Positions 1 to 38,318 of a stretch of DNA of 38,318 nt are shown here, piece after piece. The stretch comes from a virus: positions 1 through 38,318 of IMG/VR virus record IMGVR_UViG_3300034073_003434; one strand, written 5' to 3'. Position 1 is the stretch's first letter. Every line of letters begins with the position of its first letter. The translations under genes and the position numbers were made by a program. The notes below the pieces were generated by a model. The model was not told where the DNA came from. It was given only the letters and a program-made list of their open reading frames with translations, and searched no databases.

Positions 1-52
1 GTTCCACTATGTCCCGTCGCGCGCGCGCGCTGACTGGTAAATGAGGCGCGAT

Positions 53-502
53 ATGGACCGTACCAAGCCAACAACCCGGAAACGGCTCGGAGTAGGGCGA
101 CCATCCGCCGCAATGGAGGCGGCCAAGCCACCGAAACCGACACGGACCTACATCCCCATCGAGGACCCGCCCCCAGCCGACGAAACAGAGGGCCTAACGC
201 CGATCGAGCACCGGCGTTGGTTGCTCGCCGAGACGATGAAAGCGTACGGACGCGCCCGTGACGACCGGTCGCACGTAGCATGCAGGCAGATGCTGCGCGA
301 CGCTGCGACCCTGCGGGACGAGATCGCCGCCATGGAGCGCGCCGATGCCGCCTCCAGCTCCTCGGCGGTGGACGGCCTCACGCCCGACGAATGGTCTGCC
401 GCCCTGCGGGAGCGCGCCGTGACGCTGACCGACGACGACCTCGAGGTGTTCGTCGCCGAGTACCTGTCGCGCAACAAGCACGTGCGCCTGGCGACGGGAT
501 GA
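53..502 (+). CDS. Putative terminase small subunit
   Basis: Predicted 149-residue protein directly upstream of the large terminase, the usual place for the small subunit that recognises packaging-start DNA. The N-terminus is basic and Pro/Lys rich (about residues 1-40), followed by a charged helical middle (about 50-105) and an acidic C-terminal helix. No clear helix-turn-helix is visible, so the assignment rests on position, size and composition. ATG at 53 is preferred because GAGG lies six bases upstream; an in-frame ATG at 41 lacks a ribosome binding site. The stop overlaps the next start (ATGA). It could instead be an unrelated small DNA-binding protein. Confidence 0.55.
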   Translation: MDRTKPTTRKRLGVGRPSAAMEAAKPPKPTRTYIPIEDPPPADETEGLTPIEHRRWLLAETMKAYGRARDDRSHVACRQMLRDAATLRDEIAAMERADAASSSSAVDGLTPDEWSAALRERAVTLTDDDLEVFVAEYLSRNKHVRLATG

Positions 503-1914
503 TCGGTCGTGGCGAGGCGGCCAGGATCCTTGAGGCCGCCGAAGCCCGCCGGCTCGGCGACCCGCTTCGTTCCGTCCGGCTGACCGACCCGCAACAAGCG
601 TTCTTGCAGGACGGCCGCCGCAAGTTGCTATGGCGCGGCGGCAACTCGATCGGCAAGACGTTCGCGCACGTGCTCCACATCCTCCACTTCGCTCGCGGCA
701 CCCACCCGTGGCAAGCAACGCCGCGCGGCCCGAAGCAGCTCATGCTCGCGGGCTACTCGTTCGCGCAGATGGATCCGCTCTGCCGCGCGCTGTGGGCGAT
801 CATCCCGAAAGACGAGATAGATCCAAAGGTAACCTACGCGCCGCGCCAAGGGTTCCGCGGCTACAAAGAGCCGGTGATCCCGTTCATCCGTGGCCCAGGC
901 GCCGGATCCGTGATCGCATTCGCGACGTACAAGCAGGGCGCCGGCCGCATCATGGGCGATCAGTTGCATTACTTCGGCATGGACGAGCCGCCGCCGGAGG
1001 GCGTGTGGGGTGAGGCACAACCGCGCCTCAATCGTCACTCTGGGCAGGCCCGCGTCACGATGACGCCGACCCCGGACAGTCCACCGCTCGGGTACATGCG
1101 CAAGCTGGTAGAGGACGGCAAGCTTACGGAGATGCAGACCAGCCTCACGGTGGAGGCGGTCACGCGCCGCGGCGGCCTGATCGACAGCCCGTGGATGTCG
1201 GCGGAAGACATCGAGGTCGCGCTGTCGAGCTACCTTGACGACGAGCTACCGATGCGACGCGATGGCGCCTGGGACGCGCTCGTTTCCGGCCGGTGGCTGT
1301 CGGCGGTCACCGACGCGATCCTGATCGACGAGATCCCCGACTCCGGGTGGTACGTGGCGGTCGGGGTCGATCACGGCGCCAAGGCCGGCCGGCAGTACGC
1401 CAGCCTCGTGCTGGCCAGCGCCGACGGCGAGCAGGTGATCGTCGCCGACGAAGCGCACGCCGACGGGGTGACCACGACACGCGAGGACGCGCAGGCCCTG
1501 CTCGCAATGCTCCAGCGCAACGGGATCCCGTACCACCAGGTGGACCACTGGCGTGGAGATCGCCGCCATGCCGGCGACTTCTGGGGCAACGAAAAGACGA
1601 ACCGCGAGCTCGCGCGCGAGATCTGCGATGAGCTCGGGATCCGCCAGCGCGACGCCGTGGAGCGGGGCCTGCGGATTCGAACGCCGCGGAAGTACCAGGG
1701 ATCCGTACGTTTCGGGTTTCGCTTGATCAACTCGCTGGCGAAGGCCGGTCGCCTCCAGGTCCACCGTCGGTGCGGGGGCTTCCGGGCTGGCGCGCTCGGG
1801 TGGGTCGGCAGGCCCGAGGATCCGCTGAAAGACCCGCTCGACGCGGCACGATACGCGATCGAAGCTCTACACGACGCGCAGGTCATTCACGCCCGGCGGG
1901 TGGAGGCCGCGTGA
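499..1914 (+). CDS. Terminase large subunit
   Basis: Predicted 471-residue packaging motor: an N-terminal ATPase that pumps DNA into the prohead and a C-terminal RNase H-fold nuclease that cuts concatemers. Visible motifs are Walker A GGNSIGKT (residues 47-54), Walker B HYFGMDEPPP (about 157-166) with its catalytic Glu, a coupling motif VTMTPTPDS (about 186-194), and a first nuclease Asp in VGVDHG (about 289-293). DAARYAIEAL near the C-terminus fits the last acidic nuclease motif. Size is normal for the family. The ATG at 499 overlaps the preceding TGA; longer upstream readings in this frame are out-of-frame shadow of the first gene. Confidence 0.93.
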   Translation: MIGRGEAARILEAAEARRLGDPLRSVRLTDPQQAFLQDGRRKLLWRGGNSIGKTFAHVLHILHFARGTHPWQATPRGPKQLMLAGYSFAQMDPLCRALWAIIPKDEIDPKVTYAPRQGFRGYKEPVIPFIRGPGAGSVIAFATYKQGAGRIMGDQLHYFGMDEPPPEGVWGEAQPRLNRHSGQARVTMTPTPDSPPLGYMRKLVEDGKLTEMQTSLTVEAVTRRGGLIDSPWMSAEDIEVALSSYLDDELPMRRDGAWDALVSGRWLSAVTDAILIDEIPDSGWYVAVGVDHGAKAGRQYASLVLASADGEQVIVADEAHADGVTTTREDAQALLAMLQRNGIPYHQVDHWRGDRRHAGDFWGNEKTNRELAREICDELGIRQRDAVERGLRIRTPRKYQGSVRFGFRLINSLAKAGRLQVHRRCGGFRAGALGWVGRPEDPLKDPLDAARYAIEALHDAQVIHARRVEAA

Positions 1915-1962
1915 TCCCGTGCAACACCACCACGCGATCCCCGTAGGCTGCTCGGAGGCTAC

Positions 1963-2271
1963 ATGCTCGCCCTGACCCTTGTCCTTGCGTGCGCCGCACT
2001 CGACACCGGATCCACGACCCCCGACGGCGCGCCCGTGCGCCTCGTGTACGAGGCCGACCCGGCCCGCGGCTCCATTCCCGGGATCCAGACCGACGGCCCC
2101 TACCAGGTCCTGCATTGCGTCTACGACAGCAGCGGTCCGCTGGCCTGTCGCGACGAGTCCGCGGCTTACATCCTGTGGGATGGCTTGCTCTGTTCTTCCG
2201 GGTTCTCCGGCGTCGGCCAGTGTTCGATCTCGCTCCTGGTTGCGGACGAGGTCCGGATCACGTATTGGTAG
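1963..2271 (+). CDS. Small predicted lipoprotein
   Basis: 102-residue protein with a very short hydrophobic N-terminus ending in LVLAC, a good lipobox with Cys10 as the lipidation site. The mature part has four more cysteines (HCVYD, ACRD, LCSS, QCS), suggesting two disulfides in an exported domain. GGAGG sits six bases before the ATG. It lies between terminase and portal, where no structural gene is expected, so it is probably an inserted cargo gene. Possible roles are superinfection exclusion at the cell surface or an outer-membrane spanin; neither is shown by sequence. The signal has no basic n-region, which lowers certainty about export. Confidence 0.6.
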   Translation: MLALTLVLACAALDTGSTTPDGAPVRLVYEADPARGSIPGIQTDGPYQVLHCVYDSSGPLACRDESAAYILWDGLLCSSGFSGVGQCSISLLVADEVRITYW

Positions 2272-2337
2272 CCTCGCGAGGTCGACCTGATCCACGCCCC
2301 CGAATCGCCGCCCGCCTCGTCGGATCCGCGCACCGTC

Positions 2338-3777
2338 GTGCGCTGGGACGTCGCGCGCCTGCGCCGCCGGCTGCTGTCCGGCGGCTGGCGATCCGATCTT
2401 GACGCCCGCGTGCAGGAGCACTTCGGCCCGACCCGCCGCGCCGTGATGGGGCGCGTGTCGATGGCGCGCAACCCGTTCCGCCGGTTGTGCACGGAGCTCG
2501 CCGTCAACTACGACCGGCCGCCGATGGTCCGACACCCGGCCCGACCGGTCCCGCTGCTGCTGGATCCGGGCGGCGTGCTCGACGCGATGGGCTTGTGGCC
2601 GCTCATGCAGTCGGTACAGTCCGACCTGATCGGCCTACGCGAGATGTGGATGCGCCTCGACTGGTCCGCGGAGCTCGGCCGGCCCGTTGTGCGCGCCGTG
2701 ACCCCCGACTGCATCGAGGCCACCCCGCACCCAGCCGACCCCAACGTGCCGGTCGAGGTCCGCGAGCTGCGGTGGATTCAGGTCCCGAGCATCGGATACC
2801 GGTGGGTCTGGGAGGTCCTGTCGATCGCGGATCCGGCCGCGCCTTCGTGGCGCTTCATCGAGGCCGCCCCGACGGCACCGTCGGACTACACCGCCGCCGT
2901 GCTCGGTCCCGCTGCCGGGTCGTACCCGTGGCGGTGGACCGAGGGCGACCGAGCAGGAACGCCGTTCCTCCCTGGCGTTCTGTACCACGCACGGATGCGC
3001 GGCCGCCTGTTCGACCCAACCGAAGGCGAGGAGGTGGTCGAAGGCACGCTCGACACCGGGGCGTCGTACACCTTCCTGGGCCACGTCATCTACCGTGCCT
3101 CGTGGCCGCGAAACATCGCCGTCGGCCTCGTGCCTGTCGGATCCGTGCCACGCGAAGGCCCCGACGGCCAGGCGCGGGCCGAGGTCGTGTCGGATCCGGT
3201 CGCGGTCAATCACTTTGAGCACATCGAGCCAGGTACACCCGGCACATTCAAGCAACTGCAACCGACCGACCCCGAAGCGTTGGCGCGCACCGTCGCGATG
3301 ATCGAGCGCTCGGTTGCCGACTTCGACGGCCTAGGCCTGTCCGCGCAGGTGACCCAGGCAAGCAGCAACCCGTGGTCGGCGGCGGCCCTCACGATCAGCC
3401 GCGACGACAAGCGGCGCGCCCAGCAGAAGTACACTCCGTCCCTGCGTGTCGCCGACCTCGCGCTCATCGAGCGCATCGCCGCGATCACGAACGGTGCGGC
3501 CGGCCTAACCGCGATCCCGGAGCAGGGGTACCGGATCGACTACGCCAGCGTACCGCTCGCGCGCGACGAAGCCGAGGCGATGCGCGCCCACCATGGCGAG
3601 CTGATCGCCGCTGGGCGGATGTCCACCGTCGACGCGTACCTGATCGAGCACCCCGGATCCACCGAGGAGGAGGCCCGCGCCGCCCTTCGGCGGATCGCCG
3701 CCGACAACGCCGAGTTTCGGGTGACCGCCGGCACGACTCCGGCCCCCGTGGTCACCCTTCCGGCGTCGGCCCCTTGA
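2338..3777 (+). CDS. Portal protein
   Basis: Predicted 479-residue portal, the dodecameric vertex ring through which DNA enters and leaves the head. Support: it directly follows the terminase and precedes scaffold and capsid, and has the family's usual length. It has a basic N-terminal region, a mixed alpha/beta core, the segment SSNPWSAAALTISRDDKRRA (about residues 342-361) and a helical C-terminus, as in SPP1-type portals. The GTG at 2338 has no good ribosome binding site. An in-frame CTG at 2287 with GAGG six bases upstream would add 17 residues and may be the true start. The C-terminus is Pro/Ala rich. Confidence 0.82.
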   Translation: MRWDVARLRRRLLSGGWRSDLDARVQEHFGPTRRAVMGRVSMARNPFRRLCTELAVNYDRPPMVRHPARPVPLLLDPGGVLDAMGLWPLMQSVQSDLIGLREMWMRLDWSAELGRPVVRAVTPDCIEATPHPADPNVPVEVRELRWIQVPSIGYRWVWEVLSIADPAAPSWRFIEAAPTAPSDYTAAVLGPAAGSYPWRWTEGDRAGTPFLPGVLYHARMRGRLFDPTEGEEVVEGTLDTGASYTFLGHVIYRASWPRNIAVGLVPVGSVPREGPDGQARAEVVSDPVAVNHFEHIEPGTPGTFKQLQPTDPEALARTVAMIERSVADFDGLGLSAQVTQASSNPWSAAALTISRDDKRRAQQKYTPSLRVADLALIERIAAITNGAAGLTAIPEQGYRIDYASVPLARDEAEAMRAHHGELIAAGRMSTVDAYLIEHPGSTEEEARAALRRIAADNAEFRVTAGTTPAPVVTLPASAP

Positions 3778-3820
3778 CGCTACCGCCGCAACGGTGCAAT
3801 CTGATCCAGCGAGAGGATCC

Positions 3821-4437
<617 letters not shown>

Positions 4438-4438
<1 letters not shown>

Positions 4439-5364
4439 TGCCCGCTGTCACCACCACGACCCCCGGATCCGATACCCTCGCCACGGCGATCGCGAGCAAG
4501 ACCGCGCTCCTCGTGCTCGGCGACCGCGCTTCGTTGCGTGGTCATCCGGCGCTGATCAACGTCGGGCCGCTGACCGGCCTGGGCGCGCCCGGATCCGGCT
4601 CGCTGTCCGGTACGATGCCGCTGCTCGGCCTCGACGGGATCCAGCGGATGACCGACGCGGCCGAAGCGTCGGGCCTCTCGGAGACCGCGATCAGCTCGGC
4701 CAAGCGCACGGTCACGATCGCCAAGAAGGGCCTCCGCCACGCCTTGTCCGACGAGCTCGCCGCGACGGATCCGACCGGATCCTTCAACGCGGCGCGCCTC
4801 GCGCAGTCCATCGCGATGTCGGCGAGCATGACGTTCACCGAGGAGATCGCGTCGCACGCCGCCGACTTCTCCACGGAGTCCGGCACGTCGGGCGCGGCGT
4901 TCGACCATGACATGTTCATGGCCGCGAAGCAGGCCCTCAACGACGCGGGCGTTCCGGGTCCGTACCTCGCCGTCCTGTACGATCACCACTTCTCGGAGTG
5001 GATGATCGACCTCGAAGGGCGGGGTGGCCTCACCCAGTGGCAGCCGGCCGCCGCCGAGATGCAGGTCCTCAAGGGCCGCGGCTACAAGGGCACCTACGAC
5101 GGCATCGAGATCTACACCTCGTCGCTCATGCCGGCCGACGGATCCAACCGCGTGAGCATGATGTTCGGCGTCGGCGCGATCGGCTACGCCGAGCAGGACC
5201 TCGTGCCGCAGCCCGGCACGATCGTACTGCTCCACGTCGGCCCGCTGCTGGTCGAGGCGATCCGCGGCGACGACGGCACGACCTCCGTGTTGGGTTGGTA
5301 CATGCTCGGCACGATCGAGATCGAGGACGCGCGCGGCACCAAGATCACGGCGCTGGCGGCCTGA
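4438..5364 (+). CDS. Major capsid protein (HK97-like fold)
   Basis: 308 residues, following the scaffold with a one-base overlap. The sequence has features of HK97-fold shell proteins: a helical N-terminal region, a long spine-helix-like stretch around residues 115-165, and a C-terminal half with an E-loop/A-domain-like series of strands ending in GTIEIEDARGTKIT. Size, gene order and the high Gly/Ala/Thr content support the call. The gene carries several GGATCC sites in more than one codon phase, including two within about 18 bases at 4765-4783. It is co-transcribed and probably translationally coupled with the scaffold. Confidence 0.85.
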
Positions 5365-5366
5365 TC

Positions 5367-6023
5367 ATGGCGAAGCCCGCAGCCACTACCAGCGCGCCCG
5401 TCGGCGGATCCGGTCCGCCGCGGGCCAAGCCTGCCGCCTCTGTTCCGGCGGCGGCCGCGGGCGCGCTCGTCCCGATGGATCCGTCGCCCCCGTTCGTGTT
5501 CCTTGCGCACCCCCATTCGTGGGACGTGGCGATGGTCGGCAACGAGGCCCTGCTGGTCCCGTCGCTGCGGGCGTTTCAGTTCCGCGGCGGGCGATCCGGA
5601 GTCATTCCGCTGCGTCGCTCGGCAGTCGGCGACCCCACCGAAGCGCTCGCCTCCCGCGGCCGCCTCGGGTGGATCCAGATCCCGCGCACCACCGGCGGCA
5701 AGGCGTTCGGCGAGGACTTCACCGACTACTGCGTCGGGTACGACGGCACGGCCGGTGACGTGCACATGCCCGTCTGGCAGCGCCCGATCGTGGTCGGCAC
5801 GCGCGTTCTACTCGACTACGACGACGACGGCTGGAACCGGTGGCGCCACGCGCTGATCGGCTCCGTGCTCGATGCCCCCTCGGCGCCGGCCCTCGCGGCG
5901 CTCCGGTCGCGACTGACGTCCGGTCAGCGCCGCCGAGCCAACCGCACCGGATCCGCCAGCGCCAAGGCCGCCGCCGACCTGTTCGGCGCCAAGCTCGCCG
6001 CCCTCACGAAACGCAAGGAGTGA
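5367..6023 (+). CDS. Putative virion structural protein after capsid
   Basis: 218 residues, starting two bases after the capsid stop. The first 45 residues are a flexible Ala/Pro/Gly tail. The middle (about 46-160) is a compact mixed domain with WDVAM, LGWIQIP and LLDYDDDGWNRW. The last 50 residues are a basic helix ending in KRKE. I do not recognise the family. A protein in this slot is often a minor capsid, head-vertex or DNA-binding head protein; the basic tail would suit contact with packaged DNA, which is inference. Translation is probably coupled to capsid synthesis. Confidence 0.6.
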   Translation: MAKPAATTSAPVGGSGPPRAKPAASVPAAAAGALVPMDPSPPFVFLAHPHSWDVAMVGNEALLVPSLRAFQFRGGRSGVIPLRRSAVGDPTEALASRGRLGWIQIPRTTGGKAFGEDFTDYCVGYDGTAGDVHMPVWQRPIVVGTRVLLDYDDDGWNRWRHALIGSVLDAPSAPALAALRSRLTSGQRRRANRTGSASAKAAADLFGAKLAALTKRKE

Positions 6024-6025
6024 CC

Positions 6026-6529
6026 ATGCACAACGTCCTCGCCGTACAGGTTGCCGACGGCACCACCACCCCCGCGGGTACCTCCGAGGTCGTTCTCGGC
6101 TCGCGCACGTTCCCGATCGGTGCCCTGCAGGCCGGCAAGGTGATCAAGTTCGAGGCGCTTGCTCGTACCACAAACAGCAACAGCACCGACACCCTGACCG
6201 TACGCGTCCGCCTCGGCCCGACTACGCTCACCGGCACTCCGATCGTGGAAAGCGCCGCAGTCGACCAGGCCAACAACGATGTGTGCTTGATCGAGGGCAC
6301 CCTGGTCGTGCGCGACGTCGACGGCGCCAGCGTGATCGAGTGCTTCGGCCGCTACAACGACCCCGATGCCGTCGGCACCGCCACCAAGGTGTGGTCGAGC
6401 AAGATCACGTCGCTGGATCTGGATCCGCAGGTCGCCGTGCTCCTGGAGGTCACCGGCCAGTGGTCGGTGTCGCACGCCGACAACGCCGCGGCGCTTGTCG
6501 CGCTCAACGTCTGGGAGAGCGCGGTCTGA
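6026..6529 (+). CDS. Putative capsid decoration or beta-sandwich structural protein
   Basis: 167 residues with a dense alternation of beta-strand-like segments and almost no helix. The sequence reads as a single jelly-roll or beta-sandwich with Thr/Val-rich strands and a conserved-looking FGRYNDPDAVGT turn. The protein begins two bases after the previous stop with AAGGAG upstream. In this position (after the capsid, before connector genes) many siphophages encode a head decoration or stabilising protein. A receptor-binding or tail-spike beta domain cannot be excluded, but tail genes begin later. Confidence 0.5.
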   Translation: MHNVLAVQVADGTTTPAGTSEVVLGSRTFPIGALQAGKVIKFEALARTTNSNSTDTLTVRVRLGPTTLTGTPIVESAAVDQANNDVCLIEGTLVVRDVDGASVIECFGRYNDPDAVGTATKVWSSKITSLDLDPQVAVLLEVTGQWSVSHADNAAALVALNVWESAV

Positions 6530-6549
6530 TCCGCGCTTCGGGGTGACCG

Positions 6550-7311
6550 GTGGCCGCTGCCGACACGATCTACGCAGCCCGGTTCTCCGGCCCAGAAACA
6601 CTCGTAAAGGGCCGGGCAAACCTCGTCACGTGCCCTCTGTACCGAGACGGCGCCGTCGTCGCCCCCGCGTCGTCGGGCTCGACGCTGACCGTGCTGCGCC
6701 CCGACGGGACCGCGCTCGTCGACGCACAGGCCGTCACCGTCACCGGATCCGTCGCGCAGTACTCTATCGGATCCTCGGTGCTTGCCGCCGAGCCGTATCG
6801 CGAAGGCTACTCGGTCGAGTGGTCGCTCGTCGTCGCCGGTACGACGCACCGGTTCCGCCGGTCGGGCGCGGTGTGTCGCAGCCAGCTCTACCCGGTCGTG
6901 ACCGACCTCGACCTGATCCGCCGACACAGCGACCTCGCCAGCCAGCGCCCCGCGTCGCTCGGGAGCTACCAGGCGCAGCTTGATGAGGCGTGGGCGGATC
7001 TGACGGACGACCTCCGCTTGCAGGGCAACCTCCCGCACCGGATCCTGTCGTCCGAGGACCTGCGGCGCGTCCACATGTTCCGGGCGTTGGTCATTATCTT
7101 TCGAGACTTCCGGGTCGGCGGCCAAGAGGCCAAGTGGGCCGACCTGCAAGCCGAATACGAGGACCTGGCCCGCAAGGCGTTTGACGGTCTGTCCGTGGTC
7201 TACGACCGCGACGAAGACGGCACCGGCGGCGAGGTCCGCCGCCCCGCACACGCCACCACGTTCTTTGCGGAGTCGACGACCCCGCCGCTGCGGTCCCCAT
7301 GGGGACGGTAG
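6550..7311 (+). CDS. Putative head-tail connector protein
   Basis: 253 residues from a GTG preceded by GGGGTGA. The N-terminal 100 residues look like an immunoglobulin-like beta domain (TVLRPDGTALVDA, YSVEWSLVVAGTTHRF). The C-terminal 140 are mainly helical, with HSDLASQRPASLGSYQAQLD and LRRVHMFRALVIIFRDFR, resembling adaptor/completion proteins that plug onto the portal. Its place between head proteins and the tail terminator supports a connector role. The C-terminus overlaps the next gene by 13 bases in another frame. The family is not recognised with certainty. Confidence 0.5.
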   Translation: MAAADTIYAARFSGPETLVKGRANLVTCPLYRDGAVVAPASSGSTLTVLRPDGTALVDAQAVTVTGSVAQYSIGSSVLAAEPYREGYSVEWSLVVAGTTHRFRRSGAVCRSQLYPVVTDLDLIRRHSDLASQRPASLGSYQAQLDEAWADLTDDLRLQGNLPHRILSSEDLRRVHMFRALVIIFRDFRVGGQEAKWADLQAEYEDLARKAFDGLSVVYDRDEDGTGGEVRRPAHATTFFAESTTPPLRSPWGR

Positions 7312-7739
7312 CCGCCAGCGCGATCCGTCAAGCGGTCGCCGCCAAGATCACGGCGTTGGGCGCTCCCTATCAGGAGCTGGCCCGCGCCTATGACCTCGTG
7401 CAAGCCGAGCCCGCTTCCGTGCTGCATGGCGGCTTCGCGGTCGGCCTTCCGGCGGCGGCCGACCTCCAGGACCGCCAGCGCTCCGGCGTCGGCGCGCTCA
7501 CGCTGACCCGAATGGTGGTCGTGCTGTTCTGGCGCGCCACCCCCAAGGACCAGATCGTTGCGTACGACGCCGCGCTCGACGCCGCGTCCGCCGTGCGCGT
7601 GGCGGTGTGCGCCGTGTCCCCGTCGTCCCCCGGCGACTGCTCGATCCGGTGGAAGGCCCAAGACGTCCGGGTTACGCCGGATCCCATGTGGTACGAGATC
7701 CGACTGGCGTTCGACGTCCAGCACGTCGCGCCAAACTAA
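7299..7739 (+). CDS. Putative tail terminator/completion protein
   Basis: 146 residues directly upstream of the tail tube gene, the standard site of the tail terminator that caps the tube and joins it to the head. The mixed alpha/beta pattern fits the family: an N-terminal helix (ASAIRQAVAAKI), strands around TRMVVVLFWRATPKDQIVAYD, and a final strand WYEIRLAFDVQHV that resembles the strand ending many terminator proteins. Starting at ATG 7299, it overlaps the upstream gene by 13 bases, suggesting coupling. Confidence 0.55.
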   Translation: MGTVAASAIRQAVAAKITALGAPYQELARAYDLVQAEPASVLHGGFAVGLPAAADLQDRQRSGVGALTLTRMVVVLFWRATPKDQIVAYDAALDAASAVRVAVCAVSPSSPGDCSIRWKAQDVRVTPDPMWYEIRLAFDVQHVAPN

Positions 7740-7748
7740 GGAGGGTGT

Positions 7749-8261
7749 ATGTCCGTTTCCGCCAACCCGCTCGTTCCAAAGGACGGGTCGATCGTCATCA
7801 CCGACGCGACCGGCACCCCGCTGTCGCTGACGATTCTGTACGAGGACGGCGACCTGCAGGTGCAGGGCCTGATGTCCGACCAGATGCGCAAGGAGGAGTT
7901 CAAGACCCGCGGCATTCCGTACGCGGTTCGCGAAGTCGAGCGCATGTCCATCCCGTTCACGTTCACCTGTCACGCCACCGGCATCATCGGCGATGGATCC
8001 ACCGCCCTGCCCGGCGACGCACTGCTGAAGCTCGGGGCGTGGGCGTCGGCAACCAGCAAGGCGAGCGCCGCCCAGGGCGGGGCGTACCTGCTCCAACTCG
8101 CGTGGACCGGCGAGCGGAGCAACTTCGGCGCGACCGCCGACAGCTCGATCACGCTGAAGTATTGCTCGTTCGAGGTCGACTTTGCCGAAGGCATCCCCGG
8201 CAAACTGTCGATCAAGGGCACTGCGCACGCGCTCTCCACCGACTACCTGACGATCGCGTGA
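7749..8261 (+). CDS. Major tail tube protein
   Basis: 170 residues with an excellent ribosome binding site (AAGGAGGG before the ATG), as expected for an abundant structural protein. The strands SIVITDATGTPLSLTILYED, SIPFTFTCHATGI and AYLLQLAWTGE fit the beta-barrel fold of tail tube proteins, and ITLKYCSFEVDFAEG reads as a late strand pair. It lies between the tail terminator and the tail chaperone, the canonical siphophage order. The protein would polymerise as stacked hexamers around the tape measure. Confidence 0.75.
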   Translation: MSVSANPLVPKDGSIVITDATGTPLSLTILYEDGDLQVQGLMSDQMRKEEFKTRGIPYAVREVERMSIPFTFTCHATGIIGDGSTALPGDALLKLGAWASATSKASAAQGGAYLLQLAWTGERSNFGATADSSITLKYCSFEVDFAEGIPGKLSIKGTAHALSTDYLTIA

Positions 8262-8265
8262 TCCG

Positions 8266-8688
8266 ATGAGCACCCCGACGCCACCGCCCACGATCAGCCT
8301 CGACGTCCCCGGCGTCGGCCCGTCGCACGCCGTGATCCTGCCCAACTTCGCAGCGCGCGACGACTGCGCGACCGCGTGGGCCCCCGCGTTCGACGCGGGC
8401 GGGGTGCGCCTGCTCCGCGTCCAGGCCGCGGCGATCGCGCTCGGTACGCGGATCCAGCGCCACGCCCCCGCGAAGTACGGCCCCGACTACGACCTGATGC
8501 GGTACGGCGGCGACGTCTACTCGTGGCTGATCGGCCTCGGCGTGTCGCGCACGGCCATCGCGGAGGCCGGCAACCGGATCCTGCCGCTGATGGTCGAGCA
8601 CCTGTCTCCGCGTGAGCCCGAGGTCGCAGAGGCCGCCGGCCCTTTGGGGGCAGGCGGGGCGCCCTCGACCGGTGGGCGATCCGACTAG
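8266..8688 (+). CDS. Tail assembly chaperone, short form (G-like)
   Basis: 140 residues between the tail tube and tape measure genes. Siphophages encode here a chaperone that coats the tape measure, made as a short form and as a -1 frameshift fusion. The body (about residues 25-115) is helical with an R-x-A-A-A-I-A-L core; the C-terminus after residue 125 is Gly/Pro rich and looks unselected, as expected for the termination tail. The putative slip site T TTG GGG lies at 8643-8649, in codons 127 and 128. Confidence 0.75.
   Translation: MSTPTPPPTISLDVPGVGPSHAVILPNFAARDDCATAWAPAFDAGGVRLLRVQAAAIALGTRIQRHAPAKYGPDYDLMRYGGDVYSWLIGLGVSRTAIAEAGNRILPLMVEHLSPREPEVAEAAGPLGAGGAPSTGGRSD
8643..8649 (+). 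promoter_or_regulatory. Putative -1 ribosomal slip site (TTTGGGG)
   Basis: The heptamer T TTG GGG fits the X XXY YYZ rule in the frame of the upstream gene (codons TTG GGG). Both tRNAs can re-pair after a one-base backward step. The -1 frame continues for 69 codons including the stop. GC-rich sequence downstream (GGGGCGCCC around 8655) could form a stimulatory structure, but I cannot fold it. Confidence 0.65.
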
Positions 8689-8855
8689 GGTTGACGGTCG
8701 CGCAAGACCCGATGTGGTACTACGGGCTCGACAGGGAGCGGCAGATCATGATCCTAGCACTCTACCGCGCCGAGTCCGGGCAGACCCCGAAGCCGCCGCC
8801 CGACCTGCGCGAGCTCGCCAAGGCCGCCGCGGCCGCCCGTGGGGGTAGCCTGTGA
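8649..8855 (+). CDS. Tail assembly chaperone frameshift extension (T-like)
   Basis: The -1 frame is open from 8616 to the TGA at 8853-8855. Reading after a -1 slip at T TTG GGG (8643-8649), about 68 residues are added, including RWAIRLGLTV and MWYYGLDRERQIMILALYRA, a well-formed protein sequence typical of the T part of G-T chaperones. It has no ATG or GTG start of its own with a good ribosome binding site near the frame opening (a TTG at 8691 is possible). The predicted fusion is about 196 residues. Frame, position and slippery heptamer all agree with lambda G/GT-type recoding; actual frameshifting is inferred. Confidence 0.72.
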   Translation, partial: GRRGALDRWAIRLGLTVAQDPMWYYGLDRERQIMILALYRAESGQTPKPPPDLRELAKAAAAARGGSL

Positions 8856-9391
8856 GCGTCACCCGCTACCGCGCCGGCGACGTCACGATCGAGGTCAGCG
8901 GCACGATCGCCGACCTGTACCGACGCGCCGCCGACGCCGCCAGCCGGGGCCTCGTGAGCCGCCTGGAGGCGATCGCGTCCGACGTGGCGACCGACGCCGA
9001 GCGCCAGTGGTACGGCCTCGTCACGCGCCGCACGGGCCGCTCCGGCGACATCGACGTCACCGTGACGATCTCCGAGTCCGAGGTACGGGTCAGCGTCGGA
9101 TCCACCGACACGCGCCGCGCGGGCGGCAAGCCCGTACCGCTCTACGTGCGCCAGCCCCGTTCCACCGCGCTGCTCGATGTCGAGGTCGGCAACGAGGAGT
9201 GGGGTCGCCGCAAGCGCGCAGGGATGCCTGTCGGGCGCATGGGGATCGCGTACGAGCCCAACCCGAAAGCCGCACAGGGAACGCCCAAGTTCCTCGTTCC
9301 GCACTTGATCTCCGGCCCCATGAAAGCGCGCGTCAGGGCGGCGCTACCCGAGCTCAAGCGCGCAATCCTCACGGAGGTGGCCCGTGGCTGA
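8852..9391 (+). CDS. Putative minor tail protein (HK97 gp10-like?)
   Basis: 179 residues from a GTG that overlaps the chaperone stop (GTGA). The N-terminal half is a beta strand then helix (ADLYRRAADAASRGLVSRLEAI), followed by TRRTGRSGDIDVTVTIS and EVRVSVGST. This helix, TGR-S-G turn and paired strands recall HK97 gp10-family neck/tail-completion proteins, but those usually lie before the tail tube. The location between chaperone and tape measure is unusual. The last helix (MKARVRAALPELKRAI) overlaps the tape measure start. Function is uncertain. Confidence 0.5.
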   Translation: MSVTRYRAGDVTIEVSGTIADLYRRAADAASRGLVSRLEAIASDVATDAERQWYGLVTRRTGRSGDIDVTVTISESEVRVSVGSTDTRRAGGKPVPLYVRQPRSTALLDVEVGNEEWGRRKRAGMPVGRMGIAYEPNPKAAQGTPKFLVPHLISGPMKARVRAALPELKRAILTEVARG

Positions 9392-11339
9392 AACGATCGG
9401 CCTCGACGTCGTGGCGCGCCTCGACAAGTTCCGCGAGGAAATGGCGAAGATCCCCGGCATTACGGGTGTCGAGGCCAAGGCCATGGCCGGCCAACTGTCG
9501 CGGGAGATCAAGGCCGCCGAGCGCGCGGCCAAGGGCGCCGCATCCGGATCCGCTGCCTCGTGGAAGGCCGGACTGGGCGACATCAAGGCCGGCGCCGAGA
9601 AGGTGTTCGGCGGGATTGTCGGCGACGTAGCGGACGTCGGCAAGGGGATCGCAGCGCTCGGCCCCGTAGCCGGCGCCGCCGCCGCCTCGATGCTGCTGAT
9701 CGGCGGGGCTGCCGCGGGCGCAAGCGCAGCGATCGGCGCCGCGGTGTCGAGCATCCGCGACTTCGCGGCGACGGAGGCCGCGCTTGCAGAGCTCGGCGCA
9801 ACGTCCGCCGTCACCGCCACGCAACTCGCGTCGATCTCCGAGGCCCAGACGTCCATCGACTCGCTCACGGCGGCGGCCATGCAAGCCAAGCAGGCGTTCG
9901 CCGCCGCGTCCGCCGATGGGGTCGGCGACTTGCTTGGGACCCTCAACGCCTTCGTCCCGCAAGTCTTAGCAGCCGGCGAGACGGTCGGCCGTCTCACCGG
10001 CAGCCTTAGCCGAGGTGTATCGGTCGCTATCGCGTTCGCGGAGGTCATGATCGAGGCCGGCAACCAATCGAACATGTTCCACGATGTCGTGTCGTTCGGC
10101 ATCGTGCCACTGCTCAACATGGTCGACGCGCTCGACGAGGTGTTGCCGCGCGCAGTCGCGAACACGAAGGCCGGCCGCGATCTTGCCGCGGCAAACACCG
10201 ATCTTGCCAAGTCTGCGGAGGACGTCGAGGCCGCGCTGGAACAGGAGCGCCAGCAACTGATCGCGCTGGGTCTGCTTGTCGACGTCGAGGCCGAAAACGA
10301 CGAACAGGCAAGGGCCGCGAAGGAAGCCAAGGCCGAAGCGGCACGCCGCGCCGCCGACGCCGCCCGCGAGGAGGCTGCGCAGCTCGCCGCCCTGGACCGG
10401 ATCCAGGCCATGGCGACCGCGAGCACCATCGCGGCGGCGGATCCGATGCACCGGATCACGCTGCAGCTCGTGGAGCAGATTGCCCAGATCGATGCCCTTA
10501 CGGCGACGGCCGGGGGTGGCGCAGAGGCGATCGAGCAGGCGGAGCTCGCCAAGGCCACCGCCGTGGACGCGTCCACCTCGGCGATGGCCGATGCCCTCGC
10601 GACGCAGGCGGAGGCGTCTAATCGGGCGCTGGAGGCCTCGCGCCGCGCGGGCGAGCAGATGACCGCGCAGGCACAGCGCGACGCCGCCACGCTACGCGCC
10701 GCGTGGCAGGACACGGGCGCCACGGTGGCCGGCTCGTTCGGCGCGCTCGTCTCGCTCGCCGGGCAGTCGAGCGCCGACGCCGCCGCCAGCGCCCTGGCCG
10801 CCCTCGAGGCCACCGGCACGGCCACGGAAGCAGAGCTGCAGGCGGCGCGCGACGCAGCCATGACCCGCGCCAAGATGGCGAAAGCGGCCGGGATTCTGGA
10901 GGTCACGGTCAACACCGCCGCCGCGATCACGAAGGCCGCCGCAAGCGCGCCGCCCCCGCTGAACATCCCCGGCATCGTGGCAATGTCGGCGTTGGGTGCG
11001 GTACAACTCGCGACCGCCGCCGCGGCGCCCCTGCCCACGTTTCACGCGGGCGGCATGATCGGCGCCAGCGGATCCAGCGCGCCCGACGAGGTGGCAATCC
11101 GCGCGCGCCGCAACGAGGCCGTCTTGACGGCTGCAGGCGTGCGCGCGGTCGGCGGCGAAGCAGGTGTCAACGCCGCGAACCGCGGTGAGCCGTCCGGCGG
11201 ATCTGGCGCCGCCGTGTCGCTGATGCTCCGGCATCGCGTGATGGATCAAGTCGCGGCCGAAGCCTACACCCGGCGCGGAGCGTTGCACCGGGCTATCGCT
11301 GGCGGGGACCGGGTCGGCCGGTCCACCCGGAGGCGCTGA
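9384..11339 (+). CDS. Tape measure protein
   Basis: 651 residues, very Ala rich and largely helical, lying after the tail chaperone. A hydrophobic segment around residues 92-126 (LGPVAGAAAASMLLIGGAAA) is typical of tape measure proteins, which span the membrane on injection. The middle (about 270-500) is a long coiled coil with AKEAKAEAARRAADAAREEA. A second hydrophobic, Ala-rich part precedes the C-terminus. At about 1.5 angstroms per residue the tail would be near 100 nm. No lysozyme or peptidase domain is visible. It ends in TGATG overlap with the next gene. Confidence 0.88.
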   Translation: MAETIGLDVVARLDKFREEMAKIPGITGVEAKAMAGQLSREIKAAERAAKGAASGSAASWKAGLGDIKAGAEKVFGGIVGDVADVGKGIAALGPVAGAAAASMLLIGGAAAGASAAIGAAVSSIRDFAATEAALAELGATSAVTATQLASISEAQTSIDSLTAAAMQAKQAFAAASADGVGDLLGTLNAFVPQVLAAGETVGRLTGSLSRGVSVAIAFAEVMIEAGNQSNMFHDVVSFGIVPLLNMVDALDEVLPRAVANTKAGRDLAAANTDLAKSAEDVEAALEQERQQLIALGLLVDVEAENDEQARAAKEAKAEAARRAADAAREEAAQLAALDRIQAMATASTIAAADPMHRITLQLVEQIAQIDALTATAGGGAEAIEQAELAKATAVDASTSAMADALATQAEASNRALEASRRAGEQMTAQAQRDAATLRAAWQDTGATVAGSFGALVSLAGQSSADAAASALAALEATGTATEAELQAARDAAMTRAKMAKAAGILEVTVNTAAAITKAAASAPPPLNIPGIVAMSALGAVQLATAAAAPLPTFHAGGMIGASGSSAPDEVAIRARRNEAVLTAAGVRAVGGEAGVNAANRGEPSGGSGAAVSLMLRHRVMDQVAAEAYTRRGALHRAIAGGDRVGRSTRRR

Positions 11340-14300
11340 TGGCGTCCGACCAATCGCGAGCGGTATACCGGGCCTTGCTGGCCAACGACGCTGGCGTAGC
11401 CCTGTGGGACGCCGAGACAACGCTCGTGCAGACGTCGCCCCGCCCCGGCGTGCCGGACCCGGATCAGGTGACCGGCCTGACGCTGACCAGCTCCGGCGAG
11501 CAAGCCGAGGGCACCCACCTCCGGATCCTGACGCTTCGTGGTGGCCTGCCGGAAATCGACGGAGCCACGTTCGTTTGGCGCAACAGCACCGACGATACCG
11601 ACGAATACCGGGGCTGGGAGCCACCCGGCACGATCAGCGGGTACGAGGCCGTCCGCGTCGCGCCGTCCGGCACGCTCGTGTCGACGGCCAGGCCTCACGC
11701 GATCTCGCTCGCTGACGGCACTGTCGTCACCGCGTACCAGACCGACGACAGCGGCCGCGCGCCCGCCGACGACGGCATCGAGGTGTCGGTGCGGTCGCCG
11801 ACCGCCGACACGTGGTCGACGGTCACGGTCTACTCGACGTCGTTTGCGTTGCCGACGTCGCAGGCGTTCCACCCGTGCTTGCTTCGCTTGCCGAGTGGGC
11901 GGCTGCATCTTTATCATTGGGTGTTCGATCCGGTGACCGCCACCACCGGGCTCGGCAACGTGCGCATGTGGTACAGTGACGACGACGGCGCGACGTGGGC
12001 GCTCGGTCAGTCGTACTGCCTCGCCGACGACGTAGCCTACGCCAGCACCACCGGCGCCGGCCTCGGTGGCTACATCCTCGGTCGCCTCCGGTGCGCGTAC
12101 GCCAACGGGCAGGTCCTGCTCGTGGCCCACCTGCAGGCCCGTGACACCGATCTGGACTACCTCGACACGCTGGCGCAGTGGCACAGCACCGATGACGGAG
12201 TCAGCTTCAAACTCGTCAACGGGGCGTGGTCGACCGACGACGTAGCCGATTCGGGCGGGATGCTCCCCGAGGTGCTCGCCGCCGGATCCGGCTTCGTCGT
12301 GCTCTACCTGACCGCGATCGACCGCAAGCCGCGCGCGCGGGTCGTGTCGTCCGCATCGTACGATCTGGAGGTAGCGACCGCCTACGACGTCGCATCTGCG
12401 ACGGAGGCGTGGGCCACGGTCGCCGGCAAGGTGCTCGTGCTCGGCGACCTCGGGGCTTGCGTCGATGAGACGGGGGCGATCTTCGCGTTCGGCCGGCAAC
12501 CGACCGTCACGGGTGAGGGGATCCTGGTCCGCTCCACCGACGGCGGGGTGACCTGGTCCGGCGTCGGCCAGGGCTCGTCCACTGCCGGGCTCACCACGTG
12601 GTGGGCGGCGAACGACGTAGCGACCTACCCGACCGCGTTCAGCGCCTGCCCCAGCCAGGGGCGAATCGTGATGGTCGGCACGTTCACCGCCGACCCCGGC
12701 ACGGCAGATCCGTCGCTGGTCGCGATCTACCTCGGGGGCTACTCGACGCACACCCTACCAGGGTACACCCGGTTCGCCCGGCAAGACGAGCGCGTGTCCT
12801 GGGAACGCACGTGGCTTCCATTCGACGAGCCCGGCGACACGTACTGGACGGCGGCCGGCGCCGGATCCGATGCGCTCGGGAGTGGCGCGCTGACGGTCAC
12901 GACGACGATCGCGCAGACGCGGTCCTACACGCGAGCCCCGACCAGCAGCGTAGACCACGGCATCATCGCCGAATACTCGGTCGAGGTGACGTCCGGCGGG
13001 TCCTTGTCGACGAATCAGGTTGCATGCCTCGTGCGCGTCGACGACGGCACGGAGGGGTGGGTCGTCGTGATTCGGCATACGGCCACCGGCTTCCGAGTTG
13101 CCGACGCCACCGCGGCAACCACGATCGCCACCGTGACGCTTTCCGGGCGCGTCGACATCCGTGTTGCGCTCGGCAAGGACGCCGACGGCAACGGCGCCGT
13201 GCGCGTGTGGTACCGCGACGCGGACGCGACGCACCCCGCCGATCGGTTCTGGATCCTGGGTGCGTCGTCGGACGCGCTCACCGACAACGCGGGCGCAGCT
13301 GGCGCCAACGCGATCACGTGGGGCCACCTCACGGCGTCGGCCAGCACCTCCGTATGGCATCGCTTCCTTGACGTGAGCGACATCTACGCGGGCAAGACGC
13401 GGCTTTGTTCCGGGCAAACCAACCCGGACGACCTGGGCGCCCGCGAGTTCTCGCCGCGCGGCACCTACGTAGACGGTGGCCTCATCCTCTCGGCGACGGA
13501 CGGGCCGACTGTGCGCGGTGACCTGTGGTCTGTCGAGGCGTCCGACGACTACCCGCTGGCCCGGATCCTGCCGCACAACGGGCAACCGAGCCCGCGCGTG
13601 CTCGCTCGCTGGGACTCGGCGACGCAGGCCGACGTCGCGGTTCGGTGGTCCGAGATCGGCGACGCCTCCGTCGGGTGCGACACGATCGCGATTGGCCTGT
13701 TCGGATCCACCATCGGCCGCGTCGAGATCGCCGGGTACGACGCCGACACGTCCGCATGGGTCACGCTTGCCGCCGTCAACCTGTACGACGGCCTGGAGGC
13801 GTTGCCGTACGTGCGCGACGGCAACGTCGTTCGGCCATCCACGACCGCTCCCGCCGATTCGCCCACGCTCGTACGAGAGGAGGTTCGCGGAGCGTACGCT
13901 TGGACCTACTCGGCCGGTCATTACGCCTGGGAGATCCAGGCAAACACGGAGGGCAAGTGGACCAACGCCACGACGCGCCGGCCCGTGCTCCGCGTCGACG
14001 CCGCGTCCATCGATCCGACGTCGGGCACCCTGCACATCATCCCGCGCGACGTCGTGATCGTGCTGCATCTCGCCGGCGTGGTGTACTCTGGGATCCGGCT
14101 GCGGGTCCCGGTCCCAAGCTCCACGATCCCGCGTCCACCCGGCGGGATCCACGAGCTTGGCAGTCTTGTCGTCGGGCCGGTCGTGCTCATGCCGGAGGAC
14201 TACTCGTGGGGCCGCGTCGTCGAGACCGACACCGCTACCGAGATCATCGAGCAGGCGGACGGCACGTCGACGTCGCGCGTTCGAGCGGTCCCCCGCCGGC

Positions 14301-14665
14301 TGGTCGAGGTCGGATGGGTCGACGGGATCGAGACGAGCGCCGCCGTGGATCCGGGCGGTGAGGCCGATCCTGACTACCTCCTGGCGTCGGCCGCTTCGGG
14401 TGCCCTCGCCGCCGCGCTCGTCGGCACCACCCCGACCGTGCTCGACGGGATCCACCGCGCGCAGTCCGGCGCCGCGGGCCACGTCGTCTACCTCCCGCGG
14501 CTCGTGAAGGGCGGGGCGTCCGACGTGGCGGTCTTGCTGAATCGCCGGGGCCAGCACCTCTATGGGCGGCTGGAGGGGCCGGTGCGCGTCGAAAACGTGC
14601 TCGGCGAAGAGCTCGATACAGAGCTCGTGCGCGTCGCCACCCTGACGATCCGGGAGGAGGTGTGA
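11339..14665 (+). CDS. Large tail tip/fibre protein with sialidase-type Asp boxes
   Basis: 1108 residues, the largest protein of the window. The first 450 residues look like a beta-propeller: Asp-box motifs occur as SDDDGATW (about 213-220), STDDGVSF (about 283-290) and STDGGVTW (about 399-406), with the S-x-D-x-G-x-T/S-W/F pattern of BNR/sialidase-type propellers. The next 250 residues read as a concanavalin-like beta domain, and the rest as Ig-like or jelly-roll domains. It sits after the tape measure in the distal tail slot. It may bind or cleave surface glycans; catalytic residues of sialidases are not identified, so binding alone is equally possible. Confidence 0.65.
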   Translation: MASDQSRAVYRALLANDAGVALWDAETTLVQTSPRPGVPDPDQVTGLTLTSSGEQAEGTHLRILTLRGGLPEIDGATFVWRNSTDDTDEYRGWEPPGTISGYEAVRVAPSGTLVSTARPHAISLADGTVVTAYQTDDSGRAPADDGIEVSVRSPTADTWSTVTVYSTSFALPTSQAFHPCLLRLPSGRLHLYHWVFDPVTATTGLGNVRMWYSDDDGATWALGQSYCLADDVAYASTTGAGLGGYILGRLRCAYANGQVLLVAHLQARDTDLDYLDTLAQWHSTDDGVSFKLVNGAWSTDDVADSGGMLPEVLAAGSGFVVLYLTAIDRKPRARVVSSASYDLEVATAYDVASATEAWATVAGKVLVLGDLGACVDETGAIFAFGRQPTVTGEGILVRSTDGGVTWSGVGQGSSTAGLTTWWAANDVATYPTAFSACPSQGRIVMVGTFTADPGTADPSLVAIYLGGYSTHTLPGYTRFARQDERVSWERTWLPFDEPGDTYWTAAGAGSDALGSGALTVTTTIAQTRSYTRAPTSSVDHGIIAEYSVEVTSGGSLSTNQVACLVRVDDGTEGWVVVIRHTATGFRVADATAATTIATVTLSGRVDIRVALGKDADGNGAVRVWYRDADATHPADRFWILGASSDALTDNAGAAGANAITWGHLTASASTSVWHRFLDVSDIYAGKTRLCSGQTNPDDLGAREFSPRGTYVDGGLILSATDGPTVRGDLWSVEASDDYPLARILPHNGQPSPRVLARWDSATQADVAVRWSEIGDASVGCDTIAIGLFGSTIGRVEIAGYDADTSAWVTLAAVNLYDGLEALPYVRDGNVVRPSTTAPADSPTLVREEVRGAYAWTYSAGHYAWEIQANTEGKWTNATTRRPVLRVDAASIDPTSGTLHIIPRDVVIVLHLAGVVYSGIRLRVPVPSSTIPRPPGGIHELGSLVVGPVVLMPEDYSWGRVVETDTATEIIEQADGTSTSRVRAVPRRLVEVGWVDGIETSAAVDPGGEADPDYLLASAASGALAAALVGTTPTVLDGIHRAQSGAAGHVVYLPRLVKGGASDVAVLLNRRGQHLYGRLEGPVRVENVLGEELDTELVRVATLTIREEV

Positions 14666-16323
14666 GGCTTCGACCCGAACCCGGCGAACAACTGGTGTGG
14701 CTGCTGGATGTGACCTTCGCTGGCCGGATCTGGCGGTTTGCGTCGGAAACGATGGAGGTCGCCGACGGATCCAGCACGCGCACCTACCTGGCCGGCCTCG
14801 CCGGCCTTCGCGTGCGACTCGAAGCGGAGCCGCTGTCGACGTCGCCATCGCCGCCAACCGCGCAGATCGAGGTCGTCTGGCCGGAGTCGGTCGCCTCGCT
14901 GATCGCGCTCGGTCACGACCTGTCGGCCGCGACCGCCGAACTGGCGATGCACCGCGTAGGCACCGATCGCACGTGGCGTGAGGTCGTGATCGCGGGCCGC
15001 GTAGTCGAGCCCGACTACGACGAGATCCTGAACCCCGAAGGATCCAGGCATTCGCTCGTGACCTTCACGGTCGAATGGGCACCCTGGGACGACCGCGCGA
15101 CTCACCCAGCGCCTTCGGCGGCGGTCTCGGCTGACACGTGGCCCGACCGCCTGCCCGATCACGACGGCCGCGTCTACCCGACCGTGTGGGGCCGTCCCGG
15201 ATCGTACCGCGAAGCCGACGGAACGGCGATCGTGGCGCCCGGATCGCCGGCCTTGATCGTCGACTACTCGTCGGTCGGCGAGATCGCGACGAAGCTCCTG
15301 ATCGCCGGCCACCGGGTGGCCTCGGCGAACGTCACCCTCCTGTACCGCGACGACGCTGTGATGGGCGGCTGGTCCACCGAGGTGGTTGATGTCACGCACG
15401 AGACGGACGGCCTCGGCCAACTGTGCGCCGTCGTTGATATCTCGGCGGAGGCCCTAGCGATCCAGCAGGCCGGCGACTACTGGATCAGCTGGAACCAGAA
15501 CAGCGGCGCGCTGCTGTCCGACATCGACGGCGCCGAACTGTCCACGATGGGGCACCTGATCGAGTGGTGGCTCGGCCGGTCAGTCGACCGCATCGACCGC
15601 GCGCGCCTTGCCGCGGTGCGGCCGATGCTCGATCGCTGGAAGGTGGCCGGGTACGCCGACGAAGCCGTGTCGCCTTGGGACTACGTGGCTGACAACCTGC
15701 TGCCGCTCTTACCCGTGTCCGTCGCCGTGGGGCCGGCCGGCCTGTACCTCGTGCCCTGGCGGTGGGATTCGACGGCGACCGTGGCCACGATCACGGAGGG
15801 GCCGGGCGTCGCTCACGTCGGGCCCGTGCAGTACCAGGCGCCACCATGGGAGCGCTGCAACCGGCGGACGATCCGCTGGGCGCTGGACGCGGCGTCGAAC
15901 GAGTACCTCCGCCGAACCACGCTCGGGCCGTCGCCGGACCCAGACGACCCCGACGCGATCGGCTCCCTCGTGGTCGAGCAGTCGGCGTCCCGGCTCGGCG
16001 TGCTCGATGGCGAGGACCTGACCACCGACACCCTCCCCGACCGCGACGGCGCTGCGCTGACCCTGCTCTGGCGCGCGGCCCGTGACGCAGCCTCCCGGCG
16101 CCGGGTCGTGTTCGACTGCCCGCCCGCCTACGCCTGGATCCGGCCAGGCGACGTCGTGCACCTCGTGTCGACGCACCTTCTGATCGACGCGGCCGCCGAC
16201 GTGATCGCGGTCGAGCTCGACGACCACTGCCGGGTACGACTGGAGATTGAGATCCGCCCCGCCCCGCCGACCACGGGTAGCATCGTGCCGCTCGGCGACG
16301 ACGACATCGTGCTGCCGCAGTAG
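14662..16323 (+). CDS. Putative distal tail/tail tip hub protein
   Basis: 553 residues, GTG start overlapping the previous stop (GTGA). The first 170 residues (LLDVTFAGRIWRFASETMEV, then YLAGLAGLRVRLEA and YDEILNPEGSRHSLVTFTVEW) resemble distal-tail or hub N-terminal beta domains. The remainder is mixed, with PWDYVADNLLPLLPVSVAVG and LYLVPWRWDS, and a region after residue 470 that resembles hub domains in which coordinates are read from DVVHLVSTHLLID. It ends the late operon; its stop codon directly abuts the stop of the convergent gene. Family not certain, tail tip by position. Confidence 0.55.
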   Translation: MRLRPEPGEQLVWLLDVTFAGRIWRFASETMEVADGSSTRTYLAGLAGLRVRLEAEPLSTSPSPPTAQIEVVWPESVASLIALGHDLSAATAELAMHRVGTDRTWREVVIAGRVVEPDYDEILNPEGSRHSLVTFTVEWAPWDDRATHPAPSAAVSADTWPDRLPDHDGRVYPTVWGRPGSYREADGTAIVAPGSPALIVDYSSVGEIATKLLIAGHRVASANVTLLYRDDAVMGGWSTEVVDVTHETDGLGQLCAVVDISAEALAIQQAGDYWISWNQNSGALLSDIDGAELSTMGHLIEWWLGRSVDRIDRARLAAVRPMLDRWKVAGYADEAVSPWDYVADNLLPLLPVSVAVGPAGLYLVPWRWDSTATVATITEGPGVAHVGPVQYQAPPWERCNRRTIRWALDAASNEYLRRTTLGPSPDPDDPDAIGSLVVEQSASRLGVLDGEDLTTDTLPDRDGAALTLLWRAARDAASRRRVVFDCPPAYAWIRPGDVVHLVSTHLLIDAAADVIAVELDDHCRVRLEIEIRPAPPTTGSIVPLGDDDIVLPQ

Positions 16324-16728
16324 TCACCCCTTCGGCGTCGGCTGGCACGCCTCCAGCGCGACCGCCGCGGCGCCCATCGCCGCCTCAAGCTGCGCGTGCA
16401 GCTCGGCGAGTCGCGCCGCCCACGCGAGCACGGCGGCCGCCCGTCGCTGCACGGCGCTGATCGGCTCCGGACCCCAGCTCGACAGCGACGGGCACGCCGC
16501 CATGTGGCCGGCCACCACATCCGCCGCGGCCCGCGCGGCGGTGTGCGCGTCCCACGCGGCGACCTCCGCCGGGGTGGCGACGCGCCAGAACTCGGCCCGC
16601 TCCAGCGCCCCCGACGTGAGCCGCAGGCTCCCGCCCGGCGTGACGCGCGCTACCGTCCGCACCGGCGCCGCCTCGTACTCGCGGCGCTGGTACGCGCTCC
16701 GCCTGACGATCCTGTCTCCTGGTTCCAT
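16324..16728 (-). CDS. Hypothetical Ala-rich helical protein
   Basis: 134 residues. The start is placed at ATG 16728 because GGAGG lies five bases upstream; a longer reading from 16752 has no binding site. The first 50 residues are basic and strand-like (PGDRIVRRSAYQRREYEA, VRTVARVTPGGSLRLTSG). The remainder is a helical bundle rich in Ala with AEVAAWDAHTAARAAADVV. Its stop is immediately adjacent to the stop of the convergent late gene. I do not recognise it. Confidence 0.6.
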   Translation of the reverse strand: MEPGDRIVRRSAYQRREYEAAPVRTVARVTPGGSLRLTSGALERAEFWRVATPAEVAAWDAHTAARAAADVVAGHMAACPSLSSWGPEPISAVQRRAAAVLAWAARLAELHAQLEAAMGAAAVALEACQPTPKG

Positions 16729-16741
16729 CACTCCTCCAAAC

Positions 16742-16758
16742 GGCCGGGACAACCGGCC
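16742..16758. repeat. Small inverted repeat (GGCCGG/CCGGCC) between minus-strand genes
   Basis: GGCCGG, a five-base loop GACAA, and CCGGCC form a six-base-pair hairpin in the 106-base gap between two minus-strand genes. A second small hairpin, GCACG-TTT-CGTGC, lies at about 16778-16790. They could slow transcription or mark a processing site; neither has a T-run. Confidence 0.5.
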
Positions 16759-16829
16759 TAGTTACTTCGCCCCTACGCACGTTTCGTGCCCCCGCACCGT
16801 ACGGAGGCACGCCGAATCGAGCCAGATCG

Positions 16830-16847
16830 GGAGGCTACGAGCCTCCG
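16830..16847 (-). terminator. Possible hairpin at the end of the 17050-16835 gene
   Basis: GGAGGCT-ACG-AGCCTCC forms a seven-base-pair stem overlapping the stop codon of the minus-strand gene. There is no T-tract, so intrinsic termination is doubtful; an mRNA 3-prime end stabiliser is equally likely. Confidence 0.35.
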
Positions 16848-17050
16848 TCGCGGGCCACCGCCGGACGAATGCCGGCATGCAGCACCGCGAACAAGACGGC
16901 CCGAAGCCCTGCCTCCGGCGCAGGGTGCCCGGCCGCACGCAGGGCCGCACGCAGCGCCTTGTCGGCGTCCACCGCATCGGACGCCAGCATCGCCAGCATC
17001 GCTACGTCGGCCTGGATGTCCCGGTGCGTGTCACCTACACTCTTCGGCAT
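16835..17050 (-). CDS. Hypothetical small helical protein
   Basis: 71 residues with a strong AGGAGGG ribosome binding site before the ATG at 17050. The sequence is almost entirely helical and Ala rich (DIQADVAMLAMLASDAVDAD, then ALRAALRAAGHPAPEAGLRA), without cysteines or membrane segments. It is the middle of three small leftward genes beyond the late operon. No family recognised. Confidence 0.6.
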   Translation of the reverse strand: MPKSVGDTHRDIQADVAMLAMLASDAVDADKALRAALRAAGHPAPEAGLRAVLFAVLHAGIRPAVARDGGS

Positions 17051-17116
17051 GTGCCCTCCTACGCCGTCAACCCCGCCGGCATGACCCGAGCGGGGCGAGG
17101 GCGTGAGCCCGTGGGG

Positions 17117-17314
17117 CTAGGTCCGCGACGCCTCGTGACGGGAACGGCGGTGCGGCGCCACTTCGCAGACGCTCCAGAAGGCCCGACCGGTGGACACAAG
17201 CACGATCGTCTCGTCCTCGCCAATCCGGATCCACCTGGCGGCGGCCCGGGACCACCGCTCGAACCAGAGGCGCCCGTTGTTGTCGATCCGCTTCCTGATC
17301 TCGGTCCGGGCCAT
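17117..17314 (-). CDS. Hypothetical small basic protein
   Basis: 65 residues; GGGGGAGAG lies upstream of the ATG at 17314. The sequence alternates short strands (NGRLWFERWSRAAARWIRIG, ETIVLVSTGRAFWSV) and ends in a basic tail (HRRSRHEASRT). It could be a small SH3-like or nucleic-acid-binding protein, but there is no clear motif. It is the first gene after a copy of the repeated leftward promoter element at 17345-17414, so it probably heads a short transcript with the genes to its left. Confidence 0.6.
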   Translation of the reverse strand: MARTEIRKRIDNNGRLWFERWSRAAARWIRIGEDETIVLVSTGRAFWSVCEVAPHRRSRHEASRT

Positions 17315-17344
17315 CGTCTCTCCCCCGGCGGCCGGTCATCGCCG

Positions 17345-17414
17345 CCGCACACCCACCTAATAGCCGTTGGTGGCGCGCCGGAAACGGCGCACACTGTCAC
17401 GATATGTCACGACG
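17345..17414 (-). promoter_or_regulatory. Repeated promoter/operator element, copy a (most diverged)
   Basis: Aligns with elements at 19681-19754 and 23047-23120. Shared parts are CCGCACACC-like left end, TAGCCG, the palindrome GGCGCGCC, ACGGCGCA, and direct repeats TGTCAC-GATA-TGTCAC at 17395-17410. Read leftwards, TTTCCG and TATTAG sit 16 bases apart as possible -35/-10 boxes, and the next leftward ATG begins 31 bases away. Role inferred. Confidence 0.6.
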
Positions 17415-17549
17415 CCAGAACGCACCAACCGGCACGATCGCCGCGCGTGTGCGCCACCGGTCGCCAAGTGTGCGAATCCGCAACAACCGGCGCGCAAAGC
17501 GGCATACCGGCCGCACAGTTCCGGGCTAGACTGTGCGCACGGAGGCCCC

Positions 17550-17840
17550 GTGGACCACCTCGTACCCGTGCCCGTGTGGGCGATCGTGCTCGTGCTCGCC
17601 GCCGCGCTGGCGTGCGCGTGGGTGGTCGCCGTCGTGCTCGCGAGGATGATCGCCGCGGAGGCCGTGATCGGTCAGGCCGACCGCCGGGTCGCCCAAGCCC
17701 GCCGCGACGTGATGCAGATCCAGGCGGCACTTGGCGGCGTTCGTCGCGGGCTTGCGGACGACTGCACCTGCGGGTACGTGGAGATCGTCGACAGGGCCGC
17801 GCGCCGCATCGGTGAGGCCGCCGCCTCGCTGGAGGATTGA
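17550..17840 (+). CDS. Membrane protein, possible inner-membrane spanin
   Basis: 96 residues from a GTG preceded by GGAGG. A single strong transmembrane segment at residues 8-31 (PVWAIVLVLAAALACAWVVA) is followed by a basic, heptad-like coiled coil (QADRRVAQARRDVMQIQAAL) and a short Cys pair (CTCG). An N-terminal anchor with a periplasmic coiled coil is the layout of i-spanins, which disrupt the outer membrane in lysis. No overlapping o-spanin lipoprotein gene is seen here, so the call is tentative. It opens the plus-strand membrane-protein cassette and overlaps the next ATG. Confidence 0.5.
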   Translation: MDHLVPVPVWAIVLVLAAALACAWVVAVVLARMIAAEAVIGQADRRVAQARRDVMQIQAALGGVRRGLADDCTCGYVEIVDRAARRIGEAAASLED

Positions 17841-18136
17841 TGGGGATCATCCTAACAAACGCGGAGTTTGGCGCACACGTCCAGGGCGGCGTCATGCTGG
17901 GCTACCGCGCCCGGCTACACTGGGGCAACGCGCCCGGAGGCGCCTGGGACACGGCGTCGCCCGAGATCAGCCGGTCCGAGTGGCGCCGCCTCGTGGCCGA
18001 CTGTGCGCCCTCGGCGACGGCCGCCGCTACCGAGCTGGCGGCCGTGTGGCCCCAGTGGTGGGCCTCGCTCACGTCGTCGCAGCAGGCGGTGGTGGCCGAT
18101 GGGATGTACGCCTTCGCCGTCGTCGAGACGGCATAG
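17840..18136 (+). CDS. Hypothetical protein of the putative lysis cassette
   Basis: 98 residues; ATG at 17840 overlaps the preceding TGA and is served by GGAGG at 17831-17835. The sequence is Trp and Ala rich (RLHWGNAPGGAWDTASPEIS, AVWPQWWASLTSSQQAVVAD) with no transmembrane segment or cysteine-histidine catalytic set. It is translationally coupled to the putative spanin and followed by two membrane proteins, so a lysis-related role is inferred from context only. Confidence 0.6.
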   Translation: MGIILTNAEFGAHVQGGVMLGYRARLHWGNAPGGAWDTASPEISRSEWRRLVADCAPSATAAATELAAVWPQWWASLTSSQQAVVADGMYAFAVVETA

Positions 18137-18145
18137 GAGCTGAAG

Positions 18146-18619
18146 ATGGGCAAGAAGCTTAAGATTTCCGTCCTGTCCGCCTACCTCCTGTCCGCCGCGG
18201 CGGGCCTGATCGGCGGCTTCGTCGGCGGCGGCAGCGTGTCCGACGGCCCTGTCGACTACCTGCTCGACGCGGTCGCGGACGCCGCACAGGGCCTCGCGGA
18301 CGCGGGCGCCGTCGACTCCCCCGACGGGCGCTTCGTCGACGCCGCGGAGGCCGCGGAGATCCTGCGCGACCTCGTGACGAACCTGGACTACGCCGGCGCC
18401 CAGATCCCCGACGACGCCGTCTCGGTGCCCGTCCCGGGGTGGGCCGCACCCGTGCTCGGCTCGCTCGCGGTGCTCCTGTCTACCGGCGGCGGCCTGCTCG
18501 ACGTGATCGCCGCGGCGCTCCGGTCGCTCGCCGACGCGTGCCGCGACGGCGTGCTCGACGCGGGCGAGCTGCGCAGCACGATCGCGGCGATCCGGGCCGC
18601 AGCGGTGGACGCGGCGTGA
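18146..18619 (+). CDS. Membrane protein, holin candidate
   Basis: 157 residues. The N-terminus is basic (MGKKLK) and leads into a hydrophobic Gly-rich helix at about residues 8-31 (AYLLSAAAGLIGGFVGGGSV). A second hydrophobic segment lies at about 98-121 (PGWAAPVLGSLAVLLSTGGG), with an acidic soluble part between them. Two membrane spans near small membrane proteins suggest a holin or antiholin, or a membrane-anchored structural protein. GGAGC precedes the ATG. The stop overlaps the next GTG (GTGA). Confidence 0.55.
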   Translation: MGKKLKISVLSAYLLSAAAGLIGGFVGGGSVSDGPVDYLLDAVADAAQGLADAGAVDSPDGRFVDAAEAAEILRDLVTNLDYAGAQIPDDAVSVPVPGWAAPVLGSLAVLLSTGGGLLDVIAAALRSLADACRDGVLDAGELRSTIAAIRAAAVDAA

Positions 18620-18867
18620 CGCCCGAGCCCTGCGCCGACCCCCGCCTGACCCTCGGCGCCGGCCTGTCGGCGCTCGCGTCCGCGCTCGTCGCCGCCGCGT
18701 GGCCGGGCTGGGTGGGCGTCGGGCTGATCCTCGGCGCCGCCGTGGCGCTGCTCCTGACGGCCGCGTGGGCGCTGCGGGCTCGACAGCCGGTGACCGGCGT
18801 GGCCGTCGCCGACGACGCCCACGAGCCGCCCGCCGTACGCGACGCCTTGCGCGCGCTCGGGGGCTGA
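18616..18867 (+). CDS. Two-span membrane protein, holin candidate
   Basis: 83 residues from a GTG overlapping the preceding stop. Two adjacent transmembrane helices (LGAGLSALASALVAAAWPG and WVGVGLILGAAVALLLTAAW) with a very short turn are followed by a soluble charged tail (DDAHEPPAVRDALRALGG). Size and hairpin topology match class II holins, which set lysis timing. It is the last gene of the cassette; the convergent minus-strand gene ends seven bases away. Confidence 0.6.
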   Translation: MTPEPCADPRLTLGAGLSALASALVAAAWPGWVGVGLILGAAVALLLTAAWALRARQPVTGVAVADDAHEPPAVRDALRALGG

Positions 18868-18874
18868 CGTGGCC

Positions 18875-19174
18875 TCACTTCGGAGCGGTGACGACCACGA
18901 CCTCCCGACCGCACGCCAGCCGCTTCAGCAGGGCGGCGGCGTCGGCGATCACGAAGTGGGACACGTTCGACAGGTCGCCGTCGCCCCCGCGCGCGAACTC
19001 CGCGAACGTCATCGGGTAGAACATCGACCCGGCCACGCCGGGAAGCGCCCAGACGCGCCGCGCCTCGGCCTTGTCGGTGACGACCAACAGGGCCCGCATG
19101 GCCTCGCGGTTCAGCTCCTGGATCGTCGCGATAGCCTCGGTCGTCTTGTCCCCGTTGGTCGTGATCGTGCGCAT
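18875..19174 (-). CDS. Hypothetical protein
   Basis: 99 residues; AGGAGC lies upstream of the ATG at 19174. Mixed alpha/beta sequence: a helix (TTEAIATIQELNREAMRALL), a strand-like LLVVTDKAEARRVWALPG, MTFAEFARGG, and a last strand REVVVVTAPK. No catalytic or metal-binding pattern stands out. It lies convergent to the holin-like gene and downstream of another leftward gene across a hairpin (GCCCCCGCGGGGGC near 19238). Confidence 0.55.
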   Translation of the reverse strand: MRTITTNGDKTTEAIATIQELNREAMRALLVVTDKAEARRVWALPGVAGSMFYPMTFAEFARGGDGDLSNVSHFVIADAAALLKRLACGREVVVVTAPK

Positions 19175-19258
19175 CGTTGCTCCTGCTCGGTTTCGGCCGT
19201 CTCGGCCTCGTCAGCGCGGCAGGACAGCCGCGGACCGAGCCCCCGCGGGGGCGGCGGG

Positions 19259-19654
19259 CTACTCCGCGTCGTCGGGGGCGCTATTCCACCACCACCGGTT
19301 GCTGTGTTCGTCGGGGCTCAGGTGCAAGATCCCGCGATACGTCGAGGTCCGGATCTTGCCCGCGCGGCCGTACCGCCGGTACTCGACGCGCACCCAGCAG
19401 TATCGCGAGTTGTCCATGACTTCGAAGAACACGTTGCGCTGGTAGCTGTCGTGCATCCACGGGGTGTGCTCGTCCAAGGAGCCGACCTTCACGCGCCCGA
19501 GGCGCACCCACTTGGTGGACATCGCCCAGGGGCAGACGTGGCCGTCGGCGCGGATGGCGGCGAGCGCGTCGCTCGCGGCGGTCGTGCCGGTCTCCGCGTC
19601 GACCTCGGCGGCGATGATGTCGGAGATCTCGGTGTCGCAGGTGATGCCGTTCAT
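19259..19654 (-). CDS. Hypothetical protein
   Basis: 131 residues; the ATG at 19654 is chosen because AAGGAG is six bases upstream, although the frame is open to 19696. The first half is helical and acidic (CDTEISDIIAAEVDAETGTT). The second is strand rich and aromatic, with KWVRLGRVKVGSLDEHTPWM, YCWVRVEYRRYGRAGKIRTS and NRWWWNS. The aromatic C-terminal half could bind nucleic acid or carbohydrate, but no family is recognised. It begins 27 bases from copy b of the repeated promoter element. Confidence 0.6.
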   Translation of the reverse strand: MNGITCDTEISDIIAAEVDAETGTTAASDALAAIRADGHVCPWAMSTKWVRLGRVKVGSLDEHTPWMHDSYQRNVFFEVMDNSRYCWVRVEYRRYGRAGKIRTSTYRGILHLSPDEHSNRWWWNSAPDDAE

Positions 19655-19680
19655 GGTGTGCTCCTTCTCGCCGGGGCCCC

Positions 19681-19754
19681 GTGCCCCGCACACCATCTAT
19701 CTAGCCGCTTACGGCGCGCCGTCCATGGCGCAGTTGTCACAGAATGTCACGATG
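19681..19754 (-). promoter_or_regulatory. Repeated promoter/operator element, copy b
   Basis: 74 bases about 93% identical (five mismatches by eye) to 23047-23120. Read leftwards it holds a TAGATA -10-like box at 19703-19698 and, one helical turn apart, two TGTCAC repeats (19735-19740, 19745-19750) that would lie about 45-60 bases upstream of the start point, a usual activator position. A poor -35 (ATGGAC) supports activator dependence. The next leftward ATG is at 19654. Confidence 0.7.
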
Positions 19755-20075
19755 ACTGACGAGCACGACGCAGCCGACGCAGCCGCCGACGCCCTTACCG
19801 CGGGGCAGGTCGGGCACCTCGTGGCGGCGCTGCGCCAGCTCGCGGACGAGGCGCGCGCCACGCGCACGCAGCTCGCCGCCCACCTCGACGCCGACCGGGG
19901 CGCGGTCGAAGCCCGACGTCGCGCGTGGGATGCGGTCGCCGGATTCGCGGCGTCGATCCCCGGGCGCGCGCTGATGACGCTGCTCGGGGTCGTGCTCGCC
20001 GCGGGGCTGGCGCGGGCGCTCGGCCTCGATGCGGCGTACCTCCAGGCCGTCGCCGGGGTCATCGTGCCGGGGTGA
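19752..20075 (+). CDS. Hypothetical membrane protein with coiled coil
   Basis: 107 residues, alone on the plus strand among leftward genes. The acidic N-terminus (DEHDAADAAADALTAG) leads to a helical, probably coiled-coil region (AALRQLADEARATRTQLAAH), then a C-terminal membrane segment (ALMTLLGVVLAAGLARALGL). No clear ribosome binding site precedes the ATG, which overlaps copy b of the repeated element. The end overlaps the convergent gene by 17 bases. The tail-anchored layout could suit a lysis or exclusion role, but function is unknown. Confidence 0.45.
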   Translation: MTDEHDAADAAADALTAGQVGHLVAALRQLADEARATRTQLAAHLDADRGAVEARRRAWDAVAGFAASIPGRALMTLLGVVLAAGLARALGLDAAYLQAVAGVIVPG

Positions 20076-20418
20076 GGTCTTCGCCGATCTTGGCGGTCTC
20101 GCGGAGCTTTCGTAGCGCGGTCAGCCAGATCTGGACTGCGTTCACCTGCTCGTCCGGCGTCGGCCCGTGCTCCGGGCCCGGCTGGAGCGCCAGCCGGTCG
20201 AGGGTGCGCGCGCGGGTCTGCTCGCGTGCGAGGTGGCGCTTCACGGCGTCGTGCAGTGCCCACCGCCACCACGGGCCCCACCGGCACCCCAGGTCGGGGT
20301 ACCACGACGCCCGCGCCGCATCGAGCACCGCGCACACGTCGATGTCGTCGGCGATGTCGGGCCACCGCCGGACGACAAAGGCGCGGGCGCGTAGGTAGTC
20401 GCTGGTGGGCCAGGTCAT
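20059..20418 (-). CDS. Hypothetical protein, possibly sigma-region-2-like
   Basis: 119 residues starting at ATG 20418, overlapping the previous gene's stop (ATGA). The segment DVCAVLDAARASWYPDLGCR followed by WGPWWRWALHDAVKRHLARE resembles the sigma-70 region 2 pattern in which an aromatic-rich core helix ends in a basic helix. The rest is helical and charged. The sigma comparison is weak: length is short and no region 4 is present. It could be a phage transcription factor or simply a helical DNA-binding protein. Confidence 0.5.
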   Translation of the reverse strand: MTWPTSDYLRARAFVVRRWPDIADDIDVCAVLDAARASWYPDLGCRWGPWWRWALHDAVKRHLAREQTRARTLDRLALQPGPEHGPTPDEQVNAVQIWLTALRKLRETAKIGEDLTPAR

Positions 20419-20666
20419 GCCGGCCCGGCCTCGCCCATCGCCGCGGCCGGGTCGTCCGTCTCGGCGACGGCCAGCCGCATGCAGTGACGCACATGGAGGC
20501 GGTCGAGGTGCTCGACGGCGCCGCACGCCTCGGGCACCTCCCGCGCGGGCACGGTGCGCACGGGCCCGCCGTCGTCGACCTCCCAGGCGTCGCGGGGGCC
20601 GGCGTAGGTGGCCTGGACGTGCTCGACGTAGATGTGGGCGAGGGCGCTGTCGATGTCGATCTGCAT
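20415..20666 (-). CDS. Hypothetical protein
   Basis: 83 residues; AGGAGC is placed well before the ATG at 20666. The N-terminal IDIDSALAHIYVEHVQATYA reads as a strand and helix, followed by an acidic loop and a helix with clustered His and Cys (EHLDRLHVRHCMRLAV) that might bind metal, though no complete site can be defined. It is translationally coupled to the downstream gene by a four-base overlap. Confidence 0.6.
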   Translation of the reverse strand: MQIDIDSALAHIYVEHVQATYAGPRDAWEVDDGGPVRTVPAREVPEACGAVEHLDRLHVRHCMRLAVAETDDPAAAMGEAGPA

Positions 20667-20732
20667 GTGTGCTCCTGGCGATGTGGCGCCTGTGTGGGCG
20701 AGCCCCGCCGCGTGGGCCAGCGGGCCGGGTGA

Positions 20733-20948
20733 TCAGGTCAGGCGATACCCTAGACGGCTACGCCGCCGGTACTCGGTGACGTACGCCTCTGCGTGCTCCG
20801 GCGCGACGTAGGCCGGGGCACGCGCCTTGCCCCGCTCGGACAGCAGCCATACGCCGACGCTGCCGCCGTGAGAGTTGGTGGCCTTGTCCTGTGCGCAGTC
20901 CGACTGGGCGCGTTCGCGTGCCTCCTCCACGCTGGCCGTGATCTTCAT
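20733..20948 (-). CDS. Hypothetical small protein
   Basis: 71 residues from ATG 20948 with GGAGG upstream; the longer open frame to 21260 is shadow of the gene to its right. It has a Lys/Glu-rich first helix, one conserved-looking block NSHGGSVGVWLLSERGKARA, and a C-terminal helix ending YRRRSRLGYRLT. No family recognised. The start overlaps the stop of the upstream gene, so the two are coupled. Confidence 0.6.
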   Translation of the reverse strand: MKITASVEEARERAQSDCAQDKATNSHGGSVGVWLLSERGKARAPAYVAPEHAEAYVTEYRRRSRLGYRLT

Positions 20949-21397
20949 GGCGTCACCTCCAGCAACGCCACGCCCTCGAAGTCGGCGTAGCCCTCCAGCC
21001 ACAGGCGCCGCCGCGCCTCCGGCACCGTGTCCGGCGCTCGCCACTCCGACGGGGGCAGCGTGAGGCGCGCCAAGGCGTCCACATGCAGGCCCACGGAGCC
21101 ATTGCGGGCGTTTTCGAGGCCGTCCAGCATGGCGTTCTCGGCGCCGACGCCCCGGACGCCATCGAGCCACACGAACGTCGTCATCCCGCTGTGCCCGTGG
21201 ATCGCGCGTACCGCGTCCATCGACGTGTAGGTGGTGGTCGTAGGGTACGCTCCGCGCCACCGCACTACCACCGTTCCGTCGGCGAATTGCGCGCCATCGG
21301 CCACGTGGCCGATCCCCGAGACGCCCGTGGCGTCCCGGCGGCGCAGCACGGAAAATCGACAGGTGCTCGGCTCATCCTCTTCGTACTCTCGGCGCAT
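20945..21397 (-). CDS. Hypothetical protein with a phage-associated 'VSG-HVADG' domain
   Basis: 150 residues from ATG 21397, with AAGGAGG upstream. Residues about 10-75 contain FSVLRRRDATGVSGIGHVAD, then GTVVVRWRGAYPTTTTYTSM and HGHSGMTTFVWLDG. I recognise this pattern from hypothetical proteins of actinobacteria and their phages, where it is a small domain of unknown function. The C-terminal half (LARLTLPPSEWRA to YADFEGVALLEVTP) is mixed. This is the one accessory gene that hints at an actinobacterial link for part of the genome. Confidence 0.65.
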   Translation of the reverse strand: MRREYEEDEPSTCRFSVLRRRDATGVSGIGHVADGAQFADGTVVVRWRGAYPTTTTYTSMDAVRAIHGHSGMTTFVWLDGVRGVGAENAMLDGLENARNGSVGLHVDALARLTLPPSEWRAPDTVPEARRRLWLEGYADFEGVALLEVTP

Positions 21398-21402
21398 GTT
21401 GC

Positions 21403-21455
21403 CTCCTTCGCTCCGGGCTTGGGACCGGAGCTGCGGTTTAACGCCCCGAATGGGG
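21403..21455. repeat. Pair of GC hairpins between leftward genes
   Basis: GCTCCGG-N8-CCGGAGC (about 21410-21431) and CGCCCC-GAAT-GGGGCG (about 21441-21456) occupy the 68-base gap between two minus-strand genes, directly before the ribosome binding site of the 21397-20945 gene. No T-run follows. They may act as partial terminators, processing sites or leader structures. Confidence 0.5.
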
Positions 21456-21465
21456 CGCCCCTCAC

Positions 21466-21930
21466 CTAGACTGCCGCCAGCTCCCGCCGCGCCCGCTCGA
21501 CGGGCCGGACGTCGGGCCGGACCCAGGCCCACGTCACGCCCGCCAGCCGGGCGGCGTCGGCGCGCACGAGGGCCGCGCAGGCGTAGGGGTCGCCCTCACA
21601 GGCGACCTCGACGACGTACCCATCGGCGACGGGCCGGATGGTCGTGGTCGACCGCCCGCACCCCCAGGTCAGGGCGCCGTCGGCGTCGATCTGGGGCGTC
21701 GACGCGCCCCAGATCATGCGGTCGCCGCCCGACTCCGCGGCGGCCTCGCGCTCGGCCGCGACGTACGCCGCCGCGGTGTGGAGGGCCACCTCGCGCAGCC
21801 CACGGGGCGACGCGGCCCCGTCGAGCACGCCGGCCTCGAGGACCGGAGCGCCCGCGTTGGGCGCCCGCGCGGCGGCCAGCCACGCGGTGAGGGCAGCGGA
21901 CCAGGGCATGGGGTGTGAGCGGAACAACAC
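21466..21930 (-). CDS. Hypothetical protein
   Basis: 154 residues from a GTG at 21930 with GGAGG five bases upstream. The N-terminal half is helical and Ala rich, including LREVALHTAAAYVAAEREAA. The C-terminal half is strand rich: ALTWGCGRSTTTIRPVADGY, VVEVACEGDPYACAALVRAD, then a Trp-rich end. No catalytic motif or membrane span is visible and I do not recognise the family. It lies alone between hairpin-bearing gaps. Confidence 0.55.
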   Translation of the reverse strand: MLFRSHPMPWSAALTAWLAAARAPNAGAPVLEAGVLDGAASPRGLREVALHTAAAYVAAEREAAAESGGDRMIWGASTPQIDADGALTWGCGRSTTTIRPVADGYVVEVACEGDPYACAALVRADAARLAGVTWAWVRPDVRPVERARRELAAV

Positions 21931-22070
21931 GATAGCCTCCGATTAGCGGGCTTCCCCGCAGGGTTAGACGCGATACTGTCGCGCGGCTGGCCAGTGGGGT
22001 GGTTACCTTGCGGCGTCCGCTGGCACGGATCGCCGCCCCCAATGGGGCCCGGCCGGAGCCGGGATGGTGG
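21931..22070. other. Noncoding gap with GC hairpins
   Basis: 140 bases without a supported gene. It holds GCCCC-CAAT-GGGGC (about 22033-22047), a CCGGCTCC/GGAGCCGG stem next to it, and the GGAGG binding site of the leftward gene. A convincing -35/-10 pair is not visible, so the upstream promoter for the 21930 gene is unclear. Confidence 0.5.
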
Positions 22071-22511
22071 TCAGCGCCCGTTTTGCTCCCACCCTGCGCA
22101 GCCGTCGCCGACGTCGGCGGCGCGGAAGCGCTCCGCCGCTTCGATCTGGTCGGGCGTGCCGATCACGCGCATCCAAGCGAGCGCGTCCTCACGATCGGTG
22201 CGGCCCTGGGCCTGCACGGAGTAGGTGCGGTCCTCCCATCCATGCTTGATCCAGTACCAGAGGGCCGCGAGGCCCTCCGCCTCGCCCGCGACGTCGGCGT
22301 AGGTCATCTCATCGTCGCCGCCGACGTGATCGACGGCGACGATCTCGGCACCAAAGCGCGCGGCGTCGGCGCCGAAGCGCCCGATGTCGGCGCACCGGAG
22401 CCGGACGGGGACGACGCAGCGCCCGCGACCGCGCAGGGCGGCTCGGAGGGTCGAGGCCCGCTCGACCTCGGCAGGGTCGGTGATCTCGAAGCCGTAGGGG
22501 TGAGTCGTCAT
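22071..22511 (-). CDS. Hypothetical protein
   Basis: 146 residues with a strong AAGGAGA site before the ATG at 22511. Pattern: N-terminal ERASTLRAALRGRGRCVVPV, CADIGRFGADAARFGAEIVA, DHVGGDDEMTYADVAGEAEG, and a final charged helix region. There is no evident metal-binding set. The leader CGAAGGAGAGACACC before the ATG is identical to that of the 23017-22610 gene, suggesting duplicated expression modules. Confidence 0.6.
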   Translation of the reverse strand: MTTHPYGFEITDPAEVERASTLRAALRGRGRCVVPVRLRCADIGRFGADAARFGAEIVAVDHVGGDDEMTYADVAGEAEGLAALWYWIKHGWEDRTYSVQAQGRTDREDALAWMRVIGTPDQIEAAERFRAADVGDGCAGWEQNGR

Positions 22512-22609
22512 GGTGTCTCTCCTTCGGGCGCCCGTTCGGGGGCGCCTCTACGGGGTGATCCCCGCGGCTATGACGCCAGCGGGGCAGGTGGTGGCCGGGG
22601 CCGGGAGGG
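22512..22609. other. Intergenic gap with two hairpins
   Basis: 98 bases between two leftward genes. GGCGCCC-GTTCGG-GGGCGCC forms a seven-base-pair stem close to 22526-22546, and CGGGG-TGAT-CCCCG a five-base-pair stem near 22551-22565. They lie between the stop of one gene and the binding site of the next, where they could limit read-through. Confidence 0.5.
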
Positions 22610-23017
22610 TCAGGCCCAGACCGCGGTCTCGTCGCCCCCGATCGCGTACCCGGCGGCCTTGACGGCCTCGCGCAGTGCCGCGTCCTCGGTGCTCACCGCC
22701 GGGTCGTAGCTCACCGTGACGGTAAGCTGCGGCGGAACCTCCACGGTCGTGTCGGACGTCCGGTTGAACCCATCGCTCGACTTCTGGTACCAGGTCGACC
22801 ACCCCTTGCCGGGGTGGCAGGGGATGCGGAACCGGTTGCCCTCTTGCTCCGCCCACTCCGTCGCACCGGAGCGCTTGTTGCGGATCGATCCCTTGCCGCG
22901 GCTGCAATGGTCATAGCGCCCGGCGGGGACGATGACGGCTTCCAACGTGCGGGTGACGGTGACGAGCGTGGGCGCGGCGGCGGCGGTCATGGCGGCGATG
23001 TCGGCGTCGGTCAGCAT
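22610..23017 (-). CDS. Hypothetical protein
   Basis: 135 residues from ATG 23017, chosen for its AAGGAGA site; the frame extends upstream to 23062 without one. An N-terminal Ala-rich helix precedes strands TLVTVTRTLEAVIVPAGRYD and a polar, aromatic region (NRFRIPCHPGKGWSTWYQKS) that resembles a binding surface. The last part is VPPQLTVTVSYDPAV followed by a helix. I recognise no family. It begins 30 bases from copy c of the repeated promoter element. Confidence 0.6.
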   Translation of the reverse strand: MLTDADIAAMTAAAAPTLVTVTRTLEAVIVPAGRYDHCSRGKGSIRNKRSGATEWAEQEGNRFRIPCHPGKGWSTWYQKSSDGFNRTSDTTVEVPPQLTVTVSYDPAVSTEDAALREAVKAAGYAIGGDETAVWA

Positions 23018-23046
23018 GGTGTCTCTCCTTCGGTGGTCAGGGCTCC

Positions 23047-23120
23047 GTGCCCCGCACACCATCTATCTAGCCGCTCACGGCGCGCCGGCAACGGCGCAGT
23101 TGTCACAGAATGTCACGACG
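23047..23120 (-). promoter_or_regulatory. Repeated promoter/operator element, copy c
   Basis: Closest relative of copy b (19681-19754). Read leftwards it has TTGCCG and TAGATA 16 bases apart, plus TGTCAC repeats at 23101-23106 and 23111-23116. GGCGCGCC lies within the spacer. The nearest leftward ATG is at 23017. The 3-prime part lies next to the end of the primase gene, so the element also separates the early operon from the accessory genes. Confidence 0.7.
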
Positions 23121-23147
23121 CGAGAGACGACCACGGGCGCCACGCGC

Positions 23148-24194
23148 TCAAAACAGCGCTGTGCGCACGACGTCATCCCAAGTCCATCCGGCGCTATCGA
23201 GGTCCTTACCGTCGGGCGGCCGGACCCGTACCGCGCGTGAGCACCCGGCCGCGACCCGGCCGGCGTAGTGGTCGCCCTTGTCATCGGCGTCGGTGAGCAC
23301 CCACACGTCGGGCGGTAGGCAGGCGAGCGCGCCGATCGCCAGGAAGGACCCGGAGACTCCGCCGAAGACGGCGACGTCGGGCGGGGCGATCTGGCACGCC
23401 CGCAGGTAGTCAGTGACGCCCTCCACGACGATCGCGAGGTCGGTGGTCGGCGGCAAGCCGCGAAGCATCCGTAGCGCCGTCGTGTCAGCGAAGAACAGCC
23501 CGCGAACATCGTATCCCGTAGGGTTTCGGGTCTTGGGGTGCGCCTCGTCGGCGCGGCGACAGTGTACTGACCTCGTCTCGCCGGTGGCGTCGCAGAGCGG
23601 CACGACCAGCGGGTACCCGCCGGGCACCAGGTCCGCCGTGCGCCCTGCGACTGCCGATCGAGGGCGCGCAAGATCGACGCGCCCGAAGCGCTCGCCGAGC
23701 CACCGCCAGCCCGCGGCGCTGGCGGCGCTGCGCACCCGGCACGCGGCGCGGACGTCGGCGAGCTGCTCCGCGCTCGGGTAGCGGGGCGGCGCCTCGACGG
23801 GCGGGGCCGGCGGGGTGTAGGCGATGCTGCGGGCCGTCGCCGGGTGAGCCGGGTCAGGGGCCACCAGCCCCCGCTCGACTGCCCACGCCCGCGCGTCGTC
23901 GGCCTGCTCGGCGGTGGCCTCGCGGCTGCGACACCCGGCAAGCGCCCACGCCACGAGGTCGGCGCCGTCGCCCCCGGCCTGGCAGCGGTGGCAGCGCCAC
24001 CCGCACCCGGTGCCCGACACGCCCACCGGCCCGCGCCGGTCGCCTGCGGCCCGCGTCGTCGCCCGGCACGAGGGGCACGCCCACGTCGCGCGGCGGCCGG
24101 CCTCGAGCCCGAGCTGCGTGGCGAGCTCGGCCACCTGACGCTCCCCGAGCTCGGCCCAGACGCTACGGCGCACGGCGGCGCTCGCAGTACTCAC
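23148..24194 (-). CDS. DNA primase (zinc finger plus Toprim)
   Basis: 348 residues. An N-terminal zinc ribbon has C40-x2-C43 and C68-x2-C71 (CPSC, CHRC). A Toprim domain carries VVEGVTDYL with Glu258 (about 256-264) and DADDKGD (302-308), the metal-binding acidic residues of DnaG-type primases, and ends with DGKDL. It would make RNA primers at the replication fork. It is shorter than cellular DnaG, as in phage primases, and no helicase domain is fused; the DUF927 ATPase elsewhere could supply that. It is the last gene of the long early operon and its GTG start overlaps the upstream gene by 32 bases. Confidence 0.88.
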   Translation of the reverse strand: MSTASAAVRRSVWAELGERQVAELATQLGLEAGRRATWACPSCRATTRAAGDRRGPVGVSGTGCGWRCHRCQAGGDGADLVAWALAGCRSREATAEQADDARAWAVERGLVAPDPAHPATARSIAYTPPAPPVEAPPRYPSAEQLADVRAACRVRSAASAAGWRWLGERFGRVDLARPRSAVAGRTADLVPGGYPLVVPLCDATGETRSVHCRRADEAHPKTRNPTGYDVRGLFFADTTALRMLRGLPPTTDLAIVVEGVTDYLRACQIAPPDVAVFGGVSGSFLAIGALACLPPDVWVLTDADDKGDHYAGRVAAGCSRAVRVRPPDGKDLDSAGWTWDDVVRTALF

Positions 24195-24648
24195 GCCACG
24201 CCGTCAGGGTCTGCTCGACGTCGATGCGGGATGCGCCGCCCATCGACCACCCGGTGCGCACCGAGTAGCCGATGCTGTCTGTTGGCGCCGGCCCGAAGCG
24301 TGCGACGATTTGGCCGTTTGCGACGCTGGTTACGACGAGTTGTCGCGTCGCTGGCCACGTTGGATCTGGGTGCGTGACCACCGCCCGCGGCAGGCCGGCC
24401 GACTGCCCGGCCCACGTCTCCCGTCGACGGGCCTCCGCTTCGTCGCGCTCCACCCGGTCGCGCGCTTGCGCCGCGACGTAGACGGCCGCGTCGGCGAGCC
24501 GCAGCGCGTAGGCGGCGCGCTGATCGTGGGTCAAGCCGGGTAGCGCCTGGATCGCGGCGACCAACTCCTCCGCGTCGCGCCCTGCGGCCACGCACCGAGC
24601 CGGAGACCACCGCTCGCGCATCAGTTGGTACCGTGCAGGATCACTCAT
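24163..24648 (-). CDS. Hypothetical protein upstream of primase
   Basis: 161 residues; AAGGAGA precedes the ATG at 24648. The first 80 residues are helical and include DAEELVAAIQALPGLTHDQR and a coiled Arg/Glu stretch (ARDRVERDEAEARRRETWAG). The second half is strand rich (ATRQLVVTSVANGQIVARFG, SIGYSVRTGWSMGG) ending in a basic helix. No family recognised; it is coupled with the primase by a 32-base overlap and with the upstream gene by four bases. Confidence 0.6.
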   Translation of the reverse strand: MSDPARYQLMRERWSPARCVAAGRDAEELVAAIQALPGLTHDQRAAYALRLADAAVYVAAQARDRVERDEAEARRRETWAGQSAGLPRAVVTHPDPTWPATRQLVVTSVANGQIVARFGPAPTDSIGYSVRTGWSMGGASRIDVEQTLTAWREYCERRRAP

Positions 24649-24911
24649 GGCTGTCTCCTTGTGCGCCGCACGACGGCGGCAGGGTAGGCGGCTACCGGGC
24701 GGGGCTTACCGTCGGGGCCGCGGGACTTCTCGGCGACGGCCCAGAGCCACGCCGGCACCTTGCGTTCGGCACGGTCGCCCTCCCAGACGTCGCCGCGGTC
24801 GTCACGCCAGAGCACGATCACGCCCGGATCGGGCATCACCGTACCGCACCCGATCTCCGCGTGGTGGGTGTCCTGGGGTCTGATGCTGATGCGTTCCATG
24901 TGGCCGATCAT
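24645..24911 (-). CDS. Hypothetical small protein
   Basis: 88 residues from ATG 24911, preceded by GGGGGAGA; an internal ATG four codons in is possible. It begins with a short strand-turn set (MERISIRPQDTHHAEIGCGT), continues with PDPGVIVLWRDDRGDVWEGD (a strand pair around an acidic turn) and ends with a Lys/Arg-rich tail. The tail and compact beta pattern would suit a nucleic-acid contact, but there is no known motif. Confidence 0.55.
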   Translation of the reverse strand: MIGHMERISIRPQDTHHAEIGCGTVMPDPGVIVLWRDDRGDVWEGDRAERKVPAWLWAVAEKSRGPDGKPRPVAAYPAAVVRRTRRQP

Positions 24912-25192
24912 GGCGTCTCCCCCAGCATTTCCAGCGCGATGGCGCGCTCGGACCGCTCCTCGTTGATCGCCAGCGCCTCGATGATCCCGGCCGCCACCCG
25001 GTGCCAGCCCACGCGCTGCACGTCCGGCAGGTCGGGGAGCGACCACAGACTGTGACCGGGGGGGTGGTGCCAGATCCGCCACCCGCTGGAGTGCGGCTCG
25101 CCCTGCACCCACCCGTGCGCGCGCAGGTACGTCTCCACCTGCTCCAGCGTGGGGCAGGTGACGCGCTCTCGGACCCAGATCGTGGCGCTCAT
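24908..25192 (-). CDS. Hypothetical protein
   Basis: 94 residues from ATG 25192 with GAGG upstream; the open frame to 25285 is shadow. The core AHGWVQGEPHSSGWRIWHHP reads as a strand-turn region with three His and four Trp. A C-terminal helix (AAGIIEALAINEERSERAIA) follows. I have seen similar small proteins in phage early operons but cannot assign a role. It shares four-base overlaps with both neighbours. Confidence 0.6.
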   Translation of the reverse strand: MSATIWVRERVTCPTLEQVETYLRAHGWVQGEPHSSGWRIWHHPPGHSLWSLPDLPDVQRVGWHRVAAGIIEALAINEERSERAIALEMLGETP

Positions 25193-25827
25193 GGTACCAC
25201 CTCGTCGGGGTCGATGCCGAGCGCGAGACAGATCGCCTGCGACACGCCGGATCCGTGAAGCAAGGCGTGATGGACGAACCACCACCGAGGGCGCCCCTTC
25301 TCACCGCGTCCCGGCCGCAGAGCCAGCAGCGCGCGACGAAGCAGATCCCGGTCCGGGTCGACCGTCACGTGGTCGAGGCCGGGCTGCTGGGTCACGTACC
25401 GGGCCACCCAGCGCCCGGCGCGGGCGGCCTCCGCCTCCAGCTCCGCGACGCGGGCGCGCAGGCGGTCGATCTCCTGCGCCTGCCCGATCTCGCGAAAGCG
25501 CAGGCGGTCGATCTCGGCGTGCATTCCCGCCGTCGCCGCAGCCACGGCCTCGGCGCGCTCGTCGAGCGCTTGCGCCTGATCAAGCGGCGGGGGCGCCACC
25601 TCCACCCACCGCAGATCCGTGATCACGGCGTCCCCAACGCCGCCCTCGAACTCGACGAACAGATCGGCGGTCACGCGTGCCACCCGCCCGGTCTCATCGG
25701 GGAGGCGCCGATTGACCTCAAAGTAAAAGGTCATCCAGGCCTCGACGTGGGCGCGCGCGGCGGCTTCGGTAAGGTGGGATTCGATGCCCTCCAGCGTGTA
25801 GCTGATCCAGTTCTCGGCGGCGCCCAT
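25189..25827 (-). CDS. Hypothetical protein with central coiled coil
   Basis: 212 residues; GGGAGGAG precedes the ATG at 25827. The N-terminal 90 residues are mixed alpha/beta (AWMTFYFEVNRRLPDETGRV, VTADLFVEFEGGVGDAVITD). Residues about 95-135 form an obvious coiled coil (FREIGQAQEIDRLRARVAEL). The C-terminal 75 residues are basic and end with GVSQAICLALGIDPDEVVP, which looks like a winged-helix-type segment. It may dimerise and bind nucleic acid, but this is inference. Confidence 0.6.
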   Translation of the reverse strand: MGAAENWISYTLEGIESHLTEAAARAHVEAWMTFYFEVNRRLPDETGRVARVTADLFVEFEGGVGDAVITDLRWVEVAPPPLDQAQALDERAEAVAAATAGMHAEIDRLRFREIGQAQEIDRLRARVAELEAEAARAGRWVARYVTQQPGLDHVTVDPDRDLLRRALLALRPGRGEKGRPRWWFVHHALLHGSGVSQAICLALGIDPDEVVP

Positions 25828-25830
25828 GTG

Positions 25831-26523
25831 CTACTCCTCCCCAGGCGGGGCGTACTGTGCGGCGTGTCCGGCCGCACCCTCTACGGTGGTGGTGGTCAGG
25901 TCGGGGCGGTGGTCCGCCGCGGGATCCGGCGTCACGAACGGGCCGTCGCCGACGACCCAAGCGCCGGTCACGGGGTCGCGCCGGATCGCCTCGGTGGCGC
26001 CCGCGAACATAACGTCGCGCTCGCGGCGGGCCATGCGCAGCGACAGTACGGATCGCAGCAGCGCCCGCGGGCGCTCGTCACCGTGGGCCACCGGGTAGCC
26101 GGCCTGCTCCTCAACGGGGCCGGTGTAGGTCCCGCGGAGGTCGTCGGGCAGCCCCAGCCCCCACGTCGCGCGGTGGTTGGGGGAGTAGAAGGCGAGTACC
26201 GCGGTCAAGGGCTCCGCCGGGACGAGCATCGGGGGCCCGCCCCACGACACCACCGCCCAGCCCGACAGCGTGTCGTAGCACGCGACCGCGACGGGATCGA
26301 CGAGCATCGCGGGGGCGGCGGGCGGGGTGGGCTCCAGCGCAGTGATCCAGTGTCCGTCAGGGTGGGCGACCTGCACGGCGCTGGCCCGGATCTCGCCCCA
26401 GCACACGCCCCGGTGAGCCTGTCCGGCCTGGATGTACCGTCGTGCGGCGGACTCGGCCCCGGCCGCGCTCGCGTGCGTGACAAACAGGCTACCCATGCGG
26501 GAGAACCAGCGGTCGACGCTCAC
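25831..26523 (-). CDS. Hypothetical protein
   Basis: 230 residues from a GTG at 26523 with GGGAGG upstream, overlapping the ERF gene stop (GTGA). It includes ASAAGAESAARRYIQAGQAH, YDTLSGWAVVSWGGPPMLVP and LLRSVLSLRMARRERDVMFA. The pattern is mixed alpha/beta with several Trp and Tyr, without cysteine clusters or a nucleotide-binding loop. Position beside the annealing protein suggests a role in early DNA metabolism, but the family is unknown. Confidence 0.55.
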   Translation of the reverse strand: MSVDRWFSRMGSLFVTHASAAGAESAARRYIQAGQAHRGVCWGEIRASAVQVAHPDGHWITALEPTPPAAPAMLVDPVAVACYDTLSGWAVVSWGGPPMLVPAEPLTAVLAFYSPNHRATWGLGLPDDLRGTYTGPVEEQAGYPVAHGDERPRALLRSVLSLRMARRERDVMFAGATEAIRRDPVTGAWVVGDGPFVTPDPAADHRPDLTTTTVEGAAGHAAQYAPPGEE

Positions 26524-27335
26524 TCTGCACCTCCCTGCGGGCCGTCGACCGACGACGCGAGCGCCTCCGCGGCGGCTGCGTAGGCGGCACGCCCAACGTC
26601 CGTCTCCAGCCACGAAAGCAGCTTCTTCCGGTCATCCGGCGCCATGTTCGACGGGCGCGGCCGGTTGCGCTCGGCACAGATCGCGCAGACGGGATCGTAC
26701 GTCATGCCCAGCTTCCCCAACGCGGCGAAGAACGCCCGCTGTTCGGCAAGCGCCCACTTGCCGCGGGTCACCGTGCCACCGTCGGATCCGGCCTCCGCCG
26801 GGGTGGTGGGGGCTGGCGCGGCGGTCGGTGACTCCGGCGCGGGGGCGGGGTCGGCCTTCGGGGGGGGCGGGGCAGCTACGCGACGCGGGGCAGGCTCCGG
26901 CCGCTCGTTGGGCTTCGGTGGCGTCCCCTTGCCGGCCGGCGGGCCGCCGTCGGTATCTTCGTCGGCAGTGGCCAGCCCGAGCACACCCATGAGGGCGTAC
27001 CGTCGGGCGTACGACAGGCAGATGCCCACCGCTTGCGCCGCCGAGATGCCGCGCTGCTCCCCCAAGGGAAGCATCAAGGTGCACTCGATATACCCCCCCT
27101 CTGCGTGCGCCACGACGGTACGACACCCCGCCCGCCCGTCGTCCACCAGTGACATTTGGGTCACCGACAGGTTGTGAGCGGCCAGCGGCTCTCGAATCGT
27201 CTCGAACACGCTCTCCAGCGTGGCGTACTTGTTGTTGAGGTGCGGGTTCTTCCGGTCCTTTCCGACGCCGCGAACGGCGCCCTGAAAGGCAGCCAGCGCG
27301 GCCCAGAAGGCAGGGTTCGCGTGTTCTACGCTCAT
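26520..27335 (-). CDS. ERF-family single-strand DNA annealing protein
   Basis: 271 residues from ATG 27335 with AGGAGGTAA upstream. The N-terminal 130 residues match ERF-type annealers: FWAALAAFQGAVRGVGKDRK, NPHLNNKYATLESVFETIRE, LAAHNLSVTQMSLVDD and the Gly-rich GISAAQAVGICLSYARRYAL. A Pro/Ala-rich linker (about 140-190) joins a C-terminal domain (KWALAEQRAFFAALGKLGMT, with CAIC). ERF proteins anneal complementary strands and circularise phage DNA by recombination at terminal repeats. No partner exonuclease was recognised in the operon. The C-terminal domain may bind single-strand-binding protein or metal. Confidence 0.9.
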   Translation of the reverse strand: MSVEHANPAFWAALAAFQGAVRGVGKDRKNPHLNNKYATLESVFETIREPLAAHNLSVTQMSLVDDGRAGCRTVVAHAEGGYIECTLMLPLGEQRGISAAQAVGICLSYARRYALMGVLGLATADEDTDGGPPAGKGTPPKPNERPEPAPRRVAAPPPPKADPAPAPESPTAAPAPTTPAEAGSDGGTVTRGKWALAEQRAFFAALGKLGMTYDPVCAICAERNRPRPSNMAPDDRKKLLSWLETDVGRAAYAAAAEALASSVDGPQGGAE

Positions 27336-27595
27336 GGGGTTACCTCCTCCTGTTCCATCAACCGGAAGACCGGCCGCTGGCTGATTTCCATCGAGATGCG
27401 CCACTCCCCGTCGTCACTGACAACGATGCAGTCGATCGGATCCGGCCGTCCCATCGCTTGCCACTCCAGATCAGCCCACAACAGAGCGGCGTCCGCCGAG
27501 GTTAGGGCCTGGATGATGCGCTGCCGATCTCCATCCTCTGTGCGAACAATGTAGTTGACTGGCGTGTATCCCGTACGGATCTCGATGTTGCTCAT
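27332..27595 (-). CDS. Hypothetical small protein
   Basis: 87 residues with GGAG before the ATG at 27595. A strand-rich protein (EIRTGYTPVNYIVRTEDGDR, PIDCIVVSDDGEWRISMEIS) with a central helix (IIQALTSADAALLWADLEWQ). It looks like a compact alpha/beta fold with an Asp-rich edge, without a catalytic set. Its stop overlaps the ERF start and its start overlaps the end of the preceding gene, placing it tightly within the early operon. Confidence 0.55.
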   Translation of the reverse strand: MSNIEIRTGYTPVNYIVRTEDGDRQRIIQALTSADAALLWADLEWQAMGRPDPIDCIVVSDDGEWRISMEISQRPVFRLMEQEEVTP

Positions 27596-27927
27596 CGTGT
27601 GACTCCAGGGCAGCGGTAGTGCAGCCCATTCAGGGTGTAGCCTTGGCGGTAGCCGTCCCGACGGCCCACCGGTTCGGCGCAGAACTCACAGATCACCGGC
27701 GCCGTCGTCGTGTGTACGGCGTACCCTGGCGGGCACGGCCGGGGGCCCGTGGGCGCGGGCGCGCGTTCGGCGCGCTGGAGCGAGGCCAGCCACGACGCCT
27801 CCGCGTACGCGTCGTCAGAGGCGTAGGCGCGCTCGGGGCTGCACACGCACCACCCCGCGCCGACGCGGTGGCAGGTCGGGCAGAAGACGACGCCAGCCGT
27901 GAGGCCTTCCGGCGTTGGCGCGCTCAT
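27592..27927 (-). CDS. Putative zinc-ribbon protein
   Basis: 111 residues from ATG 27927; upstream sequence offers only a weak GGA binding site, and a GGATCC lies there. Two cysteine pairs are visible near the N-terminus, CPTC and CVC (about residues 18-32), and a CEFC with HYRCPG near the C-terminus, suggesting two small zinc ribbons. Between them is an acidic/aromatic helix (DDAYAEASWLASLQRAERAP). Zinc ribbons often bind nucleic acid or protein; the specific role is unknown. Confidence 0.55.
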   Translation of the reverse strand: MSAPTPEGLTAGVVFCPTCHRVGAGWCVCSPERAYASDDAYAEASWLASLQRAERAPAPTGPRPCPPGYAVHTTTAPVICEFCAEPVGRRDGYRQGYTLNGLHYRCPGVTR

Positions 27928-28283
27928 GCCGGATCCACGTACCGGAACTCGATCCGGCGAACGGGGATGTCGGGCGCGCAACCGGCGTGCTTGCAGTAGG
28001 CCGCCACGAACCGCTGCGCGGCCCACAGGCCACCGCCCCCGAAGCACTCGGCGGCCGCGTCGGCGTCCGTGATCGCGTCCAGCGGTTCGACGCGCACGGA
28101 CACAACCTCGATGATCGCCAGCTCGCGGGGCTTCTGGCCTTTGCGCAGCCCCATCACCTTGTCGACCGCGCGCAAGCGGTCGCCGGGCTTGAGGTGGATC
28201 CACGTCGACACGGAGCGCCGTGTGACGGTCTTCTCGCGCCTGACCACGGCATCGGTGGTCAGGCTGAACGACATCATGCGCAT
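27924..28283 (-). CDS. ASCH-domain protein
   Basis: 119 residues; GAGGAGG precedes the ATG at 28283. The order of MRMMSFSLTTDAVVRREKTV, TRRSVSTWIHLKPGDRLRAV and the strand ELAIIEVVSVRVEPLDAITD matches the ASCH fold, a PUA-like beta barrel that binds RNA or modified nucleic acid bases. In phages ASCH proteins are linked to RNA processing or reading of modified DNA, so a link with the methyltransferases is possible but not shown. A last Cys-x-x-x-Cys-like CKHAGC is noted. Confidence 0.8.
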   Translation of the reverse strand: MRMMSFSLTTDAVVRREKTVTRRSVSTWIHLKPGDRLRAVDKVMGLRKGQKPRELAIIEVVSVRVEPLDAITDADAAAECFGGGGLWAAQRFVAAYCKHAGCAPDIPVRRIEFRYVDPA

Positions 28284-28915
28284 CAGTCCTCCTCGGGGGC
28301 GTCAGGGTAGCCGGCCTCGGCCCACTCTCGGACCGCGAGATCCAGCGGGGTGTCGTTGCCTGCGTCGATGCCGTAGCAGTCGAGCAGCCCGCCAACGTCG
28401 TGCAGCTCGGCGAGCTCGGCGAGCAGCGCGGCCGTCGCCGGATGAAGCCCGGTCGGCTCCTTGGGCCGCAGCCACGGGAGCGGCCGCACCGTGATCGTCA
28501 TGCGGGGGCGCTCGCCCTTCGCGGCGACCCAGCACGACGTCTCGCCGCCGCAGATCTGCGCGTCGTCGCGGTAGGCGTGCCCGTTGAGCAGGTCTGCGGC
28601 CGTCTTCGTCACGTTGTCGCCGTCCGGGCGGACCGGGCGGCGGGCCTGTAAGCCGGTGCTCCAGACGTCGGCGGGGAGCCAGTCGGGCCGTGCCTTTGGC
28701 CGGGGCCAAACGGCCTCGACGTCGACGGCGACCGGCCCGGTGAGCTGGATCCACTGCTCGCGACGGGCGGCGGCCCGTACCAGCAGATCCACCGACGCGC
28801 GCCATTGACCGTACGCCTTCGGCCAGACTGCGCCCACGGGGCGGCCGGCGCGATCAAGGCGCGGGCGCGTGCGGGGCATCGGGGCGGGCTTGCCGGGGAT
28901 GGTGATGCGGATCAC
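28283..28915 (-). CDS. RusA-like Holliday junction resolvase
   Basis: 210 residues from a GTG at 28915, with GAGG seven bases upstream. The N-terminus ITIPGKPAPMPRTRPRLDRA starts the RusA fold, in which a beta strand is followed by a basic loop. VRPDGDNVTKTAADLLNG with DDAQI (about residues 95-121) carries the acidic residues (PDGDN, then YRDD) that form the metal site. RusA dimers cut four-way junctions symmetrically. The C-terminal 70 residues are an extension, Leu/Ala rich, beyond the usual 120-140 residue family. It works with the ERF annealer in recombination-linked replication. Confidence 0.88.
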   Translation of the reverse strand: MIRITIPGKPAPMPRTRPRLDRAGRPVGAVWPKAYGQWRASVDLLVRAAARREQWIQLTGPVAVDVEAVWPRPKARPDWLPADVWSTGLQARRPVRPDGDNVTKTAADLLNGHAYRDDAQICGGETSCWVAAKGERPRMTITVRPLPWLRPKEPTGLHPATAALLAELAELHDVGGLLDCYGIDAGNDTPLDLAVREWAEAGYPDAPEED

Positions 28916-29253
28916 GGCGTCACCTCGGCCCGCGCCTGCTCGATGCGCTCCAGCTCGGCCAGAGCGGCCCGGAGTACGTCGGCGACGGCCGCGCGGCCGC
29001 TGGCGCTGACCTCGGCCCCCATCGCCGCCTCCAGCAGGCGCTGACGCAGGGCGACGACCGCCAGTCGCGCATCGCGGGAGGCAACATGCTCGGCCCACTC
29101 TGCGGGGCGCGCGGGCGCCGCCTTCCTGCGGGCCGTGCCGTCGACCCGCGGAAACCCGGCGTCGGTCAGCGACTCGACCAGCCCGTAGCAGTAGCAGCGG
29201 CCGTCGAACCACGTGATCGGGTCCCCGACCGCGAACGTGTGGCGCGGCTTCAT
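28912..29253 (-). CDS. Hypothetical protein
   Basis: 113 residues from ATG 29253; the binding site is weak (CAGAG). The N-terminus (HTFAVGDPITWFDGRCYCYG) looks like a small beta barrel of the SH3/Tudor sort, with a second strand pair after PRVDGTARRK. The C-terminal 55 residues are a helix rich in Ala, Arg and Glu (ALRQRLLEAAMGAEVSASGR). A chromo/KOW-like nucleic-acid-binding function is possible but unproven. Four-base overlap with the RusA gene. Confidence 0.55.
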   Translation of the reverse strand: MKPRHTFAVGDPITWFDGRCYCYGLVESLTDAGFPRVDGTARRKAAPARPAEWAEHVASRDARLAVVALRQRLLEAAMGAEVSASGRAAVADVLRAALAELERIEQARAEVTP

Positions 29254-29483
29254 GGCCGGCTCTGCAGGGCGTACTTGCTCGCCTCGAAACGGGGCTCTGC
29301 CACGATCGTTACCGTGACGCACCAGACCCAGCCGGCCGAATCCTGCACCAGACACACCACCTCGGAGGAGCCGCCAATGAGGCGCCACGTCTTGCGCGCC
29401 CACGACTCGGCGGCGGCCGTGTATTGGTCAGCCTCCACGTTGTGGCCGTAGTCGCCATCTTCGTCCGTGACGTAATACTTCAT
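29250..29483 (-). CDS. Hypothetical small protein
   Basis: 77 residues with GGAGGA before the ATG at 29483. Pattern: KYYVTDEDGDYGHNVEADQY, AESWARKTWRLIGG, then strands EVVCLVQDSAGWVWCVTVTI. The alternating strand-helix-strand pattern is that of a compact single-domain protein with acidic face. No family recognised. It is the second gene of the long leftward operon that begins near 29614. Confidence 0.6.
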   Translation of the reverse strand: MKYYVTDEDGDYGHNVEADQYTAAAESWARKTWRLIGGSSEVVCLVQDSAGWVWCVTVTIVAEPRFEASKYALQSRP

Positions 29484-29614
29484 GGAGTCCTCCGGTGGGC
29501 GCGGCACATCGCCGGGCCCGCGAACACGATCCAGCACACCACCACGGCGTACAGGATCCAAGGGTCAACCGCCCATCCCGGCGGCGGCCCGGCGTTGGTC
29601 AAGACGTCCATCAT
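29480..29614 (-). CDS. Small membrane protein at the head of the early operon
   Basis: 44 residues from the upstream of two adjacent ATGs at 29614 (AGGAGG upstream). A single membrane helix (PWILYAVVVCWIVFAGPAMC) is followed by a short basic tail (RAHRRTP), so it would insert with the C-terminus in the cytoplasm. It is the first gene after the divergent regulatory region. Small membrane proteins at the head of early operons can act in takeover or superinfection immunity, but nothing in the sequence decides this. Confidence 0.55.
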   Translation of the reverse strand: MMDVLTNAGPPPGWAVDPWILYAVVVCWIVFAGPAMCRAHRRTP

Positions 29615-29662
29615 GCCTCCTGTCCACCACGTACGGCGCCGTGGACAGCGCGTCACGGGTCC

Positions 29663-29684
29663 ACTTGTCAAGGACTTGTCAAGT
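29663..29684. promoter_or_regulatory. Tandem ACTTGTCAAG operator-like repeats
   Basis: ACTTGTCAAGG and ACTTGTCAAGT are adjacent 11-base copies, each nearly palindromic (ACTTG-CAAGT arms). On the minus strand each holds TTGACA. They lie between the XRE regulator gene and the leftward early operon, a natural place for repressor operators controlling both directions. Confidence 0.7.
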
Positions 29685-29705
29685 TACGCCGGACGCGGCG
29701 CGCGC

Positions 29706-29734
29706 TTGACGGCGCGTCGTTGGTGGCGTAGGAT
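29706..29734 (+). promoter_or_regulatory. Sigma-70-type promoter for the XRE regulator
   Basis: TTGACG (29706-29711), 17 bases, TAGGAT (29729-29734). It points into the regulator gene at 29752 and would give a very short leader of about ten bases that just covers the GGAGG site. This is one of the best -35/-10 pairs in the window. Confidence 0.7.
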
Positions 29735-29751
29735 GTGGTCACGGAGGGCCG

Positions 29752-29994
29752 ATGGGGCACCAGGAGTTAGCGGAGGCCGTGCGGAACGCGCGGACCACCC
29801 GCGGAATCAGCCAGCGTGAGCTTGGGGAGGCGTCGGGCGTCGGGCCTACGACGGTGCGGCGCGTCGAGAGCGGATCCGAGACCTACGAGCCGAGCGTGCG
29901 GATCTTGTGCGCGGTCGCGTTCGCGCTAGAGCTGGATCCGGCGGACCTGACGCGCGCTTACGCAGCCACCGCCGAGCAGGACACACCGGTGTAG
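29752..29994 (+). CDS. XRE-family helix-turn-helix regulator
   Basis: 80 residues with GGAGG before the ATG. The helix-turn-helix is clear: RTTRGISQRELGEASGVGPT followed by TVRRVESGSETYEPSVRILC, the usual recognition helix and turn of XRE/Cro-C1 repressors. The C-terminal segment is a short helix with an acidic tail, without a peptidase domain. It is divergent from the long early operon across the tandem repeats at 29663-29684 and likely represses one or both promoters. No integrase is present, so it need not maintain lysogeny in the usual way. Confidence 0.85.
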   Translation: MGHQELAEAVRNARTTRGISQRELGEASGVGPTTVRRVESGSETYEPSVRILCAVAFALELDPADLTRAYAATAEQDTPV

Positions 29995-30045
29995 GCGCCT
30001 TGGGAGAGGCGCATCGCGGCCGCGTCCCGGCGGCCCGCTACACCT

Positions 30046-30083
30046 GCGCGCGCACCTGTGGGGGTGCGCGCGCTTCCCTATTT
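30046..30083 (+). terminator. Strong GC hairpin after the regulator
   Basis: GCGCGCGCACC (30046-30056) and GGTGCGCGCGC (30063-30073) form a perfect 11-base-pair stem with a six-base loop, followed by TTCCCTATTT. The T-tract is imperfect, but the stem is the strongest of the region and lies between the regulator and the next gene, so it may act as terminator or attenuator. Confidence 0.6.
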
Positions 30084-30096
30084 GGTAGGGGGTACC

Positions 30097-30423
30097 ATGT
30101 TCAAGGTTGGTGATGTTGTGGCGTGGCAGGTAAAGACCGGCATGGTCACCGCGCGGACCTGTCTCGGGCGCGTGGTCGGGGTCACGCCGGGGGGGCGGCC
30201 GCGTGTGCTGTCCTCCGGGGGTGTGCGGGCTGTCCGCGGCGCGCGGCTGGCGACCGAGGCGGAGGCCACCGAGGTGGCGCGGCGCGAGCTCGCTGTCCGG
30301 TTGCCGGCGCACGCCCGGGTCCGGCGTGAGCTCGCGAGCGGTACCGACGCTGCCGCCGCCGCGGCGCTCGCGGACTGCCTGCGCCTGTACGGCTGGACCT
30401 GCACGCCGCCGGGTGCGCCATGA
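30097..30423 (+). CDS. Hypothetical protein, possible small beta-barrel N-terminus
   Basis: 108 residues from ATG 30097, a weak GGGGG stretch upstream; the longer open frame to 30058 lacks a site. The N-terminus (MFKVGDVVAWQVKTGMVTAR, CLGRVVGVTPGGRPRVLSSG) resembles a KOW- or Tudor-like beta barrel. The remainder is helical and Ala/Arg rich (TEVARRELAVRLPAHARVRR). Function unknown. The stop overlaps the methyltransferase start (ATGA), which suggests coupled expression. Confidence 0.55.
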   Translation: MFKVGDVVAWQVKTGMVTARTCLGRVVGVTPGGRPRVLSSGGVRAVRGARLATEAEATEVARRELAVRLPAHARVRRELASGTDAAAAAALADCLRLYGWTCTPPGAP

Positions 30424-31034
30424 GCACGGGATTTTTGCGTCACCCCGAGCCCGACGTACACCACGCAGGGGACCCGCTGGGGCGGACCTACACGCCCGAC
30501 GCCGTGGCGCTGGCGTGCTGCCGGGCGCTTGCGGCGATGGGGTGTGACCCGTCTGTCGTGCGTGAGCCGTGCGTCGGCGGCGGGGCGTTCGTGCGGGCCG
30601 TTGCCGAGGTCTGGGGGCAACAAGTGGTGGTCGGCGGCTGGATCGACGTCGCAGACATCGACCCTGACGCCCCGGGTCTCGGCATGAGCTCCCGCTACGG
30701 AGAGGCGTCGATGGTAGACGCAACGGATCCGGTGCCTGCTCCAGGCCGGACGCCCCGTTACGACCTGATCATCACGAACCCTCCCTTCGGCGAGCAGGCC
30801 GGCGACGTGGACGTCCGGATCTACGCCGCACAACGGCAGGCGTGCGACTGGCTGGCGCTGCTGATGCCCATCGAACACGCCTGCCTCCAGCGGTGGGCGG
30901 AGCCGATGCGGGATGCGGTCATCGTGCCGCTCACCGGCCGGGTCTGGTCGGTGGTGCGCGGGATGGCGCTGTTCGTGTGGGGACCGGGCATTCGGCCGAT
31001 GCACTCGCCGATCACGCACGGGGGGCGGGTGTGA
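30420..31034 (+). CDS. DNA adenine methyltransferase-like protein (NPPF type)
   Basis: 204 residues. The S-adenosylmethionine-binding loop reads EPCVGGGAFVRA (residues 49-60) and the catalytic motif is DLIITNPPFG (about 115-124), the NPP[FY] signature of N6-adenine and some N4-cytosine methyltransferases. DIDP (about 79-82) fits the acidic residue after strand 2. The protein is short, with no recognisable target-recognition domain after residue 170, so specificity cannot be guessed. It may modify phage DNA against restriction. It starts four bases before the previous stop and overlaps the winged-helix gene (GTGA). Confidence 0.8.
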   Translation: MSTGFLRHPEPDVHHAGDPLGRTYTPDAVALACCRALAAMGCDPSVVREPCVGGGAFVRAVAEVWGQQVVVGGWIDVADIDPDAPGLGMSSRYGEASMVDATDPVPAPGRTPRYDLIITNPPFGEQAGDVDVRIYAAQRQACDWLALLMPIEHACLQRWAEPMRDAVIVPLTGRVWSVVRGMALFVWGPGIRPMHSPITHGGRV

Positions 31035-31447
31035 CGGCCTCCAGCTTCACCGTGGGTCAGCAGATCCAGGCGGGCGATGTCGTCGTGCGCGTCGTGGGGG
31101 TGTCGCCCGATGGGGTGCCGACGTTCCGCCGCGTGGCGCGCGGCACGCTGCGGGGAGGCCTCGGGACGCGCCAGCAGGCGGTGCTTCGCGAGCTGTACGA
31201 CTACGGCGCGGCCACCCGTGCGCAGCTCGCGGAGCGTGTCGGCGACGGCCCCAGTACGGCGGCGTGGCAGGCGATCCGGAGCCTGATGACCCGCGGCCTT
31301 GTGGTCGAGTCCGGCGCTGTCCCCGGCCACCGTGGGCGGGTCCAGCCGGTCTACGCGCTCGCCGACGGGGTGGAGGTCGAGGTCGACGCCGACGGGCGCA
31401 CGGTGGCGCGCATCGTGCCCGTGCGTCGTCGTCGGGCTACCCGGTGA
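31031..31447 (+). CDS. Winged-helix DNA-binding protein
   Basis: 138 residues from a GTG at 31031 overlapping the methyltransferase stop. The N-terminal 45 residues form a beta-rich lead (FTVGQQIQAGDVVVRVVGVS). Residues about 50-110 are a winged helix: TRQQAVLRELYDYGAATRAQ, LAERVGDGPSTAAWQAIRSL and MTRGLVVESGAVPGHRGRVQ, with the last strand pair forming the wing (PVYALADGVEVEVDADGRTV). It probably binds DNA as a regulator. It could control the methyltransferase operon, but no operator is identified. Confidence 0.75.
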   Translation: MTASSFTVGQQIQAGDVVVRVVGVSPDGVPTFRRVARGTLRGGLGTRQQAVLRELYDYGAATRAQLAERVGDGPSTAAWQAIRSLMTRGLVVESGAVPGHRGRVQPVYALADGVEVEVDADGRTVARIVPVRRRRATR

Positions 31448-31451
31448 GGGG

Positions 31452-31637
31452 GTGGGTCGTGGACGAGTACCGACGGATGCAGCGCGGGCGACGTGGTGGG
31501 CGGCTGTGCGTCGCCTGCACCGGGGTGACGTGCGCTTCGTGGGGTTCGTGCGCGTGTCGACCTCACAGGCGCGGGAGGTGCGTGTGCAGATCGGAGACGG
31601 TTGGTTGTACTGCTACATCCCTGGGGGTGACCAGTGA
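31452..31637 (+). CDS. Small hypothetical protein
   Basis: 61 residues from GTG 31452 in a frame whose codon use is better (GC-rich third positions in its last two thirds) than that of an overlapping frame starting at 31444. The C-terminal LHRGDVRFVGFVRVSTSQAR, then VRVQIGDGWLYCYIPGG, reads as a small beta domain, and its TGA overlaps the next GTG (GTGA) as throughout this operon. A start at GTG 31485 is also possible. Function unknown. Confidence 0.5.
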   Translation: MGRGRVPTDAARATWWAAVRRLHRGDVRFVGFVRVSTSQAREVRVQIGDGWLYCYIPGGDQ

Positions 31638-31888
31638 TCGATCTTGACGGCCCGCCGCCGTGCTACGCCTGCGGCAAGCCCGTAACGGTGCACGAGTACT
31701 GCGAGGACGACTACACCGGCGCGGAGCAGCGCGGGTGGTGGTGGGAGTGCCCAACCTGCGAGGCCAACAACTACGAGGTGTCCAAAGTGCGCCCGTCCTA
31801 CCGGACCTTCCCGGCGACGGCCGCGCTCGCTGCGGAGCTGATGGAGCTGCGGGCGCGGCTCGCCGCTGGAGGTGACCGTGTGGCATGA
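31634..31888 (+). CDS. Zinc-ribbon protein
   Basis: 84 residues from GTG 31634 overlapping the previous TGA. Cysteine pairs CYAC (about residues 10-13) and CPTC (about 40-43) make a probable zinc ribbon, with an acidic/aromatic loop (EYCEDDYTGAEQRGWWWE) between. A C-terminal helix (ALAAELMELRARLAA) follows. Such ribbons often contact nucleic acid or polymerase. It is part of the small-gene operon downstream of the methyltransferase. Confidence 0.7.
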   Translation: MIDLDGPPPCYACGKPVTVHEYCEDDYTGAEQRGWWWECPTCEANNYEVSKVRPSYRTFPATAALAAELMELRARLAAGGDRVA

Positions 31889-31970
31889 CGTCGTGCTGTG
31901 GGCGCTGTTGGCGCTCGGGTTCGTGATCGCGCTCGAGGTCCTCCTGGGCCTCGCGGGCGGTGACCCGTGA
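31878..31970 (+). CDS. 30-residue membrane peptide
   Basis: GTG at 31878 with GGAGG six bases upstream, ending at TGA 31968-31970. The product is a single transmembrane helix (WHDVVLWALLALGFVIALEV, then LLGLAGGDP). It overlaps the zinc-ribbon gene by 11 bases and its stop overlaps the next GTG (GTGA), so it fits the coupled-gene pattern exactly. Such peptides may act in membrane interference or lysis timing; there is no direct evidence of function. Confidence 0.6.
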   Translation: MWHDVVLWALLALGFVIALEVLLGLAGGDP

Positions 31971-32224
31971 TCCGCTACACCGTCTCGTCGATCCTCCCCG
32001 ACGGCGCGCTGTTCGTCGTCGCCACCGTCGACGCGCCCGGCCCGGTGGGCGACTGGCCACCGCCGAGAGTGTCCAAGGTGGTCGACGGCCGGTGGCCAGG
32101 GTCCTGGATCGTGGCCGCCTGGATCGGGTGGAGCGTCGATCTCGACGGCCGCACCGTGGGGCACGTCGACTTCGGGCCGGTCCTCGACGCCGGAGACTCG
32201 GGACAGGTGGCGCTGTTCGGGTAG
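31967..32224 (+). CDS. Hypothetical small protein
   Basis: 85 residues from GTG 31967, overlapping the preceding stop (GTGA). Strand-rich: RYTVSSILPDGALFVVATVD, then WPGSWIVAAWIGWSVDLDGR and TVGHVDFGPVLDAG. It reads as one compact beta domain with several Trp. No cysteines or catalytic pattern. The last gene of the plus-strand operon, convergent to the D12 methyltransferase. Confidence 0.6.
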   Translation: MIRYTVSSILPDGALFVVATVDAPGPVGDWPPPRVSKVVDGRWPGSWIVAAWIGWSVDLDGRTVGHVDFGPVLDAGDSGQVALFG

Positions 32225-32308
32225 GGATTGCCGCGCAATCGGTCAAACCGGAATGCCGCCCCTACGACACGGGCGGCGGATTAGCCGGGTTGGACGGGCG
32301 CCAGTGTG
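32225..32308. other. Convergent intergenic gap
   Basis: 84 bases between convergent stops. GATTGCCGCGCAATC (about 32226-32240) can pair as GATTG-CCGCG-CAATC and could serve as a bidirectional terminator-like hairpin; no T-tract is evident. Nothing else is supported. Confidence 0.4.
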
Positions 32309-33049
32309 CTACGCGTTGCCGAATAGGCTAGACTGATCGTGCCCTGACGTCCAGACGACCTCGTGACACACGCCAGCACGCCGGACGCCAGGCGTCGCGT
32401 TCATGGCGCCATGAGGCCGGAACGGAAGCCACGACGCGCCTTCCTGTTCGCACACAATGGTCTGACCGCGACGCGTGCGGCACCATTCGCCAAGCGCATC
32501 GAACGACGCAGGTTGCTGCTTGTAGAACCGCCCCGCCGGGGTTGAGTAGGGCGGGTCCACGAACCACGTCGCCTCGATGTCGGGCGCCGCGGTGTAGTCG
32601 CCTTGAATGACGCGCCAATGCCGAATCGCCCCTACTTGTTCGGCGATTCGCTTTCGAGCCCGGTCGCCCCACCCTCCCCAGTTGTGCCCCGTGTCGCCGC
32701 GGCTTGCCCACTTGGACGGGCGCTTGCGTGGTGCCGAAGTGGCGTTGTTGCACCAAAAACCAGCAAGCCATCGCGCCTCCTGACACACCGGCAGGTCATC
32801 AACCGTCCCGCCGTCTGGAATGTCCGGGATCGACATGATGTCGGCGTAGGACGCATCGATTAGGTAGCGCCAGATCCCGGCGATGATCGGCGAGCGATCG
32901 ACCAAGATCACGTCGCGAGCGGGGTAGCGCAGTGAATACCCAGCGGCGCCCGCAAAGGGCTCGATGATCGTCTTGTAGACGGGCGCGCCGTAGGTTGGAG
33001 CGCTGCGGTATTTGCCGCCGTAGTACCGCCAGAATGGTTGCAAGCTCAC
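32309..33049 (-). CDS. D12-class (Dam-like) DNA adenine methyltransferase
   Basis: 246 residues from a GTG at 33049 with AGGAGG upstream. The alpha-group order of motifs is clear: motif X-like QPFWRYYGGKYRS (4-16), motif I IEPFAGAAGYSLRY (29-42), and motif IV DPPYSTPAGRFY (165-176). This is the D12 class, which includes Dam and many GATC-specific enzymes, but specificity varies and cannot be read off. Acting on phage DNA it would protect against restriction or mark replication. It closes a leftward operon with a SLOG protein. GATC is the core of the GGATCC word enriched in this genome. Confidence 0.9.
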   Translation of the reverse strand: MSLQPFWRYYGGKYRSAPTYGAPVYKTIIEPFAGAAGYSLRYPARDVILVDRSPIIAGIWRYLIDASYADIMSIPDIPDGGTVDDLPVCQEARWLAGFWCNNATSAPRKRPSKWASRGDTGHNWGGWGDRARKRIAEQVGAIRHWRVIQGDYTAAPDIEATWFVDPPYSTPAGRFYKQQPASFDALGEWCRTRRGQTIVCEQEGASWLPFRPHGAMNATPGVRRAGVCHEVVWTSGHDQSSLFGNA

Positions 33050-33249
33050 GTCTTAGCCTCCTGGTATTCTTCCTCGCGGGCGGTTGGCTTGGCTTCGAGG
33101 GTGACGACGGCCGCGTCTACCGGCTCCGCGGCGGTGCCGACGAACACGGGCTCCCCGTGCCACGTCACCCAGCCGGGCGCGGGCGACCACAGCACCGCGT
33201 GAATGGGGATTGCGCCGTGGTGGCGCGTCATGCGCGCAGTGGGGCTCAC
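33046..33249 (-). CDS. Hypothetical small protein
   Basis: 67 residues from GTG 33249 with GGAGGGG upstream. It reads TRHHGAIPIHAVLWSPAPGW, VTWHGEPVFVGTAAEPVDAA, then a Lys/Glu-rich helical tail (LEAKPTAREEEYQEAKT). A small strand-turn domain with a charged tail; His and Trp residues cluster at the front. Function unknown. GTGA overlaps join it to genes on both sides, so it is translated with the methyltransferase. Confidence 0.6.
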   Translation of the reverse strand: MSPTARMTRHHGAIPIHAVLWSPAPGWVTWHGEPVFVGTAAEPVDAAVVTLEAKPTAREEEYQEAKT

Positions 33250-33662
33250 GTCCCCTCCAGCGCCGTCGTTCGGGCGGCGTACGTTTCCCAAGGTGGCACT
33301 GGCTGCACGTCCGGATGCCACACGGGGATCTCGTGCAAACGACACAGCCGGACCGTCCCGGCGGTGCCGCCCCCGCCCGCGAACGCGACACAGGCCACCG
33401 GGTGAGGCTTGGCCATGATCATCCGGTGGTTGCGTTCTGGGCCGGCACTTCGGCCGCGCGTCCAGTCGGCGGGGAACCGCTCGATGGTGTAGCCGCGGTC
33501 CCGCGCCCAAGCGTTGGCGATGGCGTCGGCGCCACGTGCCGCGCCGTGCCGTACGGCCGTGATCGTCATCCTCGCCGCCATGCGATCAAGCGCATCGAAC
33601 GCGAAGGTGATGTCGGAGTACCGGCGACCCCCGCAGACCAGCAGCACGCCCATGCGGATCAC
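33246..33662 (-). CDS. SLOG-fold (DUF2493-like) protein
   Basis: 138 residues from GTG 33662 with GGAGGGG. The sequence matches the SLOG/YspA (DUF2493) pattern: MGVLLVCGGRRYSDITFAFD with the GGRRYSD loop, TAVRHGAARGADAIANAWAR with its GARGAD turn, ERFPADW, and AGPERNHRMI. In this Rossmann-like superfamily the G-R-R and G-A-R-G-A-D segments bind nucleotide-derived ligands. Related proteins in toxin, defence and DNA-processing contexts sense or process nucleotides, which makes an anti-defence or signal-sensing role plausible in this methylase operon. Confidence 0.85.
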   Translation of the reverse strand: MIRMGVLLVCGGRRYSDITFAFDALDRMAARMTITAVRHGAARGADAIANAWARDRGYTIERFPADWTRGRSAGPERNHRMIMAKPHPVACVAFAGGGGTAGTVRLCRLHEIPVWHPDVQPVPPWETYAARTTALEGT

Positions 33663-33907
33663 AGCCCCTCCAGCGCTGTCGACCGGGCGGCGGGGGTCAG
33701 CCCGGCGACGGCCGCGCGGAGCAGCCCCGCGGCGTCGGGTACGAGGTCGGAGATCGCGTGCGCGGCCAGTCGCGCGCTCACGCCGGCTGTCCCGTGAGTG
33801 CCGATCCACTCCCAGCGGCCCTTGCCGAGGTAGGTCAGGGTGATCACCCCGCGTGGGGTGGTGACGCGCACGCGGTGGGCGTCGGTGTCGACGCGGATGT
33901 TGGTCAC
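33659..33907 (-). CDS. Hypothetical small protein
   Basis: 82 residues from GTG 33907 with GGAGGC upstream. A strand pair (RVDTDAHRVRVTTPRGVITL) is followed by TYLGKGRWEWIGTHGTAGVS and a helical end (ISDLVPDAAGLLRAAVAGLT). It has the look of a small alpha/beta domain, function unknown. It is coupled to the SLOG gene by a GTGA overlap. Confidence 0.6.
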   Translation of the reverse strand: MTNIRVDTDAHRVRVTTPRGVITLTYLGKGRWEWIGTHGTAGVSARLAAHAISDLVPDAAGLLRAAVAGLTPAARSTALEGL

Positions 33908-34320
33908 GGGGCCTCCAGGTCGCGAACCCAGGTCAACTCGCGACGCAGCGTGATCTGGATGCCGGGCGAGCGTAGGCCGTCGTCGTGCGTCAGCCCGTCG
34001 ATGATGCGCTGGGCCGCCGCCGTATGGTTTGCGCGGGCGCGACCCACCACGATCAACACGGCGGGCACGCGCGACGAAAACGTCGCCCGCAAGAGCAGAT
34101 CCCACGTGCGGGCGCGAGTCAGGGCCATGGCCAGAGACGACGCAGTGACCACCACCAGCACGCGCCGAATCGGACCGCGCGGCGCCTTGGCTGCGTCGCC
34201 AGCCCACGCGTTCGACGCCTCGGAGTCGAGGGCGAGGCCCTTGGCGCCAGGGACGTGCTGCGTGAGCCACCACCACGCAAGGCCGGGGGTCGGGCTGACG
34301 TACAGATCATATGGGGTCAT
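33904..34320 (-). CDS. Hypothetical protein
   Basis: 138 residues from ATG 34320 with GGAGG upstream; the frame is open further to 34386 but without a site. Strand-helix alternation around PRGPIRRVLVVVTASSLAMA, ARTWDLLLRATFSSRVPAVL and IVVGRARANHTAAAQRIIDG suggests a Rossmann-like alpha/beta fold, but no nucleotide-binding loop is clear. The final part is QITLRRELTWVRDLEAP. It may be structurally related to the neighbouring SLOG protein, but this is not certain. Confidence 0.55.
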   Translation of the reverse strand: MTPYDLYVSPTPGLAWWWLTQHVPGAKGLALDSEASNAWAGDAAKAPRGPIRRVLVVVTASSLAMALTRARTWDLLLRATFSSRVPAVLIVVGRARANHTAAAQRIIDGLTHDDGLRSPGIQITLRRELTWVRDLEAP

Positions 34321-34346
34321 GGGGCCTCCGTGTGCATGTTGCTCAT
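34317..34346 (-). CDS. Nine-codon mini-ORF between two coupled genes
   Basis: ATG AGC AAC ATG begins at 34346 and runs MSNMHTEAP to TGA. It overlaps the previous stop by four bases (ATGA) and its own stop overlaps the next start (ATGA), filling the gap exactly. The binding site GGAGG of the next gene lies inside it. It may be a coupling leader that keeps ribosomes moving, or may have no function. Confidence 0.35.
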   Translation of the reverse strand: MSNMHTEAP

Positions 34347-34585
34347 GGGGTTTCCTGTCCTTTCGCAAGCACGTACCATCCCTCACGAGTGCGTTGCAGT
34401 GTGCCGTCGGAGGCCATGCATCCGAGCACGTCCTCTGCTACGACCCTGTAGGCCTTGTTACCGGTGGCAGCCCTGCGACCCAGAAACGTGGTGCAACCGG
34501 ACAGCTCGGGGGCCAGGATCGCGACGTCGATGTGCGGGCGTCGCTGGAGGAGATCGAGCACGAACGGTTCAAGCGGGTGGCGCAT
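34343..34585 (-). CDS. Hypothetical protein, possible winged-helix
   Basis: 80 residues from ATG 34585 with AGGAGC upstream. Helix-turn-helix-like pattern: EPFVLDLLQRRPHIDVAILA, LSGCTTFLGRRAATGNKAYR, then DVLGCMASDGTLQRTREGWY. The final strand pair resembles a wing. It could be a small DNA-binding regulator of the methylase operon. The assignment is weak; Cys residues (GC, GC) do not form a clear metal site. Confidence 0.55.
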   Translation of the reverse strand: MRHPLEPFVLDLLQRRPHIDVAILAPELSGCTTFLGRRAATGNKAYRVVAEDVLGCMASDGTLQRTREGWYVLAKGQETP

Positions 34586-34593
34586 CGTAGCTC

Positions 34594-34875
34594 CTAGAAT
34601 GTTGGTTCGGCCCACGCAGAACGCAGGATCCAGTCTCGCAGAAGTGGGCGACGCCGGCGCTGTCCGTCGGCGTCCAAAACAGGAATGCGCGCCGGCATCG
34701 CATGATCGTCGTCGGAAGCAGCCAAACGATCAGCCTCATAGGATCGCACCGGCGCACATCCAGGCCTGCGCGCCGCAATGTGGTAAAGGCGAACAATGCC
34801 GATCAAAGCGTCCCCATCAAACACGTCATACACGCTGCCGCGCCAGCGGCGAATGGTATACGGTTCGTCGCCCAC
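34594..34875 (-). CDS. Hypothetical protein, first gene of the methylase operon
   Basis: 93 residues; GTG at 34875 is preferred because AGGAGG lies five bases upstream, while the ATG at 34908 lies within the operator. The start EPYTIRRWRGSVYDVFDGDA and LIGIVRLYHIAARRPG reads as a compact strand-rich domain; the C-terminal half is charged and basic (DADGQRRRRPLLRDWILRSA). Function unknown. It is the first gene after the divergent operator region. Confidence 0.6.
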   Translation of the reverse strand: MGDEPYTIRRWRGSVYDVFDGDALIGIVRLYHIAARRPGCAPVRSYEADRLAASDDDHAMPARIPVLDADGQRRRRPLLRDWILRSAWAEPTF

Positions 34876-34888
34876 CCGAGCCTCCTCT

Positions 34889-34908
34889 GTGGCTAAATAA
34901 CTAGCCAC
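34889..34908. promoter_or_regulatory. Inverted-repeat operator GTGGCTA-N6-TAGCCAC
   Basis: A perfect seven-base inverted repeat around AATAAC, between divergent genes. It covers the -10 box of the leftward promoter described below, so a bound protein should repress it. The neighbouring XRE gene at 34937 is the obvious candidate binder. Confidence 0.75.
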
Positions 34909-34922
34909 CCGTTACGGGGCAA
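34894..34922 (-). promoter_or_regulatory. Leftward promoter of the methylase operon
   Basis: Read leftwards: TTGCCC (34922-34917), 17 bases, TATTTA (34899-34894). The start point would be about 34887, giving a leader of about a dozen bases with AGGAGG directly before the GTG. The -10 lies within the inverted repeat. Confidence 0.65.
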
Positions 34923-34936
34923 GCACAGGAGGTCGA

Positions 34937-35182
34937 TTGGGCCACTTCGCGGATGTGCTGGACGCCGAGTGTCGGCGTACGGGGTTGTCTTTGGTCGCGC
35001 TGGCTACGCGGTCGGGCGTGGCGCGCGCCACGATCACGGGTGCGCGGTCGGGGCGGTCGGTGCCGACGACGACGACGATCCTGCGGCTGGCCCGCGCGCT
35101 CGGGTGTGACCCGCGCACCCTGTCGGCCGCGGCCATCGCCGACGGGAGCGAGGGCGGGGCGCTCGATGGGGTGACCTCGTGA
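34937..35182 (+). CDS. XRE-family helix-turn-helix regulator
   Basis: 81 residues from a TTG start with AGGAGG upstream. Helix-turn-helix: RRTGLSLVALATRSGVARAT followed by ITGARSGRSVPTTTTILRLA and ALGCDPRTLS, the usual XRE pattern. The weak TTG start suggests low expression. It lies between the inverted-repeat operator and the DUF927 gene, whose GTG overlaps its stop, so it probably regulates both the leftward methylase operon and its own replication operon. Confidence 0.85.
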   Translation: MGHFADVLDAECRRTGLSLVALATRSGVARATITGARSGRSVPTTTTILRLARALGCDPRTLSAAAIADGSEGGALDGVTS

Positions 35183-37188
35183 GCGGCGCCCTGGAGGCGC
35201 TCGAACAGGCGGCGACGCTGGCGCTCCAGCGGGGCGCGAAGGCCGCGGAGGTGTTGGACCTCCTGCGGCCGCTCACGTCCCGTCAGGCCGCGGCGGAGCT
35301 CGGGGAGGCAGATCCCGACCTCGTGGGCGACCTGCTCACGCAGTGTGGGGCGCTGAAAGGCGTCGGAGCCGTCGCGCGCACGATCCGGGGGCTCATCCCG
35401 GCGACGGCCGATGACGACGTAGGGCCGGCGGTGCGCGCCGTTTCGCTGGGCGACGGGTCGATGACCGCGGCGCTGCGGCGACTCGGGTACACGGGCGCGC
35501 TCCCCGAGCGCCTGCCCATCCCGCCCGGCTACCACGTCGACGCGTCGGGCGTGTGGCGCCTCACGCCCACCGAGGGCGAGCCCGACCGGGCGGCGCTCGT
35601 CTCCGCGGTCGTGATCGCGGTGGTGGGGACGGCGAGCGATGCGGAGGTGCCAGGACGCGAGCGCCTGACGCTGGCGTGGCGCTACGCGGGGCGCTGGGTC
35701 GAGGTCACGATCGCCGCGGAGCACGCGACCGCCGCGAGGGCGCTCCACGCAGCCGTAGGGGCCGCCGGCCCGGTGCTGTCCGATGGGGAGTCGGGGCCGG
35801 TGGCCTCGTGGATCGCTGCCCAGGCCCGCAGCGGTGCCGAGCTGCTCCCGCGTGCCGAGTCGATGCGTCGCTGCGGGTGGCTGCCGTCGATGGCCGGCTA
35901 CGTGGCGGGCTCGTTCCGTGTCGGCGCCCCGATCGTCGTCGACGCGCCGGGGTCCGGCGAGCGCGGCGCTCCGTTCGGGGCGGAGTCGGGCACGCTGGAG
36001 GGCTGGGTCGACCACGTGTGGCGCCCGTTGTCGGGCGAGCGCGGGGCCATCGCCGTGGTAGCAGCACTGGCGCCGCCGCTGATCCGGGTCGTCGGGGCGT
36101 TGCACGGCTTCACCCTGTCGATGGCCGGCGACTCGGGCACGGGCAAGACGACGGCGACGCGCGCGGCGGCGTCGTCGTGGGGGCCACCGAAGGGGATCAT
36201 GCAGACGTGGCCTCGGCGCTCACCGGCTGCGCGCGAGTCGTTGGCGTTCCGGTGTGACACCGTGACGATCTTCGACGAAGGCCAGAACGTCCGGTCGGAT
36301 CCGGCGAAGGTCGTCGACGCGATCTACCTCGTCGGCGGCGAGCTCGGGGAGTCGCTCGGCGAGCAGGGCGGCGGCACGCGTGCAGCCCTGACCGTGCGAA
36401 CGGTGCTGATCTCGACGTCGGAGCGCCTGCTTTCGCTTCAGTGTGCGGGCGCCGTCGGAGCGCTGGCGCGGCTGGTCGAGGTCCGCGGCGCCCCGATCCG
36501 GCCGGGCTCGCGTGAGCTGGTGGGGCGCCTCGATGCTGGCGCGCGGGAGCACTACGGCCACGCTGGGCCGGCGGTGGTCAGGTGGCTTCACGAGCACCGC
36601 GACCAGTGGCCGATGCTTCGCGAGCGGTTCGCCGCCTGGAAAGCGCACTACGAGAGCGGCGCCGATGACCAGGGCGCGCGCCTCGGTGCGCACCTTGCGC
36701 TGATGCGCGTCGCTGCCGAGGTCGCCGCGTGGGCGATCCCCGGCTTCGTCGTGCCTGACCACGTGTTCGATGTGGCCCGCGCGGCCGTCGCCGAGTCAGG
36801 GGTCGAGCGTGACCAGGCGTTGGCGGCGCTCCACCACGCCCACGCTTGGTGGTCCGCCCGGTCGAGCCAGGTCCGCCGCGGCGATGCCTCCGTGATCGGC
36901 GTGGCGGTGGGCTACGAGGCACCGCGCGTCGCGGGGGGTGGTGAGCGTAGGGCGTGGCTCCCCGAGTCGCTCACGCGGTGCCTTGTGGACGCCGGCTACG
37001 CTCCCGACATGCCGGTTCAGTGGGCGCGCCGCGGCTGGGTGCTCGTCGACAGCACGGGCCGGCCTCGGTGGCGCGTGTCTTCGGCGGTGGACACCGGCCG
37101 GCCGTGGTGCGTCGTGCTCACCGAGGCCGCGGAGGCGATCGTGTGCGGCCCGGACGAGAGCGAGACGCAGGGCGCCATCGCGTTCTGA
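35179..37188 (+). CDS. DUF927-type replicative ATPase/helicase-like protein
   Basis: 669 residues from a GTG at 35179, overlapping the regulator's stop. The C-terminal half carries Walker A GDSGTGKT (317-324) after LSMA and Walker B TIFDEGQ (about 363-369), with sensor-like TVLISTSERL. This matches the DUF927 superfamily, linked to primase-helicase proteins of phages and plasmids. The N-terminal 300 residues are an uncharacterised region. It could load or act as the replicative helicase near the repeat-rich origin-like block that follows. No primase motif was found in it; the separate Toprim primase fits as partner. Confidence 0.8.
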   Translation: MSGALEALEQAATLALQRGAKAAEVLDLLRPLTSRQAAAELGEADPDLVGDLLTQCGALKGVGAVARTIRGLIPATADDDVGPAVRAVSLGDGSMTAALRRLGYTGALPERLPIPPGYHVDASGVWRLTPTEGEPDRAALVSAVVIAVVGTASDAEVPGRERLTLAWRYAGRWVEVTIAAEHATAARALHAAVGAAGPVLSDGESGPVASWIAAQARSGAELLPRAESMRRCGWLPSMAGYVAGSFRVGAPIVVDAPGSGERGAPFGAESGTLEGWVDHVWRPLSGERGAIAVVAALAPPLIRVVGALHGFTLSMAGDSGTGKTTATRAAASSWGPPKGIMQTWPRRSPAARESLAFRCDTVTIFDEGQNVRSDPAKVVDAIYLVGGELGESLGEQGGGTRAALTVRTVLISTSERLLSLQCAGAVGALARLVEVRGAPIRPGSRELVGRLDAGAREHYGHAGPAVVRWLHEHRDQWPMLRERFAAWKAHYESGADDQGARLGAHLALMRVAAEVAAWAIPGFVVPDHVFDVARAAVAESGVERDQALAALHHAHAWWSARSSQVRRGDASVIGVAVGYEAPRVAGGGERRAWLPESLTRCLVDAGYAPDMPVQWARRGWVLVDSTGRPRWRVSSAVDTGRPWCVVLTEAAEAIVCGPDESETQGAIAF

Positions 37189-37193
37189 CGCGT

Positions 37194-37282
37194 GATTGAC
37201 GGCCTCAAACGTCACTGTACACGCGTACAAGGGGTGTACAAGCCTTGTACAAGCGATTGTCGGCCTCAAACGTCAGTGTACA
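37194..37282 (+). repeat. Direct repeats of the origin-like block, left pair
   Basis: Copies at 37194-37221 and 37255-37282, offset 61 bases, with two mismatches over 28 bases. Both end in TGTACA, continuing to GTACAAG-like sequence. They are the left half of a symmetrical arrangement. Confidence 0.8.
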
Positions 37283-37395
37283 AGAGTACCACCCTTCCGC
37301 ACACCATGCCTTGTGGGCACGGGTACTGCGCTGATGGTGTCCGATGATGATCGCAAGTCGAGGCCTCACGCGAGTCTCGTAAGTGTGTACTTGTG

Positions 37396-37469
37396 GTACT
37401 TCTTGTACAGTGACGTTTAACCTACCTTATTGCTTGTACATAACTTGTACTTCTTGTACAGTGACGTTT
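37396..37469 (-). repeat. Inverted-form repeats of the origin-like block, right pair
   Basis: Copies at 37396-37418 and 37447-37469 (23 bases identical, offset 51). The core TGTACAGTGACGTTT is the reverse complement of AAACGTCACTGTACA in the left pair, so the four copies face one another around a central 110 bases. Confidence 0.8.
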
Positions 37470-37502
37470 GACCATAGCTTTGGCGCGTTCAGCGCTGCTC
37501 GG

Positions 37503-37531
37503 TTGCATCGTTCGTGGATCCGGTGTATGCT
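37503..37531 (+). promoter_or_regulatory. Promoter for the ribbon-helix-helix gene
   Basis: TTGCAT (37503-37508), 17 bases, TATGCT (37526-37531). It points to the ATG at 37549 with GCGAGG between. A GGATCC overlaps the spacer. The nearby repeats suggest autoregulation by the encoded protein. Confidence 0.6.
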
Positions 37532-37548
37532 GATCCAGCGAGGCAACG

Positions 37549-37722
37549 ATGAGCCAGCGCGGCGACCGGCCAAAGATCCACCGACGCACAATCGAGCTCA
37601 ACGAGGCCGATCACCGGGCGTTGTTCGACGTCGCCTACGCGATGGGGCTTGCGTCGCAGAGCGAGGCTTTGCGGCGGTTGATTCGTGAGGCGGCGGAGCG
37701 CGTCGGCGCAAAGGGGGCGTGA
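37549..37722 (+). CDS. Ribbon-helix-helix DNA-binding protein
   Basis: 57 residues. The pattern RPKIHRRTIELNEADHRALF and GLASQSEALRRLIREAAERV fits the ribbon-helix-helix (CopG/Arc/ParD) fold: an N-terminal strand for the DNA-contacting ribbon, then two helices. Such proteins bind short repeats as dimers, and the adjacent TGTACA repeats at 37194-37469 are a natural target. It may be a copy-number or origin regulator, or simply an operon repressor. Its stop overlaps the next start (TGATG). Confidence 0.75.
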   Translation: MSQRGDRPKIHRRTIELNEADHRALFDVAYAMGLASQSEALRRLIREAAERVGAKGA

Positions 37723-38270
37723 TGGATCGCGGGGAAGCGCTGTTCGACGTAGACCACCCGTTCGGGGCGTTCGCGCGGCGTCATCGGCTGCCGTGCTGCA
37801 CGATGACGGCGCTGTGGATCGCGCTGGTCGAGGGCGTCGGGGTCGACCTGTCGGGGTCGGTGGGGCAGGCTGCGCAGTCGGTGCGCGTGACGTCGACCGA
37901 CTGGATGCGGCGATGGGCCGCGCTGAACGTCATCGACGCCGCGACGCCGTGGTCGCCGTTGATCGGGGTTGAGGGCACGCGGCGCCAGGGGCCGCTCATG
38001 GTGACGGCGCCTCGGTGGCCTGCTCCGTCGCTCACGCCGGGGCGCTGGCATCTGATCCAGCGCTGGCGCGGGCTCGACTCCGGGCGCGTGGTCGAGGGCT
38101 CGCGGGGGCACGCGTACCTCGTGCGGGCGGATGACGATGGAGCCGGCTGCACCGTGTACCAGAGCAGCGAGGCCCGCGGCTTCCGGGTGGATCGTGGCGA
38201 GTGGGACGGTACGGCGGGGCTTGATGGGTGGTGGGTTGGTAGCGTGACGCTGCCGGCGTTGGAGTCGTGA
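37722..38270 (+). CDS. Hypothetical protein, possible papain-like cysteine hydrolase
   Basis: 182 residues from ATG 37722 coupled to the ribbon-helix-helix gene. HRLPCCTMTALWIALVEG (about residues 20-37) puts a Cys at the start of a helix; GRWHLIQRWRGLDSGRVVEG then SRGHAYLV puts a His on a strand after a Gly, and VYQSSEARGF follows. This Cys-helix, His-strand, polar-strand order is that of NlpC/P60- or CHAP-like hydrolases, suggesting a cell-wall hydrolase or a virion hydrolase; no other endolysin is visible. The match is by pattern only and is not strong. Confidence 0.4.
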   Translation: MDRGEALFDVDHPFGAFARRHRLPCCTMTALWIALVEGVGVDLSGSVGQAAQSVRVTSTDWMRRWAALNVIDAATPWSPLIGVEGTRRQGPLMVTAPRWPAPSLTPGRWHLIQRWRGLDSGRVVEGSRGHAYLVRADDDGAGCTVYQSSEARGFRVDRGEWDGTAGLDGWWVGSVTLPALES

Positions 38271-38285
38271 TGGGGGGGGCATATG

Positions 38286-38303
38286 ACCCCCTACGTAGGG
38301 GGT
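38286..38303. repeat. Perfect 18-base palindrome near the right end
   Basis: ACCCCCTAC-GTAGGGGGT is a perfect inverted repeat after the last gene. It could be a bidirectional terminator stem (no T-run) or a protein-binding site near the terminase, the usual place of packaging signals. Confidence 0.6.
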
Positions 38304-38318
38304 TCGAGGTTCCAGTAT

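What the first reader, a model, noticed from the sequence alone, without database searches (positions are those of the whole stretch)
1..16323. Strong enrichment of GGATCC in the morphogenesis half
By eye I count about 55 GGATCC in the first 16.3 kb (one per about 300 bases) against about 15 in the remaining 22 kb; base composition alone predicts about 13 in the whole window. The word occurs in all three codon phases (GGA TCC as Gly-Ser, xGG ATC Cxx as for example Trp-Ile-Gln, xxG GAT CCx as Asp-Pro). It also uses otherwise rare codons GGA and GAT. Phages usually lose palindromic restriction-type sites, so retention suggests a DNA-level use: methylation target, recognition by a phage or host protein, recombination or packaging marks, or origin of this half in a host with such words.
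Basis: partly seen in the sequence, partly recalled or inferred. Interest (0 to 1): 0.85.

Follow-up and report, generated by a model that had tools for sequence, protein, structure and literature searches.

The report
GGATCC hyperabundant in phage and bacteria
The six-letter palindrome GGATCC is four to five times more common than the genetic code explains across the core genes of this phage, its copies are preserved as DNA, and the same rare state turned up in the chromosomes of certain actinobacteria (Microbacterium and kin), so some unknown system that reads GGATCC probably acts on both.

Summary
In detail: 56 GGATCC in 1-16323 and 15 in the rest. Against synonymous-codon shuffles the left-half genes hold 50 sites where 11 are expected, the largest excess of all 4096 hexamers, in all three codon phases. 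Relatives at 92-94% identity keep 44 of 50 sites where codon-specific decay predicts 28; sequence beside the sites shows no such excess. The word is therefore maintained at the DNA level. It is not one clean half: dense at 1-17.3 kb, about host level at 25.2-31 kb, nearly absent from the accessory zones between and after. The same hexamer, excess, phase pattern and C-rich flanks occur genome-wide in a discrete class of Microbacteriaceae chromosomes (1400-2350 sites per Mb; other members mostly under 700), where sites are also conserved (99 of 131 against 51). Unrelated B3 mycobacteriophages show it too (published, unexplained). Best reading: a highly iterated palindrome of the HIP1 type, outside cyanobacteria, shared by phage core genes and, probably, their host. 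What reads GGATCC is unknown: three DNA-methyltransferase families do not track the high class, and the phage's Dam-like gene is missing at its place in an equally enriched relative. Host identity is inferred from composition only.

The parts
1..17300 (.). Core zone dense in GGATCC: 57 sites, 3295/Mb (packaging, head and tail genes plus start of the next operon)
   Evidence: 92% identical in relatives L059-L061 up to about 16.9 kb
17301..25200 (.). Accessory zone without any GGATCC (small ORFs plus a Toprim protein); diverged or rearranged in relatives
25201..31000 (.). Second zone with GGATCC at about host level: 11 sites, 1897/Mb (Erf-like annealing protein, RusA-like resolvase, XRE-type regulator, small MTase)
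31001..38318 (.). Accessory/replication zone poor in GGATCC (3 sites)
499..1914 (+). Terminase large subunit
   Evidence: phrog_2, E 2e-10; distant tblastn matches to Arthrobacter phage terminases, best E 3e-9
2338..3777 (+). Probable portal (by position only)
   Evidence: no family match
4438..5364 (+). Major capsid protein
   Evidence: PF25209, E 1.3e-6
9384..11339 (+). Tape-measure protein
   Evidence: phrog_5448, E 4e-4, weak
4767..4782 (.). Closest pair of sites, GGATCCGACCGGATCC
30420..31034 (+). Small putative DNA MTase with NPPF motif (204 aa); target unknown
   Evidence: phrog_799 E 2e-8; PADLOC MTase_II E 7e-6
32309..33049 (-). Dam/D12-class adenine MTase with DPPY motif; target unknown; missing at the matching place in relative L003/L059
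   Evidence: PADLOC MTase_II PDLC03340 E 1e-34, dam TIGR00571 E 0.007 below cut-off; synteny
35179..37188 (+). Primase/helicase with DUF927
   Evidence: phrog_8841 E 9e-46; PF06048 E 2e-22

Best explanation
GGATCC in this phage is a highly iterated palindrome: a word kept at 2000-3000 copies per Mb by a process that acts on DNA, not on protein or codon choice. The phage's long-resident core modules carry the word because they evolve inside a host lineage whose whole chromosome is in the same state, most likely an actinobacterium of the Microbacteriaceae. Recently exchanged accessory zones have not yet gained it. Shown: the excess, its DNA level, its conservation in phage and bacteria, the discrete high class of chromosomes. 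Inferred: that the host is of this class, that the accessory zones are younger, and that one GGATCC-recognising protein (a modification, repair or chromosome-handling enzyme) maintains the sites by selection or by biased repair.
For: Codon-shuffle excess 50 vs 11.3. Sites intact in relatives 44/50 vs 27.9+-3.5, rank 1 of 82 hexamers, same in the reverse direction and with L002 and L005; flanks at +-9 to 30 nt show z between -1.7 and 1.5. Microbacterium sorbitolivorans, two further Microbacterium genomes and MAG SZAS-7: 1905-2346/Mb. Within the genus 7 of 119 genomes at 1615-2346/Mb, none between about 505 and 1600; family 6 of 200 at or above 1400; phylum sample of 396: only the two Microbacterium genomes G012 and G093 above about 900. 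High genomes: codon-shuffle O/E 3-5, same phase pattern and C-rich flank as the window; low genomes mostly about 1. Host sites intact 99/131 vs 50.6 (z 9.2) while most other palindromes stay near 0; intergenic 30 vs 5.0. Halves of the window differ in tetranucleotide signature (r 0.715) a little more than halves of comparison genomes (0.75-0.90).
Against: No relative of the phage was found in 400 Microbacteriaceae or by pattern in the bacterial collection. With GGATCC masked, the tetranucleotide signature points only to actinobacteria in general. B3 mycobacteriophages have the same state although no Actinomycetota genome sampled outside Microbacteriaceae was seen to. Three Microbacterium phages lack it: 0, 0 and 6 sites in 30 kb. 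Phyla other than Actinomycetota were not surveyed.
Confidence: 0.55

Rival explanations
1. Phage-encoded use: the phage's own protein (for example one of its two orphan MTases, or a packaging or nucleoid protein) reads GGATCC, so the phage selects for sites regardless of host.
For: Two putative MTases in the window. B3 mycobacteriophages show the state while other cluster B phages grown on the same laboratory host do not (PMC4841201).
Against: Relative L003/L059 is equally enriched but lacks the D12 MTase at its syntenic place; phages with D12 homologues lack a comparable excess (7/8.1, 4/3.6, 7/2.9, 3/1.9). Two zones of the same phage lack sites. No shared protein with B3 phage Athena.
Confidence: 0.2
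2. Mutational or repair drive without any benefit: a site-directed repair or modification system in the host makes or spares GGATCC (as Elhai proposed for HIP1 through methylation-guided mismatch repair), and the phage inherits the bias passively.
For: The excess lies in all phases and between genes, in phage and chromosome alike; zones with few sites coincide with accessory DNA.
Against: Not separable from selection here. MTase families PF01555, PF00145 and PF02086 do not track the high class.
Confidence: 0.25
3. Release from restriction: most palindromes are avoided and GGATCC merely is not.
For: CCCGGG and GGGCCC are strongly avoided in the window, and B3 phages avoid many palindromes.
Against: The excess is 4-5 fold over codon shuffle rather than about 1, and sites are conserved beyond codon expectation. 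GGCGCC is not avoided in the window.
Confidence: 0.03
4. Chance, codon usage or repeated peptides.
For: GATC-containing words are common in GC-rich genomes.
Against: Codon-shuffle null, all phases, noncoding sites, conservation and flank control.
Confidence: 0.01

Closest known systems
HIP1 and derivative highly iterated palindromes of cyanobacteria (GCGATCGC; GGGATCCC in Synechococcus OS types A and B), PMC4390886
   Same: Palindrome, about 1000-2000 copies per Mb, GATC core, sporadic among relatives, sites resist deviation.
   Different: Hexamer GGATCC with C-rich flanks; here in actinobacteria and a phage; no associated MTase found in three families; the GGGATCCC context is rare in the window.
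GGATCC over-representation in subcluster B3 mycobacteriophages, PMC4841201
   Same: Same hexamer, same codon-shuffle excess (64 vs 17.1 and 57 vs 15.4) and phase pattern; unexplained there too.
   Different: Genome-wide in B3, zonal here; no detectable shared proteins.
BamHI-type restriction-modification (GGATCC)
   Same: Same word.
   Different: Restriction normally removes sites; here sites are abundant and kept. No BamHI-type enzyme was identified or searched for directly.

Membership tests
Highly iterated palindrome (HIP1 type) | Palindrome at 1000-2000 per Mb or more | tested here: met
   Window 1853/Mb overall, 3295/Mb at 1-17.3 kb; high bacteria 1400-2350/Mb
Highly iterated palindrome (HIP1 type) | Excess over codon-aware expectation | tested here: met
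Highly iterated palindrome (HIP1 type) | Bias against deviation at the sites between relatives | tested here: met
Highly iterated palindrome (HIP1 type) | Associated orphan DNA methyltransferases for the internal word | tested here: inconclusive
   PF01555 core copy in high and low genomes alike, PF00145 and PF02086 only in some of each; PF02384 and other MTase families not tested; methylation not measured
Highly iterated palindrome (HIP1 type) | Cyanobacterial genome | tested here: not met
   The carriers found are Microbacteriaceae; so 'works like', not a member of HIP1 itself
Dam-guided GATC methylation | Dam/D12 MTase present wherever the word is enriched | tested here: not met
   Absent from most high bacteria and from the syntenic place in L003/L059; phages with D12 homologues not comparably enriched
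BamHI-type restriction-modification | GGATCC-specific endonuclease and MTase | not tested
   No direct search for BamHI homologues was made

The most novel reading that the evidence does not exclude
Some Microbacteriaceae carry an unrecognised GGATCC-reading system, not based on the common MTase families, gained or lost several times. It keeps thousands of GGATCC sites in the chromosome under selection, and phages that live in such hosts must carry and keep the sites too, for example as self marks that spare DNA from a nuclease.
Probability: 0.3. Interest if true: 0.88.

Novelty: new variant of a known kind. Interest (0 to 1): 0.72.

Why it matters
Highly iterated palindromes have been an open puzzle in cyanobacteria since the 1990s, without a proven function. 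A second, independent case in culturable actinobacteria, with close relatives in the 'on' and 'off' state and a phage that shares it, makes the question directly testable: compare on and off sister genomes, read base modifications, and measure how GGATCC-rich and GGATCC-poor DNA fares in each. It also offers a route to explain the published B3 mycobacteriophage anomaly and a compositional clue to the hosts of uncultured phages.

Tried and rejected
Phage D12 MTase as the cause (rejected). m5C, D12 and N6/N4 MTase families as the bacterial correlate. Specificity change in the shared core MTase: the high genomes form three clades in its tree and one column separates high from low, too little to claim. 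The PAPS-reductase-like protein of B3 phages as shared factor: no match in 36 genomes or records, without a positive control. Szabonella alba as a high genome: its local cluster is an (Asp-Pro-Thr)n repeat. Host through protein relatives: none in phage records at useful identity, none in bacterial contigs or 400 Microbacteriaceae. Depletion of GGCTCC and similar words is largely the mirror of GGATCC gain among synonymous codon pairs and was not used as separate evidence. CGATCG also looked conserved before codon correction; after it z is 2.1 in the phage and about 0 or below in bacteria.

Full report
Observation. The window is the whole of one virus record of 38,318 bases, GC 0.71. GGATCC occurs 56 times in 1-16323 and 15 times in the rest. 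Base composition predicts 12.8 in the whole window, and Markov models of order 1 to 3 give at most 36 in any run for the left half. Permuting synonymous codons within each gene, which keeps proteins and codon usage, predicts 11.3 +- 2.7 in the left-half genes; 50 are there. Of all 4096 hexamers GGATCC has the highest excess, and the next ones overlap it. It is in excess in all three phases, most of all as GGA TCC (22 vs 1.25). Between genes of the left half there are 6 sites in 862 bases. My gene calls are from codon statistics, not from an annotation.

Where it lies. The split at 16323 is not exact. Sites per Mb are 3295 at 1-17.3 kb, 0 at 17.3-25.2 kb, 1897 at 25.2-31 kb and 410 at 31-38.3 kb. 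The dense zone holds terminase, capsid and tail genes; the second zone holds an Erf-like annealing protein, a RusA-like resolvase and a small MTase. The poor zones are mostly small unnamed genes that diverge in relatives. Relatives share the pattern: L061 has few sites in its first 4 kb, L059 few in its first 6 kb, and all are dense in the head and tail genes.

Conservation. Seven related IMG/VR contigs (four or five haplotypes) are 92-93% identical to the window over the core. I estimated for each codon how often its positions stay unchanged between window and relative, leaving out codons in the sites, and predicted how many sites should survive. Against L060, 44 of 50 survive where 27.9 +- 3.5 are expected, first of 82 tested hexamers; the same holds in the reverse direction and against L002 and L005. 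Hexamers 9 to 30 bases away, in the same genes, show no excess. So the word itself is kept.

Not the phage's Dam-like gene. The window has two putative orphan MTases, at 30420-31034 and 32309-33049. The second is Dam/D12 class. In L003/L059 the flanking sequence is joined without it, though that contig is just as rich in GGATCC; a copy elsewhere in the missing part of that genome is not excluded. Other phages with homologues lack a comparable excess.

A published parallel. Siranosian et al. 2015 (PMC4841201) reported GGATCC more than fourfold over-represented genome-wide in subcluster B3 mycobacteriophages and left it unexplained. With the codon null I find 64 vs 17.1 in Athena and 57 vs 15.4 in Philly, the same phase pattern, and no excess in the cluster B phages Laurie and Vista or in Gordonia phage Ligma. 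Athena and the window share no convincing protein.

Bacteria with the same state. Whole-genome counts are 1905-2346 per Mb in three Microbacterium genomes and in the MAG SZAS-7, against 140-680 in the other actinobacteria tested. Within the genus group, 7 of 119 genomes lie at 1615-2346 per Mb and none between about 505 and 1600. In the family, 6 of 200 lie at 1400 or more, with two near 900. In 396 genomes drawn from the phylum, only the two Microbacterium genomes G012 and G093 exceed about 900. Samples from high genomes show the window's hallmark: codon-shuffle ratio about 3-5, strongest in GGA TCC, C-rich flank; low genomes are mostly near 1. In 120-kb regions of three related high genomes, 99 of 131 sites are intact where 50.6 are expected; most other palindromes stay near expectation, GGCGCC and GCCGGC falling below it and TCGCGA rising above it in one comparison. 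Intergenic sequence has 30 where 5.0 are expected. In a tree of the shared core MTase the high genomes fall into three clades, so the state was gained or lost more than once.

Mechanism. What follows is inference. The word is kept by something that acts on double-stranded DNA. HIP1 of cyanobacteria is the nearest known case (PMC4390886): similar density, GATC core, sporadic presence, resistance of sites to change, and two orphan MTases. Here MTases of PF01555 are in all genomes tested, high and low, and PF00145 and PF02086 occur in some of each, so I could not name a reader; other MTase families, nucleases and repair proteins were not tested. Selection and biased repair cannot be separated with these data. 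The phage most likely carries the word because its core genes have long lived in a high-class host; the poor zones fit recent exchange. The host itself is not proven: no relative was found in Microbacteriaceae genomes, and with GGATCC masked the signature says only actinobacterial.

Verdict. The best name is an HIP-like palindrome in actinobacteria and a phage: a new variant of a known kind, with an unknown reader. I found no paper that reports GGATCC hyperabundance in Microbacterium in the library searched; that library lacks most subscription journals.

Noticed in passing
window 1-38318: CCCGGG and GGGCCC are strongly avoided in both halves (0 vs 13.6 and 2 vs 12.5 for CCCGGG), so both halves share some restriction history.
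   Followed up: partly
L016-L019, L047, L014: Phage contigs with GATC almost or wholly missing (1-8 vs 14-39 expected in L016-L019; 0 vs 61 in L047; 0 vs 41 in L014); all but L014 carry homologues of the window's Dam-class MTase.
   Followed up: no
L053:1-2717 (Athena) against L055:789-4246 (Laurie): B3 mycobacteriophages carry ParB-like and PAPS-reductase-like genes before the terminase, where the related phage Laurie carries 7-deazaguanine (DNA modification) genes; a different DNA modification is likely.
   Followed up: partly
L056, L055: TGGCCA is enriched over codon shuffle in mycobacteriophages Vista (41 vs 13.5) and Laurie (60 vs 31); perhaps another iterated palindrome.
   Followed up: no
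window 35179-37188 and L003:1931-3961: The DUF927 primase/helicase is on the + strand in the window and on the - strand in its relative, an inversion in the replication zone.
   Followed up: no
window 11339-14665: The 1108-aa tail protein has weak BNR/Asp-box (sialidase-type repeat) matches, possibly a glycan-binding tail part.
   Followed up: no
window 1-16323: CGTGCT is the most enriched hexamer not overlapping GGATCC (22 vs 6.6).
   Followed up: no
window 33246-33809: A SLOG-family (YspA-like, PF10686) nucleotide-binding protein next to the Dam-class MTase gene; a relative lacks both at this place.
   Followed up: no
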